Assembly (NCBI GenBank): GCA_031310005.1
Contig: CM062384.1
Coordinates: forward strand, 2,542,001 to 2,606,000
From: Dactylellina haptotyla
Taxonomy: Eukaryota; Ascomycota; Orbiliomycetes; Orbiliales; Orbiliaceae
Direction: 5' to 3'
DNA length: 64,000 nucleotides
This document shows positions 1-64,000 of this stretch, piece by piece. How positions within the stretch are numbered: the first letter of the stretch is position 1; the number at the start of each line of letters is the position of its first letter. The notes under the pieces were generated by a model. The model was not told the origin of the DNA. It did no database searches and saw only the letters and a program-made list of their open reading frames with translations. The translations under genes and the position numbers were made by a program.

Positions 1-490
1 ATTGCCGATTTCTTTTCTATCTGGAGGCACAGATCGTCTGGATATGCCACTAAAAAGTCCGCAGATGTGTTGATTGATTCTCGAGGGTGAGGCCGTTTTC
101 ACTCGCCAGGGAACGCACGTTAATATTGTTGATGTAACAAACTTGTAAAATCTTTCAAGCAAAAATTTAGGCTGCAAATTGAGTATGATGTAGAACCTTG
201 GTGATATGCATGCTTTAGAGTCGATGCCACAGTATATCTCAGGGGGCACCCCATGGCCCATCACGCATTTGATTGTATTGATTTCGCGTGGTTCATGAAT
301 CCACTCATTATTAGGCCTAAAGTTCGCGCAGGTGGTTTCAAATTGCTCAACTACGACAATGTAAAAAAATACCTTCTTTTAGCCCGTACTGTACAAAGCA
401 TGATATACGTATACCTAGTAATATTATTTGAACAAGTAGGTATAAGATCTCTCAATGTTCAACTCCTTGGTGAATATATAATCTTAGAAT
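1..490. other. intergenic, no gene seen
   Basis: No coding frame here shows a domain, signal peptide or acceptable splice structure. A 100-codon plus-strand frame overlaps the 3' end of the next gene and looks like chance. Confidence 0.5.
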
Positions 491-1411
491 CTAGGCTACT
501 GGCGGTACTGATGATGCTAAAGCAGGCAGTGTTGTTCCATCTGGCATCGCTTTGAAGCCAAAAAGTTGATCGCGGTCTATTTCGATCCAGGTGAACCAGA
601 ATGGAACTGGATCTCCTGGGCTATACTCATACTCTTGGCTGGGCCATTCTTCTCCTTCATCTATCCTATATTTGCAATCTTTATCGCGGTAAAGCAATGC
701 TGCTTCTCCTAAGACAAAGGTTGCCCCCAATGTGAGGGTTACCTTGTCACGTTTGTCGGGGTCAACCCAAACCATATTGTGCTGCTGGCAAGTGAGACCT
801 CCTTCCAGCTGCCCATCTTTATGACCCAATTCCGCCATATGCGCCTCTAATTTCCCCCTAGGACCTGTAAACTCGGGTTCCATATCCCATAGACTAAGCT
901 TAGATGTGGCACGATTGAACTCTACGGCGATGGTGTTGCTGGTCTGGCCTGCGTTTGCTTCACTGGCAGTATACTCAGCCATGGCGGCTTCGGTTTGGTT
1001 GGTACCCGAGTTACTCGTCAGATTCGCAGATGCAGAAGTATCGTCTGGTCCGAGATTGACTCTGATGATGGGATTGTCGGGTATACTGCTGTCTGCACCC
1101 GGATCGGGAGTCTCAATCGTAGTAATTGTTTCATCCACTGTATTGTCTACGCCGGAGTTTCCGTCTCCATTTTGCTGGTCTCCATTTTGCCCACCATCTT
1201 GCCCGCCTCCAGCTTGGTCTCCGGCCTGGTCTCCGGAAGACTGATCTTGGGAACCTGGATCCGTCTGATCGGGAACGTTTGTTGTGATCTCGGCACCAGG
1301 AAAATTTTGGTTTACTTCGTCTTGAGCTCGAGGAATTGCGAGAGCGATACCAAGTACTGGAGAAGCAGAGAGAAATGCTAGTGCACTCGTGGTGAAAATG
1401 GAAACTCTCAT
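491..1411 (-). CDS. secreted protein with Gln/Gly/Asp-rich region, unknown function
   Basis: An uninterrupted 306-codon frame. I start at the internal ATG (MRVSIFTT...), because from there the protein opens with a clean signal peptide (hydrophobic core then Ala-x-Ala near residue 24), whereas the longer frame places that segment internally. After the signal comes an acidic, Gln/Gly/Asn/Asp-rich low-complexity stretch (about residues 40-95), then a Ser/Thr-rich part with N-glycosylation sequons, then a more ordered C-terminal region of about 130 residues with two cysteines (LTCQQ, KDCKY) that could form one disulfide. I recognise no family. It is divergent from the small secreted-protein gene at 3194, separated by about 1.8 kb. 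Secretion is inferred from sequence; a cell-wall or effector-like role is possible but unsupported. Confidence 0.7.
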   Translation of the reverse strand: MRVSIFTTSALAFLSASPVLGIALAIPRAQDEVNQNFPGAEITTNVPDQTDPGSQDQSSGDQAGDQAGGGQDGGQNGDQQNGDGNSGVDNTVDETITTIETPDPGADSSIPDNPIIRVNLGPDDTSASANLTSNSGTNQTEAAMAEYTASEANAGQTSNTIAVEFNRATSKLSLWDMEPEFTGPRGKLEAHMAELGHKDGQLEGGLTCQQHNMVWVDPDKRDKVTLTLGATFVLGEAALLYRDKDCKYRIDEGEEWPSQEYEYSPGDPVPFWFTWIEIDRDQLFGFKAMPDGTTLPALASSVPPVA

Positions 1412-3193
1412 TTTAATGTTGATAGCTAAAGTTGTCGATATATCAACTTCGTTTTGGCTTATGTTAGCTCTGAACAGAATCAAAAATATGGGTCGAGATG
1501 AGACGTTATCAAAAATTTATAATGCGCTCCTCAGGGAGAAGCTTGGATTCAATAAGAGTATTGCAGTAACAGCTGCGTAGAACTTAGACTTCTTACCCCT
1601 GAATTGAATTTAAATTCAGGTGAATTCCTGGCGATGTAATGATTTATAAGTAGCAGGGCGAGAACGTGGAACCCGCGCTCCCCATGTGCCTGAGTTGATG
1701 TCCCTCAATTGTGAGCTTTGCTACATCGTGCTCACAGTGCTCGAGTTTGATAGAGGACAGTTACGGCTAAAAACACGTTAGATACCTCACCTCGCATATT
1801 TCGCGCGCGGTTTAATTTCTTTAGTAATATTTGCGCACTAAATATCACGGAAGACTACCATGGAGCCATAGGGCTGGTTACATAGGCGCACACGTGGAGT
1901 CGAAGCGCCCCATATAGGAGTAACGTGGGCAGGTTGATTTTCAACGACATGATACCGTGACATTCCTAAGTATTAGCTTATTTTGCGACAGAATATAATG
2001 ATCACATACTACGGATAACTGCAAAATGGTATAGTTTATTTTTATGAGATTGAGGATTTCTTGTGGAATTGGATGGTGCCCTATTCTCGGAAACCAATTT
2101 CAGGGTGATATATAACACAAAGATTTAGGTAAAAATGCCTAAGAAGATCTAGATCTATATCGTTCAATCTCGCATTCTTGTGCTCGGAGTTCTGAGATAG
2201 TCTGTATTTTGTTTGTATATATGGAGTAACTATGTTTTGATTGGAAGGAATCGAGTTTGTAAAAATATTCGGAAGATAAATGTAGCGAATGGGTAGGTTC
2301 CGAAAGCGAGGCGTGAACAGTCTGTTTTGTTTAATTTCAGGGGTCTTAAGCTTTTCCAAGGCCATATCGTTTCATGTCCAGCATCAATTGTTTGCTATCA
2401 CCTAGAACTCGGAGCTTGAGATCGCGACCTCCACATTGGCGGCAGGTGTAGAATATTAGGAGCGCAAGAATTGGACGGGTCCTCCCGTCGTTATTTTTCA
2501 GTGTGCATCTAGTCATAAGAATTGTATCGTTAGCGAAAGTAAATAGCCTAATGAAAAAGATCAAAGCAAATATTCTTTACGAACTGTTGGAATTTGATGG
2601 TTACACTAGGCCGTATCCTGTGTTGCCGATGTGGTATCCTCGGCTTCGAGTTGTTGTTTTTCTGAGGTTGCAAAATCATGTTCGTTAAGAAGTGGGAGTT
2701 GGCGATCAAAAATCGATATCGTCTACGGGAAACCGATGTAGACGACCCGATACCTTAGGGCTTACTTATATGCCTCTGACGCCATGCATCTACAGAAAAA
2801 CCCAAGTGTGAGTTTTTCGATTTTGCGTTTTGATAAACTAAATTTTCAAAAGCATGTGGTGATTTTTGCGCGATCCGAAATGATTGTTTATCTATCTTTG
2901 TTGATGTTTTTGGAGCAATTTCTCTCAAATAGCGTTAAGCGAATACTGTAATTGATTGATTTGTAGGAATCCACGTATTGAGTGCTATGCGATTCGATTA
3001 CAGTTGGAGCGAATGAGAGAAATTGATACATATTTTCTTCTTGAGCAAGGCAAACTCAGACCCGTGGGTGCCACGAGCGACAGCCCTAAATTTGTAGTAT
3101 CAGTGAAGAAATCACGCCCACCATTTCCTATTTTACCAAAAATCACCACCAACTCTGGAATTTATTGCATATTCTCCCGTCAGCCTTTCCAAA
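1412..3193. other. intergenic between two divergent secreted-protein genes
   Basis: AT-rich spacer. Short frames of 60-95 codons occur on both strands but have no signal peptide, domain or splice structure. It presumably holds both promoters. Confidence 0.5.
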
Positions 3194-3676
3194 ATGTTAA
3201 CGCGAGTGATAATTTTACTTCCGTTCATAACCTTTGCAGCGTCACAGCTTTTGGGGGATGAAATGCCCCGTTGGATTGACAACCACACATTCGTCGCCGA
3301 CTTTGAGCTCAGTCCCAAAGACCATGGCATTGTCACCACTGCGGATCAAAAACTTGTTCTCGATACCAATTTAAAAGGGAAATGCATGTCATTTTGGGCA
3401 GCATATTATCCTTTCGCGTCATCACAACCAGAAACTGTCTACCGACCGCCAGAGCCCGTACCAGGATGGAACGTACAACTCTATCAAGACGTCCTTTGTC
3501 GTAAAAGTATAGATCAAGATGGCTGGCCGTGGAACCCAGATGCTGCCCCAACTTACGACCCTGCCTACCCGGAAGATGAACTGGCATGGTACTTATTGAC
3601 AGAAGAATCAGAGGCCGAGAGAAAGCAGAGTGAAGCTCTGGAAGGAAATGATTCGCCAGATGGTTTTGGTATTTAG
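3194..3676 (+). CDS. small secreted protein, unknown function
   Basis: Single-exon frame of 160 codons starting with ATG. Residues 1-18 form a typical signal peptide (hydrophobic run ending Ala-Ser-Gln). The mature part of about 142 residues is rich in Trp, Pro and acidic residues and has two cysteines (GKCMS and VLCRK), enough for one disulfide. The C-terminus is acidic and polar. No domain is recognised. Size, secretion signal and a gene-poor neighbourhood next to an NLR relic fit the loose profile of a small secreted effector-like protein, but sequence alone gives no function. Its two-cysteine layout loosely recalls the neighbour at 491, with no residue-level similarity that I can see. Confidence 0.65.
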   Translation: MLTRVIILLPFITFAASQLLGDEMPRWIDNHTFVADFELSPKDHGIVTTADQKLVLDTNLKGKCMSFWAAYYPFASSQPETVYRPPEPVPGWNVQLYQDVLCRKSIDQDGWPWNPDAAPTYDPAYPEDELAWYLLTEESEAERKQSEALEGNDSPDGFGI

Positions 3677-6385
3677 CCCTTTTTGGATTATTATGCATTT
3701 TTTAGCTATTTTCAGAGTGGAAATTGGAATGTAGCTAATATATCTCGATATAGAACGTGACGATGAATCTAGCAGAGCGGATGAAGGTTCCTAACTAGCC
3801 GAAACTTGGGAACGGGAGTGGTAGATTTGGACTAGACTTCGGGTGAGTCCAAGGCTGCGACTAGCTGGGGATGCAAGATGAGTTTCAGCTAATTTTCTGC
3901 AAGAATACGGAGTTGGTGATTTCTTACACCCGCTTTTGGATCCATATTGTCTTAAATATTGAAGTTTAAAATAGGATTATACATTCAAGCCTCTGGTGGG
4001 GTGGACTAGGTCGAATATTCTAGAGATCGACCAGCAATATTATATATATAATATCCAACTGGCAACTTATTCTTAGTGTGAATATTTCGAATGAAACCCA
4101 CCCTTTTACTTAGATAGATTAATCTTGCCTGGGAGCGCGATCGGTACAATACCCTATCTTCGGATATGTTATTGATAGGCACAAGACCCCGCGAGACCAT
4201 ACAAGACCAACATCCAATAGCATTCGAACAGTCTCCAACAGAAGAGTTGTGTTGTTTTTTGGTGCTTCCAAACCATACCCAAATTCAAAAAACATAGTGA
4301 GCAGATTTGCTCACACTCGAGGCATATATCGCTTTCCGTGGCACATTGGGCTTGTAAATGCTGAGATCAAATAGCTCTTACTCCCTGAAAGCCGTGCACA
4401 CTGTTATAACAGCTACAGGGTATTTCGCCAAATATTGTCACTCGCGGTCCGGAGACATTGACCGCTGAATGAACTTGCACGAAAGCGACTGCCGTCATGA
4501 AGTCGTACAAGCTTATTTTAGCGATCTAGATTCCCCTGAAAGTTCGAGACCTGGACCCTGATAAAGTTATGCTAGAGTTTCAAAACATTTTCGTTTTCGT
4601 CATGGCTCGGGCCGCGGGCGTATTCTCGCTGATATCATGCGCCAGCCTTATCAATCGATGCGCCGGCTTCATACCACCACCGCAATATTTTGCTGTGGGA
4701 ACCCCAGCTGCAATGGAATTGTCTAGAACTACGAGCAATTTCGAAAAGTACTCAAGTGGAGGTTTACAGCGGTTTTGAAGCCCGAACTTAATTGTTGCAA
4801 ATTCGGCGAATATCCCGGCAGCCGACCTCGTCCTACAGCAACCCACACCTATACCACCTTCAACATACTTTACAATCTACCCTCTCTTCACATCCACGAA
4901 ATGATTGGGATGCATTCAATATCTCAACGACTGATTATGTAATTTGCTATAACCTGAACCCCGCGTTCCGCGCTCGGAACTCCTACTTCCGAGCAAAATT
5001 GTCCACATTTGGGAACCGGGATGCTCAACCAACCAGGTATTTAAAGATATGTTGTTCTCTTTTCCTGATAGAAAAAAGCCACCGGATATTAGCATTAAGA
5101 TATACCGGACCGCGCCGCTAGTCACCCAGGGCCGGCGGTCTGCGGTTAAATTTACAGGGAGCGCTGGCCCCTGGGGATTGTATTATGAGTCTATAGACTC
5201 CCGAGAGACTAAATTAATGAGTATAAAGTAATGGAGAAAGATTCGGGAAGATGATAGACTCAAATGGCTAAGACCAAGATAGTAGACGCTATTTTATTAT
5301 AGGCTTCGAGAAATAGATTCTTTCCAGGTTTTGCCCCCACAAGGGCGGCAAGCTATACCAGTAGCTATTAGATATCCTCAGAAAACAGATTTCCAGAGGA
5401 ACCGTTTGATAGAACTTGGTCGTCAACAGAATCAACTCTTACGCCAAGCTGGCGACCTGGGACTTGAAGTTGAGTACCTGTGGGCTTGTTTGTCTCACCA
5501 GTCAGGTGCTGTCTGGGTTTGTATGCAACACCGATTTGGGGTAGCTGATCAATTTCTAGCCGAGCCCGCAAGATAGAACAAGAAAATTACTGTCCAACCT
5601 TGGATTGAACCTACCGCAGCCACGGATTCTCATTTTGCCTTCTTCTTATACTAGCCCGGATCTAGTGTTTACTGAGCGACGCACCTAAGACTAGTACACC
5701 TTCTAGGTATATGGCCTTGCTATAGTTACGAGACTGACGTTGCCAAACAAGTTTGGTGTCCGCAGGACACCATATAAAGATCTACGACCTTCGCTAAATC
5801 AAAGAAGGTATAAACAGTTACTAATGCCGATTCTTAGACCTACTAAGAAAACGATCGAATGGTTAGTAGAATTTATTTTTTGTATATTGAAAATTGTTAT
5901 AAAATAAAATTATTAATTCTTTTATTACTACTATTGTTATTGTTATTGTTATTGTCTCTTATTTACTCAATTATTTTTCCCCGCCGGATGGTAATAAAGG
6001 GTTTTGTACTATTAGCTAGAGACAATACAAATACATTACATTACAACAAGAGCAGCAGCTCAGCCGAGACAAAGTTCCCTTTGACAGAATTGTCTCGTAT
6101 TATCGTACCCTGCTTTTGTGTTGGACTGGGAACGAGACCAATCGCACCTAATTACAGAGCTAAGGACCTGATTTCCCTCCACATATGCACATCCATCAAC
6201 CGCGTCTTATATTTCCTTTGGCATCTCCTGACCAAGTCGTTCTTTTCTTTCCATCAGCAAAGTCTTCATTGTGATCTTGCATATGGAAGGTCGAATAGTG
6301 AACCGAAGCTTTTGTCTCTAACCTCTATAGCTCTACATCCACACCTCGATCTAGCAAGAAGTTTACCAATGTATCGTGGCCCTTG
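3677..6385. other. gene-poor interval
   Basis: About 2.7 kb without a supportable gene. It contains a TTA/TTG-rich microsatellite at about 5918-5957, which creates a fake poly-leucine frame, and overlapping short frames on both strands at 5331-5576 that match nothing I recognise. Confidence 0.5.
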
Positions 6386-8270
6386 CTAGCGCCATGAGAA
6401 CACGGTTTGGCCATCTTGGTGTTTGGCTTTCAATCTCGCACCGCTGTTGAGGAGACATTTAACTCTACTCACATGCCCTTCTCTAGCAACTAGCATAAGC
6501 GGGGGTATCGTGATATTTATCGCATACCTCCAAATTGCGCCTAACTCCAATAAAGTCTTGACCACTTCCAGGTATCCCTGATATGCCGTCCAAGGAAGTG
6601 CTGCTTCAGCATATACATCTTTGGCCTCGATATTCGCGCGACTGTCAGCTCGAGTCATTACTACCGCAGCGTAACCGTTATAGGCAGCTGTAAAGAGTGT
6701 AGTTAGATGAATTAAGTATTTGGATTCAATATTCGCACCGTTATCTACTAGTAGCTTTACGATCTTTCATATCCTCTCTCTCCAGTCCATATGAGCAAGG
6801 TCTCCCCGTTGACATCCACAGGGTCCAGATCAACCCCACCGTCAATCAGGAGCTTTGCTGCTACTTTGTGCCTCCGGCCTACCGCAGTCCATAGGGGACA
6901 TATGTCAGTGTCTTTCCAATTTTAGCGCCCATATCTGCACCTTTATATATCAACAATCTCATAGCTGCTTCATTACCCATCACGGAAGCGATCCATATTG
7001 AGGTTCTTCCCTCTTCATGTTCAGCTTTTACACGCGCCCCCATATCAACCAGGAAGGCTGATAACGCTGTGCAGCCATAAAACCGCCGCAGAGAAGAGAG
7101 GCGTTCCACCTGATAGGTCCTTATCATTTATATTGGCGCCGTTGTTTGGTAGTATTCGTACCATTTCTTCGTCTTTTTTTTCTATGGACATAAAAATTAA
7201 AACTTTATTTGTATTTACCCTTAGTTTCCAAATATACGCCCTCCTTTATCACTAGTTTTGATACTCCGTAATGTTGCTTCTCTGCCGCTAACCAGCGTAG
7301 GTGTTTTCCATAGTTGTCTCTAGTTTAGCTCAATTGTCCAATATGAGTTTTGCCACACCTTCATGGCCCTGATCCGTTGCTATTGAGAGTAGCATTCGAG
7401 CAACTTTGTCCTTCACCTCCAAGCCCAGGCTAGGCTGTTTATTCGAAAGGTTCTTCGCCTCCGCTTCAAGTCCCCGTCGTACTAACTCAAGAAGAGAGTT
7501 GGAGACTTGTTGAACTTTCTGGTCGGTTTGACTTCGTGGGACCTCCTGAAGATCAGCTAATGCTTTGGATAGCCCCACAAGCTCCCCGTGTCCTTTTTTA
7601 GATGCCACCACTAAAGGGGTTTCATTAAGTTGATTCTTGATATCCAAGTCTACGCCCCTATTTATTAGCACTTCTAGATTTCGCGGTTTCCTTTTTCTGC
7701 CGCCTCTAGGAGTACTCGAGTTGGGCATTTCCTGATTTGTCTCAGGCTTGTAAAATGGCGCCGTGATCAACCAAGAGCTTTGGTCTTGTGATTTTGTCGT
7801 TCCTGATAGCTGTAAAGAAGTGCAGTGAAATCCCAGTAGGTGTCTCTGGCTTCTATATCGGTGCCACCACCTAGCACTAATTTGAAAATGTCTTCTGGAC
7901 TTTCCTCTACAACCTTTATAAGGAAGGTTTGATTCACCCTCCTAGCTCCTAGATCCGCGCTTCCGTCAATGAGGATTTGATTTATACCCTCGAGCGGCGC
8001 TTAGTTTGACCTGGAGTAAAGGGGTTATATTCACGGAGTCAGGATTGACAGTATTCCAAATTGCGGTTTGGTCGTATTCATGTTCAAGTCCGCGCCGGCA
8101 TTCACTAGCAAGCGCACGATCTCTTGGTACCCCATGTGGGCTGCATACGAAAGTATGATTCGCTTTCCATAGGAAATTCTCGTACTGCTTATATATGCGT
8201 CCTTGTCGATTAACAGCTTGACGATATTCGCCAAATTTTGACTAACACATGGGTTACTTGTGAAATCACA
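6386..8270 (-). pseudogene. ankyrin-repeat relic, probable C-terminal half of NLR-like gene
   Basis: On the minus strand, consecutive segments in all three frames read as ankyrin repeats. Examples are EIVRLLVNAGADLN near 8100, ILIDGSADLGAR near 7960, LEVLINRGVDLDIKNQ near 7650, AAMRLLIYKGADMGAK near 6930, KLLIDGGVDLDPVD near 6830, KLLVDNGANIESK near 6740, and LEVVKTLLELGAIW near 6560. At least eight repeat-like units can be followed, separated by frame changes and stops, so no single protein can be made. The order and strand continue the NACHT relic upstream. The simplest reading is one decayed NACHT-ankyrin gene; a second, independent ankyrin gene is the alternative. Confidence 0.75.
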
Positions 8271-8336
8271 TATATGGAGTAGCCAGAGAACAAAAAGTGA
8301 TTTGTCTTCGTATTATTATTATTATCTTCTTTTTCC

Positions 8337-8337
<1 letters not shown>

Positions 8338-8367
<30 letters not shown>

Positions 8368-8373
8368 CTTCTT
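8338..8373. repeat. (CTT)12 microsatellite
   Basis: Twelve perfect CTT units followed shortly by a run of about 13 A residues. It lies just downstream of the coiled-coil gene on the minus strand. Confidence 0.9.
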
Positions 8374-8474
8374 TTAGTTAAAAAAAAAAAAAATGGGGCC
8401 CACCCCTCCCCATTTATGTAAAGGGCCCATCCACCGGCAGTCCCTATACGCCTGGTATATGTGTCTATTTATCT

Positions 8475-8948
8475 CTAGTCTTGCTTGTCTTTTTTGTGTA
8501 GATCACCGATATGCTTATGAAGAAGGGCGAGGTTGTCGATACTGTTGAAACGATTGTCAACACTATTAAAGCGACTTTCCATACTATTGAAGCGATTTTC
8601 CACAGCATTGAAACGATCAGTCAATCGAGTATTCAACCTAGTCTCTAAGCTCTCGATATCCTTGTTGACCTTCCCGATATCATTGTGGATCTTCTCGATA
8701 TCCCTGTGGATCAAGTGGACGCCGAACTAGTGAGATAGGCGGAAGATAAGTGACAGAACTTGTTTCCATTCAAATAACTATTACTTACCGCTGACATACT
8801 GCCAAAGGCCCCCAAATATCCGAGAATCGTGAGTGCAGTTTGATGATTAGCAATTAACTAGTGAGAAGGTTGTTAATTGGTGAAATAGGGTCTACATTCG
8901 CCAGAGCTTACATACCGACGTGGTGGTTTCTGATGCCTTTTCGACCAT
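8475..8948 (-). CDS. small coiled-coil protein with heptad repeats, three exons
   Basis: Three minus-strand exons join in phase: 8948-8916, 8857-8789 and 8726-8475. Introns of 58 nt (GTATGT...CTAG) and 62 nt (GTAAGT...CTAG) separate them, giving 117 residues. Residues 8-40 include a hydrophobic Gly/Ala-rich stretch (LTILGYLGAFGSMSA) that could be a membrane or packing helix. From about residue 42 the protein is a long helix with Ile/Leu spacing (IEKIHNDIGKV...), ending in four near-identical heptads of the form RFNSVEN, which are encoded by a 21-bp minisatellite at about 8536-8625. I do not recognise a named family. The gene is on the same strand as the flanking NLR relic and between its fragments, yet it keeps an intact frame and clean splice sites. 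Start choice is uncertain, as the frame is open a little further upstream. Confidence 0.55.
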
Positions 8949-9300
8949 CCGGCGAATTGCCGTCCCGTGTAAGAAGCGATACTTACCCGACCGTTAGGAA
9001 CATCATACAACAGTAAAAAGTTTGAAGCGATCGATACTTACGTGCATTTTTTTTGCAATTTTTGTATTATAATTAGTTCGATTTCGTATGGTGGAGGGGG
9101 GTCGTTAGAGGATCGTTGCAATGTTCAGTTTGTGATGAAGAAATCTAGAAAGGTCGCACATTCAAAGGTGGAATTTAGTTCTTTCCCAGACATGCCAGCA
9201 ACGTTGCAACATCTCAGACTAAACTCTAAAACCAGCCAACAACACAAACTCAGTTAAGATAGTTAAACCACGGTAAAATATATAACCTAAAAACTATTTT

Positions 9301-9490
9301 TTATATTTTTCTCTCTAGGTCCGCACCGCTACTCGCAAGCATCCCCATGATTGCTTCATTTTCAGCTTCAACCGCCCAAATTATGGGTGCTGTGGATACT
9401 TTCAGGATGTCTAGATCTGCTGGGTTGTCCAAGTCTTCCAAGAGGTACGCCACCAGTCTTGACACCAAAGTAAGCGACAAGGACAAGGTG
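9301..9490 (-). pseudogene. ankyrin-like fragment of the NLR relic
   Basis: A 61-codon frame reads VAYLLEDLDNPADLDI...APIIWAVEAENEAIMGML, then ASSGADLE. This matches the first ankyrin units that follow the helical linker in fungal NACHT-ankyrin proteins. Frames immediately upstream (9490-9790) carry weak remnants of that linker. It lies between the NACHT relic and the ankyrin relic, on the same strand. Confidence 0.55.
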
Positions 9491-9790
9491 CAAGGCGCTT
9501 AAGCTACCGATTGGGAATAAATTTCATCTTCTACCGATAACTCAAGCCCGTGAGAGCCACGCACAAAATACAACTGTGATTTCGATTTTTATAAATTTCA
9601 CAGTAAGCCTGCCATATGTTTCCGAGGATTTCTGAGCGTGGTGGCCCTAATAATTTGCAATGTAATCAGAGAAGGGGTTTCAAGATTTGTGAATGTTGAC
9701 TGACCAGCGAGACCAACTTGATTTAAGCCATTCGTTATCTCCATCTGGTGGCTGTTGAAAATCATTAGAACGTAAATTTGATACATCTTT

Positions 9791-11720
9791 CTACGATGTC
9801 ATCCTGCGCGCCTCGAAACCAAGGATCCTAGCAGTCTTGTACGGATCCCAGGTTCGATCGAAAATTTCCTATGGACCACAACGCACTAGGCGTACGGTTT
9901 TACTCATCTCGTCAACGGCAACAAATCCACCGCATACACTAATCATAAAGTCTTCCCTTGGAATGATTTTGTTTGTTTAGGCCTAAAGGGCGTTTGTATG
10001 GGGTTCTGTTGCGAGCGCATGGTGAAGTTCAGTCGTAGTAAGTTATCTGCTGGCAGAAAATATCCAGGATAATACTTTGAAAGCCTACTCTTGTGAAGCT
10101 GGGCTTTGTCGCTTAATCCTGTCCATATCCTGTCTATATCCTGTCCATATCCTCCGCATAAGCGATGTCAATAAACTTCTTCTATACTAACATTCGAAAC
10201 TTTTTTGGTCTTCCCGAGTGCCTCGAAAACTTCCTTTGAAGAAGCCATACCGGAGAATGAATCCAGACGGCGTTGTGCCAATAGAAATCTTTGTAAATAA
10301 TAATATTATTAGCAGGTAGCTCTCCTTGTTCGCGGAAAACAGGATCTTTATAATATATTCCATCGACGGTCTCAATTAGGTGGTCCATAATGGTCTTCTG
10401 TAGTTTAAGGTCATCTTGGATAATGCCACCTACATATATATTGAAACTGGCTGGGTGTTTTCGCAGGTTGGCTTCAGAAGCACGGGATCTCCATGCAATT
10501 CCGGAAGGGTTCCCTTCACCCATTTGATGATGTTCGTTAAGTATCTCGAAGTTGCAAAGAAGTTGACACTAGCTTTGCGTTCGATTAAAGCTCGATAATA
10601 TGGTTGTGAAATAAAGAACGGCAAGATTGCGTACCGGAAATTTATCAAGTACGTCGACTAAGATGAAAATTCTAGAATGTAACTGACCAACGGAAAATAT
10701 AGCATCTGGTGTCTCTCTCAAACTGGTCGCGTGTTCTGTTTTTTATGCCTATCATACATTCTTACTATATTCTTAGGTAAAAAAGGCAACGTTTGAAGCA
10801 GCTGCCTCAGGAGGCTTGCGAGTAGATGATCTAGGTCTTGCTGGCTATGTCGTTTGAAGTTGCAATAAATGTTTGCTATTTCAACGCTTTTATCGCCCTG
10901 GTACAGTTTTTCAACTGGTTACGAGACTGGTAGTAAACTACATTTGCTGTCGTGATATTTTTTCCTGGCTCCTGGGATGCAAGGGCAATATAAAACCTGG
11001 TTGTTGGTTGTAAGCCGTGTTCGAACATAGACGAATCTAGAAACCACTGGTCAGTGCCGGAGTGGCGCAGTCTGATATAGTTGCCTTGTTGAGAGCCATA
11101 ATACGTTAACAGACAGTTGAGGATTTCGAAGTCATACTTCCTGTCCAATTTGATATGGACCTTCTCAATCTTTTCTTCGATACTATTCGAGTTCACTATT
11201 TAGATGCATATTTTAGTCGTGTGCGGCTTTGAAGGTGTATTTAATGAAGGGGCCGGACACTTATTCATAACATCTTTAGCTGAGGTCTCTTCTTCAACGT
11301 CACTAAGTTGAATGTACGACAGCAGCTCTTTCGCAAAGGCAGCCGCGGCAATTTATTATGGGCTGGCGTTATAATTGTGCGAATCGGCATAAATGTAGAT
11401 ATCTCTGACGATAAGGCAAAGAGAATCGTTTCACGAGACTAGTAGCTTCCGTTTCAACGCATAAGACTTTACCACCGAGCCTTTGGCTAAGATTGTCTCG
11501 AATGATAGCGTCGTTGATGGTCTTATTCCTAGAATTCCTAAGGCAATGAGGCCATAGTGAATCCGCATATCCCTCTTTAAGGACTTGCGTTTTACTGCTT
11601 TTGTCTTATCGCAGAACTTGCACGCCCTGGTCTCCTCTTCGCCCTCTTCGCCCTCTGGTGCTTCATCATCTTCATCTTCTTCACTATCGTCGTATATGCA
11701 TCTGGTGGCGCTTTATTGAC
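9791..11720 (-). pseudogene. PNP-NACHT NLR-like STAND protein relic
   Basis: Reading the minus strand across all frames gives, in order, the landmarks of a fungal NLR. A nucleoside-phosphorylase-type N-terminal domain comes first: IHYGLIALG near 11555, VLCVETEA near 11460, YIYADSHNY near 11400, AAAFAKELLSYIQ near 11330. The pre-NACHT linker follows (SGTDQWFLDSSMF near 11060). Next are a P-loop reduced to PGKNITTA near 10965, YCNFKRH then LLASLLRQLLQ (10880-10800), a Walker-B-like IFILVDVLDK near 10665, FATSRY near 10570, YAEDMDRI near 10155, and the winged-helix part LTTTELHHALA near 10025 with VCGGFVAVDE near 9930. Frame changes and stops separate nearly every landmark. Intact relatives sense ligands and trigger regulated cell death or incompatibility; this copy cannot. 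Confidence 0.85.
10116..10148. repeat. 11-bp tandem repeat, 3 copies
   Basis: The unit ATCCTGTCCAT occurs three times in a row, the middle copy with one C-to-T change. It sits inside the NACHT relic just after the YAEDMDRI landmark, so the extra units disturb the frame. Confidence 0.85.
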
Positions 11721-12625
11721 GTGAGTATATTCCGATTTAAATTACATTATCGAGTCAATCGGACTTCAGAAACTTTACAGCTAGTCTTGGAAAATTGTTT
11801 TTAATTTGATCCGGGGACGTATCGGTATACGCAATCGAGTATCTTGGAACCATCCAACGTGGTCAACGCAGCTCGTATTTATATATCTACATACCACTAT
11901 GGCTTAAAATTACGTGGAAAACTGATTCTGGGCACATGTTTCGCGGCCATGTTATTCCCAACTGCTATTTAGCATCTAATGATTTCGATTGACTCTTGTG
12001 CCTTATGCATTATGAATACAATAAGTAGAAGCCGGGTGGGGTTATATGGCCCGTCACCTAAAATATAGAAGAAACCAAAAATACAAACCATCCCATACTA
12101 CGCCCAGCGGTATACCCTGGAGTTCTTGTGGCATTGCGACCCACCTCTAACGTTCACGAATTGAGCCGCTTCTCCAATTTCATGCAATGAATGGTGCTGG
12201 AAAGAGATTAGAAGGCCAAGAAAGGATCCCAGTCTCGGGACCAGCAATGCTCGGTTTGGTCCAAGATTGAAACTGGCGCTCTGTAGCTCCAGACGAACTA
12301 TAAGGGAAACAATACCGCTCAGACAAAAACCCAGGAAAATACAGAACTGAGCAAATACATGGGTGGCTATGTTATAGTTTCTTTCCATTGTACGGTATCG
12401 CAAACCGGAACTCGAGTTGGTTCGTATGTTGGATGTGGTGGTTGGCCATAATAACGCTGCAGTGTTTCACACCAACAAAGCGAGAGACAACAGACACCAA
12501 AAGACTGACTCACGACTATATGACTCGCTAGTGATGCCACGATACCTGTTCTACGAGAAAGCAAGAATAACAGAAAACAAATGGTAGTAAAAAGTTGGAT
12601 GCTAAAATGGAAAGCAAAAAGAAAT
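11721..12625. other. intergenic, no gene seen
   Basis: It lies upstream of the NLR relic. The N-terminal third of the phosphorylase-like domain is not recognisable here. One minus-strand frame (12098-12403) has a single hydrophobic segment but no support. Confidence 0.45.
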
Positions 12626-12706
12626 CGACACCTGTGAGATTCGAACTCACGCACCCGAAGGTACCAGCTTAGCAGGCTGGCGCGTTAACCACTCCGCCAA
12701 AGTGCC
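12626..12706 (-). tRNA. tRNA-Ser (GCT)
   Basis: Read on the minus strand, this forms a full class II cloverleaf. The seven-pair acceptor stem (GGCACTT with AGGTGTC) contains two G-U pairs. The anticodon stem CCAGC/GCTGG encloses the loop CTGCTAA with anticodon GCT (bases 12673-12671), reading AGC/AGU serine codons. A variable arm follows, then a T arm with stem GTGAG/CTCAC and loop TTCGAAT. The base at 12626 is the discriminator (G). No intron is seen and CCA is not encoded, as expected for a eukaryotic nuclear tRNA. Confidence 0.95.
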
Positions 12707-14868
12707 TATTAGATGAAAGATTGGGACGGAATATCACGCTTTAAGGACGTGCGGGGTTGCATTCAGGCCGTTTTGGGCGGCATATGACGCGTTTGAGCGT
12801 TGCCGTTGCTCGTGGCTCAGGCCGGGTCACGAACAAAAGGGAAGGAGCAAGCTGAGCAGCCAGCAGGTAGGCATAGCACTAGCGAGCGAGCGAAAGGAAC
12901 GTGGGAGGACCAAAAGCCGTTCAGCTGGGGGTGACGTGGGTGGAGAGACACGACCGGGTTTTTGATACGAGCGAGATTACAATATTCGTTTTTGATTACG
13001 GGTCTTACGAGTGCGCTTTTTTGATGCGGTATGGCGGCGGACAAGTATACCCTTTTCTACCAGAGTTTTCTTCACGATAGATAACTCGTCGACGGGGCTT
13101 CAAGTGGAAAGGGAATTTTAATTTAACGTGCTTCGGAGCTTAACTGTTTCGCGGGGTGGGCTGATCTTGGCCGCCCCTTTCCAGCCCTTTTGCAGCCCTT
13201 TTGCAGCCCTTCCGCCTGCGAGATTGTGGGACGGCGGACGGGGTTTGCGTGGACGGACGGTGGGGGAGGATCGTATTAGAGACCACGGTGCTTGACGCCC
13301 GGCAAGATATCCGAGGGACACTAATATACACACATCTTCGTATCGAACAATCAGATGGATGTATAGTATTGATATACCTCAGTGGGCGGTGTAGGTGCAT
13401 TTAAATGACCCAGGGTCGACTGTGCCGTAGACGCTCACACTGATAGACAGCAGTTTAATATCGATCTCGGGATATGCCGAACGAAGCCAGCGCGGGTAAA
13501 ACGAGAGAGCCACGGAATAACTTCCTTTGAGGCTATCCCGCCAAGGCCAAGTTGGGGGGCTTGTTTCAAGTCGGAGATGCGATAGCACTGCAGCACTGGT
13601 GGGAGTATGTTGACTATTGTAAGTGCATGTTGATATGGCCTTCTCAGCCTCTCTTCTTCCCTTCTCCAACCTCTCCCTCCCTCGATCACCATCTCTCCCT
13701 CCGCGAACGAGTAGACTTCACCAGAGCTGCTGAGGTCAGATTCGATCCAAAAAGGTATGGTCATGATGATGGGACGAGAGCACATGAGGAAAACCCCAAA
13801 CCCCTGCCCTCCTCTTGAAACATGGTAATAACGAACCCTCTCCTTTTGGGCCTCCTTCCAGTTAGTCAGCCAGCTTCCTCAACCAGCGCTTCCTATCGCC
13901 CATCCCGCCAAATCTGCCAGCCGACGACGGCAATTTTATCGTCACTCCAACTCTCCCCTCCCTTCTCCTGAACCGACGGGCTATTTTCTATCGTAGTATA
14001 CGGCCAGCCCTGGTTGTCTGTCCTGCTGTCCAGCATTCGTTCATTCGGATTCTTTCCCTCCAGCGGCCTCACCTCCAATTGACATACCCGACCTCATTCT
14101 GTCCGGCTGTCGTCCATTCATTCGCCCATTTCGACAAGTCTCGTTCGCTTCCCTCTCGCTTCCGTGTACCTACCTCGGTGAGCACGGCCTCCGTCGCCTT
14201 TCGCTCTTCTGTGCCGCATCACATATCGCTGTCGCCGTTCGCGTGCTAACACCCAGCTTCAGTCACATTCAGCAGCACCTTCCCATCCCACGACCCTCTC
14301 GAAATGCATTAGCCATTGGCCCGCTGTCAGGATCCCAATAGCTTCGTACCCTCCCGCTGCTGGCTTCGGAACCCCTCGTTCTTCCAGCCATCTCCCGTCA
14401 GAGAGTTTCGTTGCTGCCGTCCTACCACCTACAAAAGACCCCCCCCCGTTTCAGTGCTCTGTTGGTTACACAGCACCGCCGTAAACACCTCTACAGCTAT
14501 CTATCACAGGGGTCTTCTTTCCTTTTCTCGACTCTGGAGGCCCGACGTCACTTCATACTTCTCGGCCTCACCCCTATCATGCTGATAGCTGAATCTCACG
14601 CCTCAACGAACACGATCACTAACAACACATCCGCCATTAGCTAGTGCCTCTGCCTTGCCTTGTTTTCGCCCATTCATACTAGCGTCCAAAGCTTGCAGGA
14701 CCAGCAGAAGCAGCAGCATTGCTCCAATCGCGCGGCCCATAACTTAACGAACAGAGTAGTCTCTTTTTTTCCCTTTCTGTGTACAATTTTCCTTAGGACC
14801 GGGCTGTATATCTCCAGGTAGAAAAACCCGGAGTCACTCCAAGTAATACCCAGAAACAACCCAGGCGG
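12707..14868. other. long upstream region of the glycosyltransferase gene
   Basis: No supportable gene. Roughly 13620-14860 is strongly pyrimidine-rich on the plus strand, typical of a long fungal promoter and 5' leader. A short imperfect repeat of a GCAGCCCTTTT-like unit lies at about 13175-13215. Confidence 0.5.
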
Positions 14869-16358
14869 ATGTCTAAAATAGACCTATCAATCGACTGGAA
14901 CAAGATGATGATGCCCAGACGGCTACCCAGGCGCGAGCGCCTGCTGATACTCCTCGTCCTCGTCGTGACGACCACATGGCTGCTCTTCTCCCCGCAGAGC
15001 ATACGAAAGATCTCCGAGATCTCCAACCAAATGTCCTCCACCAACCTCGACCCCTGGAACCCGCCCAAACACACGGGACCGGGCCTCAAAATCGCGCTGG
15101 TCAACACGCCGCGGTACCATTTCGAGGTCGTCACGCCCTTATTATACGCCTTTGCTAACCAGGGGGATGCCGTGGAGCATTTGGAGCTGTTCGCGACGGA
15201 GTACGGTAGCACGCGGTTAGGAGTCCGTCCGATCCTCGACGATCAACTGCCCCAGGATAGCTCGTGGTTTTCGGTTTTCGGCAAGCAGGGACCGCCCAAG
15301 AAGATCCACGTTTCTGACCCGCGCCGTCTCAGCGAGATGAACTTTGTCGCCGATGTTATGATTCTCACCAGCTGCTCGAGAGATCTGGAATGGACGAGTA
15401 TTAAGGACAAGCGAGTTTACGATCCGGAGTGGTACCGCGCCCCTAAGGAGATTGTATGCTTGGTCCACGAAGCGGAGGAGTGGGAGAGCATCGATACAAT
15501 GTGGAGGAAGTTCCTGATGCCGTGGGTGGACCGAGGCAGGATTACTTTTATGACGCTCAGCCCGCACGTCCACGAGTACGTTGAGAAGAACATCGCGACA
15601 AAATGGCAGATGTGCCAGATTTTGAGGGATGCGCAGGGAATTGGTAACAAAGGCGTCTTCATGATGGATCCATTCATCCCCATTTTTGAGGATAAGAAAC
15701 TCTTCAACGACGATCTTTTCAGCAACATCACAGGTCCTTTTGCGGCTATTCCCGTAAGTTCCAGCTCCTCTAATATTTTAAATTAGCTTGAACGCAGCTA
15801 ATATATGACGTGCAGGGCAAATACGAACCTTTCCGTCGCAACTACACCAACATCTTTGAGCACATGTCCCTACATCTCGACCTCATCCGCACCACAAACG
15901 CCACCCTCCGTCTTCCCGGCTACGGCGACTGGCCGCCAGATATTCCCGCCCACCTCTCCGAACACGTTTTCATGCACTCCCACTACGACTTCCCCGCATA
16001 CTTCTCCCTCCTCTCCCGCAGCATGGCCATCCTCCCCGCCTTTGCAACACACAAATACTTCGAAGACCGTGCCTCCTCGACCATCGCCACCTCCGTCATC
16101 GCGGGCGTCCCCCTCGTCGCAACCAAAGAACTCGTCTCGAAATACGCATACATCGAAGCCGACGGGGCGTGGTTACAAGAAGACGAAGAGGAAGAGATCG
16201 TAACCTGGTTGCGGGTGCTCAAGCTCGGTAAGGAAGAGTGGGAGACCAAGAAGCGGCGGGTACGGAATCTGAGAGAGCGGTTGATCAGGGGTAACCTGCG
16301 GTCTGTGGCGAAGCTGTTGGACGAGATCCGGTGGAGGAATAAAGCACGCGGGTTTTAG
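14869..16358 (+). CDS. type II membrane glycosyltransferase (GT1/GT4-like fold)
   Basis: Two exons (14869-15753 and 15816-16358) with a 62-nt intron (GTAAGT...GCAG) give 475 residues. An Arg-rich cytoplasmic N-terminus is followed by one membrane segment (about residues 24-42, LLILLVLVVTTTWLLF), so the catalytic part should face the secretory lumen. The soluble domain opens with a Rossmann-type start (LKIALVNTP, residue 73 on). The second exon holds a donor-site-like half (DFPAYFSLLSRSMAILPAF, then TSVIAGVPLVATKELV) resembling the nucleotide-sugar binding region of GT-B enzymes. Acceptor and sugar are unknown. Family assignment is an inference from fold-like motifs. Both exons stay open with consistent codon use. 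The long CT-rich leader upstream probably carries the promoter. Confidence 0.75.
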
Positions 16359-17487
16359 AGAGACCCGGGCGTGCGAATACCTTCTTCCGGTTCGAAGTCT
16401 GATAAATTCAAAGGCGACGGACTTAGCGCGGAGAGTTAGTCCTTGATCATGCCGTTCTTTTCTTTCCATTTCCCGGGTTTTATTTAAAAAATTTGCATTG
16501 GTTAATAGAATGAACTACTTGATGGACGGATTGATGGATGCTATATTTTTTGGGCGGTAACAAAACAAAGCCAGGTTCAAGCCGGTTGAGACTTTTTTAT
16601 ATTTGTTTTCAGCGTTTCCCGCACCTGTCTACCTGCTTTTGCCTCGCGGTTTTTAAAATTTCTCCCTTGAAGCACTTTTTTCCGAATCTTCTTATTCATT
16701 TATACTGAAGCCTTTAATTTGGGCGTGTCTGAAAATCTAATGATGGTTGATTGACAGATATCTGGTTGGGTACATATATCTTGATGTTTTATCTCTTCTA
16801 TATTTCGTTTACTTCGATTCTCTCGCTGTTTTGTTTATCACCTCTTCACCTTCTTCCCTCGCTAATGATCCAGACGATGATATCCCTTCTTTTTCTTTCT
16901 TCGGGAGGTGTGTAGTCTTACATCGTTCCACTTTTCCACTTCCTCTTCTTTATTGTAAAGATTGCAGCTGGATCCGGCCTGTGTCTATTAACCTTTTCTT
17001 CTTTCCTTTTCTGTTCTTATGTATCTATATCTTTCTCTTATCTGTCATCTCTTTCCTTTTTGTCGTCACGGATAGCTAGCCAGCCTTCCTACTACTACTC
17101 CTGCTTTGCAAGCGACTCTTTGTTTTTCTTTCCTTTTGTTTATAGATAACCTGTTGTTTCTTTACGCTTTTCGAATCTCATATTTTAAAATACCAATATA
17201 ACGAACGACCCAGAGCGGGGCGGAGTTCTATTCTCTCACACATGGTTTATAAACGCACCCTTTCAAGATAGAGTATCGATATGCTAGACAATCGTGCAAA
17301 GGTAGAATATATATATCAACTACAAAATTTACATATGCTATTTTCAAAAGTTACCAATATAAATCCGCTAAAAAAACCATTCTACCATTCTCAACCCCTC
17401 ATCATCATCTACACCACCCCCACCACAACCGTCACAGCCACCAAAGTAGCAATTTTTTAAAAATAAAGCTATATATAATAAATAAAC
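16359..17487. other. convergent intergenic region
   Basis: The 3' flanks of two convergent genes. It is very T/C-rich at 16770-17180, with no gene. Confidence 0.6.
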
Positions 17488-19363
17488 CTACGAACTACCC
17501 GGCCACCCCTCCTCCTCACTAGGCAACTCCCCCGCCGCCGCATCCGCCTCCCCACAAGCCGCAGGACTAGTAGCAACATACTTATACACACACTTCTCCG
17601 TCTCCGCCACGGTCAACAACTTCTCCTCCGCGCTGCACCGTAAATACACATACGCGCTCCTCTCGGGGCCGTTCCAGCAGCGCATCCCGCGCTCGTATTT
17701 AACAACCAACACATCCTTCTCGATCTCCTCGTCGAATCGCTTCTCGAAGCCCGTCCAGTCGCCGAGATGGGTGGAACTACCGTCTCGGTTCTTTTGTGTG
17801 GCGCGCGCCATGTGGCAGAAGGAGTAGGTGTATTCGCCGCTTTCGGCCTCCACGCACCCGTCTTTGATGGAGCGGAAGACGCCCTGCGGGCCGTAGTCTT
17901 TGGCTACGTCGGTTTCGAGGTTTGTTAGGTCGGATCTTTTGGTGTTGAGGGCTTGTTCGGCGTTTGCGAGGTCGTCGGTGAGTTTTTGGAGGTGTGGGGA
18001 GAGGGCTGGGGTGGTTGATGAGCCGGAGGAGGAGGAGGAGGAGGGTTTGCGGGGTGCGAGGAGGCCGTTTTCGACGAGGGTGTCGCGGAGGCCGTTGAGT
18101 TGGGAGTGTGCCCAGGAGCGGAGGAATGGTGGGAGGAGGGATTCGATCGCGTACACTATTTTTAAAAATGTTAGTAAGTATGTTTGGTGGGGGTGGAGGG
18201 AGTAGAGGTGGATGGTTTTCAAACGTACTGTCTTCAACGATCGGGTCTGGTTCGGGCTGCCAGTCGTCCCAGTTGATCTCTTCGTGCATTAAACTTTCTA
18301 CATCGGCTTTGAAGTCCGCTTCATTCTCGTCCTTTACGGGTTTCATAGATAGATAGTCTTCCCATGATTTGACGGCACGCTTGACGCCCTCGTCGTTGAA
18401 GTTGGGGTTATACTCGTCTTTAAACGTGGATAGAATCTTTTCCGCGCTTTCGAGCTGGTACTCCAGAGTCTCCTTCTGTGCTTGTATGGTCCTCAGGGTT
18501 TCCTTATACTCCTGCAATCTGTCCTGGGCGAACTTGAGCAGCTGCTGGTGCTTGCTACCCGCCGGGCCGGCATCACCACCAGACGCGGCGAGTCTACTCT
18601 TCTCCTCCGTCTCTGCTTCTTTTAATGTCTTCTTCCGCTCTTCGACGAGGCCCTCCGCGCGGACGATCTCTCCTTTCAACGCGATGGTCTTATCCTCCGC
18701 TTCCTTCTTTAACAGAGCCGCTTTAGCGATCAGATTCCGGAACGAGCGTACACCGGATTCATACAGCGCTTTAGCTTCCGCCGCGGCCTTCCTGGCTTCT
18801 TTACCGATGATGTCGCATTTATCAGCGCATTTGACGCCGCCGACGCCCATCCACTCGTCTGACCCGTCGCAGCAGACGTCGTAGTCGCAGATGCCGTCAT
18901 TGATCCGGCTGAAGGGGATGTACGCGGGGACGTGGCCCTTATTCGCGCAGAAGAAGCCCGGGAGCGGGTTGACGGAGTGGTTGAGGTGGGAGCAGGCGGC
19001 GGTGCCTGGTTCGTCTGAGCCGTCCGGGCAGTCGCAGAAGTCGTCGTTGACGAGGGAGTAGGGGATTTTGGTGCCGGAGGAGAGGCAGGTGAATTGGCTC
19101 TTGGAGTTGGGACGGTATTTGTCGGTTACTAAGGGTGTATAAACATTATTAGTTTTTGCTTTTAGAATGTAATTGTTTGATATCGCGTATCAATTAGGAG
19201 AGGAAATGCATATAACTGCATTTTAGGATTGGAGGATAAGGCGATTGAAACACGTACGGCTAGGGTTGACACCACGTGGAAGGGCCCAGGCCCCGTCGTT
19301 GATGGGCTTCTGTGCGCCCTCGACCAGGGCGAGTGGCAGGGAGAGGAGGAGTAGTGATTTCAT
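17488..19363 (-). CDS. glucosidase II beta subunit (PRKCSH/80K-H family)
   Basis: Three minus-strand exons, 19363-19258, 19128-18229 and 18155-17488, with introns of 129 and 73 nt, sum to 1674 nt (557 residues). There is a signal peptide (about residues 1-17), two LDL-receptor class A modules with the calcium-binding NDDFCDCPDGSDE and NDGICDYDVCCDGSDEW signatures (about 49-125), and a charged coiled coil rich in Lys/Glu (about 130-290). An acidic/Ser-rich hinge follows, then a C-terminal MRH domain (about 424-535) with paired cysteines that binds the alpha-1,2-mannose of N-glycans. The subunit retains and directs the GH31 catalytic subunit in the ER, where it trims glucose from N-linked glycans for calnexin quality control. 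I see no HDEL-type tail: the chain ends in WPGSS. Order and length fit the family well. Confidence 0.93.
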
Positions 19364-19645
19364 GGTGATATCGACGCCCGTGTGGGGAGAGAGTCTACGG
19401 AGGGAAGCTCGGAAAGGGTGGAAACGTGCGAGACCGGCGCACAGGACACTGAATTGAGGGTGTTCAGGAGACGTTCTCGGCCATTGGCCAGCTCGAGTCG
19501 AAGGATGAGGAGGTGGAGGAGACACAATGGGGTGATGGTGGTGGTGGTGGAGGTTGGAGGGGAAAGGGCCGTGTTCAGCGGGCAGCTAAACGTGCTAATG
19601 GCCAGCTTGCCGTCTTCCCACGGCGGCGCGTTGTATGTCGTCGGT

Positions 19646-19655
19646 GTCACGTGAC
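19646..19655. promoter_or_regulatory. palindromic E-box GTCACGTGAC
   Basis: A perfect 10-bp palindrome around CACGTG, the core bound by fungal bHLH regulators such as the Pho4/NUC-1 type and Cbf1 type. It lies 283 bp upstream of the glucosidase gene start and about 855 bp upstream of the acid phosphatase. Which gene it serves is unknown. Confidence 0.4.
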
Positions 19656-20235
19656 TATATTGCTACTATCTATCTCTGTAAGTTCTGATGGCTGGAGGGA
19701 GAATTACGGGTTAGTCTCGAGGAGGTAGACAGTAATGTAGTTAGTATCGGAGAGGAATAGAAGAATAGAATGTGGCGCTGAAAGGAACTCCTGATATCTG
19801 CGACAAGGGTCCCGTTTCATATGCTCGAAACCTGCGACTGTGTTGTATCTGCCCAGTTTGAGACGGCGCAGGTCCACCCTCGACCTCTTCTAGAACAGTT
19901 CTGCACTATAACTCTGTTTATATTACCTGGTAAATGTTACCAAATGGTAATCGTGCCATATCTTGGGCCATTTGACACATCCAAATCTGTACGAGTGTGC
20001 ACAAAAGCCGTTAGCTGACTTGATTTACGAGCTTATTACCGCCACAATATTGCGTCTACGTTAACATGAGAAACGTACGATTAGCGCACACGGGGCTCGT
20101 TTTGTATAGTTCCTGGCATAATAAGGAGTCTTCTAGATGCACGCGACCAGATTCATAGCTGTAATGTTTCGTATGCACCTTGACTCTAATTGTTTTTCGT
20201 TCAACGGCCGAACGTTTGTCTTCGGACAGAAACGA

Positions 20236-20243
20236 TATATAAA
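20236..20243 (+). promoter_or_regulatory. TATA box of acid phosphatase gene
   Basis: TATATAAA in a moderately AT context, 267 bp upstream of the predicted ATG. This would imply a 5' leader of over 200 nt. Confidence 0.45.
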
Positions 20244-20509
20244 CCCGGCTGCCCTCTTATTCATACTCTTCTCATCACCATCCATTACCACTCGTTCAAA
20301 TCTAGCTGCAGGTTCAGCCTAGAGACATACAGCTGCAGGTTCGGCTGTATCTTTACCCCAAAAACTCTTCAAAAATCCCCATTCGTTTACACAAACAGAT
20401 ATACACCAAATTGATTTATAATTATTATCGAGGAGGCTTTCATTAACCGATCTTCAAATATATATAAATTGATAATAATATATTACCACAGCTAGCTTTT
20501 ACAAAAAAG

Positions 20510-21957
20510 ATGCATTTCAGTACTCTAATCCTGCCAGCTGTGCTTCTATCTGAGCTGTAAGTATTTGCGAGTTGAATAATATACCAAAAGTACCCCGCTA
20601 ACACTTCTTCAGAGCATACGGTGCGGTCCTCGATACTCGCCACAACAAGAAAAAGCCCAAGGAGGGTTTTAAATGCGAAGGTTTGGAAGAGGGCTATAAA
20701 TGCCACACGGACATCAGCCGCTCCTGGGGCCCATACACCCCTTACTACTCCCTCCCGTCGAACTACAAGCCCGCAAACATTGACGGCGAGTGCGAGGCCA
20801 CCTTCGCCCAGGTCCTCTCCCGCCATGCAGCTCGCTACCCGACAAAGGGCATGGGAAAGAAAATGAAAAACGTGATCGAAAAGATCCAGAAGAACGCAAA
20901 GTCCTACTCTGATAAAACCAGGTTTATCAAAACGTTCAAGTATGAGCTGGAACCCAAATACGACCAACTAACGGACTTTGGCCGCCGCGAGATGTACAAC
21001 TCCGGTATCAAGTTCTTCAACCGCTACAAGAAACTGAACGAAAACGACGAGCCGTACTACCGAGTATCCGGCCAACAGCGGGTCATCGAATCCGGCACCG
21101 AATTCTCGCGCGGCTTCGTTGATGAAAAGGCAAAGTCCAAAAAGCAAAAGACAGTCTCCTTGCCTCATTTGAACGTCATCCAGGAAGGTAAGTCGTTCAA
21201 GAACACCCTCGATCACGGTACCTGCCGCGAATTCGAGGTCGGGCGCTACTCCAAATCCCACCAGGAGGCGCTGGATAAGTACATCGCCGTATTCACCCCG
21301 CCCATCGTCCAGCGACTGGGTAAGGAGATCCCCGGCGGTGATATCAACGGCCTCGATGTAGTCCACCTCATGGGTCTCTGCCCTTTCTACACCGTCATCG
21401 ACGGTGACAAACTCTCGGAGTGGTGCGGTCTCTTCACACCAGAGGAATTCAAACAGTTCAATTACTACCAGACGCTTGCGAAGTACTATAAATACGGAGA
21501 CGGTAATCCGCTCGGTGCAGTTCAAGGCGTCGGTTTCGTTAACGAGCTTATCGGTCGTCTTACCCGTTCCGCAGTGAAGGACTCTACTTCCACAAACTCC
21601 ACTGTCATCGGACCAATCGATAGAAAAATATACGCTGATTTTTCTCATGATAATACAATGGTATCCATCATGACGGCCATGAAGCTCTTCGATGGTCTTC
21701 CGAAGCTCGATATGAAAAAGATGGAGTCTACCGATCGGTTCAATCTGGCTGATATCGTTCCGTTCGCGAGTAGAGTGTACATTGAGAAGATGAAGTGCAA
21801 GAGTGAGCCCGATGAGTTGGTTAGAGTGCTAGTCAACGATAGAGTTATGAAGTTGAAGTGTCCGGAGAAGAAATACGGTTCTTGCACCGTGCATGAGTTT
21901 GTGCGCGGGTTGAAGTTCGCTAGGAGGGGGGGTAATTGGGATCAGTGTAACGCTTAA
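20510..21957 (+). CDS. secreted histidine acid phosphatase / phytase-like
   Basis: A 47-nt first exon (20510-20556) encodes the signal peptide. After a 56-nt intron (GTAAGT...CAG) the second exon (20613-21957) completes 463 residues. The catalytic motif SRHAARYP (His 87) corresponds to the RHGxRxP signature that forms the phosphohistidine, here with Ala for Gly. SHDNTM (His 361, Asp 362) is the C-terminal proton-donor motif. About ten cysteines, spaced as in fungal phytases, suggest multiple disulfides. The basic stretch RHNKKK after the signal could be a propeptide site. Such enzymes release phosphate from phosphate esters or phytate outside the cell. Substrate preference cannot be read from sequence. 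The CACGTG box upstream would suit phosphate-responsive control, as inference only. Confidence 0.92.
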
Positions 21958-23901
21958 GTTTTGGTTTGATGACTATTTATGGCATAATTTTGGAGTTTTT
22001 TGTCTTGTTTTGATGTTTGTTCGATACCATCCTTAGACTATAAGTTTATTCAAGTTATAGGTTTAATATTTCCCATAATATTTAAGAATTATCAAATTAT
22101 TTCTCTCATCTGACAAGCTATGGGTCGATAATCGTATATTCGCGCACCCCTAAACTAACCCACTTTTGATATAAAATATCGACACTTCCAACATTTCACA
22201 TCCCGTGCCACGGCAAGCATCCGCTACCCGAATCAACATCGATTGGTTCACTTTTATGGGCATGTGGCTGTTGGATATCCAACACATCTCACGCTCATCT
22301 CCCAGTTCACAGGGATGCATATGATACACGTCGGAAATGAGAATACAAGTATACACTCGACCGATCCACATTCTCAATTTTTAAATTAACCTTTCCTAAG
22401 ACCAGTCCTAGGATTCAAAAGGAAGAGCTCACTCGCTTCTCGAAAGCAAAATAGCATATCATTCGGACAATTGCATCAAATTGGCACGGGACCAGAGCTC
22501 GTTCGTTTGAGTTTACGAGCGCGAGTGTTCCTGTGTTGGTGGCTTTGACCTCCCACTCTCGAATAAATATCCAATGAAGAAAATGGGTGCAGACCCGACA
22601 ATTCGGTACAGCCGTCTACGCATGGCCAAGCTTGACTGCACCAAGTTTTTTTTCCTTAGGTCTAATGCTCTCGTTTAAATTTGAGTTTTTCGTTGTAGCT
22701 GAATTTAAGGGTATTGGATGGGGATGTTTCGAGGAACGTCCAAGCGTGGCAAGAGGTGTTTAAATGCGTGGTCGTACAAGCGGCTCCAGCTGCCCGTGCC
22801 GTATTTTTTATTTCTGGTTTCTTAAGGTCTCGTTATAGGATTTAATTCGTTCGGTTAGAGAGTAAATATGCGCTATTTGAAGAACTGGATCTCATGATTC
22901 ATGGTGTTTCGGAGCTGGAGCTGGGATAGGTATACCCACGTAGCTATACATTAAAGTTATTGGAAGACGCTGTATATATCATGCATAGCGGAATGTGACA
23001 CTCCGGTCTTTCGGGCGCGAAAGTTCTGTAACTAAGGTTAATTACGAGATATTGACAGTGGTGCTTGTATCGTTTAGTATTTAATAGCTGGAAGGTAGAA
23101 GGTACCTGGTCAGGTACAAGATGAGCTGTTGGATCAAGCCCGATTGGGTAAAAATTCCGACACTTTAGATCAAGACGAGATTTGATGCTGCGCCGTAATT
23201 TACCATCGTTTCGGTACAAATGTGTGTGATATTAGAGCTTCTCGATGTATCTTGACTACAACATGTTCGATTGTCGGATAGCTATCCAGATCCCGCGATA
23301 GGAATGAGCGCAGCGATACATGATCAGAATCAAGATCAATCTGCGGGTCCGCCTTGCTAGATACGGTATCTCAATTACCAGGCGGGTAGCTCGGGTGTAT
23401 GAACTGCATATCTTTGAGAACCTCGGATAGAATATCTTGATATTATATCCGCCATTTCCTTCGGGTTGGGAACCAACGTTGGCTGATTCCTTTGAAGTTG
23501 AAGACTAGAGTATATGAGTCAAATGAACCATTCAGAGAAGCCATGATGAGTAGTGTGTGTGCTGGGAATTATTTTCATTCGAGATCGTAGCGTCAAATAC
23601 GAAGTACTAGGGCTGTCTTCATGCAGTTGGAAGGTTGGTTCAATATTCGGCGAGCTCGTTCATCTTATTCGGATTCATAAAGTAATTTGCTATCCGAGGA
23701 CAGTGATTTCCGAGCTGAACTATCAAATTAATCGCATCTCACGAAGGGTTCTCGATTTTCAGCGTTCAGAACAGCATATAAACTCTTCGAATGCCCCTCA
23801 TGGACCTTGCTCGGATAGTCATTCTCAAAGCCAATCTCACCTCCTTCATCACCAAGTCGTAATACATTTCAAGATACGCAAGAATATCTTCATTTATCAA
23901 A
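21958..23901. other. gene-poor interval
   Basis: Nearly 2 kb with only short unsupported frames. The last 150 bp hold the TATA box and leader of the next gene. Confidence 0.5.
23777..23782 (+). promoter_or_regulatory. TATA box of 12-Cys secreted protein gene
   Basis: TATAAA, 125 bp upstream of the ATG at 23902. Confidence 0.4.
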
Positions 23902-24447
23902 ATGCTATTTCTTCGAACCCTCATTACCTTCCTCGTTCCTCTCGTTTCAGCTCAGTGTGTCCCTTGGTCCACCCCAGGGACTTGCACTCCTAGCTCTTCT
24001 TCTTGTACTTTCTACAACTGCCTCGAGAACAAATCGAACTGCGGTCCTACGGGCTACGCACTTGGCTTCGCGCTCCCATTTTGTGACGCCATCACAACAG
24101 CCTCAACCTCCCTCTCAACGAACGGCCAAGCATGGTACTCTGCTACGAAGTACTGTCTTCAAAACGCTCTCACGACGGAAGCTTCATGCCAGAATTCTTG
24201 TCAGGATATTTACACCAATGCCTTCGCCAGTCATATACCTTGCTATATTGACTCAGGGTTTTGCACTTTGAACGGACATGATTTGAAGATATTCTTCCAG
24301 ATTGTGGGCGTCAATGGAACGGTTAGTGATGATGGACTTGTGCTGTTTGGGGCGGTTTTGCAACAATGTATGGCTTTGTATCAGAATGGAGATGTTAGCG
24401 GAGGATGGGTTGAGTGGTTGTACAAGACTTTGAACGGGGATATCTGA
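23902..24447 (+). CDS. cysteine-rich secreted protein, fungal family of unknown function
   Basis: Single exon, 181 residues. A signal peptide (1-18) is cleaved near SAQ. The mature chain has twelve cysteines, compatible with six disulfides. The spacing FYNCLE..NCG..GYALGFALPFC, CLQNAL, SCQNSC, then SHIPCYIDSGFC resembles a widespread set of ascomycete secreted proteins that I recall as having a stanniocalcin-like cysteine pattern. That comparison is from memory and not tested. The middle part is largely helical with a Ser/Thr-rich segment. It is probably extracellular; receptor or substrate unknown. A TATA box lies 125 bp upstream. It is convergent with the DUF866 gene, with only about 125 bp between their stop codons. 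Confidence 0.8.
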   Translation: MLFLRTLITFLVPLVSAQCVPWSTPGTCTPSSSSCTFYNCLENKSNCGPTGYALGFALPFCDAITTASTSLSTNGQAWYSATKYCLQNALTTEASCQNSCQDIYTNAFASHIPCYIDSGFCTLNGHDLKIFFQIVGVNGTVSDDGLVLFGAVLQQCMALYQNGDVSGGWVEWLYKTLNGDI

Positions 24448-24572
24448 GAGTATTTAGAACTCAAGAGGCAGTTAGTTCATTTTATCTCAAAGTTATTAGT
24501 TATTTTTAAGTAATAGCTGTTGAATTAGCACTAATTTAGTATCCACAAAGAATCTATTTGCTTGTTCAATGA

Positions 24573-25245
24573 TCAGGTTCTTCTAATTTCCCATGTCATA
24601 TTTTGAATGCTGACTTCTTCTCCAGCCTTTTCGTCGTAATCGAACCATTCTCCTTCTGCTAGCTCCGATGTTGTGAACTTTGTCCCGCTCTCGAGACCAT
24701 CGCATAACCATTCACCTTCGGGCTTGAATTCTACAAACTCAAGACCCCGACATTCCAGTTCGATGATGTTTTGTCTTTTAGCTGGAGAAGACTGAGGGTA
24801 GGGCGTTGGCTTTGTTTTGATATCTAGGTGGGGCTGGGATCAGCTTTGATCTTTAATTGCTTATGATGCAAGAACATACTGGCGGAGTGCTCTCTTTTGC
24901 AGTTCTTGCATTTCCATACGAAGTTGGCTTCGCCTCTTGAGCCAGATATTTCGCTCGTATCCTGATATTATTGATCAATATCGATATATCATGCGCTAGT
25001 CTTTGCAGGTGATAATAGCGATACGCACGTATTTGCTAACGCCGACCCAATTTGGGTGGATCTCACGACATGAAGTACATTGTACTTTGAATGTGTAGTA
25101 GTAAGGATTAGCCTCGCTATCGTTTGGGCGTAGGTCGGTGACCCTATATTCTATAGCATCAGCATCTCTCACATAGTGGGGTTCGAGCGAGGGGCCAGCA
25201 ATTGCATACCTACCCGGTAAGATCTGCTGTTAATGCGAGAAACAT
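24573..25245 (-). CDS. CXXC zinc-binding protein, DUF866/UPF0587 family
   Basis: Four short exons on the minus strand, 25245-25214, 25143-25029, 24961-24880 and 24823-24573, with introns of 70, 67 and 56 nt, give exactly 480 nt (159 residues), the usual family length. The protein opens MFLALTADLTGVTDL and carries the two zinc-ligand pairs CTSC (33-36) and CKNC (67-70). It contains the family signatures PYYYTFKVQC, GEANFVWKCK, ELECRGLEFVEF and GEWFDYDEKAGE. Relatives (yeast YCR090C, human CXXC zinc-binding protein) are small cytosolic beta-sandwich proteins of uncertain role. Each exon is too short to appear as a long frame. All junctions use GT...AG and keep phase. It is divergent from the RING gene across about 350 bp. 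Confidence 0.9.
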
Positions 25246-25595
25246 TTTCTTATTCCCAAAACTTCGGATATAAACCCTTGTTGATACGATCCGCGGTACT
25301 CTGATGCAGTTTCAAGATCCAAAGGTTAAGAGAGCTCTGTGGGGAAATTCGAAGTTATTACACCGTGGCGCATGGCGGCTCATCGGTGGCTGGCAACTAG
25401 TGGCGGTGCACGAACCTCACCATCAACACATGCCGATTGCCCCAGCCTTCGGTCTCGCCAATCCAATCCACCATGTAGCACTCCCACCCTAGTCGGTCCC
25501 GAATACAAACGAAAACCTCGGTTCCAGTTCCGAGGGTGTATAAAAGCCGCATTAGCATAAGCCCTTCTCGCCACCACTTACATTCATCGAACACA
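25246..25595. promoter_or_regulatory. bidirectional promoter (DUF866 gene / RING gene)
   Basis: A 350-bp region between two divergent starts. TATAAAAG at 25539-25546 points toward the RING gene, 50 bp before its ATG. Confidence 0.55.
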
Positions 25596-26843
25596 ATGGC
25601 TCCCTCGAGGTCGTCCAGAAACAGTCTCCAGTCGGTCGACCTCCGAGCTCTCGACTACCTCGCCTCACCGTCGGCGAATCTCCTCTGCCCGATCTGCCAT
25701 TCGCCTCTGATAACGCCGGTTCAGACGCGGTGTTTGCACACTTTCTGTTCTGCGTGTATATCTCTATCGCTCGAGCGGTCGTTAACGTGCCCGGTCGACC
25801 GGAAGGACCTGAGCCACGATGATGTCACCCCGGCTCCGATCATGATCACCAATCTGGTGAATGATCTAGTTGTGCTGTGCCCCAATCGAGAGAAGGGATG
25901 CGGGGCTTCTTGCGCGCGGTGGTTGGTTGAGTCGCATGTCCGAGAGGATTGCGGCTATGCGATGGTAAAGTGCGCTAAAGAGGGGTGCGACGGCATGGTT
26001 GCTAGGAAGGATGTGGATGAAGATTGTGTACATGAGGAAATAGAGTGCGAGTTTTGCGGGTTCGCGGTGCGGAAATTAGACTTAGAGGTTAGTTTCGGAT
26101 CGCATGCTGTTATGATAGTATATATTGCTAACTATCGCTAGTCCCATCTTCGGGAATGCCCCAAGTTATCGTCAGAGTGCCCCCATTGCGCGGAACCATT
26201 CCTTAACCCGGAGCCATCTATTCATATAGCAGAATGCCCGGCGGAAATTATCGACTGTCCCGCCTCGCATTTCGGTTGTCCGTATACTTGTCCGCGATCC
26301 GAGGTTGACACCCATACGGGATCTTGTCACTTCATAGCGCTCACCCCAATACTCCAACTTCACACAGAAAGAATCACTACTTTGGAACTCGAAAATAAAA
26401 CTATCCGACAAAAGCTTGAGCTATTGATACCTCCGCGGCCGCTGCCAACACCGAGCTCCTCATCGTCAAATCCTCAAGATTCATCGACGAATACTGGCTC
26501 TTCTTCGACAACCAGAGATATGACCTCAGAGATGCAGGACTATACATATCATCTGTACTCCGAGTACGAGCAGCTTAGATCAGACGTTGAAAGGCTCAAC
26601 GCGCAAATTCGAGAATTGGATGTGAAGCAGGATATGGCGCGGATTAACGAGGGCCTCAGATACAACGATGAAATGACGGGTATGCGTGCGGCGATTAATG
26701 GGCTCAGGATGCAATTACATTGGCTAGTAGCTAGTAGGCGAGATGCCCCAACGCCTAATTCGGGCGGTGCTGGTGGGACGGGGAATAGAGTTGGGGCTGG
26801 TAGTTCAACTAATGACGGGAGACGGATGAGCGGTATGTTATAA
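25596..26843 (+). CDS. RING / TRAF-type zinc-finger protein, probable E3 ubiquitin ligase
   Basis: Two exons (25596-26087, 26142-26843) with a 54-nt intron (GTTAGT...CTAG) give 397 residues. A C3HC4 RING is at about residues 31-70 (CPIC, then RCLHTFCSAC, then CPVD). It is followed by TRAF-type Cys/His fingers: CPNREKGCGASC, CAKEGCDGMV, CEFCGF, CPHCAEPF, HFGCPYTC. A Leu/Glu-rich coiled coil begins near residue 250 (ITTLELENKTIRQKLELL), with a second one after a Pro/Ser linker. Arrangement RING, TRAF fingers, coiled coil matches eukaryotic TRAF-like E3 ligases without a MATH domain. Substrates are unknown. The ATG at 25596 is chosen because it lies 50 bp after a TATA box; an upstream in-frame extension overlaps that box. 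Confidence 0.88.
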
Positions 26844-27921
26844 TTATTTCTTGGGCTATTTTCAACCTGCAATTGCTAAAATAATTTAACAGATTCTGCG
26901 AGGCAAATCGTGAAGCTTTAGATTTTATTTTCTACGGAGTTTATGGTATGGGAATGATCTACTATAGCGCAAAGGTATACAACAATGAGATTCATTTGAA
27001 CACCGTGTCTGTAGAAACATAGAGATTAGACCTTTCCTGAACCACCCGTGCAACTTTGGCAATTTTGAACTCGACCAAGTTGAGAATCTCGATGGGGAAC
27101 AACTAATAACCACTAGGATGGTCTACCATGAACGCGGTGATGATAAACGGCTTTGGTGGTACCCTCAGCATATAACATGTCGCTATGGCTACGGCCAAAT
27201 GCTGGAAGGAAGCAAAATATAGGTCGATACCGGTTCCTTTTTTTCAGGCAAGTCACCCTCGCACATACTCAGCCTTTACAACATGGGTTTGCCTCGCTGA
27301 AAGCCGTAGAGCCCACGGGCTTGCCCACTTCCAGAATGCTTGATAGTTGATATGTTGCCTGGAATTGATAGTAAATGGCGTGGTTAGGGGTTGTACCTGC
27401 GCTCTCTCATATTCCTTTCCTCCCGATTAATTTCGAGTTTAACAATCAAGAGCGAGGTTCGTAGTTTTGAAGGTCAATTTGGTGAGCTTGGGCCTCTTAC
27501 TACTTCCCAAATCGGTAAAGTCGCCCCCTGCATCGAAGCTGGCCTTGGCAACATGCTGCATCGCACTTCAGGACCAATCAACATTGAGAGGCTGATGATG
27601 TCAGTGCAAGTGACAGACACTCCTTGGAGGAGGGCGTGTTTGGGTTGCGGTCAAGGTACGCCTAATGAAATAATATATAAATGAAGCCATTCAGAATATC
27701 TTCGAACCCGGCCAGGATTCTTTTCTCATAAACCTCCAGCCCCAAGGACGGAAAAAGAACAGGAAATCTATCGCATTTCTTCAGTGATTTTAAGATCCTA
27801 GTATCTATTGTTCTCAGCCGCTTACTAGTTACTATTTCAAGCTAAACTTGGAGAGGGCACCGAATTATTCGAGGGCGGTCGGGTGTGTATTGTTATCAAT
27901 TCCAGAATTGGCCCAGCTAAA
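26844..27921. other. intergenic, no gene seen
   Basis: Only short unsupported frames. The upstream region of the Zn2Cys6-ankyrin gene. Confidence 0.5.
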
Positions 27922-30148
27922 ATGCCTAATACACACGTCAACAAATGCGACGAATGTAGAAAGGCGAAAAAGAAGGTTGGTAAGTTCTTTGATCTCGACG
28001 GATTTGAAGAAACTAACAATCAGCTTTATTAGTGTGAGATTGACTCTCTTACGGCGACTAGGTGTCTTCGCTGTATGGCGATGAACAAATCCTGTTTTTG
28101 GTTTCCTCATCAAGAAGCTACCCCCGTTCCGAAGCTGCACAAGACACTTAAGGCCGCACCCGCTCGCGGCGCCATGGATATGTAAGGATGCTTTCCAAAT
28201 TTTGATATCAAGTCTGGTATTGATGAGAGTACATAGACTAGCTGATATCGATTGCCTGCTTTTTCTTCAGGCTGGTCTCGAAGAAGCGATCCTTCGTTTT
28301 GAAAATATCTTTTCTAGCATTGGCGAGGTACCTTCATCGTTGACAGAAGTTGCCAATGTGAACCGGGAAAACTTGGGCTATATGAAAGAAGCCGCAGCCT
28401 GGGCGAATCGTTTATTGAGGGCTGCCCAGGAGCGGCGACTCTGGAACTTACCAATAGATATAATATATTCCAAGAGCTTGGGCAATCTTCGTACATCGAG
28501 GCCGTCAGCACCCTTCTACAGACTCGGGAACAGTATTTGTCCGAAAAGATTCTGCAACTACCCGCCCAGCAGAGCACTAAACCGGGTCCCAAATATTCAG
28601 ATCTCAATCCGTGCAGAAAGTTGATCTTCAAGCGGTTAAAAACTTTGGCAACTTTATCCAGATCAGTCCATCCCAAATCCCCCACAGAGCGAGATCCCGA
28701 TCCCGAAACTGCATTTTATTACGAGGGCCTGCACGAGTATCTTGCTGCACACGACATTCTCCAAGATGTCATCTCAAGATATGGACTAGCCATGAATAAA
28801 TTCTTCATAACAAAGGACGCACAACTTGGGGGCATCCTTCGAACTCATCGTTACTTCGAACGAATAACCCCCTTAATGGAGATTGTGGCTTTTAAAAAAA
28901 GACCCCGCAGTTATCTCGCAGTTTCACGGGCTACCAACCGGGAGTAGTATCTTGGGACTGACAGACCTTTTCGGAAACAGCTTCCACCATATGGTAGCCA
29001 AATATGGAATACAGTTAGATTCTATAAGTGGTACTCATAGTCAGTACGCAGAAGATCTTACAAATTGGAAAGACATATACGGACTAAGACCTCTTCATGT
29101 TGCTATCATGAATCATCATAATCACCTGATAGAACGATATTTTAGTGTGAGTCTTGATGGCGGAGCAGCGAATCCGTATGATGCGCTTATTTCCGTCTGG
29201 CCGTTTTTCGACCGGTTCCAAAATGGCTTGAATATTCTAATCGATCACTCTCGGCAATGCTTCCTCTGGAGGGTTAATCCTTTGATGTTGGCTATACTCT
29301 GCGGCAATGAAGTGGCGGCGAAGTATTTTCTTTCCACTCCTTTCGCATTTAACTATTTTCGTGGGTGCACTCAACCTGCTCGGTATGTCGACGCCCACAA
29401 AGGCCGTGGTGGGGAAGATTGCTCATTGACATTCCAACTCACGAAACTTGCCCCGGCCCATATAGCGCTTCTTACTGCGCAGTACCAGTTACTCATATAT
29501 TTCATGCAAAACCCCGGGGCCGGTTCACAACTAGATATGGACGACGTAAATTGCTTATTTTGGATGGCGCTCACTTGCCGTGATAAAGAAGCTATGAGTT
29601 ATTTTGTTCGTCTGAACCTCCCCGAAAGAACCGTTAGGAAACAAATTAAAATCCTACAGAGTTGTAACCTTCCAGAACTTTTGAGAGCTTACTTCTCCAG
29701 AAGTTGGTTCATAAATGAGCAAGATTATCTACAATGGTGTTTTAGCCTGCGAAATCAGAAGGACAAGTTTGGGAGTAAATATCTTCTGTTTCCAAATGAG
29801 CCAGAACCATCATACTCAACTGAACTAAAACTAGAGGACCTCATGGATCTAGAACAAACCCGAAACTATACTTCGTACACAACACCAGAGGAAAAATCTC
29901 TGGAAGTTCTCTTGATCCGTGGCCTTGACTTTTGTCCGACGGCGGATGAAATACGCCTTGCCACCTCGGATGAGCCGTCACAACAACCAATTCTTAGTGG
30001 CCCTAAATCAATTCTATCGAAGACATCGAAGACATCAAAAACATCCTCCTCTCTGATTACAATCATTGGCGATGGTGGTCTCGAAATCCTTTTCACGAAG
30101 AGAAAACCCAAAATCACAGATCACAAGCTCTTGGACCTAGAGCATTGA
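27922..30148 (+). CDS. Zn2Cys6 DNA-binding / ankyrin-like protein, frame broken twice
   Basis: Exon 1 (27922-27975) and exon 2 (28033-28181) form a Zn(II)2Cys6 cluster, CDECRKAKKKC then CLRCMAMNKSC, across a 57-nt intron with a weak GTTGGT donor. Exon 3 starts at 28237 after a 55-nt intron. The helical middle part (GLEEAILRFENIF...) loses frame near 28430, where one base appears missing, and continues one frame over (LTNRYNIFQELGQSSYIEAV). At the A7 tract 28894-28900 one base appears extra, after which the frame is open to 30148. That last part has degenerate ankyrin-like units (YGLRPLHVAIMNHHNHLIERYF, NPLMLAILCGNEVAAKYFL, APAHIALLTAQYQLLIYFM). A DNA-binding role is known for Zn2Cys6 domains; target unknown. 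Either sequence errors or recent pseudogenisation. Confidence 0.65.
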
Positions 30149-31089
30149 GAGTACATGTATTAGGAATTAGAAAAGTAGATCCTTGGTCTAGGGGGGTTAT
30201 TTTTCGAAAGGGCTCAAGTACATGACTGAAGGTATCAAGAAACTAGTCTGCTGCAGCCAACCTTGATTTATTTCAGTTATTTTTTCAATAGACATGTACG
30301 TACTTTAAATTTTGAGGATCTCGCAATCTCGGAACGAGTTTATTTTGTCCGTTCGCATTTAACAGCTTTGGCAATGGGCAACACCAGTGACAGAAGGAGG
30401 CACGGATTGCGTTACATATATCATCGAGAAATATTGAAGTTAACCAAAGAGGGCTTAGACTTGAGCTGGGTCTAATTTGAGTCCACTCAGAAACTAGTTA
30501 ACTAATGTTCAAGTTATCTCAAATGTAACAAATGACATGTTTTTGACACGACTGCACAAATCAACACACTTAGCTTAGTTAGCTAGCAAGTTATATTGGT
30601 ATCTCTCGGGTAGAGATACCTAATTAATATTGATCCATTCTCAATGTTTCGCCAGTATAGACCATAGCGTTCACCCCTGGGCATCTGAGCCTCTGCTGGT
30701 GAGTTGATGTTCTTACGCTGGTCTTGATATCATGATCGATCTCTATTTGTTCACCGATGTGGGAGATGGACAGAATTTCTAGTTCATGGAATTTCCGCAT
30801 TTAGGTCAACATCACTCCTTAGAAGTGGTGCGATGTCGGAGATTTCGCAGTCAATGTTCCCAACTGAGACATCGCCAACGTAACATAAATATTTATATCA
30901 TTATCAACACGGCCATAGCTTCTACTTTTGTACCTGATCTTGTGAACACAGCAAACGAGGAAGGCATGTTGTTTCGTGTAACTTACAACAAAAATCAAGC
31001 CACACTTACTTGTGTTTAGAAAACGTAATTACTATTCCACTTGGAAATGCCCACGGCTTTTTCGCTCTGTTCAGGGCAAAATTCGCATT
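30149..31089. other. intergenic, no gene seen
   Basis: AT-rich, with only short unsupported frames on the plus strand. Confidence 0.45.
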
Positions 31090-31690
31090 TCCTAAATTAT
31101 GAAACCGTTTAAATTCACGCGACACAGCCGAAGCGAGTTCAGCGAGGAGCACCCATGCCATATGGAGGGACTTGTCTCATTCAACTGGATTCTATTGGAG
31201 AAGCGTCCCGACGTTTTGCGACCTGCAATTTCCGTCATATCGAAGGCCATGACTAAAAACCTTTACGAAACACAATTCTTGGCAGTGATTATGAGCATGT
31301 TAGAAACTGGGGAACCTGGTGTTACTGCTCTGAGTCTAGTTCACACCCATTCTCACCATGATTTGGTGTGGCCGCTGAATTGTTGGGATCATTTCAATCT
31401 CCGTGGATCCGAAAAGCGACGCTAATCATCGTCCCTGGCGGGTCATCAACGTACTATGTTCTCATCTCGCTCGCGTGGCATACTAGGGACCCTAGCGTAT
31501 TTGGTCATTGGCATTACTACAATCAAGATATGCGGAGAGTTGAATAGTGGAGCTCAGGTTCGAGCTTATGTGATTAGAGTTTGGTCGATGTATGACATTG
31601 GGGCAGACTCAGATCACATCATCAATGGCCGCACAACCACCTTCTAAAATGGATATTTCAAACTCCAGAGATAGATCCAAAATCCTGAGC
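31090..31690 (+). pseudogene. SNF2-family helicase relic
   Basis: Short plus-strand segments read like the first helicase motifs of SNF2 ATPases. TGEPGVTALSLV at about 31308-31342 stands where GLGKTVTALSL would be. TLIIVPGG at about 31421-31444 is motif-Ia-like (usually TLIVVP). YYNQDMR follows (31518-31538), and SMYDIG sits where YDIVLTTY is expected (31588-31605). The P-loop is destroyed and frames change at least twice. The first frame (31099-31425) has an ATG but no recognisable domain alone. The assignment rests on motif order and is moderate. The source could be a chromatin remodeller-like gene or a helicase carried by a mobile element. Confidence 0.42.
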
Positions 31691-32114
31691 GCTCATATGA
31701 CTACGCCAGTCTCAAATTAGTCTACGAAACCGAAGCGAATGTCTAATTGCGATTCCGACATCCGCTGTAACATCGGCGCAGCCTCTTGAACCCGAGATCG
31801 GTTCTTATGAGTATGCGAGCTATGCGTATCGTAGCCCATGGTGGGAATGGATAACTTATCTATCATCATCAGTATTTTTAATTGTTAGGGAGGATAATGC
31901 ATCCTAAGCTTTATATAAAAGCTTTACAGATATCCGGGTGATATATGCTTCCTCACCAATCATCTCATTGTCAATCTTTCATTGTGCATTCGCTCATTCA
32001 CTTTGAAAACTAAACTCATACGTGCATTCGGCCAGCGGCCTCTCACACGAATATTCTACATCTATTTTACTATATATTCAATATTCAACCTTTATTTTCT
32101 ATTTATCCGAAGCC
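31691..32114. promoter_or_regulatory. upstream region with TATA box
   Basis: TATATAAAA at 31912-31920, about 195 bp upstream of the ATG at 32115. No gene is seen. Confidence 0.4.
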
Positions 32115-33886
32115 ATGAGGTCCTCCATGGTCTCGGTTCCGTTTGTTTTGTTTCTTAGATTTGGTGTATTGGCAAATCCCGTGCCAATTACTGGGTCGAT
32201 TCCTGATGGCCCAGTGATAGCAGGATCTACATCTAATACTAGTCCTACAGGTGGCCAAGGAGCCGGCAGTTCCCAAACACTAGGGAGCCAATGGGTTGTT
32301 CCAGCTGGATACGAAGTTCTTATACCCGTCGCAAAGCCCATACCAAGCCAGTTGCTGAAGAGAGCAGATCAAATACAATCTGCATTCCAACCAAAGACTT
32401 CTGCTAAACTGGAGTATAATGGTGTACCCAGAGATGGTTAGTTTCTCGCAATTCACCCACAGCTTGCGTATAAATTATATATCTAATAAATTTGTCCTTG
32501 GAATCAATAGATCGTCCTGCACCTACAGCCAAAGTCGACGTTACAGTTGACGAGAAACACCCGATCCTTGAGCTTGTCCATGTCCGGCCGCTAGTTGAGC
32601 ATGTCGAGGTTTTTGAGAAAGGTCCAAATCTGATTGGAATGGTCTTCAACAGCCAGGACATGCTTCAGATTGCGTTGAAGGCTTGGGATTGGGTGAACAA
32701 CGATCAGAGTGATTACTTTACACTAATCGTTATGTCTGCAGATCCTAATAACAACGATATCATCAGGCGATTGCCTTACAAAATCGATAAAGTCAGTCAA
32801 AATGGTCTCAAGGTTACTCTCACAGCTACAGAGATACCCTGGACGACGATTGGCGATCTCGATATTCGAATTGGAGCTACGCATCCCGAGCCAAATACGG
32901 CGAGGCCACCGACGGCTAACAATATTAGCAAAAGGCTTATCGATGTCGACGACACTTGGCCTTTGAACTTAGCCGCTGGCGAACCAAATAATCAGTTCAA
33001 CCTCATTGGTGTTCAAGCTGAGTTGAGCGAAAACGGACCTGTTGGAACTGTTCAAGTCAAATGTGTTGACTGCTACTCCAGAGGTACATTCGAAGTCGGA
33101 GCTCATTTTCACTACGGTCTTATTAAGGGCCTCACCGAAGCGAATGTAGCTTTTAGGACTCGCAATATATCTGCTAGTGTAGGGCTTGAAGTCAACGCAG
33201 CGATTACAGAGAGCAAAAAGTGGAGACATCAATTGATCGGGGCTGACCCAGCCGGTTTGGTTTTATTCGGTATGGTCAATTTCGGCCCTTCCATTGCGCT
33301 CGACGTCGTGAAGGAAATTTCCATCGCAGGAAAATTTTCAGTTACCGCAAAAATGAAGATGATGCTTCCGGACGATGAAATCTACTTGGACTTCCTCAGC
33401 CCTAAAAAAAGCCATGGTGCGAATTGGCTGCCCAAAACTGAGTGGGATGCTACTATAAACGAAGCATCTGTTGAACTCAAAGGTGTTGCCGGGATGGTTG
33501 CAAATGCTGGTGTCACGGCTCAGATTTTCGGCCATGGTGTAAAAAGTGGCTTGAACCTTTGGATTCCAAGGTTAGAATATGGTGGAAAGGTCGGCTACTC
33601 TGAAAACTTATGCCCAGCATCTAGGAATACTACAGCCCGTACCGTCGAACCAAAACCCCGCTATGGTTCCTTACCAAAACTTGTGTCTTTTCCTAATTCC
33701 ACAGTAACTGAAGAGCCTACAAAAGTCCACGCCCTCGGGTTTACCGCTTCCGCTCAAGTAGGAGTGCAAATGGAAATAACTGCTTTGGAGGGAACCGGCG
33801 CGTTGAGTTTCCTACAGATAGGTGGAGTTGAACTACTCAACAAAATGTTCACTCTGGTTAGTATTTGTAAGGCAAAGGCTATTTAG
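32115..33886 (+). CDS. large secreted protein, unknown function
   Basis: Exon 1 (32115-32436) and exon 2 (32511-33886) join through a 74-nt intron (GTTAGT...ATAG) to 565 residues. The start MRSSMVSVPFVLFLRFGVLANP is a signal peptide. Residues 25-60 are Gly/Ser/Thr-rich. The remainder is rich in alternating hydrophobic residues that suggest a large beta-structured protein, with a short cysteine pair (VKCVDCYSRG). A Pro-rich part and several N-glycosylation sequons occur. I recognise no family. The C-terminus is uncertain: a GTTAGT at 33856 could splice to a frame continuing to 34061, adding a hydrophobic segment (GLMVAGFVFLERLEFLILLYLGY) that could be a membrane anchor. Upstream TATA at 31912. 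Confidence 0.7.
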
Positions 33887-34495
33887 CGACATGTCTCAGC
33901 TTAAGAGTAATAGTTTTGAATATACGGAAGGATGGCGAGTGAATTCTGGGGGTCTGATGGTCGCGGGGTTTGTGTTTCTGGAGCGACTTGAATTTCTTAT
34001 TTTACTCTACTTAGGCTACGATTTAACAGGAGTCAGGCGATGTGGGCCGCAAATGATATAATATTTTGATTCTTTTTCCCGACTGCCCACATTTGAGTTT
34101 ATAGGATATCACTGCTGTGGGAATTTTGAGTTAGCTTTAGCAAGTACCGTTGTTATCTAAGATTTGGCATGCTCTCATATCAGCGAATAAGCCATTGGAC
34201 ACTTTGTAGCCTCACAATCGACTTGTGGAGTTGAGCAGAGCATGTTGGTAGCGTCTGTTAAGCTTCAGATCAGACGAGGACCAAGAAGTATACTTGAGTA
34301 TTGTGATGGGGGGTCTAGATTGAGCTTGGCCTAGGTACAAGACTGCTTGGCCTAGCTAGCAAAGATCTTAAAGCAACACGCCAAGCTAACTCGGTTGTGT
34401 GCATATGGCAAAGACCAATAAATTACAACAACCCATTTCACGAACCTCAAACCCCTAGCTGTCACTTCATATCAAGGTATTGCGCCTATCAAGCT
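33887..34495. other. intergenic, no gene seen
   Basis: It contains a possible last exon of the preceding gene (frame open to 34061); otherwise nothing is supportable. Confidence 0.45.
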
Positions 34496-35095
34496 ATGAA
34501 TCCCGCGTGCCTAGCCCTGAATCTTCAATTGGAAGCCTTACGAAAGGTTCTCTCGAGCAATACCACACTCCTCGAAATCCTCACCCGCGCGGCGACTCTC
34601 AACTTACCGAACTGGTACCTCGCAGCCGGTGCTCTATCTCAAACGATATGGAATCACATGTCCTCTCTTCCTCTAGAAACGGGAATCAGCGACTATGACC
34701 TCGTCTATCACGACGGATCCGACCTCTCCTACGAAGCAGAAAATGTCTACATTCAGAAAGGAAAGACCCTATTCGCCGATCTTCCGGTTGAGGTTGAAAT
34801 CCGTAATCAAGCGCGGGTTCACTTATGGGCCGAGAAGAAATATGGCAGACCTTGTCCGGCCCACTCCACCGTGGAAGAAGGGATCAGCTCTTGGATATCG
34901 ACGAGCGCGATGATCGGTGTAAGGTTGGAACAAAACGGGGAGTGGACGGTGTACGCGCCGCGGGGCTTGTCGGATTTCTTTAACATGGTCGTGAGGCCTG
35001 GAACTCAGATAGGTCCGAAGGAGCAGTATGAAAAGAAGGTAGAGAGGTGGAAAGCTATCTGGCCAAATTTAGTCGTTGAAACCTGGCCGGTCTAA
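34496..35095 (+). CDS. nucleotidyltransferase family protein (NTP_transf_6/DUF925 type)
   Basis: Intronless, 199 residues from ATG 34496; an open frame extends upstream but lacks similarity there. The sequence matches the bacterial and fungal nucleotidyltransferase-like family: WYLAAGALSQTIWNHM (about 40-55) is the G-A/S helix region. GISDYDLVYHD (about 63-73) provides the paired acidic residues of the polymerase-beta-like metal site. VEVEIRNQARVHLWAEKKYG is the third conserved block with its acidic residue, followed by GVRLEQNGEWTVYAPRGL and the final RPGTQIGPKEQYEKKVERWKAIWP. Family members are about 190 residues, so the gene looks complete. Substrate is unknown. The lack of introns and mainly bacterial relatives allow a horizontal origin, not shown here. 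Confidence 0.85.
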   Translation: MNPACLALNLQLEALRKVLSSNTTLLEILTRAATLNLPNWYLAAGALSQTIWNHMSSLPLETGISDYDLVYHDGSDLSYEAENVYIQKGKTLFADLPVEVEIRNQARVHLWAEKKYGRPCPAHSTVEEGISSWISTSAMIGVRLEQNGEWTVYAPRGLSDFFNMVVRPGTQIGPKEQYEKKVERWKAIWPNLVVETWPV

Positions 35096-35480
35096 AAATA
35101 CTGGTCTTTTACACCTTGTATACTGTCAGAGTAGAGAGATGTCCCTACTCTAATTGAATTACAGCTAAGTGTTGGGGAGAGAGTAAACTGATTGGCGATG
35201 TTGATCTGAAGACGAGCCGATCAAATGTCTTAAAATAGTCAGCACCCTTTTCATATTCAACATATAGCCATGCATGCTATTTGTAGCATTGGGGCTCCCG
35301 ACCTCACCCTCGCCTATTTCCTTAAATCAGAAATAGAATCATCCGTCGTTAGAATCGAGTGACTGTATACAAAAGCTTGGCCTAGCTATCATTCTTTGCG
35401 AGCCATAGCGAATATAAATCTATATCTCGCCGTCGAAATTTAACTATGCTAACAGCAGAACATTCCGCCGGAAAATCAAG
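35096..35480. other. intergenic
   Basis: 385 bp with no gene; the upstream region of the F-box gene. Confidence 0.5.
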
Positions 35481-36835
35481 ATGATATCGTCTCTAATCGA
35501 GCTCCCGCTTGAGTTACAATTGGAGATTTTTAGCCACCTGGATTCAACCATTGATCTAGAGTCCGTAGTTAAAAGTTGTTGTCAGTTTCAGCGAATAGCC
35601 CAGTCGAAATTCTGGGCCAAACTTGAGGATTCCGTGACTAGTAGAGAAATTGAAAAGAACTCCGCCGCACGACTTCACACTCTTGCACACGTAAGAAAAA
35701 TTCGAGCCAGCAAGACTTTGGATAATGTAAGTCTAGTCATCTCCTAAAAATTTAAATCCGGCGCGGATATTAACTTCCACAAATTTAAAAGTTGAACGAA
35801 GATAGTTGGCGTTTGTTTGTCAACGGGCATCCTGAAAATATGGCGGCTTCAGATCTTGTAGCACTTCAACGGATTGTTCGCTGGTTTACCAAGGGGTTTT
35901 TTCATCATCAGCTTAAAAACAAAAGGGGAGAACCGCCTCCAACTCAAATGGAAATTTTCCAGGTGGACAATGCGTTTTGCCTCTCGTGGGTCTGGATGGA
36001 AATATCCTCTGAACTACGAGAATTGATGTTGGCAAAGAACCGTGAACCGATGAGCAAAGAAAGTGATGCACAACATGGTCTGAAACTATCACCGTCATAA
36101 AAACATGCAGATCTCCAGACTTCAAAGAGCCTAGAGTGTCCTCTGGGAGTTTACTCGCAACATATTCGTTTTTAACAACACATCTGAGACACCGAGCAAG
36201 GTTGATTATTCAACAGCAAACAGAAGAATATATTTTACATCTTTGCCGGCATATCTCGTGCCTAAATATCTGTGGGTTGCATTCCAATGGCCCGAGCTTG
36301 ACGATGCCTTGCTAATATAGCTACCCAATTAGATCTTCAAGTTGGCGTTCCCAATACATTTCTAATTTGTGAAGGACTAGATGGGTTTCAAGAAATGTTG
36401 AAAAAGCCACACTGTGCCCAACTCAATCAACTAGCGCCTTGCTTTGTTTATGCACTGGGCGGAGATGCGTTTAGTGACGAGCAGATAACAGACCATTTTG
36501 CTGGTATTATAGGTGCAGTTTGGGACGACAACTGCTTCAAGACTAGCATTAGCGAGAAACCACTATGGATTAATTCGGGTGGTATTTATCGAGCTCAAGC
36601 AGCGCCTTGGAATCAATATAACGGATTTCAGCTGATGCTTTCATTTTGGGATGATGAGAGGCTTCTGCGTTGGGGATACCACTTCCCAGCCGTGGTTACA
36701 GATTTAAAAGAAGTAATGCAGGGTAACAAGATGAAGCATCTCATACCCAAAGGATACATCTGTACCGTGTGCAAACCTGCCTGGGACTGTGCTTTTACTG
36801 GGACCTCATTTCATCAAGCATTAATCTCTCTTTGA
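35481..36835 (+). CDS. F-box protein gene, reading frame apparently disrupted
   Basis: Exon 1 (35481-35726) begins with an F-box, LPLELQLEIFSHLDS (residues 8-22). A 65-nt intron (GTAAGT...AAAG) leads to a second frame (35792-36100) with QRIVRWFTKGFF and a helical region (VWMEISSELRELML). That frame stops at 36100. Further coding-like sequence continues in other frames: WEFTRNIFVFNN to YLWVAFQWPELDDALL (about 36135-36310), then LDLQVGVPNTFLICEGLDGF into a 36395-36835 frame ending in a Cys-containing tail (ICTVCKPAWDC). I found no GT...AG combination that joins all parts in phase. The gene is either a pseudogene with two lesions or has annotation-resistant introns. F-box proteins recruit substrates to SCF ubiquitin ligases. 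Confidence 0.55.
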
Positions 36836-36934
36836 GTCTTTCTTCACTGAATTTGACTAGGTTGGCCGTTGAAGCTCGCGATCATACATCAACTATTTGA
36901 AGTATCCAAGGCTCCTCGCAGATTGACTGCAATT

Positions 36935-37544
36935 TTAAACTACATCTATAACAAATTCACCCTCGCCATCTGGTATCTCAAAGCCATGAAAATATTGATC
37001 CAGTAAACTCGGGCTTATATCAAGTGCCGAGTCTGCATTTACAACTTTCGCTTTTCTTTCGCAGATACGCTTCCACAAAAGATCTCGTTCCGCCTTGAAA
37101 TATATCAACACCCAACGCCCACCCGCCCGTTCAACAAGAACTTTGTATTCGTCTCGATGCTTCTTGCTATAGAACGAACGGTCCAAGACTATATTCTCCT
37201 TCTTTGCCAATAACTTGTGGCACCTTTCTGCATATAGTTTTGCGGCCTCGTCTTGGTAGTCTGAATACTCAGAAGCCGGATAATCGATACTATATATCCC
37301 GTGGCGTTCTGCGATGATGGCATCGATAGAGAGGCGGGTGAACGAAGGCACAGCATCTACAATTGCGTAGGATAGTGTGGATTTACCGGATCCTATGTAG
37401 TCAGTAAATATGGTCTTACTTTCTTAAGAATCCCCAAAACTCACCTGCTACTCCACACATCATAATCGCAATGGACCCGATTTTCCCATTGCGTTGATCC
37501 TCTATATACGGGCGCAAAAGGCTAAGAATCTCGCTTTTATCCAT
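36935..37544 (-). CDS. P-loop AAA_33-type kinase-like protein
   Basis: Two minus-strand exons, 37544-37445 and 37392-36935, with a 52-nt intron (GTGAGT...ATAG), give 185 residues. The intron splits the Walker A motif: GVAG|SGKST (residues 31-39). A following RLSIDAIIAERHGIYSIDYP segment and NIVLDRSFYSKKHRDEY form the lid and acceptor-binding region typical of small predicted kinases of the gluconokinase / polynucleotide-kinase-like group. WVLIYFKAERDLLWKRICERK carries the Arg-rich LID helix. The product probably phosphorylates a small metabolite, but the substrate cannot be told from sequence. Length suits the family. The exon-1 frame alone is too short to stand out, and without it the ATP site is lost. 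Confidence 0.85.
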
Positions 37545-38555
37545 CTTTCGAGACTTTTTTTGTAAAAAAGAACGAAAGAACCTCCTTTGTGTTTAAGAAA
37601 TAAAATTGCGCTTGCTTAGAGAATTCCTAGCATATATACATGCATGTACTTGTGACTCACGTATCTATATTATTCAAATTTCAGGTTGTGAAAAATCGCC
37701 AAGACTCGAAATGGAAGATTGGATCTAGATTTAGAGATTCGATTCTACTAACCAAAGAATCGAATTTGTTGGCTGCTAGCTTGTGCCCGAGGCAAAGAAT
37801 TGACATATCTTCAAGTTTCATATTCACATCCGGTCTGCAAGCTCATCTTGTTAGCCGGGTTTATATTCGGTGAATAATCAATCATCGAGGCTGCAGTGGT
37901 TTTCGAAGCTTTCTCGTTGGGCTGCAAGTCATTCCTCAAAACAAAGGCTTTCGTCAACACATAACGTTATCTACAGTTGCGGGATTCCAAAACTTCGCCA
38001 GCGGCTCCACAAGCTGTCAAACGGGCCAAATTATTGGCCGTTGACATGTTGATCTTTAGGCTTAAAATAAAATTCTGCGGGAACCCTGTCATATATCCAT
38101 GCAGCCAACCGGAGCACTGGCCAAAGCAAGCGAGGGGCCACCCAGAAGAGCACTTGCCCTTCTCGGTCGAATTCAAGGCACGAAGTGTTACCAGGGCCCA
38201 ACTTGCCCTTGTCCGCGAGATTGTTGATCAATCTCCTGATATTGCGGGACCGTTCCAAATACCGAAGACAGATTTGTTGGTGCCCGCACATACATATTCT
38301 CGCTTTCCCCCAGTTTGAGTGGAATCTGCATTTTAGTTGATAAAGTTTATCTTTTGAGCCGCAAAACCTTCGAGTCAGCAACCAAAGTAAAAGATGAGGC
38401 TCTGATAGTCTTGGAGTCTTTTCTCTGGTTCTAAATAATCCGACGTCCTACTAAACCCTCCCGTATCGTGTTTCTTGGTGAAAGGGGTTTCTCAGTTCTC
38501 ATCAGGAAAGCGCAAGGCGGCGCTCATTCGACGTCGCGACGCCATCCGCACAACA
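37545..38555. other. intergenic with overlapping frames on both strands
   Basis: A plus-strand frame (37977-38318) and a minus-strand frame (38031-38381) of about 115 codons overlap. Neither resembles a known protein nor shows a signal peptide. At most one could be real. Confidence 0.4.
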
Positions 38556-39660
38556 ATGCACCCCATATTCCAGCTTCACGCTTTAGTCTTTCTTGTGCTA
38601 TCAGCGCTCGTGTCATTGGCATTTGCGCAATCTGCAAGTGGGACGTTTGTTGTACCTGCCGGCGTGATCAACGAAGATGATACAGGCGTTGACAGATTCG
38701 ATTCCTCGATACGGTGGAAAATAGGCTCTGATGTTAACATAGAATGGCAGTCGTCATTCGAGACCGTCACCCTAAAAATATGGCAAGGAGTCTGGAAGGG
38801 ATCGTACTGGTCCAACATTTTAATAGGTATGTCGTAGCAGTGATAAGTGACACCTCTTTCCTCCTCCCCTTCGCAGTGGTTCATATTTAAGGCGTCTTAT
38901 ACGCATTTCATGAAACAACATGAAATGCTAAACACTAGTACTATTTGCTAACTATTCTTTCGTTCTACCAACAGAGGGCGAACGCGACCCCGGGAACTTT
39001 ACGTGGACAGTCGTCCCAGTCCTCGACGAAGCGCAAGATCTCAACATTCACTTTCAGCTTCTCAACGGGGCCGACGATACGCAGTTTTTCAACTCGAAAG
39101 ACTTCCAAATATTCAACGAAACAGATGTTGTGACGGAGACTGTTGGCGGTACCACGCAGGCTCGTACCGTCACTAGGGAGATCACTGTAACTCCTGGCAC
39201 CGATACATCAACGGACCCCCCAAGTTCGCCTGCTACCACCGAGACAACATTGGAACCGAGTTCGTCAATTACAAGCAGCAGTATTGCGCGCACCACAACG
39301 ACGAATAGGTCCTCGGATGCGGCTAACACCCAAGATCCGACTACAAGCACGAATACAGAGCCTACAAATACCGGAACAGCTGCTCCAGCAACCAATAGCA
39401 GTGGCAATAACACCACAATGAAGGTTGGGCTAGGAGTGGGCCTAGGTCTTGGGTTACCCCTTCTCGCGTGTTTAGGTTTCGGATTATTTTGGCTCGGAAG
39501 GCGGCGAAAAGGAGCTCCTATGAAAGTATCGTCGGAAATACCCCCGGCTCCGCCGCCGCCAATGACGTTCAAACCAGCGTGGTATGATCCAGGTGGTACT
39601 GTAGGCGGTATCGAAAGCGCGGATAATCATGCTGGTGGCGCGATGTATCCTAATAGATGA
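38556..39660 (+). CDS. Mid2-like single-pass membrane protein
   Basis: Exons 38556-38826 and 38975-39660 with a 148-nt intron (GTATGT...ACAG) give 318 residues. A signal peptide (1-24, ending AFAQ) is followed by an immunoglobulin-like beta domain (about 25-140) of the kind in fungal Ser/Thr-rich surface proteins (RWKIGSDVNIEWQSSFETVTLKIWQG, given here in part as IEWQSSFETVTLKIW). A Ser/Thr/Asn-rich stalk (about 145-238) should be heavily O-glycosylated. One Gly/Leu membrane helix (VGLGVGLGLGLPLLACLGFG, about 240-262) follows, then a basic stop-transfer GRRRKG and a short Pro-rich cytosolic tail. This layout resembles wall-stress sensors and other Mid2-like proteins, though a WSC domain is absent. 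Sensor function is inference. Confidence 0.8.
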
Positions 39661-40424
39661 AATGAAAGGGGTTTTAATGTTGTTAATGTTTGATTTCAGG
39701 TTTCAACCTTAAGCTTAGGTTTTACAAGGTCGAGCTCTAGATCTTAATGTTTGTTGGATGCCAAGAGCTGCCTTTGTAATAGAATTTACACTCAAGAATT
39801 CTACTTTACGGTCAAAATCAGAATGATGTATACCATTTTAATGTTGCCAGAGGTTTGAAGTCTTAAGCATCTTCAAAGATATCGATATTATCATGACGAT
39901 GCATGCATTCGTGTATTAAGTCGCCATCGTCTGATGCCAAACCTACATGGTAAAACCTGACGATAATTATGTAGGTATTTACATGGCTGCTGTTGCTGTT
40001 GGCGTTGGATTGTTGGCAAAATCTCATTTTGAGCGAGACCGAAAGCATTGCGAGGGATTTGATCTAATATTGGTACCATAAGGGCGCGTAAAATGGCAAA
40101 TGGAATTAAGTTACTCAGGGACGGGGTAGTCTTAACGATGCAGAACGCATGAAGATAGTGTCTTTCTAGATAAAGAGTAAATATACAGATTTATCGCAAT
40201 CAAGCATAGAGAATTTTTCGTTGAAGTGACAGAGGTGGCAAAACCACTACTATATTATAATATTAGGCATATGAAGATATCAGGTACATCGCTTTATCCA
40301 TATCCTCAATTAATCCCGAGGTACCTTCTCCTATTCTGAGGTGAATTCTCTTCTCAATATCTCTTATATATGCACAAACAAAATCTTAATCTAACATCCC
40401 AGGGGAAAAAGTATAGGTACAATT
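39661..40424. other. intergenic, no gene seen
   Basis: About 760 bp, AT-rich. A TATATAT box near 40363 is about 60 bp before the next ATG. Confidence 0.5.
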
Positions 40425-42509
40425 ATGAAGAAAGTATTCTTAAAATGCCGATTAATTTCTCTATGGTTTCTTTTGTATTTAGGTTATTCGCTGGCTGTAT
40501 ACGTGCCAAAGCTTAAACCAGGAGAGATAAATGTCAAAACCGGCACTGTCCACCAATTCGCGGAAATACATTGGTTTGTCCTCAAACCACGCTATCGCTT
40601 CAATAAAGACTATATCAAGAAACTATTGCAATGGGCGGAAAGTGTAACTCTACCCCCAAGAAAGTTAAATTGCTACCCACATAGGAGCCGCTATTTGGGT
40701 TTCGTAAGCATGTCGCTTGAGGTTCCGCCGGCCGCGAACTTGAAGGCTATACCCAAGGATTGTCTCTCTGGGATCGAGTTTCACAACATAATATTTTCGG
40801 ACTTGTATCAGGTATCGGAGCGTAAACAGTCATTTTTTGCAACTTGGCTCAAAGACTCAGATGATGGAGACCACTCAAACGAAGAGATGGACATGGAATC
40901 AGACTGGTCTGACTATTCGGACATGGATATTGAGTCGGATCCAGTTGGTCCCGTAAAGCGGCAAGTAAAAACTGAAGAGCGAAAGGGGGGGACAAGAAGA
41001 AGAGGGCAAGATTTTGGGACCAAATCGATCTTACATCCATTATCTAAGAGACGAAATCGTTCTATTGGATATAGTAATTCGACAATTATAGCTTCTAGAG
41101 CGAAAAGGGCACAGAAACGCGAGGTAGAAGCAATTTCAATTGGAGGGCATGCTTTTGACCTCCAAGTTCTGTCTCAGCCTCCAGGCGTGCCTCATCAGGG
41201 CCTTTTTGGAAAGTTTTGGAATTTCAAAAAGCCCGGAAAAAACACAGTAATTTATGTAATTGATACAGGTTACGATCTACAACACCCGGTAAGGTAGGCG
41301 ATATTGGTGTTCTTTATATCCAGAAAGGCGTTTACATTTACAGCTTGCCACAATACGAAAGTAGCTAATACGTTAGTGAGATCTACATTCCTTTTTTCAG
41401 GAGCTTGGAGGTACAGATGTTCAGGAATGGCTAGACCCGGAGGTATTCCCTTGGGACGAAGACAACGACATGCAGGACCAATATACACACGGTGATCTTC
41501 ATGGGACTGCAGTTTTAAGTAAGCTTGCGGGTAAAACTGTGGGTGTTTCTAAGGATGCAAAGTTTGTGCTAGCGCGGTTTTGCGATGGGCGTGGCAGACC
41601 TGGGATAGATAACACAATGGATATGATCGTAAAAGTCTTTGATCATATAAAAACTCATAATTCCCGATCCAATTGTGTGATCAACTTTTCATTGACATGG
41701 AATGCGGACGGCAGCACCAGCCAAGAGTACGCAGACCACCTCCATTCATACTCTCGAGAACTTTTTCGGGCCCTAGCGAGTTTACCAAATGTGATAATGG
41801 TTGCATCAGCGGGAAACGATCCCTCGAGCGAGGTATGTACGGTCTTAGGTGCTCTTAATAACTTATAAATTCAATAGATCTGATAAATTCAATAGAATAC
41901 ACCAGTCGTGGAAAGATACCCTGCTATTTTCACGCGAACCAGAAATATAGCCCGGAAATTGATATTAGCTGGGGGATATGACCCTTACACCGGGCAGGAG
42001 TTTCATAAAACATTACCCGTAACGAAGGTTTGGGCTCCATCAAGGCTCAACAGTTGCGCTTGTCTATACAAAGATGGTGTCCTTCAGGCTGAAAGTGAAG
42101 CTGATGTGTGGGATTCCATGCCATTCGCTATTAAAAATGAGTTATGCTACATGTCAGGGACATCTTTTGGTGAGTGGCAGTAGACCAAAGCTTCACCTAA
42201 TCGGAATTGACGGATCACAATAATTTCTTAAGCTAACCTATATCCATCTGACTTCCTCGGATACCTGAACTGAAATTTTCAGCCGTACCTCTTGTTTCTG
42301 GATTCCTCGCGAATTGGCTTTCCAATGGTATGACCATTAATAGTGTAGTAGACTATATGTATAAACTAGCGTATACTCGCGTTAAAGATGGTCCACCAGT
42401 CCTCTTTAGTGGGATAGGACTCGAGAGTTGGCCGCGGAATCGACAACCAGATTGGTTTAAACAAGGCCAAGAACCACCCCCGCCCCCAGATAGTCTCCCT
42501 GGTCTTTAA
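40425..42509 (+). CDS. secreted subtilisin-like serine protease (S8), paralogue A
   Basis: Four exons, 40425-41288, 41401-41832, 41896-42169 and 42283-42509, with introns of 112, 63 and 113 nt, give 598 residues. A signal-peptide-like N-terminus (1-24) is followed by a long unusual pro-region (about 25-260). That region has an HQFAEIHWFVLKPRY block, an acidic Asp/Glu-rich segment and basic KR/RR sites where processing could occur. The catalytic domain keeps the triad: Asp280 in VIDTGYD, His322 in DLHGTAV, the oxyanion Asn427 in ASAGND, and Ser522 in GTSFAVP. The C-terminus ends in a Pro-rich tail. Activity is therefore likely. The domain is shorter than proteinase-K types and is split by introns at the same four places as paralogue B, so the two are tandem-type duplicates separated by other genes. 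Confidence 0.88.
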
Positions 42510-42593
42510 GGTGGCAGCAGATAAACTTGACAACTAACGTCAGCCGATTGGTTCGGTACGTCAGAGAAGATACCCAGGTGCGATTATAAGTGT

Positions 42594-42645
42594 ATAGATA
42601 CGAGACCTCCTTGGTCCGACGTTTCGTGTTGCTTGCGCGGCCGTC
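42594..42645. repeat. 52-bp dispersed repeat, copy 1
   Basis: Aligns without gaps to 47260-47311 with 9 differences in 52. Copy 1 is the less mutated version at seven sites, where copy 2 has T for C or A for G. It lies just downstream of subtilase A. Origin is unknown, possibly the remnant of a mobile element. Confidence 0.7.
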
Positions 42646-43020
42646 TGAGGGTTGGTATTTACCGGATTCTATAGCAGTTAGTGCTACTAGCTACTTCGCA
42701 GGCCTTTAGGCCTAGGATGGCATCTAGTCCACAAGACAAAATAATTGGTGTTCAGTAGTTCTTGGCAATAATACTTCGGACTTTTTTTTAAACTTTTTGG
42801 CTGGTGGGGACGAGACTGGGGTGGGGCTCTCTTTATATAGCTAGCTATGATCGATTTATAATCAACACTATTGTTAGAAAATTAGTCCCAACAAATGTAT
42901 ATCCCCATTGAGTAACTGGATACGAGCGAGATTGTGAGAAGAATTCAAGAAACCCCATTCGGCTTGATAAGGTTGATGCTTCAAATTTTCACTGTATTAT
43001 AGTATTGTTATACTTTAGGA

Positions 43021-43027
43021 TATATAA
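43021..43027 (+). promoter_or_regulatory. TATA box of Caps_synth-type gene
   Basis: TATATAA, 140 bp upstream of the ATG at 43167. Confidence 0.35.
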
Positions 43028-43166
43028 CTCAGTTTAAGTATCACATTTGAATTAATGATTAAAGAGCCATCAAACAATCGATTCAATCTTCGTTCTCAAT
43101 AAAACCCCAAACATTAAATAAACCACGTCGGAGCAAATCTACCTTCACTAAATCAAAGTCGAGAAA

Positions 43167-44381
43167 ATGCACTATCTTCAAGAGCCATTTGATATACCGG
43201 CAGAGTTCAGGGGAAAGCTCAAACTGGTCAAACCGCTTGATCCACGGACGAACGACGAAATTCTCGATGCTTTACGCAGTTATAGCCCTGTTACTAGCGA
43301 GAAAAACATCTGGGCTTTTTGGAACTCGGGTATCGATCACATCCCACCGTGGTGTAAGCGTAATATTGCAGATTGGGTCCGAATCTGCGGCCCAGAATGG
43401 AACGTCCACGTTTTAGACGCCATCCCTGGTTCACCAAATAATTTCCTCAACTGGGTTGACTCGAAATGGTTTCCCAAGTCAATGCGAGAAAACAGCATGG
43501 GAGGGTCATGGTCGGGTCAGCACACCGCTGATTTGCTACGTGGCCCAATTCTTCATACTTACGGAGGAGCTTTTATCGACGTTAGTATTGTTCTCCTCCG
43601 TACTTTGGATGACTATTTCTGGAGAGAGCTTGAAGATCCCAATTCGCCGTACGAAGTTTTCACGCCTCTGTGTTTTGACGCTTTGGTAGCCAATAATATG
43701 GTAGCCTCCCGAAAGGGTAATATATTTATGAAAGCATGGCACGAGCTCTTTGCGCAATTATGGGAGGATCGTACCAATGCGGACGATATCAGGCTACATC
43801 CGCTTGTAGACCCCTTCCAGAAAGCCCTAGAGCTCCCAAACGTAGCTAAAAAGGGATATACTTGGGATTGGAGGGCTGATGTTTCAGACGTAATGGATTA
43901 CGCCACCCAGAGTCTATCATGGTATAGACTAGCCATGGTAGATGGCGCTGGAAAAGAGACAAACTGGGCACAATATGCCCAAGATCATGTTTTATACTCT
44001 GACGCCTGGTACGAACACTATGCTGCCAATGCCGAACTTGGCTTCTACGGACAGCAAATACTCGATTGCCTCACTACTCCACTTAATGCGGACCCTGAAT
44101 CTTGGGAGTACAAACGGGCCTATAAACTGATCTGGAAATTATTGACAAGCACTAGCATGATAAAGGGTACTACCTATACCAATTTATTAGCAACTCCAGA
44201 ACTAGGCGCCCTCTTAAATCGCGCAGAAAACCAAGATAAGGATATTCGGCCGGGCACCTTTGGGGCGCTTTTGAGATATGGTAGTGTGCACTTTGAGCAG
44301 ACTCGAAAAGACATGGTACGAATGAAGTATACACCACTTGCCGTGTTCAATAAAGCTTTGTTTGAGGTTTTCGAAGTTTAA
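43167..44381 (+). CDS. glycosyltransferase of capsule-polysaccharide-synthesis (Caps_synth) type
   Basis: Intronless, 404 residues, ATG start. The N-terminal half carries the fold signature of the Caps_synth / DXD sugar-transferase group. KNIWAFWNSGIDHIPPWCKR (47-66) is the nucleotide-sugar entry strand. WNVHVLDA follows, and QHTADLLRGPILHTYGGAFIDVSIVL (about 118-142; the acidic motif is D138-V-S140, where classical enzymes have D-x-D) is the metal-binding block. No signal peptide or membrane helix is seen, so it may act in the cytosol on a small acceptor. Fungal members of this family often neighbour secondary-metabolite or surface-glycan genes. Here it sits between subtilase A and an acyltransferase on the same strand. 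Sugar and acceptor are unknown. Confidence 0.85.
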   Translation: MHYLQEPFDIPAEFRGKLKLVKPLDPRTNDEILDALRSYSPVTSEKNIWAFWNSGIDHIPPWCKRNIADWVRICGPEWNVHVLDAIPGSPNNFLNWVDSKWFPKSMRENSMGGSWSGQHTADLLRGPILHTYGGAFIDVSIVLLRTLDDYFWRELEDPNSPYEVFTPLCFDALVANNMVASRKGNIFMKAWHELFAQLWEDRTNADDIRLHPLVDPFQKALELPNVAKKGYTWDWRADVSDVMDYATQSLSWYRLAMVDGAGKETNWAQYAQDHVLYSDAWYEHYAANAELGFYGQQILDCLTTPLNADPESWEYKRAYKLIWKLLTSTSMIKGTTYTNLLATPELGALLNRAENQDKDIRPGTFGALLRYGSVHFEQTRKDMVRMKYTPLAVFNKALFEVFEV

Positions 44382-44779
44382 ATATCGTAAGTGTTAAATA
44401 GAATGTTCGCAATATAGCCCTGAATAAAAAGAGGACTCAATATTTATCTTTTAGAACGCTTTTCAATAGTAGATGTAACCATTTAGATTCTGCTAGTGGG
44501 CGCGCGTCAGTACCTCATCTACCTTCTGAATTGGTAGAGTTTTTCTGGTTTTCAGTGACGAGTCTTAATTGATGCTGGCGATGACAACTACGAAAAGCGT
44601 GCATTTTGGCAACTCGGTCAGTATCGACAACCAAGCCAAATACGTGGTAGGCGCACCCTACGGCCTGTCGGCCACAATTTAAACGTGACTTGCCAGAGCG
44701 AAGAAGGAGCCCTGGTACCTGCGCAGATGGAAACCGTACAACAGAGGCTAACAGCGCTGCTGATAGTCGTGTTGTAAAA
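44382..44779. other. intergenic
   Basis: No gene is seen. It may contain the eroded 5' part of the transposase relic that follows. Confidence 0.45.
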
Positions 44780-45065
44780 GCAAAATTATATCTCATCAAT
44801 CATGCTGTGTAACTACGTCTTGGACATCCACCAGCGGTGGCCACAATTTTTGTTCGTTCAGTATAATGCCTTTATACACGCTACCAAGTTGATGACTGAG
44901 TAGTTGAACGACATAGTCTCGAATATTACACCAAGTTAGCAACAGTCCAGATCTCAATCCCGTTGAACATGTTTGGATGGAGGAATTAGTCAAACAAATG
45001 GCTAAAAGTATTAACCTAACATTTGGAAGATTCGTGGAAGGTTTGAAACTATCAGACCCTTGATT
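44780..45065 (+). mobile_element. Tc1/mariner-type transposase relic (DDE_3)
   Basis: The plus strand reads QYNAFIHATKLMTE, a stop, LNDIVSNITPS near 44857-44936, and then NSPDLNPVEHVWMEELVKQM near 44940-45000. This corresponds to the hallmark end of Tc1/mariner transposases (DNAPIHxAK...EWL..., then SPDLNPIEHVW). The catalytic Asp of DNAP appears as Tyr, and the Trp codon expected before LND has become TAG, consistent with a G-to-A change. No intact frame or clear terminal inverted repeats were found, and the 5' half of the transposase is not recognisable. The element is dead. Confidence 0.75.
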
Positions 45066-45803
45066 GGTGACGACGCAATTTACTGTTAGCGACTGTTAGA
45101 TGAAGAAGTGCTCAGGTAACTCACCAGATCTACGAGGGCACGCCGTGAAGCTGCTATCGAAAGGAGTGGTTGACGGACGCGCGGCTAACAGTATTAGTAT
45201 CGTGTTTGGTAGTGTTGGCATCTGCTATAACTGTCTTAAAGGAGACCGAAGATACGAGGGTCAATGGTAATATGTTGAAGGTGATTACATACATTCTTAA
45301 GGCAAGGCAGCAAAAACCACTGCCCCAGCTCGATAGCACGTAAAACAACGCATTTCTAAAAACAATGTGACAGCGAACAAGCAAACATTCTACCATTACT
45401 AAAACTCGCTAGTCAAATAGATGAATCCACTTTGTTTCAGACTAAATTAATCGGACACCAAGGTCAATTTCTACTCCCAATTATAATTATATATAGAGTT
45501 CAAGCCATCGGGATTATCGGTGATCTTTTAGATGGGGTGAGACCCCCGAAAACCGTCCGATAATCCAACAATTATCCATTCGGCGATTTGATGTCGCCAA
45601 TAATAATAGCTGCTAGTTTAAAATGCTAAGTCTGTCTCAAATGCTTATATAACACAGTGGATCCTTCGTCAAGCTCAAGTATCCACATAGGCGATCACCG
45701 AATAGCCCTTATCTTATTCTTACCGAATTTAACCTATTTACGCAAGATTGAAGAGAATCCTATAACTTCTAACCCCCGTTGGAAATATAGTAGCATATGC
45801 AAA
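45066..45803. promoter_or_regulatory. upstream region of acyltransferase gene
   Basis: It contains a perfect 10-bp inverted repeat (GGATTATCGG at 45511-45520 and CCGATAATCC at 45557-45566, 36 bp apart) and a TATATAA box at 45646-45652, about 150 bp before the chosen ATG. Confidence 0.45.
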
Positions 45804-47183
45804 ATGTCGATGCACGCGTACAAAAATGCTTATTGGGATGAGGTGGCTCCAAATCAATGGTTCCGAGAATATAACTCGGGCGAAAGACTCCTTCACGCTA
45901 TGTCATCTAGCATCCCAGACTATCCAGCATTGACTATTGCAGTTGGTGCAATTCTCAACGATATTTCAGCAGATTACACTTTATTGGAAATAAAATCTGC
46001 ATGGGTAAAATTGCGATGTGCACATCCGATGCTTGGGTGTAAAATCATTAGCAATGGGTATCTTTATCAGCGACCAACTGTTGAGAACCTCGAAGCTTGG
46101 GCATATGAAACAATTCATATTGACACCTCAGGTCGACGTGGCCGAGATCTGTGTTTACGGCTTCCGAGCTTAGCAGGTGCGGAGTTATACTTTCTACCAG
46201 AAAGCCGGGAAGTCTTATTGCGAGTTAGGCATGAGCTATTAGATGGTATTGGATCGATTATGCTCTTAAACGAGTTTCTAAAGGTCTTGCGTGGGAAAGA
46301 CCTCGAAACAAGCGAGTGTAACCCTGGGGAAGATGTTGATAGACTTCCTCCCTCACTTACGCAAATTATGCATGCGAAACCCCCTACTGCAGAAATCATA
46401 AAAAAAGGCCAGGAGATTGCCGCTATTTTACATACTCCAATAATGGGCCTAAAGCGGAGACTAGAAACATCCAGCATTCCACGACAAAGTCAAAGATTTG
46501 AGTACGTCTTCAGCGAAGAAGAGACATCAATCCTCCTTAGAAGATGCAAGATGAACGGCATTACTATAACACATGCCACTACAGTGGCTGCTTCGAGAGC
46601 ATTATTAGACCAGATAAATGTAGAACATGGAAAATTTGGAACCATTTTACACACGAGTCTACGAGATCTCAGTCCTAGCCCTTACAATCAGCCTACACAC
46701 GCTCTTTCCAATCAGGTATCCATAAAAATGGCAATTTTCCCCACTTCGAAGGGAGAAGATTTCTTTAAAGCTGCGAGAATGATTAAACAGGAATACCACT
46801 CTTGGAAGCAAGATGAAGATAATGTGGCAACCCAAGGTCCAATTATTGACGCTTTGACCGGTACCGTCGCCGGGGATATTGCTGTATCCAAGACTGGTGC
46901 TGAAGTTAACACTGACCTGAATCCGGTGGTTGTGTCAGGTCTCGGACTTACAGAAAAATATCTAACTGAGCCTGTGGAAGATTTTTGGTTTTCTCTATCA
47001 GCTGGGGATCTTGGAGGCACTCTGTATGTCTACACCGTGCAGAGTAAGTTACGCCTCGTGCTTGTTTATAATTCAAAATTCTACGCTGTAGAAAATATGG
47101 AGAAATATGTTCATAAAGTTGTCGAAGAGCTCAATATTGGTCTAGGCGTGTCTTTCAATGAGACTGGGACTACGTACAGCTAA
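45804..47183 (+). CDS. condensation-domain-like acyltransferase (CoA-dependent acyltransferase fold)
   Basis: Intronless, 459 residues from ATG 45804. An open frame reaches back to a GTG at 45657, but the TATA box at 45646 argues against that start. The acyltransferase signature RHELLDG (His143 to Gly148, HxxxDG) is intact. A later VEDFWFSLSAGD block (near residue 393) takes the place of the second structural motif of the fold. The overall pattern (VGAILNDISADYTLLEIKSAW, ITITHATTVAASRALL) resembles alcohol-acetyltransferase / PapA-like and trichothecene-acetyltransferase-like fungal enzymes, which transfer an acyl group from CoA to a hydroxyl or amine. Its acceptor is unknown. The position next to a sugar transferase suggests modification of the same product, as inference only. 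Confidence 0.82.
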   Translation: MSMHAYKNAYWDEVAPNQWFREYNSGERLLHAMSSSIPDYPALTIAVGAILNDISADYTLLEIKSAWVKLRCAHPMLGCKIISNGYLYQRPTVENLEAWAYETIHIDTSGRRGRDLCLRLPSLAGAELYFLPESREVLLRVRHELLDGIGSIMLLNEFLKVLRGKDLETSECNPGEDVDRLPPSLTQIMHAKPPTAEIIKKGQEIAAILHTPIMGLKRRLETSSIPRQSQRFEYVFSEEETSILLRRCKMNGITITHATTVAASRALLDQINVEHGKFGTILHTSLRDLSPSPYNQPTHALSNQVSIKMAIFPTSKGEDFFKAARMIKQEYHSWKQDEDNVATQGPIIDALTGTVAGDIAVSKTGAEVNTDLNPVVVSGLGLTEKYLTEPVEDFWFSLSAGDLGGTLYVYTVQSKLRLVLVYNSKFYAVENMEKYVHKVVEELNIGLGVSFNETGTTYS

Positions 47184-48129
47184 TATCTGGCTTTCTTATT
47201 CACCATATTCTATAAATTAAAACGATTCTGTTCCATTGTGGATTTAGTTGATACTTTACATAGATACGAGAACTCCTTGTTTTGATGTTTCGTATTACTT
47301 ACACGGCCGTCGGATCGAGCCGGCTCTACGAATGAGTTAGAAGAACCCCCCTACAAGCTTTTAGACGGGATGTATCACTAGAGGCAGAATATATTACCAT
47401 AAATTTGTGAGCGATACTATACTCTTGTTTTAACACTATGAAATATATTGCTAGGCCAGGAGACACGAGTTCATGTTCAAAGCTTCCAAAGTTTGGTGCA
47501 TGCTTCATCTTAAGATATGTGAGGCCTGCCCTAGACTAAAATATTTGTCAGATACTAGCACGGATCTCATTTATCAGGTTGCGAAATCACCACTTTAAAG
47601 GTTTCTGCCAGCTTCTAAAGAAATAATTTAAGACGTGTTCCGGCTTTATATATTTCATGTGATGAAAGCTTAAGTCTTCAGCAGAATACCCGTCAATTAT
47701 TAGGGAGTGTCTTTCATGCGGGAGTGTCTTTCGTGCGGATAATGCATCGATCGTACACTCGATAAATTTAGTATTTCCAACAATAATCTGAGACAACTTT
47801 TTGTTTGTGGCACCACCGACACGCTGGGCGCTATTTTTGTATTAAGAAATATGAATATTGCAGAAAATCTCGTGCAATCTACCACAACTGTTGGCGTGGT
47901 AGAGCTACGCCACTTAAAATCCGATTGAAAAATTCTTAAATGCACGGGAATATCTGACGACTTCGATATATAATATAAGCCCCGGAGAGAAACATTATTG
48001 TGTTCTCCGCCAAATCATTAGAAAACAGAACAAAGCTATCTGAGCAGTGCGCCATTCTGTTCGCCATTTCTCTGTTAATTTGATATATTGTGGTCGCGAG
48101 CTCTTCACATTAGAAACACTAGTACTACC
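47184..48129. other. intergenic between acyltransferase and subtilase B
   Basis: Holds the second copy of the 52-bp repeat (47260-47311), a 17-bp tandem duplication (gggagtgtctttcatgc / gggagtgtctttcgtgc) at about 47702-47736, and a TATATAA box at 47967-47973, 157 bp before subtilase B. Confidence 0.55.
47260..47311. repeat. 52-bp dispersed repeat, copy 2
   Basis: Diverged copy of 42594-42645 (43 of 52 identical). Seven of nine differences are C-to-T or G-to-A in this copy. Confidence 0.7.
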
Positions 48130-50139
48130 ATGAAATCAACTTTTCTCTCTAATCGATTTGTATTAGTCTCTATGGTTCTGCACCTAATCTCGCGATGTTC
48201 ACTCGCCGCTTTTTTACCCGCCGCCAACATGAAGATTGGTAGCGCACATCAATTTTCAGAGCTAGTCTGGTTTATCCTCAGACCACAATACCGTCATAAC
48301 GAGAATTTCATCGACAAACTTTTAACATGGGCGGAACATGTCGCCTTACCGCCCAAGAAATTAAACTTTTACGTAGTCCGAAGTCCTTATATAGGTTTTG
48401 TAAGCATTTCAATTGAAATGGAAAGAGAGAAGGATTTCTCTGAGATGATTAAAGAACTTGATGAAGGTATACGGGCGTATAGCCTTGTTCTATCGGATGA
48501 GAAATCAACGTTCGAAGCACCTTGGCTCGAAGAATCGGACGAGGAACGGTTAAAAAAAATTCGACGGCCAAATAAAAGACAGTATACAGAAGCAGAGGGA
48601 GGATTAGATCAGAAAAATGCCTCAGCTTCATCACCCTCAATAAACAGAACGAAAAAATCTTCTTTTATCCACACTAATTCATCGATATCCACTTTGCGCA
48701 CGAAGCGGTACGTAGCTAACAAGGTCGCTCAAGGAACCAAACTCGCAGCAAGCTATTACGATTTAAAGGCCTTATCGCAGCCACCAGGTGTAAGAATTTC
48801 AGATTTGGCTGGGAGGTTCTGGAATTTTAAAAACCCTGGGCAAAATACCGTAATTTATATATTAGATACTGGCTATGACTTGCAACATCCAGTAAGTTAT
48901 CTAGATACACACAGGAGTTGCTGGTAGAAATTCTCCAACGATCGCGATTTAAATCCTATTCAGTTAATCTTGCTGACAAGAGACTAAGTTTTATGCGCCA
49001 TCCCCAATCCTGATTGCCTAGTCACCGCTAACATACGTAATTGGAATCCTTCGCTCTCCTAGGAATTGGAAAATATACAAGTTCAAGATTGGTTGGATCC
49101 ATACGTATTTCCTTGGGACGAACAGAACGATATTAACCGCCTGTACCCATATCACGGCATGCACGGAACCAGTGTTCTAAGTAAATGCGCCGGGAGAACT
49201 GTCGGTGTTTCCCAGACTGCGACTTATGTCCTCGTTCGGTACATCGATGGGCGCGTTCGGGGTAATTACGATACCTTTGCGGACGCTCTGGTGCAGATAT
49301 ACGATCACATACGATCACGGAACTCTGATAAAAAATGTGTGCTCAATATTGCGGCTCGCTTCCCGGTCTATAGAGGAACAGTAAAAACTCAATTTGAAGC
49401 TCAACGTCGACTACATATGGAAGATATATTTATCAAACTCGCAAGCTTACCAAATTTAATCATAGTTACAGGAACTGGTAATGCTTTCATGGTAAGTAGG
49501 GTTGTTCAAGACAGATAAAAATTTTCTAGCTTAATAGTTCAAAATCGAATCGGTAACCTATTCAAAACATTTAGCATGAACGGAACTCAGAATCATATCC
49601 CTCGGTTTTTGCAGATCACTTTTTCATTGGACAAAAAATGGTCGTCGTCGCGGGATATCATCCGTGGACTGGCCAAGAGATCTTTCCGGGAGTCAAGGAG
49701 ACGAAAGTTTGGGCTCCTGCAGCCCGAGTTAGCAGCGCATGCTGGTATCTGAACGGTTTGCCCACAGAAAATAAATACAAAGTCGCGCTGACTGACTTCG
49801 ATAAAAAACGTCAAATTTGCTCTAAGGAAGGCATCTCCTACGGTAACTATCGAAGATGCCCTTTTTGAGAATCTTTGCCCAATTTGTTTCTTATTTGCGC
49901 TGGACGACCCTCTTTGTTAACGGAAAGTCTTAACTTTAGGCATACCGCTCGTGTCTGGGCTCCTTGCGAACTGGCTCTCTTTTGGGATCGATATTGATCT
50001 AGTGATAAACTACATGTACAGGCTCGCGTATCCCCGCGCAGAGAACGGTCCGGCGGTTCTTTATAACGGAATTAAGATCCAAGACTGGCCAAGAGAATTC
50101 TGGCCAAACTGGTATAAGAAAAATGCAAATCGCATTTGA
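48130..50139 (+). CDS. secreted subtilisin-like serine protease (S8), paralogue B
   Basis: Four exons, 48130-48891, 49063-49491, 49575-49842 and 49940-50139, give 552 residues. Intron positions match those of paralogue A. A signal peptide (about 1-30) and a pro-region with HQFSELVWFILRPQY open the protein. The acidic segment of A is shorter and a basic Ser-rich linker is present. Catalytic residues: Asp246 (ILDTGYD), His288 (GMHGTSV), Asn394 (GTGNAF) and Ser485 in EGISYGIP. The serine block departs from the standard GTSxAxP in two places (Thr to Ile, Ala to Gly), and the Asn block reads TGTGN rather than SAGN. The Ser itself is present, so activity is possible but may be altered. It lacks the Pro-rich tail of A. 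TATA at 47967. Confidence 0.86.
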
Positions 50140-50814
50140 GTTATTAAGGTTGTGTAAACGAATTTCTCATTAGGAACTTCTTCCAAAACGCCGGTTTTTC
50201 AAAAGGAGGGAATGGGTTTTATTGTTATTGAGTAAATGAGTGACAAATGAAATAATGAGTGATATCTTGAAAGAAAATTCAAAAAAGCGGATAGACTTCA
50301 CTAAAGGAAGTCTTCCCAGGAGTAGAAGTGAAAAGTACTGAAAACCATCGACGCCAAAATATTTGCAAACCACAGAAACGGAAATAATAAAAAGGCTCCC
50401 TCCCCGTGAAAAATCGTATTACAAAGATTCCGTAACATTAAAGCAAAATGGTTAAAAGGAAAGGGATAAAATCAGATCGCTAAATCGCTCACAAGGTATA
50501 TCTCAGACGTGGTCAACGTGAAGAATGAAAGAGGTATAAGATGCAAAAACAGAAAATGACAGAGAATCTGGCTGTAGCAAAAAGAGTGAATGTCAGTCGT
50601 AGGCATCATGTGCCGAAACAACAACGCAGGCGCGCGCAAAAAATGATGGGCAAATGTCAGTAAACCATCTGCTGGCTATGGAGATAAAGCAAAGGATATT
50701 TTTTATCTACAAAATGGGTTAGAGGTGCTGAACTTCAAACGCAAGAGGTTTATAGGAACTTTTGGGATATATGTTAGAACAGTGAATGCAAATGTTACAA
50801 AGGAAATGTTTTCT
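50140..50814. other. intergenic
   Basis: 3' flanks of two convergent genes; no gene seen. Confidence 0.55.
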
Positions 50815-53313
50815 TTAGTGGTGGGTTGATAGATCTCTCGAGGCGCGGTCTCGGATGTATGCTGCCGATGGTGGGCGTGGAAGGTTGACCTCGACGGTTG
50901 GGTAGCTGTTGCTCCTGGAGTGGACGCTTTGGGATTCGCGCTGGAAAGGGAATTCGAACTCTTCGAATTGGTTTACGGCTGGAGCAGTCACGGCTCGTGG
51001 TGGTTGGCTATTGATAGTGATGGTGGATGCTTTTCTGGCCTTCTTTTGCTTCTTGCCGGACAAAGACTTCAAGAAGCGAACAAGGGCCTTGAAAAAGTTA
51101 TCGAGCGACTTGCTCATACCAGACTTCTTCTTGATAGCGCTAGGTCGACGCTTTGGAAATTCCTCGCTTTTGCGGCCGACTGCGGCAGCAAAGGAGAAAT
51201 CAAAGTTGGGTTGGTATCCTGGGCCGGCTTGTGGGCTCATCTGGGTCATCTCGGGGCTAGTAGCGAGCTCGTAGGCCATAATCTGATCAAGATCCTCTTG
51301 GATGGCTCTGAGTCTGCGGCCTTCAACAGTGGCGACAGTCATAACTGCGGCGACGGCAACATCAACGATATAGAATGAGTTGATAGTGTTGCAGGCTGAA
51401 GTATTGATTGTCAACTGAGAAGTAGCAAAATCAAGAGTAACAAGGGGATCATCGTGGGTGGAGGAGCACAGAGAGATGGAGCCATCAGCGCCAATAACGT
51501 CGAAACCGACGCGGCCTGAAACGACAATATTGAGCCATCCTCCTTCCTCATCCTTAGCCGGGTGGAAGAGAGCAAATCCTTTACCAGGCTCGTAAACAAG
51601 ACGACAGCACTCGGCCTCGTCACCAACATCAAGCTTTGGGTTCTTCTTAATGTCGTGCTTCTTATCCTCGACCATACCCGCGATTTGTGGGTAGATCAAG
51701 GCGACAACACCAGAAGACTCCAGGGTTGGAGCTTCAAGCTGGAGATGGATGACTGGGACCTCATACTGAGTAGCTGGGTTCGCTCTGTGGATCTTGAGAT
51801 CCGAGAACACGGCATCTTGTTGGTGAGATGGGTGAGCGGAGAGACGGTAGAAAGCAGCAGTAGCGCTAGCGCCAAAGGTAAAGTGCTCAGCACCGGTGAA
51901 GGTGAACGAGTCTTCACGGAACATGCCCATTTGGAAGGTCTGATTGATGAGCATTTGGGCATTGGCGACATTCCATAGAGTTTGGAACTGATTCAAAATC
52001 ACAGGTGACATGAGACCAGATACAAATCCCTGCTGGCTTTCGCGAGCTCGCTCAACGAGCATGTTAACAGCGGTGGGGGTTCGAAGCTTTTCACGGTCAA
52101 CATCCTCATGGATTGGGCTGAAAGCAATGCTTCTCGGAGAGAATGTAGCAGACTTTGGAGAAGCAAAGCTAGCTTTGCTAGGGGACTTGACAGTTGGGAC
52201 ATTCTGGTGAGGAATGTAAGAGCCGAAGGGTTGTGCTCTCGTTGGAGAGAACATGGCAGCGCTTCTGGGAGTTGGGAGGGCTCCCTGTGGGGCTGGGAGC
52301 ACAGCAAAAGTCGCACTCCTCGGGGTTGATACCTCAGGCTTCGAAACATTACCGAATGTGGCAGTTCGCGGGGTAGCGGTACGAGGCGTAGCCAAGCGCC
52401 CGGCTTCAACGTGGGCAGCGCTCCTCGAAGTCAAAGGTGGTGGGCTAGTCATCAGATCATCGCTGCCGTCCACTCTGTTTGGAGATGACAGTGGCGTGGG
52501 AATTTTGGCACCAGACTTAACCATAGCTCTTCGCTCCGCAAGCGACATCCCCGAACTCCTAATCGCCTTTGCCAATGGTAAAGAAGGCGAGATAGGTGTG
52601 CTAGGGGTGATTGGGGTGAGAGGAGCCATGCCAGTGGCATTGGCAGCTTCGCTCTGCAGAGTCGCTCGTCGGGTGTCGTTTAAGACAATCAAACTAGTGG
52701 TATTTGGCAGCTTGGGAACAACAGGTTTTTCAGGATTGTATTCCCTTGCCAGATCGGTTGCCGAAGTTTGAATGCTGAGCCTCGAGGACTTGCGCTTCGA
52801 ACCCGCTTTTGATAGGTTGCTGAAGCTGGGACTCAGGGGCGGGACTGGTGGAGCATCGGCGGATACGGTGTATTCAGAATCCCGGCTGCGGCTAAACGGT
52901 CCACCAAACTCAGACGCTGCAGAGTAATTGGTCGAGCTTGGAGAGAAGCACTCTGACTGATCATCTTCATCTTCCACAGTTAGAAGATAAGGAAGAACCT
53001 GTGACTTTCTCTTCGCCCTAGCGGTCTGCGCCGCGTACCCTGAAGGCCCTTGACCTGGCGTAGGCGGCATCAAGGTCAGCTGCAGTTTATATCCATCAAG
53101 ACCAGCTGAATCCGGAGGTGTTGGCAAAGGCATCTGAGCATATTTCAAAGTTGTCGTCGAGAATCTAGGTTTGCCTTGTTCTGTGATAACAACTTTTGTC
53201 TTCTTGGGCTGGGACTCTGCCAGGCTCTCAGAGGAAGAGGAGGCCGAGACGGGGCGCTCCATCTCAAACTTCGCAGAAGGTTGAGGGAGGCCGAGAGAAA
53301 TAGAAGTAGCCAT
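50815..53313 (-). CDS. conserved-looking low-complexity protein, unknown function
   Basis: Single exon, 832 residues, ATG start. The N-terminal 430 residues are disordered and Ser/Thr/Pro-rich. Many (S/T)P sites occur in repeated forms (ATPRTATPRTATF, STPRSATF, LPTPRSAAM, SPKSATFSPRS), which look like proline-directed kinase targets. Residues about 440-690 form a more ordered domain with beta-strand-like segments (SFTFTGAEHFTFGAS, VALIYPQIAGMVEDKKHDI, FALFHPAKDEEGGWLNIVV), ending in a hydrophobic stretch (IVDVAVAAVMTVATVEG). A basic stretch near 750-790 (FLKSLSGKKQKKARK) could be a nuclear or membrane-surface signal. I recognise no named family. Probably intracellular, since no signal peptide is present. 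Low-complexity repeats make exact length variable. Confidence 0.8.
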   Translation of the reverse strand: MATSISLGLPQPSAKFEMERPVSASSSSESLAESQPKKTKVVITEQGKPRFSTTTLKYAQMPLPTPPDSAGLDGYKLQLTLMPPTPGQGPSGYAAQTARAKRKSQVLPYLLTVEDEDDQSECFSPSSTNYSAASEFGGPFSRSRDSEYTVSADAPPVPPLSPSFSNLSKAGSKRKSSRLSIQTSATDLAREYNPEKPVVPKLPNTTSLIVLNDTRRATLQSEAANATGMAPLTPITPSTPISPSLPLAKAIRSSGMSLAERRAMVKSGAKIPTPLSSPNRVDGSDDLMTSPPPLTSRSAAHVEAGRLATPRTATPRTATFGNVSKPEVSTPRSATFAVLPAPQGALPTPRSAAMFSPTRAQPFGSYIPHQNVPTVKSPSKASFASPKSATFSPRSIAFSPIHEDVDREKLRTPTAVNMLVERARESQQGFVSGLMSPVILNQFQTLWNVANAQMLINQTFQMGMFREDSFTFTGAEHFTFGASATAAFYRLSAHPSHQQDAVFSDLKIHRANPATQYEVPVIHLQLEAPTLESSGVVALIYPQIAGMVEDKKHDIKKNPKLDVGDEAECCRLVYEPGKGFALFHPAKDEEGGWLNIVVSGRVGFDVIGADGSISLCSSTHDDPLVTLDFATSQLTINTSACNTINSFYIVDVAVAAVMTVATVEGRRLRAIQEDLDQIMAYELATSPEMTQMSPQAGPGYQPNFDFSFAAAVGRKSEEFPKRRPSAIKKKSGMSKSLDNFFKALVRFLKSLSGKKQKKARKASTITINSQPPRAVTAPAVNQFEEFEFPFQRESQSVHSRSNSYPTVEVNLPRPPSAAYIRDRASRDLSTHH

Positions 53314-56300
53314 TTCGAGAGATTAGAGATATAGAAGGAACAGAAACGTAACGTTCCTCACTAAAGAAAACAAGAACAAATGCAGCTATCGATCCCAAAA
53401 ATATAATATACCGCAATGCAAAAGAAAGGCGATTTCCGTAGGAAAAAAATACAAGACAAGGCTAGCGATGAGCGGATAGACTGAAAACGAAAGGCGACCG
53501 GTCCGAAAAATATAAACTTGTGTGCAAGTGTCCAAGGAATCTTTGTCGCTTGCGCGATATACGTCTCTATTATATATCTTAGAAACGAGTGAGGGGGAGG
53601 AAGGCCAGTTATTAATTAGGAGAGGCGGTGGAGGGGCGAGTTGTGTTGCACTGTTGGATTGGGTGACCCGGCTTGTGAGTTGCGTTGCTACTGACGGCTG
53701 ATATGCATTGAAGTAGCACAGTCGCACCGACGAGGGTAGACGAGGCGACGTTTGCTCACTTGCGGGAATCAATTGTATGCAGTCCTGCGGCAAAGATCGA
53801 TTCTGATTGATCGGTTTAACAATGCCGAAGCCCTGATGCTTTGTCTTTGCTGCGGTGCAACCTGAGTTTTTGGGAGAGGATACTCGGAGTCGAGGCGCGG
53901 ACGAGTCGGATTCTTCCTCTGCTTATGCGGGAACAGGGACTGACTGGATACTTATCCGTGAATTCTGCAGGCGAGGGCAGCAGGTACTACAAGTATAAAT
54001 CCCTTGAAGATAAAAAATTTTATCAACTAAAAGGGAGTACGAGATAGTACAGCGAGATGAGCTATATTAATTGTTACCGCTAGGAAACCTCGCGGATCGA
54101 AGGCACAGGAGAAGCAAGCAAACCCAGATCAACTGAGATCAAACTTGCAGGCCTTGTATTTAGTAGAAGGATATCCTTTCTTAACAAAAAAAGATATTTA
54201 TAACTCCCAGCCAGAATTATCAAAATGTTGAAACAAGCGGAACAGTCGACGGAAAGAACGGACAAAAAGATATTAAGCAACGCCGTCGATCAGGAAAACA
54301 CGAAGAGGAGAGAAGAGAGGAAAAGAGAGAAAAGGGAAGAAACCAAGAAGAATTTTTGTCATGAAGTTGCCACAGGGCGGATGATATATACTAAGCACCT
54401 GCAATCTCCTCTCGCGAGCCGGAGAGCCTGTAAAATCACTTTCGACGCTGCGCCCATCCTCATTCTAGCCGAAGGTAGGTCGAGAATTTTATTTCCAGTT
54501 CGGCCAATGACAGCCGAGATTTGGCGCTTTGGACGGGGTCTCTATACCTGTCCGTCATTATGCTTTGCCCGGGTTGGCTTGGTGGAGGGGTGGCCCGGTG
54601 GGCGGCTGCAACACATCGCATTGGCTCGATTTTTTGCTCGCGGATTTCACGCTTTCCGGTGAGCTCGAGACTGAATTCCTCCCGTCAGATGACCAGTCCC
54701 GCCTATGAATATCTATTTAGGAAGTGCTCGTCTCTGAGATGTCTTCCATCTTTCAGTATTTTAAACATCCCGCGACTCACTACTGTTCCACAATCTGTAT
54801 ACTCGGAACTCGTCGTCGCAAGAAGCACCTCAGAAATGTCGAAGTCTCCTCAGAAAATCAACCCACAATCACGCCGATAGGGCATCGTCTATGTAAAGAA
54901 GAAACATCGATTGATCTCTTTGCCAGGTAATCCCATCTTTCAGAAACGGGATCGGTGGCACCCCTCCCTTGTATCATGTACCCTCTTGCCTATTTTTCGC
55001 CCTCAAGATACCTGTCAGTCATCCGCTGCGTGCATGCTTCCCTCTGCCGTCTCTCATCTTGCACGAAAAGAAGAAAAACATCGAGAAGTCTTTTCGTCAA
55101 ACCATGCACCTTGATTGGCCCGGGACCAGGAACATGTGGAGAGCACATTAGCAGGGATGGTCAGCGCTTACAATTGTCGTTTGACTGGACAGGAGAGCTT
55201 GACGGTCTCGCACCAACCACAACGCAAGAATTACGCCCTCACCGTTTTCGGTTACTATATTTACGACTAGCATCTGAGCGTTCGCAAGACTGGATTTCCT
55301 TTTTTCCTCGCAGTTTTCCGATCAAGATGTCGATGATCTTATAGATAACACAGGGGATAAAAAGAGTCTGGCGGTAGGCAATCCCAGTTTTGCGTTCGAT
55401 TGATAGGGAGCGTTGCTTTCCCCATGTCCGTCGAGCTCCCGGCCTAGCACAGCTCGTGCAGCTGGATTTCTCCCCTTTACAGTTTGTTACACGACTATCA
55501 GTCGCTATCTCAATGAACCTTTCCACAGAAATACCAGGGTTTCCTCAACACTCCCCCGGTTAGCTCGAGTTCTTTCCTGCAGAGAAGAAAGAAAGCATCA
55601 TCGCCTGATATAACCCGTGACCGTATGCTTCAAACAGGAAGTAAAATCGGCCAGAACGAACAGCTATTGCCACACCTTCTCTACCATGTGGGGTCGTTTA
55701 AAATAAGTACCACAAGTCACCTATCACATCATTTCCTAAAACTCGTAAGACATGAGTGAACGAGAAGACATTCTTGCGTCTTTCCCGTCTTCTTCTTTGC
55801 AGGTTTTCCTCTCGCTAAAAACAAACTCTCCGGCCCACCACCTTCTTTCGCTTTTTTATTTTTTTTTATTTTTTTTTTATTTTTTGGCACAGCACGGCTT
55901 TTCAGCGAATGCGACTGAGCCAGACCCGCTTTTTGCGATTTCCTGGTCTACACTCTCATAATTCATCTGCACATAATCATAATGGGGCTGCCGTGCAGCC
56001 GAAACGGGCGGCGCACGACAAGAATTGTTTAGTGTAGCAATTATTAATACCACCGTGAAATAACATCGTCGCAGAAACTTGCCCATTGTCTGTTCTCTCT
56101 CCAAAATCGGGCGCTTAACTCTTTCTCCGCATTGGCTATCACCCCTCAAATCTTCTTGAACACCGCCCTCATCGCAACTCTTTTCCCTTTAACACGCTTT
56201 TACCCCACGACCGACTAGTTAGAGTGCTAACTAGTTCGGAAAATGGTCTGTTTGCGCTGTGTTTTTTCTTTGCTCTTGTGTTGAAAATAGCACACGGCAC

Positions 56301-57489
56301 GTGCATTGCATGTGCGGCAGGCGTATACACGGTCAAGATGATACGACCGTCCGAATATTCTCTAGGGCTTTTGAGGGCTAATTAATATATCAGAAATCCC
56401 TACTGCGGCCGGAAGCACCCTGTCCTTGCTTATCTTTCTCAGCTAGGTAGGAACCTGGTAACTTGTCTGGTAACCTAGCCGGTGCCTGTGACGTGCCGGG
56501 TAGTAATCTGGCACAGTAGGCGGATCAAGAGAGTAAAATCAGTCCCGGCGCATATCTGTCGTGCTAAATGTTTGCAAACATGAATGTTTCACCCTTCGGG
56601 CTTAGAAACGGTGAAGGTATAGATACGATATTTGACAATATAGATGGGTGTGGGGGGAAGGGAAAAATAATTATCACGAGTGCATGGCTCGCTTGCTCAA
56701 ATTCCCGGTTCTCGTTCGTCGAGAATCTGCATTCCTCGTGTCAACGTGGCGGTCTGCCTTCGTAGATTGATTGCATTGCATAAGCATTAAGCAAATGCAC
56801 CAAGTCATGGCCTCCAAGAACAATCTTGCTACCTAATTCACTTTTTTGGGGTGACAAACTGCAAAGTTTCTTCTCACTTTCTCTTCGCGCCGAGGATACA
56901 AGAAATGCTTCTCGCTTTTGCATACATACGTGCATGCATGCACGCACACCCAGGCTGCGCGATAAAGTCACACAAGGACAATTCTGAAACAGCAACAAAC
57001 CTGTCTTCCTCGCGGGCCGACTACGACGGTTCCAGGACAGATCAGGCCACGCCTCAGCTGCACGTCGTCGATCCCGTCCAATATATTTTCCTTTGCGGTT
57101 AGGACCCACCTTCCAACTGTCGATTTGTTCGCTTGCGGAACAATGGGTATTGTTTAATGTCAGGGCTGCTAAAAAAGGACAGAAGCAAGTGCAAGTGCAA
57201 GCATCTGGCGCCAAAATTGCAGAAAATAGTGGTAAGATTATTTTTGTGTTGCACTGTCACCACAGCCGCATGAGCGTTGAATTATCAGGTGAGAGATCAC
57301 TCGGGGAGACGTAGAGTGTTCGACACGTATACAAGACAAATCAGATATGCAGATGTTAAAACATATACAGAATTTTATTATGACTATTTTATTTTAATGT
57401 TTTTCGTAGCTCGTTACAGAAGAGTTCCATCTATCTCGGAATACATCACGAAACAAATATTACAAATCGCTCCCAACGTCCAAAGTGAA
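53314..57489. other. gene-empty interval, about 4.2 kb
   Basis: Between two minus-strand genes. Only short unsupported frames occur on either strand. T-rich tracts lie at about 55855-55890 and purine-rich stretches at 54300-54345. Long leaders or a non-coding transcript are possible; I see no direct sign of one. Confidence 0.5.
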
Positions 57490-59112
57490 TCATGGTCCAG
57501 GACAACCGCTCCACGGGTAATTGCAGCTGCTCAACTTGCCGCCGCCGGTAATCTGGACATCGTCATAGGTAATACCTTGGCAACTTCCATCACCACAAAG
57601 GACATAGTAGTCCCTCGCTGCAGGTACAGCCCATCCCTTGACATTCTTGAACGAGATATTCTTCACCAACACACCGTTGGTGGGTAATCCGTTCGGTCCA
57701 CCGTTGAGGTAATCCTGCTCGATATCAATTCCCTTCTCCTTGATGTTTGAGAGCTGGATATTTTCGAAGGCGACATTAACGACGCTACCTGTGGCGTTGT
57801 AGTCGGTCTTGATGCGGAGACCGTTAGTGGAGTTTGTGACTACGGAGTCCTTGAATCTTTATCACGAATAGCGTTAGCATCATCTATACATGCACGCTGG
57901 CAAAGTGACCGCAAGATGATAAATTTGAACATACAGAACATTAAGAATATCGTGACCAGTGCCCGATCCGCCACCTGCAAGGGAGAGCCCGTGGCTACCC
58001 GAGCAGAAGACGTTCGAGACGGTGATATTCGTGGAATCCGAGACAACAACGCAATCGTCTTGGTTGTAAACCGTGCAGTTCTGAATCAACAGATTGACGG
58101 AATTACCAACGTTGAAGCCATCCGAGTTGTGCGCCGCGGATAGGCCGTTACTCCGCTCATTCGGGGCATCGCCGAGCGAATTGTTGATATAGACGTTTTG
58201 GATAACGGAGTCGAGCACACCTGCGACGTTGATGCCGTGGGTTGGGATGTTTTGAATGTAAATATCGGTGAAGAGGGAGTGGTTCGTAATCTGGACCTTC
58301 ATGAACTGTCCTGGCCTATAAGTAGTTACGGTAGAATTAGTTGAGAGATTCCAAAATATAGTTGGAATTTATTTGAAGGAATGTTGCATACTTTGGAACA
58401 CCACCGTTGTTTCCAAGACCATCCCAGTACATCTGACCACCACCGTCGATAATATGACCAGGTGCGCCCTTGATTGTCACATTGTTACCCTTGATCTGAA
58501 TTGGTCTGAATTGAGAGCTATTTGTGAACTCGAAGCTAGTGAGGCCTGCGAATGTGACGGTAGCTCCGGTTTGTAGCTTTGTGAGAATAAGCGCGCTGCT
58601 CTTGGGTGCGTGGATATCGCTGAGGGTGATGTCTTTGCAATTGTCTACTGCTGACGAAATCTGAGACCAGGCTGTGCACAAACAGGGCGAGGGTGTTGTT
58701 GACATTGTTGTTGTTGGCACTATTTAGGAATTTAGTATACTAGCTAATATAGTAATATTCGGAGATAGAATAACTAACCCGTCGTTGTAGTTGTCGTCGT
58801 TGTAGTAGTAGTCGTTGTCGTTGTGGTAGTAGTGGTGGTTGTAGTGGTAGTAGTCGTCGCGGTATAAAGGCACGAACAGGCACTAGCGATTCTTGTCGCA
58901 TCATTCTGGCAATTGCTTCCGAAACTCGGAACATCACCAGGAGAGAAGGATGCGCAAAAGCTATTAACAGCAGCTGTACCAGCTCCGATAAACCCTCTGA
59001 GGCAGTTGTCGTGAGCGCAAGCTCTGCCGTATACTCTACTTCCTTGCGCTGTCGTCGCAAGTGCGGCTAGCGAGGAGCTCAAAAGAGCAAAGGAACCCGA
59101 TGAGATGCGCAT
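57490..59112 (-). CDS. GH28 polygalacturonase with Cys-rich N-terminus and poly-Thr linker
   Basis: Four minus-strand exons, 59112-58779, 58719-58392, 58315-57935 and 57856-57490 (introns 59, 76, 78 nt; the last has a CTAAC branch site), give 469 residues. Residues 1-23 are a signal peptide. Residues 24-82 form an extra domain with eight cysteines (CAHDNC, FCASF, NCQN, CSC), followed by about 28 consecutive threonines (85-111) as a linker. The catalytic beta-helix starts near 125. It keeps the GH28 motifs NSDG (284-287; N-T-D is usual), QDDC (Asp307, Asp308), GSHG (His329) and RIK (362-364), so hydrolysis of alpha-1,4-galacturonan is likely. Secreted; a pectin-degrading enzyme. The N-terminal domain could target the enzyme to a surface, as inference. 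Confidence 0.9.
58785..58862. repeat. ACN-type microsatellite encoding poly-threonine
   Basis: Irregular ACN codons (ACT, ACC, ACA, ACG) on the minus strand coding the linker of the GH28 protein. The mix of codons suggests selection for threonine rather than simple slippage. Confidence 0.8.
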
Positions 59113-59266
59113 GGTGGCGGCGCCGGGTTTTATCTCGACGTAAATTTTAATATTATATTACGCACAGGTATAACAGTAAAATTTAAGAAGTAAATATGAA
59201 TCGCACAATCGCCGTACTGGTTAAAAAAAGATTTCTCATCAACATCAGGGAGTCGCGATACTTATA

Positions 59267-59597
59267 TTAATTGCGCTCGCTGACCAGCACCGGCGCGCAA
59301 ATTTCAAGCACCCCTGATAGATTGACCGACGCGACGCGATAGCTACTAGCTGTGTCATACTGAGCGCAGGCAGGGCCAGGAACATTCGGAAAATCATTGA
59401 GCAAGGACATCGCACCGACGGAACAAATTTCTCCGCATTCTCCGCAATGAGCAGAGTCGCAGGTCAGGTTCTCCACGTCTGGAGTCCGAGCTTGATGGGT
59501 CGATACGAACCAAGTCGAGTTAAAGTGGGAACCATCTGGAACATTGAAAACAAACCAGCGACCATTTGTGGGGAAGGCTGGGACTTGTTGGAAAACT
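59267..59597 (-). pseudogene. orphan Cys-rich terminal exon, truncated gene
   Basis: A minus-strand frame of about 108 codons reads QQVPAFPTNGRWFVFNV, PDGSHFNSTWFVSTH, then ENLTCDSAHCGECGEICSVG and ends LEICAPVLVSERN with a stop. It is preceded by an acceptor-like GTTTAG at about 59598, and in-frame stops lie just upstream. No start codon or upstream exon could be found. Six cysteines and sequons suggest it was part of a secreted protein. It lies 154 bp upstream of the GH28 gene, same strand. It could be a 3' fragment of a lost gene or the last exon of one whose 5' part I do not recognise. Confidence 0.45.
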
Positions 59598-60640
59598 AAA
59601 CGCAGTTAACTAGCTGCTGGGTACGCAGATCCACATGGTTCATTTATGTTCGGTAAACCGGCATTTCGGGGTGTTATATGGGTAGCTGTGGTATCTCCCA
59701 GTGTTGGTCGAGCCTGGTGCCACCAAAACATGGGCCGCTTAAATGCCATGCCGTCTTGGCCTAAGCTTGTTTGGAACAAGACGCAGACACCGCACCTTGG
59801 AAGCTTGGAGGCCAGCCTCGGTGCGCCTCTGATGTCGTCCCTGGCCACTGTGCCCCATTTCCAGCGAGGCGGTCTAGCCAGAGTTGGACTACCGCGACGA
59901 TAGAGAGGCGCATTTCATGGAGAAATGATTGCCCAATTGTCCGAAGACAGGAAGACCAGTTGCTGAGGCACCCGAACTCGGCCAGCATCACGAATCCGCA
60001 CCACACGGGCGGATTCAATCGATTTAATTTAGAGAAATCCAGGGCAGTCTGGTCCGACGAGCTGGATTGCGGGTCATAGCTTCAGGATCTAAATCCAAGC
60101 CCCTGACTTGGATGAATCACGGCGCGCTGGTGTTCGCTATATTAGCTAGTCTCAACGTCGCCAGGAGGAGCGCAACGCACCGCATGCAAGAAGTCGGCCC
60201 CAAACGCGGACTTGCAATTATCGTGTCTTTGGATTGTTGCGTTTTTCCTCCCGGACTCCGAAGGAGGCTTCTCGGCATGCATAATATGCATACGCATATA
60301 CTTGCTATGACGGAGCCAGAGGTTCGGTAGAGATTCTTTTTGCCATGACGGATTAATACGGCCACGCTGATAGTGGGGCTTAAACACATGTGGGTCCAAG
60401 TGCATTGGAGGTTATCAGACTTTCGATCTTTAGCCGATGATAGCGAATCGAACTGAACCGAATCCCCTCATAACGTTTATACATGCAAAATCCTATCCAC
60501 GGAGCTACCATAATCCGACTTGGCGTCTTCATCATCTCGCAAAGTCCAGCTAGCGTCTATCGCGACCTATCAGCACACACATTGTATTCGTCGTCAAATC
60601 ATCATTAAATTCCATCTAGTTATTCTTTCCTTCTCATATC
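59598..60640. other. intergenic, no gene seen
   Basis: Relatively GC-rich, with short overlapping frames on both strands, none supported. An imperfect palindromic stretch around GCATGCATAATATGCATA lies at 60274-60292. Confidence 0.45.
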
Positions 60641-62464
60641 TTACAGGACTGCAAACGGCGGCGGACTATCTCTATCCACCTCTAAAAACGACATCTCCGC
60701 CTCACTCGCTCTCAAATGCTCATAACTCCCCGCCAACGACCCGTGAAAGCTCGCACTGCTCCCCGTCATCGTGATATCGCTCTCCTCACTCAACCGCCTC
60801 ATCGGCTGCTTCCCCTTCCACTTCCCCTTCGCCGCAGTCTCGACTACAGTCTCAGCCCCTTCTTTCTTCTCAAACATACTCTCAGCCTCTTCCAGCTCCT
60901 CATCCTCTCCATCCTCCAAATATTCCTTGACAAAATCATTCAAAAACACACCCTCGCCGTCCACCCGCCGCCTAACCTCCAACCACTTCTCTAGCTCTTG
61001 GCCATAAATAGACCGGAAATCCCGTCGGGTCATGGTACTCCAGTTCTTCGCCCAATGTGGTTTCCCGCCATACTCCTTCATCAACCACTCGAAAACCTCG
61101 TACAGCTTCTCACGGCCGGGGATATCCTTTCCATACGGCCGAAATGTCGTAGCATTGATGTATAAACTGGGCACGTCCTTTTGATGCGTATCCAAGTACG
61201 GCCTGAGCTCTGCGCTTCTGTTCCCCTGTGCGGGGAACGAAGGACGTACTTCTATCGGACTGTGCGCGTATACTTTACTCGTGGTGTTGTCGAATGGTAT
61301 TTTATGAATATCGTAGGACTTGCCATTAAGCCACGATTGTAGTCTATGCAGGAACTCCGGTCCCTGGTGGAGTGGGATACTCCATTCGTTGACGTATTGG
61401 CGGTAGAGACAGTTCATGGACATGCCCTCGACGGAGGTTGAGACGCCGGTGGTGATACCGTCCGGGGAGGAGTGTAGCTGCCGGCCGTACTGCATGTAGA
61501 ACATTGCTTTCTCGGCGAGCGGGGTAAGAGAGGGGATGTAGACGGTAGCGAAGAGCATGATTTGGTTGAGATGGTAGCCGATGGTTGTGTCGAACCATTT
61601 GGCGGGTGCGGGAGTAGGTGGGAGATCGGTGGGGGTGGCGCTCCAGTGCAGCGCTTTGCCGGTGTACGGGTACCACCATACCCGTTCGTACTCTGCTACG
61701 CCGAATATTCGAGAGTTCCAATGTGTGATGATTTCTGTGTGGGGGCGTAGGGATTGCGTCCAAGCTAGGTTGAAGGACTTTTGCGCCTTGAATGTGACCG
61801 AGGTGATGATACCAAGAGCTCCGAGTGATATCAAGGCCGCGCGGAAGAGGGATAAACCGTCCTCCTCGTCGAAGAGTTTCGGCTCTGTCGTGCCATCTCG
61901 AAAGCATTTGATATGGTCACCGTTCGATAGGAGGATGGTAAGGGCGGTGATATCATCGGATATAAGGCCGTGGTGTAGCGAGCTGCCGTGCGATGCCGTG
62001 CTGATTGCACCAGATATACTCTGCTCTGATATCGTCCCCAGGTTTGGCATCGCCCAACCCAAGCCCTCGAGTACTCTGTGTATCTGGTACAGCCGTATTC
62101 CAGCCTGCACGGTGATCTCATTCGAGTCCTCGTTGACCTTAAGAACGTCTTGGAAGTCGTCTAGAGATACCATCCATCCAGGCGTACATGTCAGTGCATT
62201 CGGGGAGTGAGACGACCCTACGACGGTGACCTTCTTCTGGCATTTTCCGGCAAGTTTGATGATGAACTGCAATTCTTCGAGGGACTGCGGCCGGAGGAAG
62301 AGCTGCGGTCTGGATGAGTGGATGTGCGCCCAGTTGCGGTGGAAGTGATTCAACGAGGCGCGGAAAGGTATATGCGTCGTAGATACCGGGTCGTATGAGA
62401 GTTCCGCAATATCGTCGGTGGTGTGCGGTACCCAGCGCGAGTGGGCGTTCGGGTTGAACACCAT
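60641..62464 (-). CDS. ALO1: D-arabinono-1,4-lactone oxidase
   Basis: Single exon, 607 residues, ATG start. Residues about 48-220 are the FAD-binding PCMH domain, with VGSSHSPN (His86 is the expected site of covalent FAD) and ISGAISTASHGSS. The ALO domain follows and includes VAEYERVWWYPYT and the conserved HWAKNW (470-475). The enzyme oxidises D-arabinono-1,4-lactone to D-erythroascorbate using oxygen, the last step of the fungal ascorbate-analogue pathway, on mitochondrial membranes in yeast. Compared with yeast enzymes of about 526 residues, this protein has an extra C-terminal tail of about 80 residues, acidic then Ser-rich (EDGEDEELEEAESM...), which looks disordered. No membrane helix is evident. 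Two CACGTG boxes lie about 310 and 370 bp upstream. Confidence 0.95.
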   Translation of the reverse strand: MVFNPNAHSRWVPHTTDDIAELSYDPVSTTHIPFRASLNHFHRNWAHIHSSRPQLFLRPQSLEELQFIIKLAGKCQKKVTVVGSSHSPNALTCTPGWMVSLDDFQDVLKVNEDSNEITVQAGIRLYQIHRVLEGLGWAMPNLGTISEQSISGAISTASHGSSLHHGLISDDITALTILLSNGDHIKCFRDGTTEPKLFDEEDGLSLFRAALISLGALGIITSVTFKAQKSFNLAWTQSLRPHTEIITHWNSRIFGVAEYERVWWYPYTGKALHWSATPTDLPPTPAPAKWFDTTIGYHLNQIMLFATVYIPSLTPLAEKAMFYMQYGRQLHSSPDGITTGVSTSVEGMSMNCLYRQYVNEWSIPLHQGPEFLHRLQSWLNGKSYDIHKIPFDNTTSKVYAHSPIEVRPSFPAQGNRSAELRPYLDTHQKDVPSLYINATTFRPYGKDIPGREKLYEVFEWLMKEYGGKPHWAKNWSTMTRRDFRSIYGQELEKWLEVRRRVDGEGVFLNDFVKEYLEDGEDEELEEAESMFEKKEGAETVVETAAKGKWKGKQPMRRLSEESDITMTGSSASFHGSLAGSYEHLRASEAEMSFLEVDRDSPPPFAVL

Positions 62465-62770
62465 CGGTTTTAACGTAGCCGGGGCTTGAAGCCGCGATCC
62501 TGTTAGGAGGGGTAAGATTTGTATGAGTAAGGTGCCTCTACAGTCGAGTAAGGGAGGAAGTCGGGGGAGGAAGCTATCTGCCTTCAGCCGGGCGTTCCAT
62601 CGAAGCGGGGTGGCATATTATAAAGCTATCGTCGAAGCGGAAAGAAGAAGAAGGAGAGGCGAAGGCGAAAGATCATTTGGCGCGGTCATGACGAAACCGA
62701 CCCGGAAAGGTGTTGCGCCGTCGTCGGTGCCCCACGCCGACCACGCTGATCACAACACCTCGCTGCTTTC

Positions 62771-62776
62771 CACGTG
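62771..62776. promoter_or_regulatory. E-box upstream of ALO1
   Basis: CACGTG, 307 bp before the ALO1 start. A bHLH-type site by motif only. Confidence 0.3.
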
Positions 62777-62831
62777 GTGCCTTCCCGGCCACCGGACAAC
62801 GCTATCGGGGAAGTGTTGTCTGTAGATAGAG

Positions 62832-62837
62832 CACGTG
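62832..62837. promoter_or_regulatory. second E-box upstream of ALO1
   Basis: CACGTG followed directly by ACGTG, so it overlaps a TGACGTG core that could also bind bZIP factors. 368 bp before the ALO1 start. Confidence 0.3.
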
Positions 62838-62869
62838 ACGTGTGGCTAGGTATTTAGTCATAAAGATAT

Positions 62870-64000
62870 AGCTAGTATTCAATCGAACCTCATCACAACA
62901 TCTCTCTTATAATAATATTATTAAAGATCAAACTTATATACATTACTGAAATTAGCAAGGAACATAATCCCACAAATCTCATTAATTCTACAATAAATTT
63001 ACTATCATTTATATACTTATTATTATTAAGAAGATAATTTAGTACAGAGTATTAAGTTGATAAAATAGTAAGTGTAGGGGAAGCTTAACACCACTAATAT
63101 ATAATTAAAAATAGTATTTATGGCATAATTTAGGGTATATGATATATATTTAATTAAATTATAAATATTATAAGATATATTATTTTAGTATTTAATAATT
63201 TAACTTCATTTTTAATTTTTGGATAAAAAATATATTTAATTTATATATTTCCTATTAAAATATGTAAAGGGAATTTTGGAAGTTCTTAATATTAGTCAAT
63301 AATTGGTATAATACTATAATAACACATTTTTTTTCTTAGAATATTATATAATATATATTAATATTGACATTTTTTAATTATTATTTACAAAGATTTTGGT
63401 TTTATATAAATAAAGTAGTTAAATATTACGAACTTGATCAATTGTAATAATTAATTGAGATGGGTAATTTTTCTTTATTTTTTTTAAAACCATTTATATT
63501 AAAATATTAGTAAAATAAAAGTAAAAAAAAAAATATCAATTTTTGCTTAACTCAATTACTACTAAATTTCTTTATATAATAATTATTTTTAGTAAAAATA
63601 TAGAGAATTAGAAAATAATAAATTATTTAATTACTTATTTTTAAGTTTTGTAAAAAGAAGGACTTAAATTATAATTAAAATATATTTTTATAATTAATAA
63701 ATTTTTAACTAAAATATAGATTTTAAGTAGATTGGTAAGTGGGTATTATATTAGTGTTACATTTCTCCTTAGTACGGAAGTACCAAGGTGAACTATCTTC
63801 ACTGAGACTGGATTCTCAACTTTAATTACTGGGTTTTAAATTAGGGAAGTATGTATTTGTAAGATAATTAGAATTGTATGTAAAGTGTATAACAACAAGA
63901 CAAGTAATAAATAACTAAAGATTATATTATTTAATAGCGTTAACCAATAAAGAATTTTATTATCATTAATTTTAAGGATAGTTTTAAATATATAAAATAT
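62870..64000. other. extremely AT-rich block to window end
   Basis: Base composition changes abruptly just after 62860. The rest is A/T runs with very few G or C, no open frame of note, and many TA steps. It resembles the AT isochores made by repeat-induced point mutation of transposons in ascomycetes, although no element can be recognised inside. It continues beyond the window. Confidence 0.8.

Follow-up and report, generated by a model that had tools for sequence, protein, structure and literature searches.

The minus strand of the 64,000-nucleotide stretch of DNA analyzed here (the window) carries, from about position 11811 to 6213, one collinear, frame-broken PNP-NACHT-winged-helix-ankyrin gene, which is almost certainly a pseudogene of a PNP-NACHT-ankyrin fungal NLR (STAND) in Dactylellina haptotyla YMF1.03409. 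A locus of this kind gives a gene finder nothing but scattered short ORFs. Among the open-frame paralogues compared, the closest is L049 (G000:C3:4000500-4008300), a PNP-NACHT-ANK gene of the same genome that has the same three-exon layout and domain order and is 40-44% identical to the window copy; unlike the latter, it consists of three long open exons, and its PNP domain, P-loop and Walker B motif are complete (by eye). The closest named relative is the NACHT-ankyrin protein H072_10610 (P0121) of D. haptotyla CBS 200.50. Measured against these two references, the gene is composed as follows:

6213..11811, minus strand: whole extent of the decayed PNP-NACHT-WH-ankyrin gene, from frame-tolerant alignments to L049 and H072_10610, interrupted at about 9312-8250
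11221..11811, minus strand: C-terminal half of the PNP_UDP-like domain, aligned with L049 residues 188-373
10318..11220, minus strand: pre-NACHT and NACHT part, from the alignment with L049 exon 2 and the NPHP3_N match
9557..10293, minus strand: winged-helix/linker part, from the alignment to L049
9313..9556, minus strand: start of the ankyrin array, from the alignment to L049
8250..9312, minus strand: foreign segment in the ankyrin array, about 1.05 kb, with approximate borders
6213..8249, minus strand: remainder of the ankyrin array, frame-broken, from Pfam and 59-67% identity to H072_10610

The collinearity of these parts is borne out by several lines of evidence. When 12 exon ORFs of four open-frame paralogues from the same genome were compared with the 64-kb window by tblastn, all 85 HSPs (E<=0.01) fell within 6-12 kb and on the minus strand, along which the parts follow one another as PNP, pre-NACHT/NACHT, winged-helix/linker and ankyrin, the order in which a preliminary description of the letters alone had recognized its domain landmarks. 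Frame-tolerant alignment, the check proposed in that description for a decayed PNP-NACHT-ankyrin NLR-like gene, found such a match on one strand, with a score of 1146 against L049 (38-50 in 10 shuffles; 43 on the plus strand) and of 2742 against H072_10610 (35-55 in 10 shuffles; 45 on the plus strand). The alignable span runs from 11811 to 6334 with the former reference and from 11390 to 6213 with the latter, so that the locus first placed at 11720-6386 holds, with homology reaching somewhat further on both sides and about 9312-8250 belonging to another gene. Pfam searches of 10 separate pieces (E<=1) returned NPHP3_N, a NACHT-like family, on one piece (1.5e-7) and ankyrin families on five (best Ank_2, 5.6e-11; Ank, 1e-7); neither PF01048 (PNP) nor PF05729 (NACHT) matched any of the 10 pieces, and the window is not among the genome-wide matches to these two families. 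A NACHT-type domain in the middle, C-terminal ankyrin repeats, and their common order and strand place the gene in the same architecture class as the PNP_UDP-NACHT-ANK NLRs of fungi described in the available text of PMC4986451, with the difference that the NLRs surveyed there are predicted proteins and the window gene is broken.

In the general model of this family, intact NLRs bind ATP via the NACHT domain, sense a ligand via the ankyrin repeats and oligomerise, and the oligomerised receptor turns on the N-terminal nucleoside-phosphorylase-like effector. By analogy with the family, the ancestral gene may have served in self/non-self recognition. The window copy very probably cannot act as a receptor: no N-terminal half of its PNP domain could be located, both Walker motifs (A and B) have degenerated, the reading frame shifts repeatedly and the ankyrin repeats are partly replaced. 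The PNP part is 47% identical to L049 over 171 codons, with four frame changes and one stop, so the phosphorylase-like domain of the preliminary description stands for its C-terminal half. A strict frame-tolerant search of the upstream DNA (11.65-14.65 kb) did not recover the initial ~187 residues of the PNP exon: the N-terminal PNP piece of L049 scored 52, where the highest of 40 shuffles reached 45, the signal coming solely from its last residues (11811-11758), and the corresponding pieces from the three remaining paralogues were equalled or exceeded by 19, 3 and 4 of their 40 shuffles. With a lax method the L049 piece reached 90.5, against 29.1-77.8 in 30 shuffles, and a faint further trace of this half may persist upstream. 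Over 281 codons, the pre-NACHT/NACHT part shares 40% identity with exon 2 of L049 and has seven frame changes; by eye, its P-loop is altered and frame-broken, and its Walker B motif is LVDVLDK, against LMDALDE in L049. An early single-frame reading of the P-loop was rejected as a frame artefact. The winged-helix/linker part is 43% identical to L049 over 221 codons, with three frame changes and four stops.

Altogether, the comparison with L049 counts 14 frameshifts, five stops and seven long gaps whose length is not divisible by three over 1065 codons, whereas 12 comparisons between open-frame paralogues gave 0-1 frameshifts, 1-3 such gaps and 0-1 stops, introns being counted among the long gaps in the window copy and the controls alike. 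Against H072_10610, there are 19 frameshifts and nine stops. A laxer frame-tolerant alignment was discarded, as it yielded 2-27 frameshifts even in the 12 open-frame comparisons. An open reading frame and intact Walker A and Walker B motifs, both of which a working NLR needs, are thus gone. The spacing at both exon junctions remains intron-sized: 68 intron-like bases separate the last NACHT motif from the first winged-helix motif (49-74 in four paralogues), and 132 bases lie between the motifs flanking the first junction (131-196 in paralogues, measured with other motifs). Judged by this spacing, the gene is probably not a retrocopy (processed pseudogene) and would have decayed in place. Codon-position identity to L049 (0.545/0.652/0.345) resembles that of open-frame paralogue pairs, so that this test gives no sign of long neutral drift, a point against the pseudogene reading. 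Decay would have come after most of the divergence from the paralogues.

D. haptotyla is a nematode-trapping fungus for which two strains can be compared at this locus. H072_10610 apparently lies at the same place in CBS 200.50, to judge from contig size (the contigs of H072_10610 and of the phytase H072_10614 both measure 242387), the order of the locus tags and an approximate count of genes. It shares the order from pre-NACHT to ankyrin with the window copy and differs from it in an open ankyrin array, an intact P-loop and ankyrin residues where the window copy has the foreign segment. In these respects the CBS 200.50 copy is much better preserved than that of the window; the H072_10610 model itself is incomplete, with no annotated PNP, an out-of-frame PNP start and the middle of the NACHT domain skipped. 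The CBS 200.50 copy may also be damaged, or its 454 sequence may contain errors. No closer copy was found elsewhere in the YMF1.03409 genome, where the best open-frame matches reach 48-55% among the 37 of 228 candidates scored.

The two copies are only 62.5% identical (1204 codons), against 93-96% between H072_1186, a control gene of the same type, and its YMF1.03409 ortholog, and 98% between strains for the neighbouring phytase. Such a contrast could reflect an allorecognition locus whose deeply divergent alleles are maintained by balancing selection, the window allele having broken later. This history is nevertheless unlikely, since the excess of change lies mostly on one lineage and loss of constraint suffices to explain it, each allele being known from one strain: over H072_10610 residues 46-470, with seven outgroups, relative-rate comparisons at 380-395 sites assigned 41-57 changes to the window lineage and 12-14 to that of CBS 200.50. 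Likewise, among 54 columns that are invariant across the seven outgroups and that one strain or both have kept, the window copy alone had changed 16 and the CBS 200.50 copy alone one. Most change thus occurred on the window lineage, and the pre-NACHT, linker and first ankyrin parts suggest that the CBS 200.50 counterpart stayed under constraint longer. Birth-and-death evolution has been proposed for fungal NLRs (PMC4986451). The pseudogene in the window is a clear but ordinary instance of receptor gene death in one strain, and it provides a clean two-strain example of birth and death among receptors, in which the loss of constraint can be set beside a better preserved counterpart and a receptor that serves as control.

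Decayed NACHT genes have been published in fungi before. NWDp1, NWDp2 and NWDp3 of Podospora anserina are, like the window gene, broken members of a NACHT-type recognition family beside living ones, but with WD40 in place of ankyrin repeats; the available text of PMC1805685 ascribes two of the three to RIP, the third having no start codon and being split by an inversion. RIP of a duplicated copy, a described route to inactive NACHT genes (PMC1805685), is very improbable as the cause here. CA/TA and TG/TA are slightly lowered (0.83/0.90, against 1.07/1.05 in positions 12001-62000 of the window), values compatible with mild RIP, yet the composite index is -0.26 (-0.32 for the window), frameshifts outnumber stops and a second DNA copy was not found in the present genome. 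The receptor gene would have decayed mainly through small indels and point changes, with no strong RIP signature.

Even less probable is a composite of two genes, in which a 5' NLR fragment ends at about 9.3 kb and an unrelated ankyrin gene begins at 8.25 kb beyond a small gene. Ankyrin periodicity could feign continuity between unrelated arrays, and the small gene does lie between both ankyrin parts and has a relative downstream of another NLR. However, H072_10610 spans both parts as one protein, and identity to it after the gap is 59-67%, compared with 29-37% between H072_10610 stretches and L049 exon 3. That uncorrected long-read indels make a living NLR look broken, in a published assembly built from Nanopore reads (PMC10580851), has next to no likelihood: Illumina polishing at ~123x is reported for it (PMC10580851), short reads should place well where the only other genomic DNA match is 70 bases, the four paralogues show 0-1 frameshifts in 12 comparisons within the same assembly, and indel errors would explain neither the in-frame stops nor the changes at 16 of the 54 columns that are otherwise kept.

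The one decayed receptor gene is interrupted by the foreign segment, which takes the place of ~104 ankyrin residues (469-572) of H072_10610. At its borders, shared stretches reach at most six AT-rich bases and a single inverted match spans 7 bases; neither a target-site duplication nor a convincing terminal inverted repeat was found. The segment holds an unnamed small gene, now sitting in the former place of part of the sensing repeats:

9042..9047, minus strand: possible first exon, 6 bases (by eye)
8789..8857, minus strand: inferred preceding exon, 23 aa with GT-AG borders (by eye)
8475..8726, minus strand: last exon, open over 83 aa, structure inferred by comparison with L040
8388..8457, minus strand: 70-base element directly 3' of the stop, from DNA comparison with L040

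By eye, the last exon shows heptad-like, coiled-coil-like RFNxVENRFNSxE repeats, and the preceding exon is hydrophobic and looks like a membrane helix. The sole relative detected lies 1.7 kb downstream of another PNP-NACHT-ankyrin gene, on the same strand. Both detected copies of this fast-changing gene have the 70-base element after the stop in common, and one is located inside such a receptor gene, the other 1.7 kb downstream of one, on the same strand in each case. On these grounds the small gene is tentatively, and with little confidence, regarded as an NLR-linked unit, either a gene that partners the receptors or a segment, mobile or gene-converted, that travels with them; if so, its segment here replaced about three ankyrin repeats. 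The last exon drew one candidate from the protein database and none at E<=0.01, and a splice-region pattern gave three matches against three in the reversed control and missed the window's own copy, which marks it as badly constructed and uninformative. Rfam at the gathering threshold found only a tRNA (12626-12706), and folding of the 3' element was not unusual (z 0.33 and 0.43). This element occurs twice in the genome, with 89% identity to the same place in L040, and, by eye, the two copies show a compensatory difference at one terminal pair.

Queried with the 12 exon ORFs of four open-frame PNP-NACHT-ankyrin paralogues of the same genome (L049, L050, L042 and L041), the whole window returned 85 tblastn HSPs at E ≤ 0.01, all of them (85/85) confined to minus-strand positions between 6 and 12 kb and ordered along that strand as PNP, pre-NACHT/NACHT, winged helix/linker and ankyrin. 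This bears out the preliminary description, which had placed a broken PNP-NACHT-ankyrin gene at 6386-11720 (minus strand). The frame-tolerant search that it had proposed likewise gave one collinear minus-strand alignment to L049, the closest paralogue, which has three exons (score 1146; 1065 codons, 40% identity, from 11811 to 6334); 10 shuffles scored 38-50 and the plus strand 43. When ten separate pieces of the remnant were compared with Pfam, NPHP3_N matched one and ankyrin families matched five, and PF01048 and PF05729 matched none of the ten; none of the genome-wide PNP (38) and NACHT (49) Pfam matches fell within the window. For this reason, the domain names rest on the paralogues and not on Pfam alone. 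Compared by eye with L049 and H072_10610, the counterpart in sister strain CBS 200.50, P-loop and Walker B have both degenerated.

The alignment to L049 contains 14 frameshifts, five stops and seven long gaps whose lengths are not divisible by three, whereas 12 open-frame paralogue comparisons by the same method gave 0-1 frameshifts, 0-1 stops and 1-3 such gaps, which are introns. A laxer frame-tolerant alignment was discarded because open-frame paralogue pairs also scored 2-27 frameshifts in it. Both introns are probably kept, since junction spacing resembles that of the paralogues: 68 intron-like bases lie between the motifs flanking the second junction (49-74 in the four paralogues), and the first spans 132 bases (131-196), measured between slightly different motifs.

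PNP-exon homology starts only at L049 residue 188. Searched at 11.65-14.65 kb, the first PNP part of L049, alone among the four paralogues, scored above shuffles (52 vs. a maximum of 45, n = 40), through the stretch 11811-11758. The interval also contains:
12626-12706, minus strand, tRNA gene
It is possible that the truncated PNP is ancestral, because NLR N-termini built from the C-terminal part of this fold are reported from dozens of Pezizomycotina in PMC9815663.

RIP indices are not raised in 6386-11720 (composite -0.26 vs. -0.32 for the whole window). CA/TA and TG/TA show a small drop, to 0.83 and 0.90 from 1.07 and 1.05 in 12001-62000, and the remnant has more frameshifts than stops. Elsewhere in the window, 62001-64000 (34% GC) has a RIP composite of 0.21, the sole positive value among 32 2-kb blocks, and may be a RIP-affected repeat.

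The assembly of the window strain, Dactylellina haptotyla YMF1.03409, consists of 11 contigs built from Nanopore reads and polished with Illumina data (PMC10580851). With the remnant read through once and X placed at the breaks, a protein search recovered at least 61 proteins at E ≤ 0.001 (among 7999 candidates scored), the best among the matches listed being H072_10610 of CBS 200.50 (1260 aa, E 1.8e-264). Its contig is 242387 long, as is that bearing the CBS 200.50 phytase H072_10614, which shares 98% identity with the window's phytase ORF (20602-21957, +). Remnant and phytase are separated in the window by two unambiguous genes and a third, doubtful one. Because contig sizes agree and the gene count fits three intervening locus tags, the remnant and H072_10610, compared as a protein, very likely occupy the same locus. 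Their frame-tolerant alignment scored 2742 (35-55 for 10 shuffles, 45 for the plus strand); 1204 codons aligned at 62.5% identity, and the window copy showed 19 frameshifts, nine stops and six long gaps of a length not divisible by three. For the comparison with sister strains that the preliminary description had suggested, H072_10610 offers a better preserved counterpart: its ankyrin array is open and its P-loop intact, but the gene model begins out of frame within the PNP end and omits the central part of NACHT, defects that may be real damage or 454 sequence errors.

A genome search (37 of 228 candidates scored) revealed no copy closer to H072_10610 at another site, the best open-frame matches reaching 48-55% identity and the window pieces 50-56%. 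The ortholog of H072_1186, a control receptor gene of the same type, gave 93-96% identity in three pieces (39 of 354 scored); beside the phytase and this control, one gene being few, divergence at the locus looks exceptional. In relative-rate tests on H072_10610 residues 46-470 (380-395 sites, seven outgroup proteins taken singly), private changes numbered 41-57 on the window lineage against 12-14 on the CBS lineage, with another 54-66 sites different in all three sequences. A set of 54 columns shows no variation across the seven outgroups, each column being retained by one strain or both; 37 of them are retained by both strains, 16 are changed in the window alone and one in CBS alone. The simplest reading of these sequence comparisons is that constraint was lost on the window lineage. 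Most of the distance to the paralogues seems to predate decay, since codon-position identity between remnant and L049 (0.545/0.652/0.345) is close to that among open-frame paralogues (0.55-0.57/0.66-0.68/0.31-0.34), a test blunted by the selection of both alignments for protein similarity. The H072_1186 ortholog itself carries one TGA and one TAA inside its middle match (G000:C2:1777281-1778129, +), which could be intron ends or mark another damaged receptor.

Ankyrin homology breaks off at ~9312 and picks up again at ~8250, where H072_10610 holds ~104 more ankyrin residues (469-572); forced through this foreign segment, H072_10610 shows 27% identity against 59-78% in the surrounding regions. 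Periodicity of the ankyrin repeats leaves the precise limits of the segment uncertain, and no target-site duplication was found at them. The segment contains an 83-aa open exon with, by eye, coiled-coil-like repeats, and comparison by eye with L040, the region of its relative, suggests a preceding exon with a hydrophobic stretch. This relative, at C3:3819919, is the only one found in the genome; its splice layout is similar by eye, and the whole segments align as DNA at 278.5 (maximum of 86.5 in 100 shuffles). Just 3′ of the stop, a 70-base element is 89% identical between the copies (window 8388-8457, -; L040:1501-1570, +), whose coding parts scarcely align; one of its terminal pairs seems compensatory by eye, and its folding energy is unremarkable. 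The last exons found neither each other nor a further genome match (E ≤ 0.001; E ≤ 1), and the last exon matched nothing in the protein database at E ≤ 0.01. The relative lies ~1.7 kb downstream of a PNP-NACHT-ankyrin gene (L042:601-4712) on the same strand; that both copies (2/2) adjoin such genes, at least 14 PNP-NACHT pairs being counted by eye in the genome, is suggestive, the number being tiny and the comparison post hoc. A poly-T and then an AAG microsatellite directly follow the element (8358-8392, -).

PMC4986451 ranks PNP_UDP with the most frequent N-terminal domains of fungal NLRs, for which birth-and-death evolution is proposed there, and PMC1805685 describes pseudogenes of the NACHT family in Podospora, two of which were inactivated by RIP. 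A decayed receptor gene is thus in itself a known phenomenon, of which this remnant is a well-supported additional example; our literature search found no published account of the locus. The contrast between the two strains and the small gene add modestly to what is known.

Other ORFs in the window include those at 28085-30148 (+), whose ankyrin-like stretch 'GLRPLHVAIMNHHNHLIERYF' possibly marks another repeat protein gene. Two similar ORF pairs at 40395-41868 and 48079-49518 (+), perhaps duplicates, share the stretch 'NTVIYxxDTGYDLQHPV', which we take to be subtilase-like.
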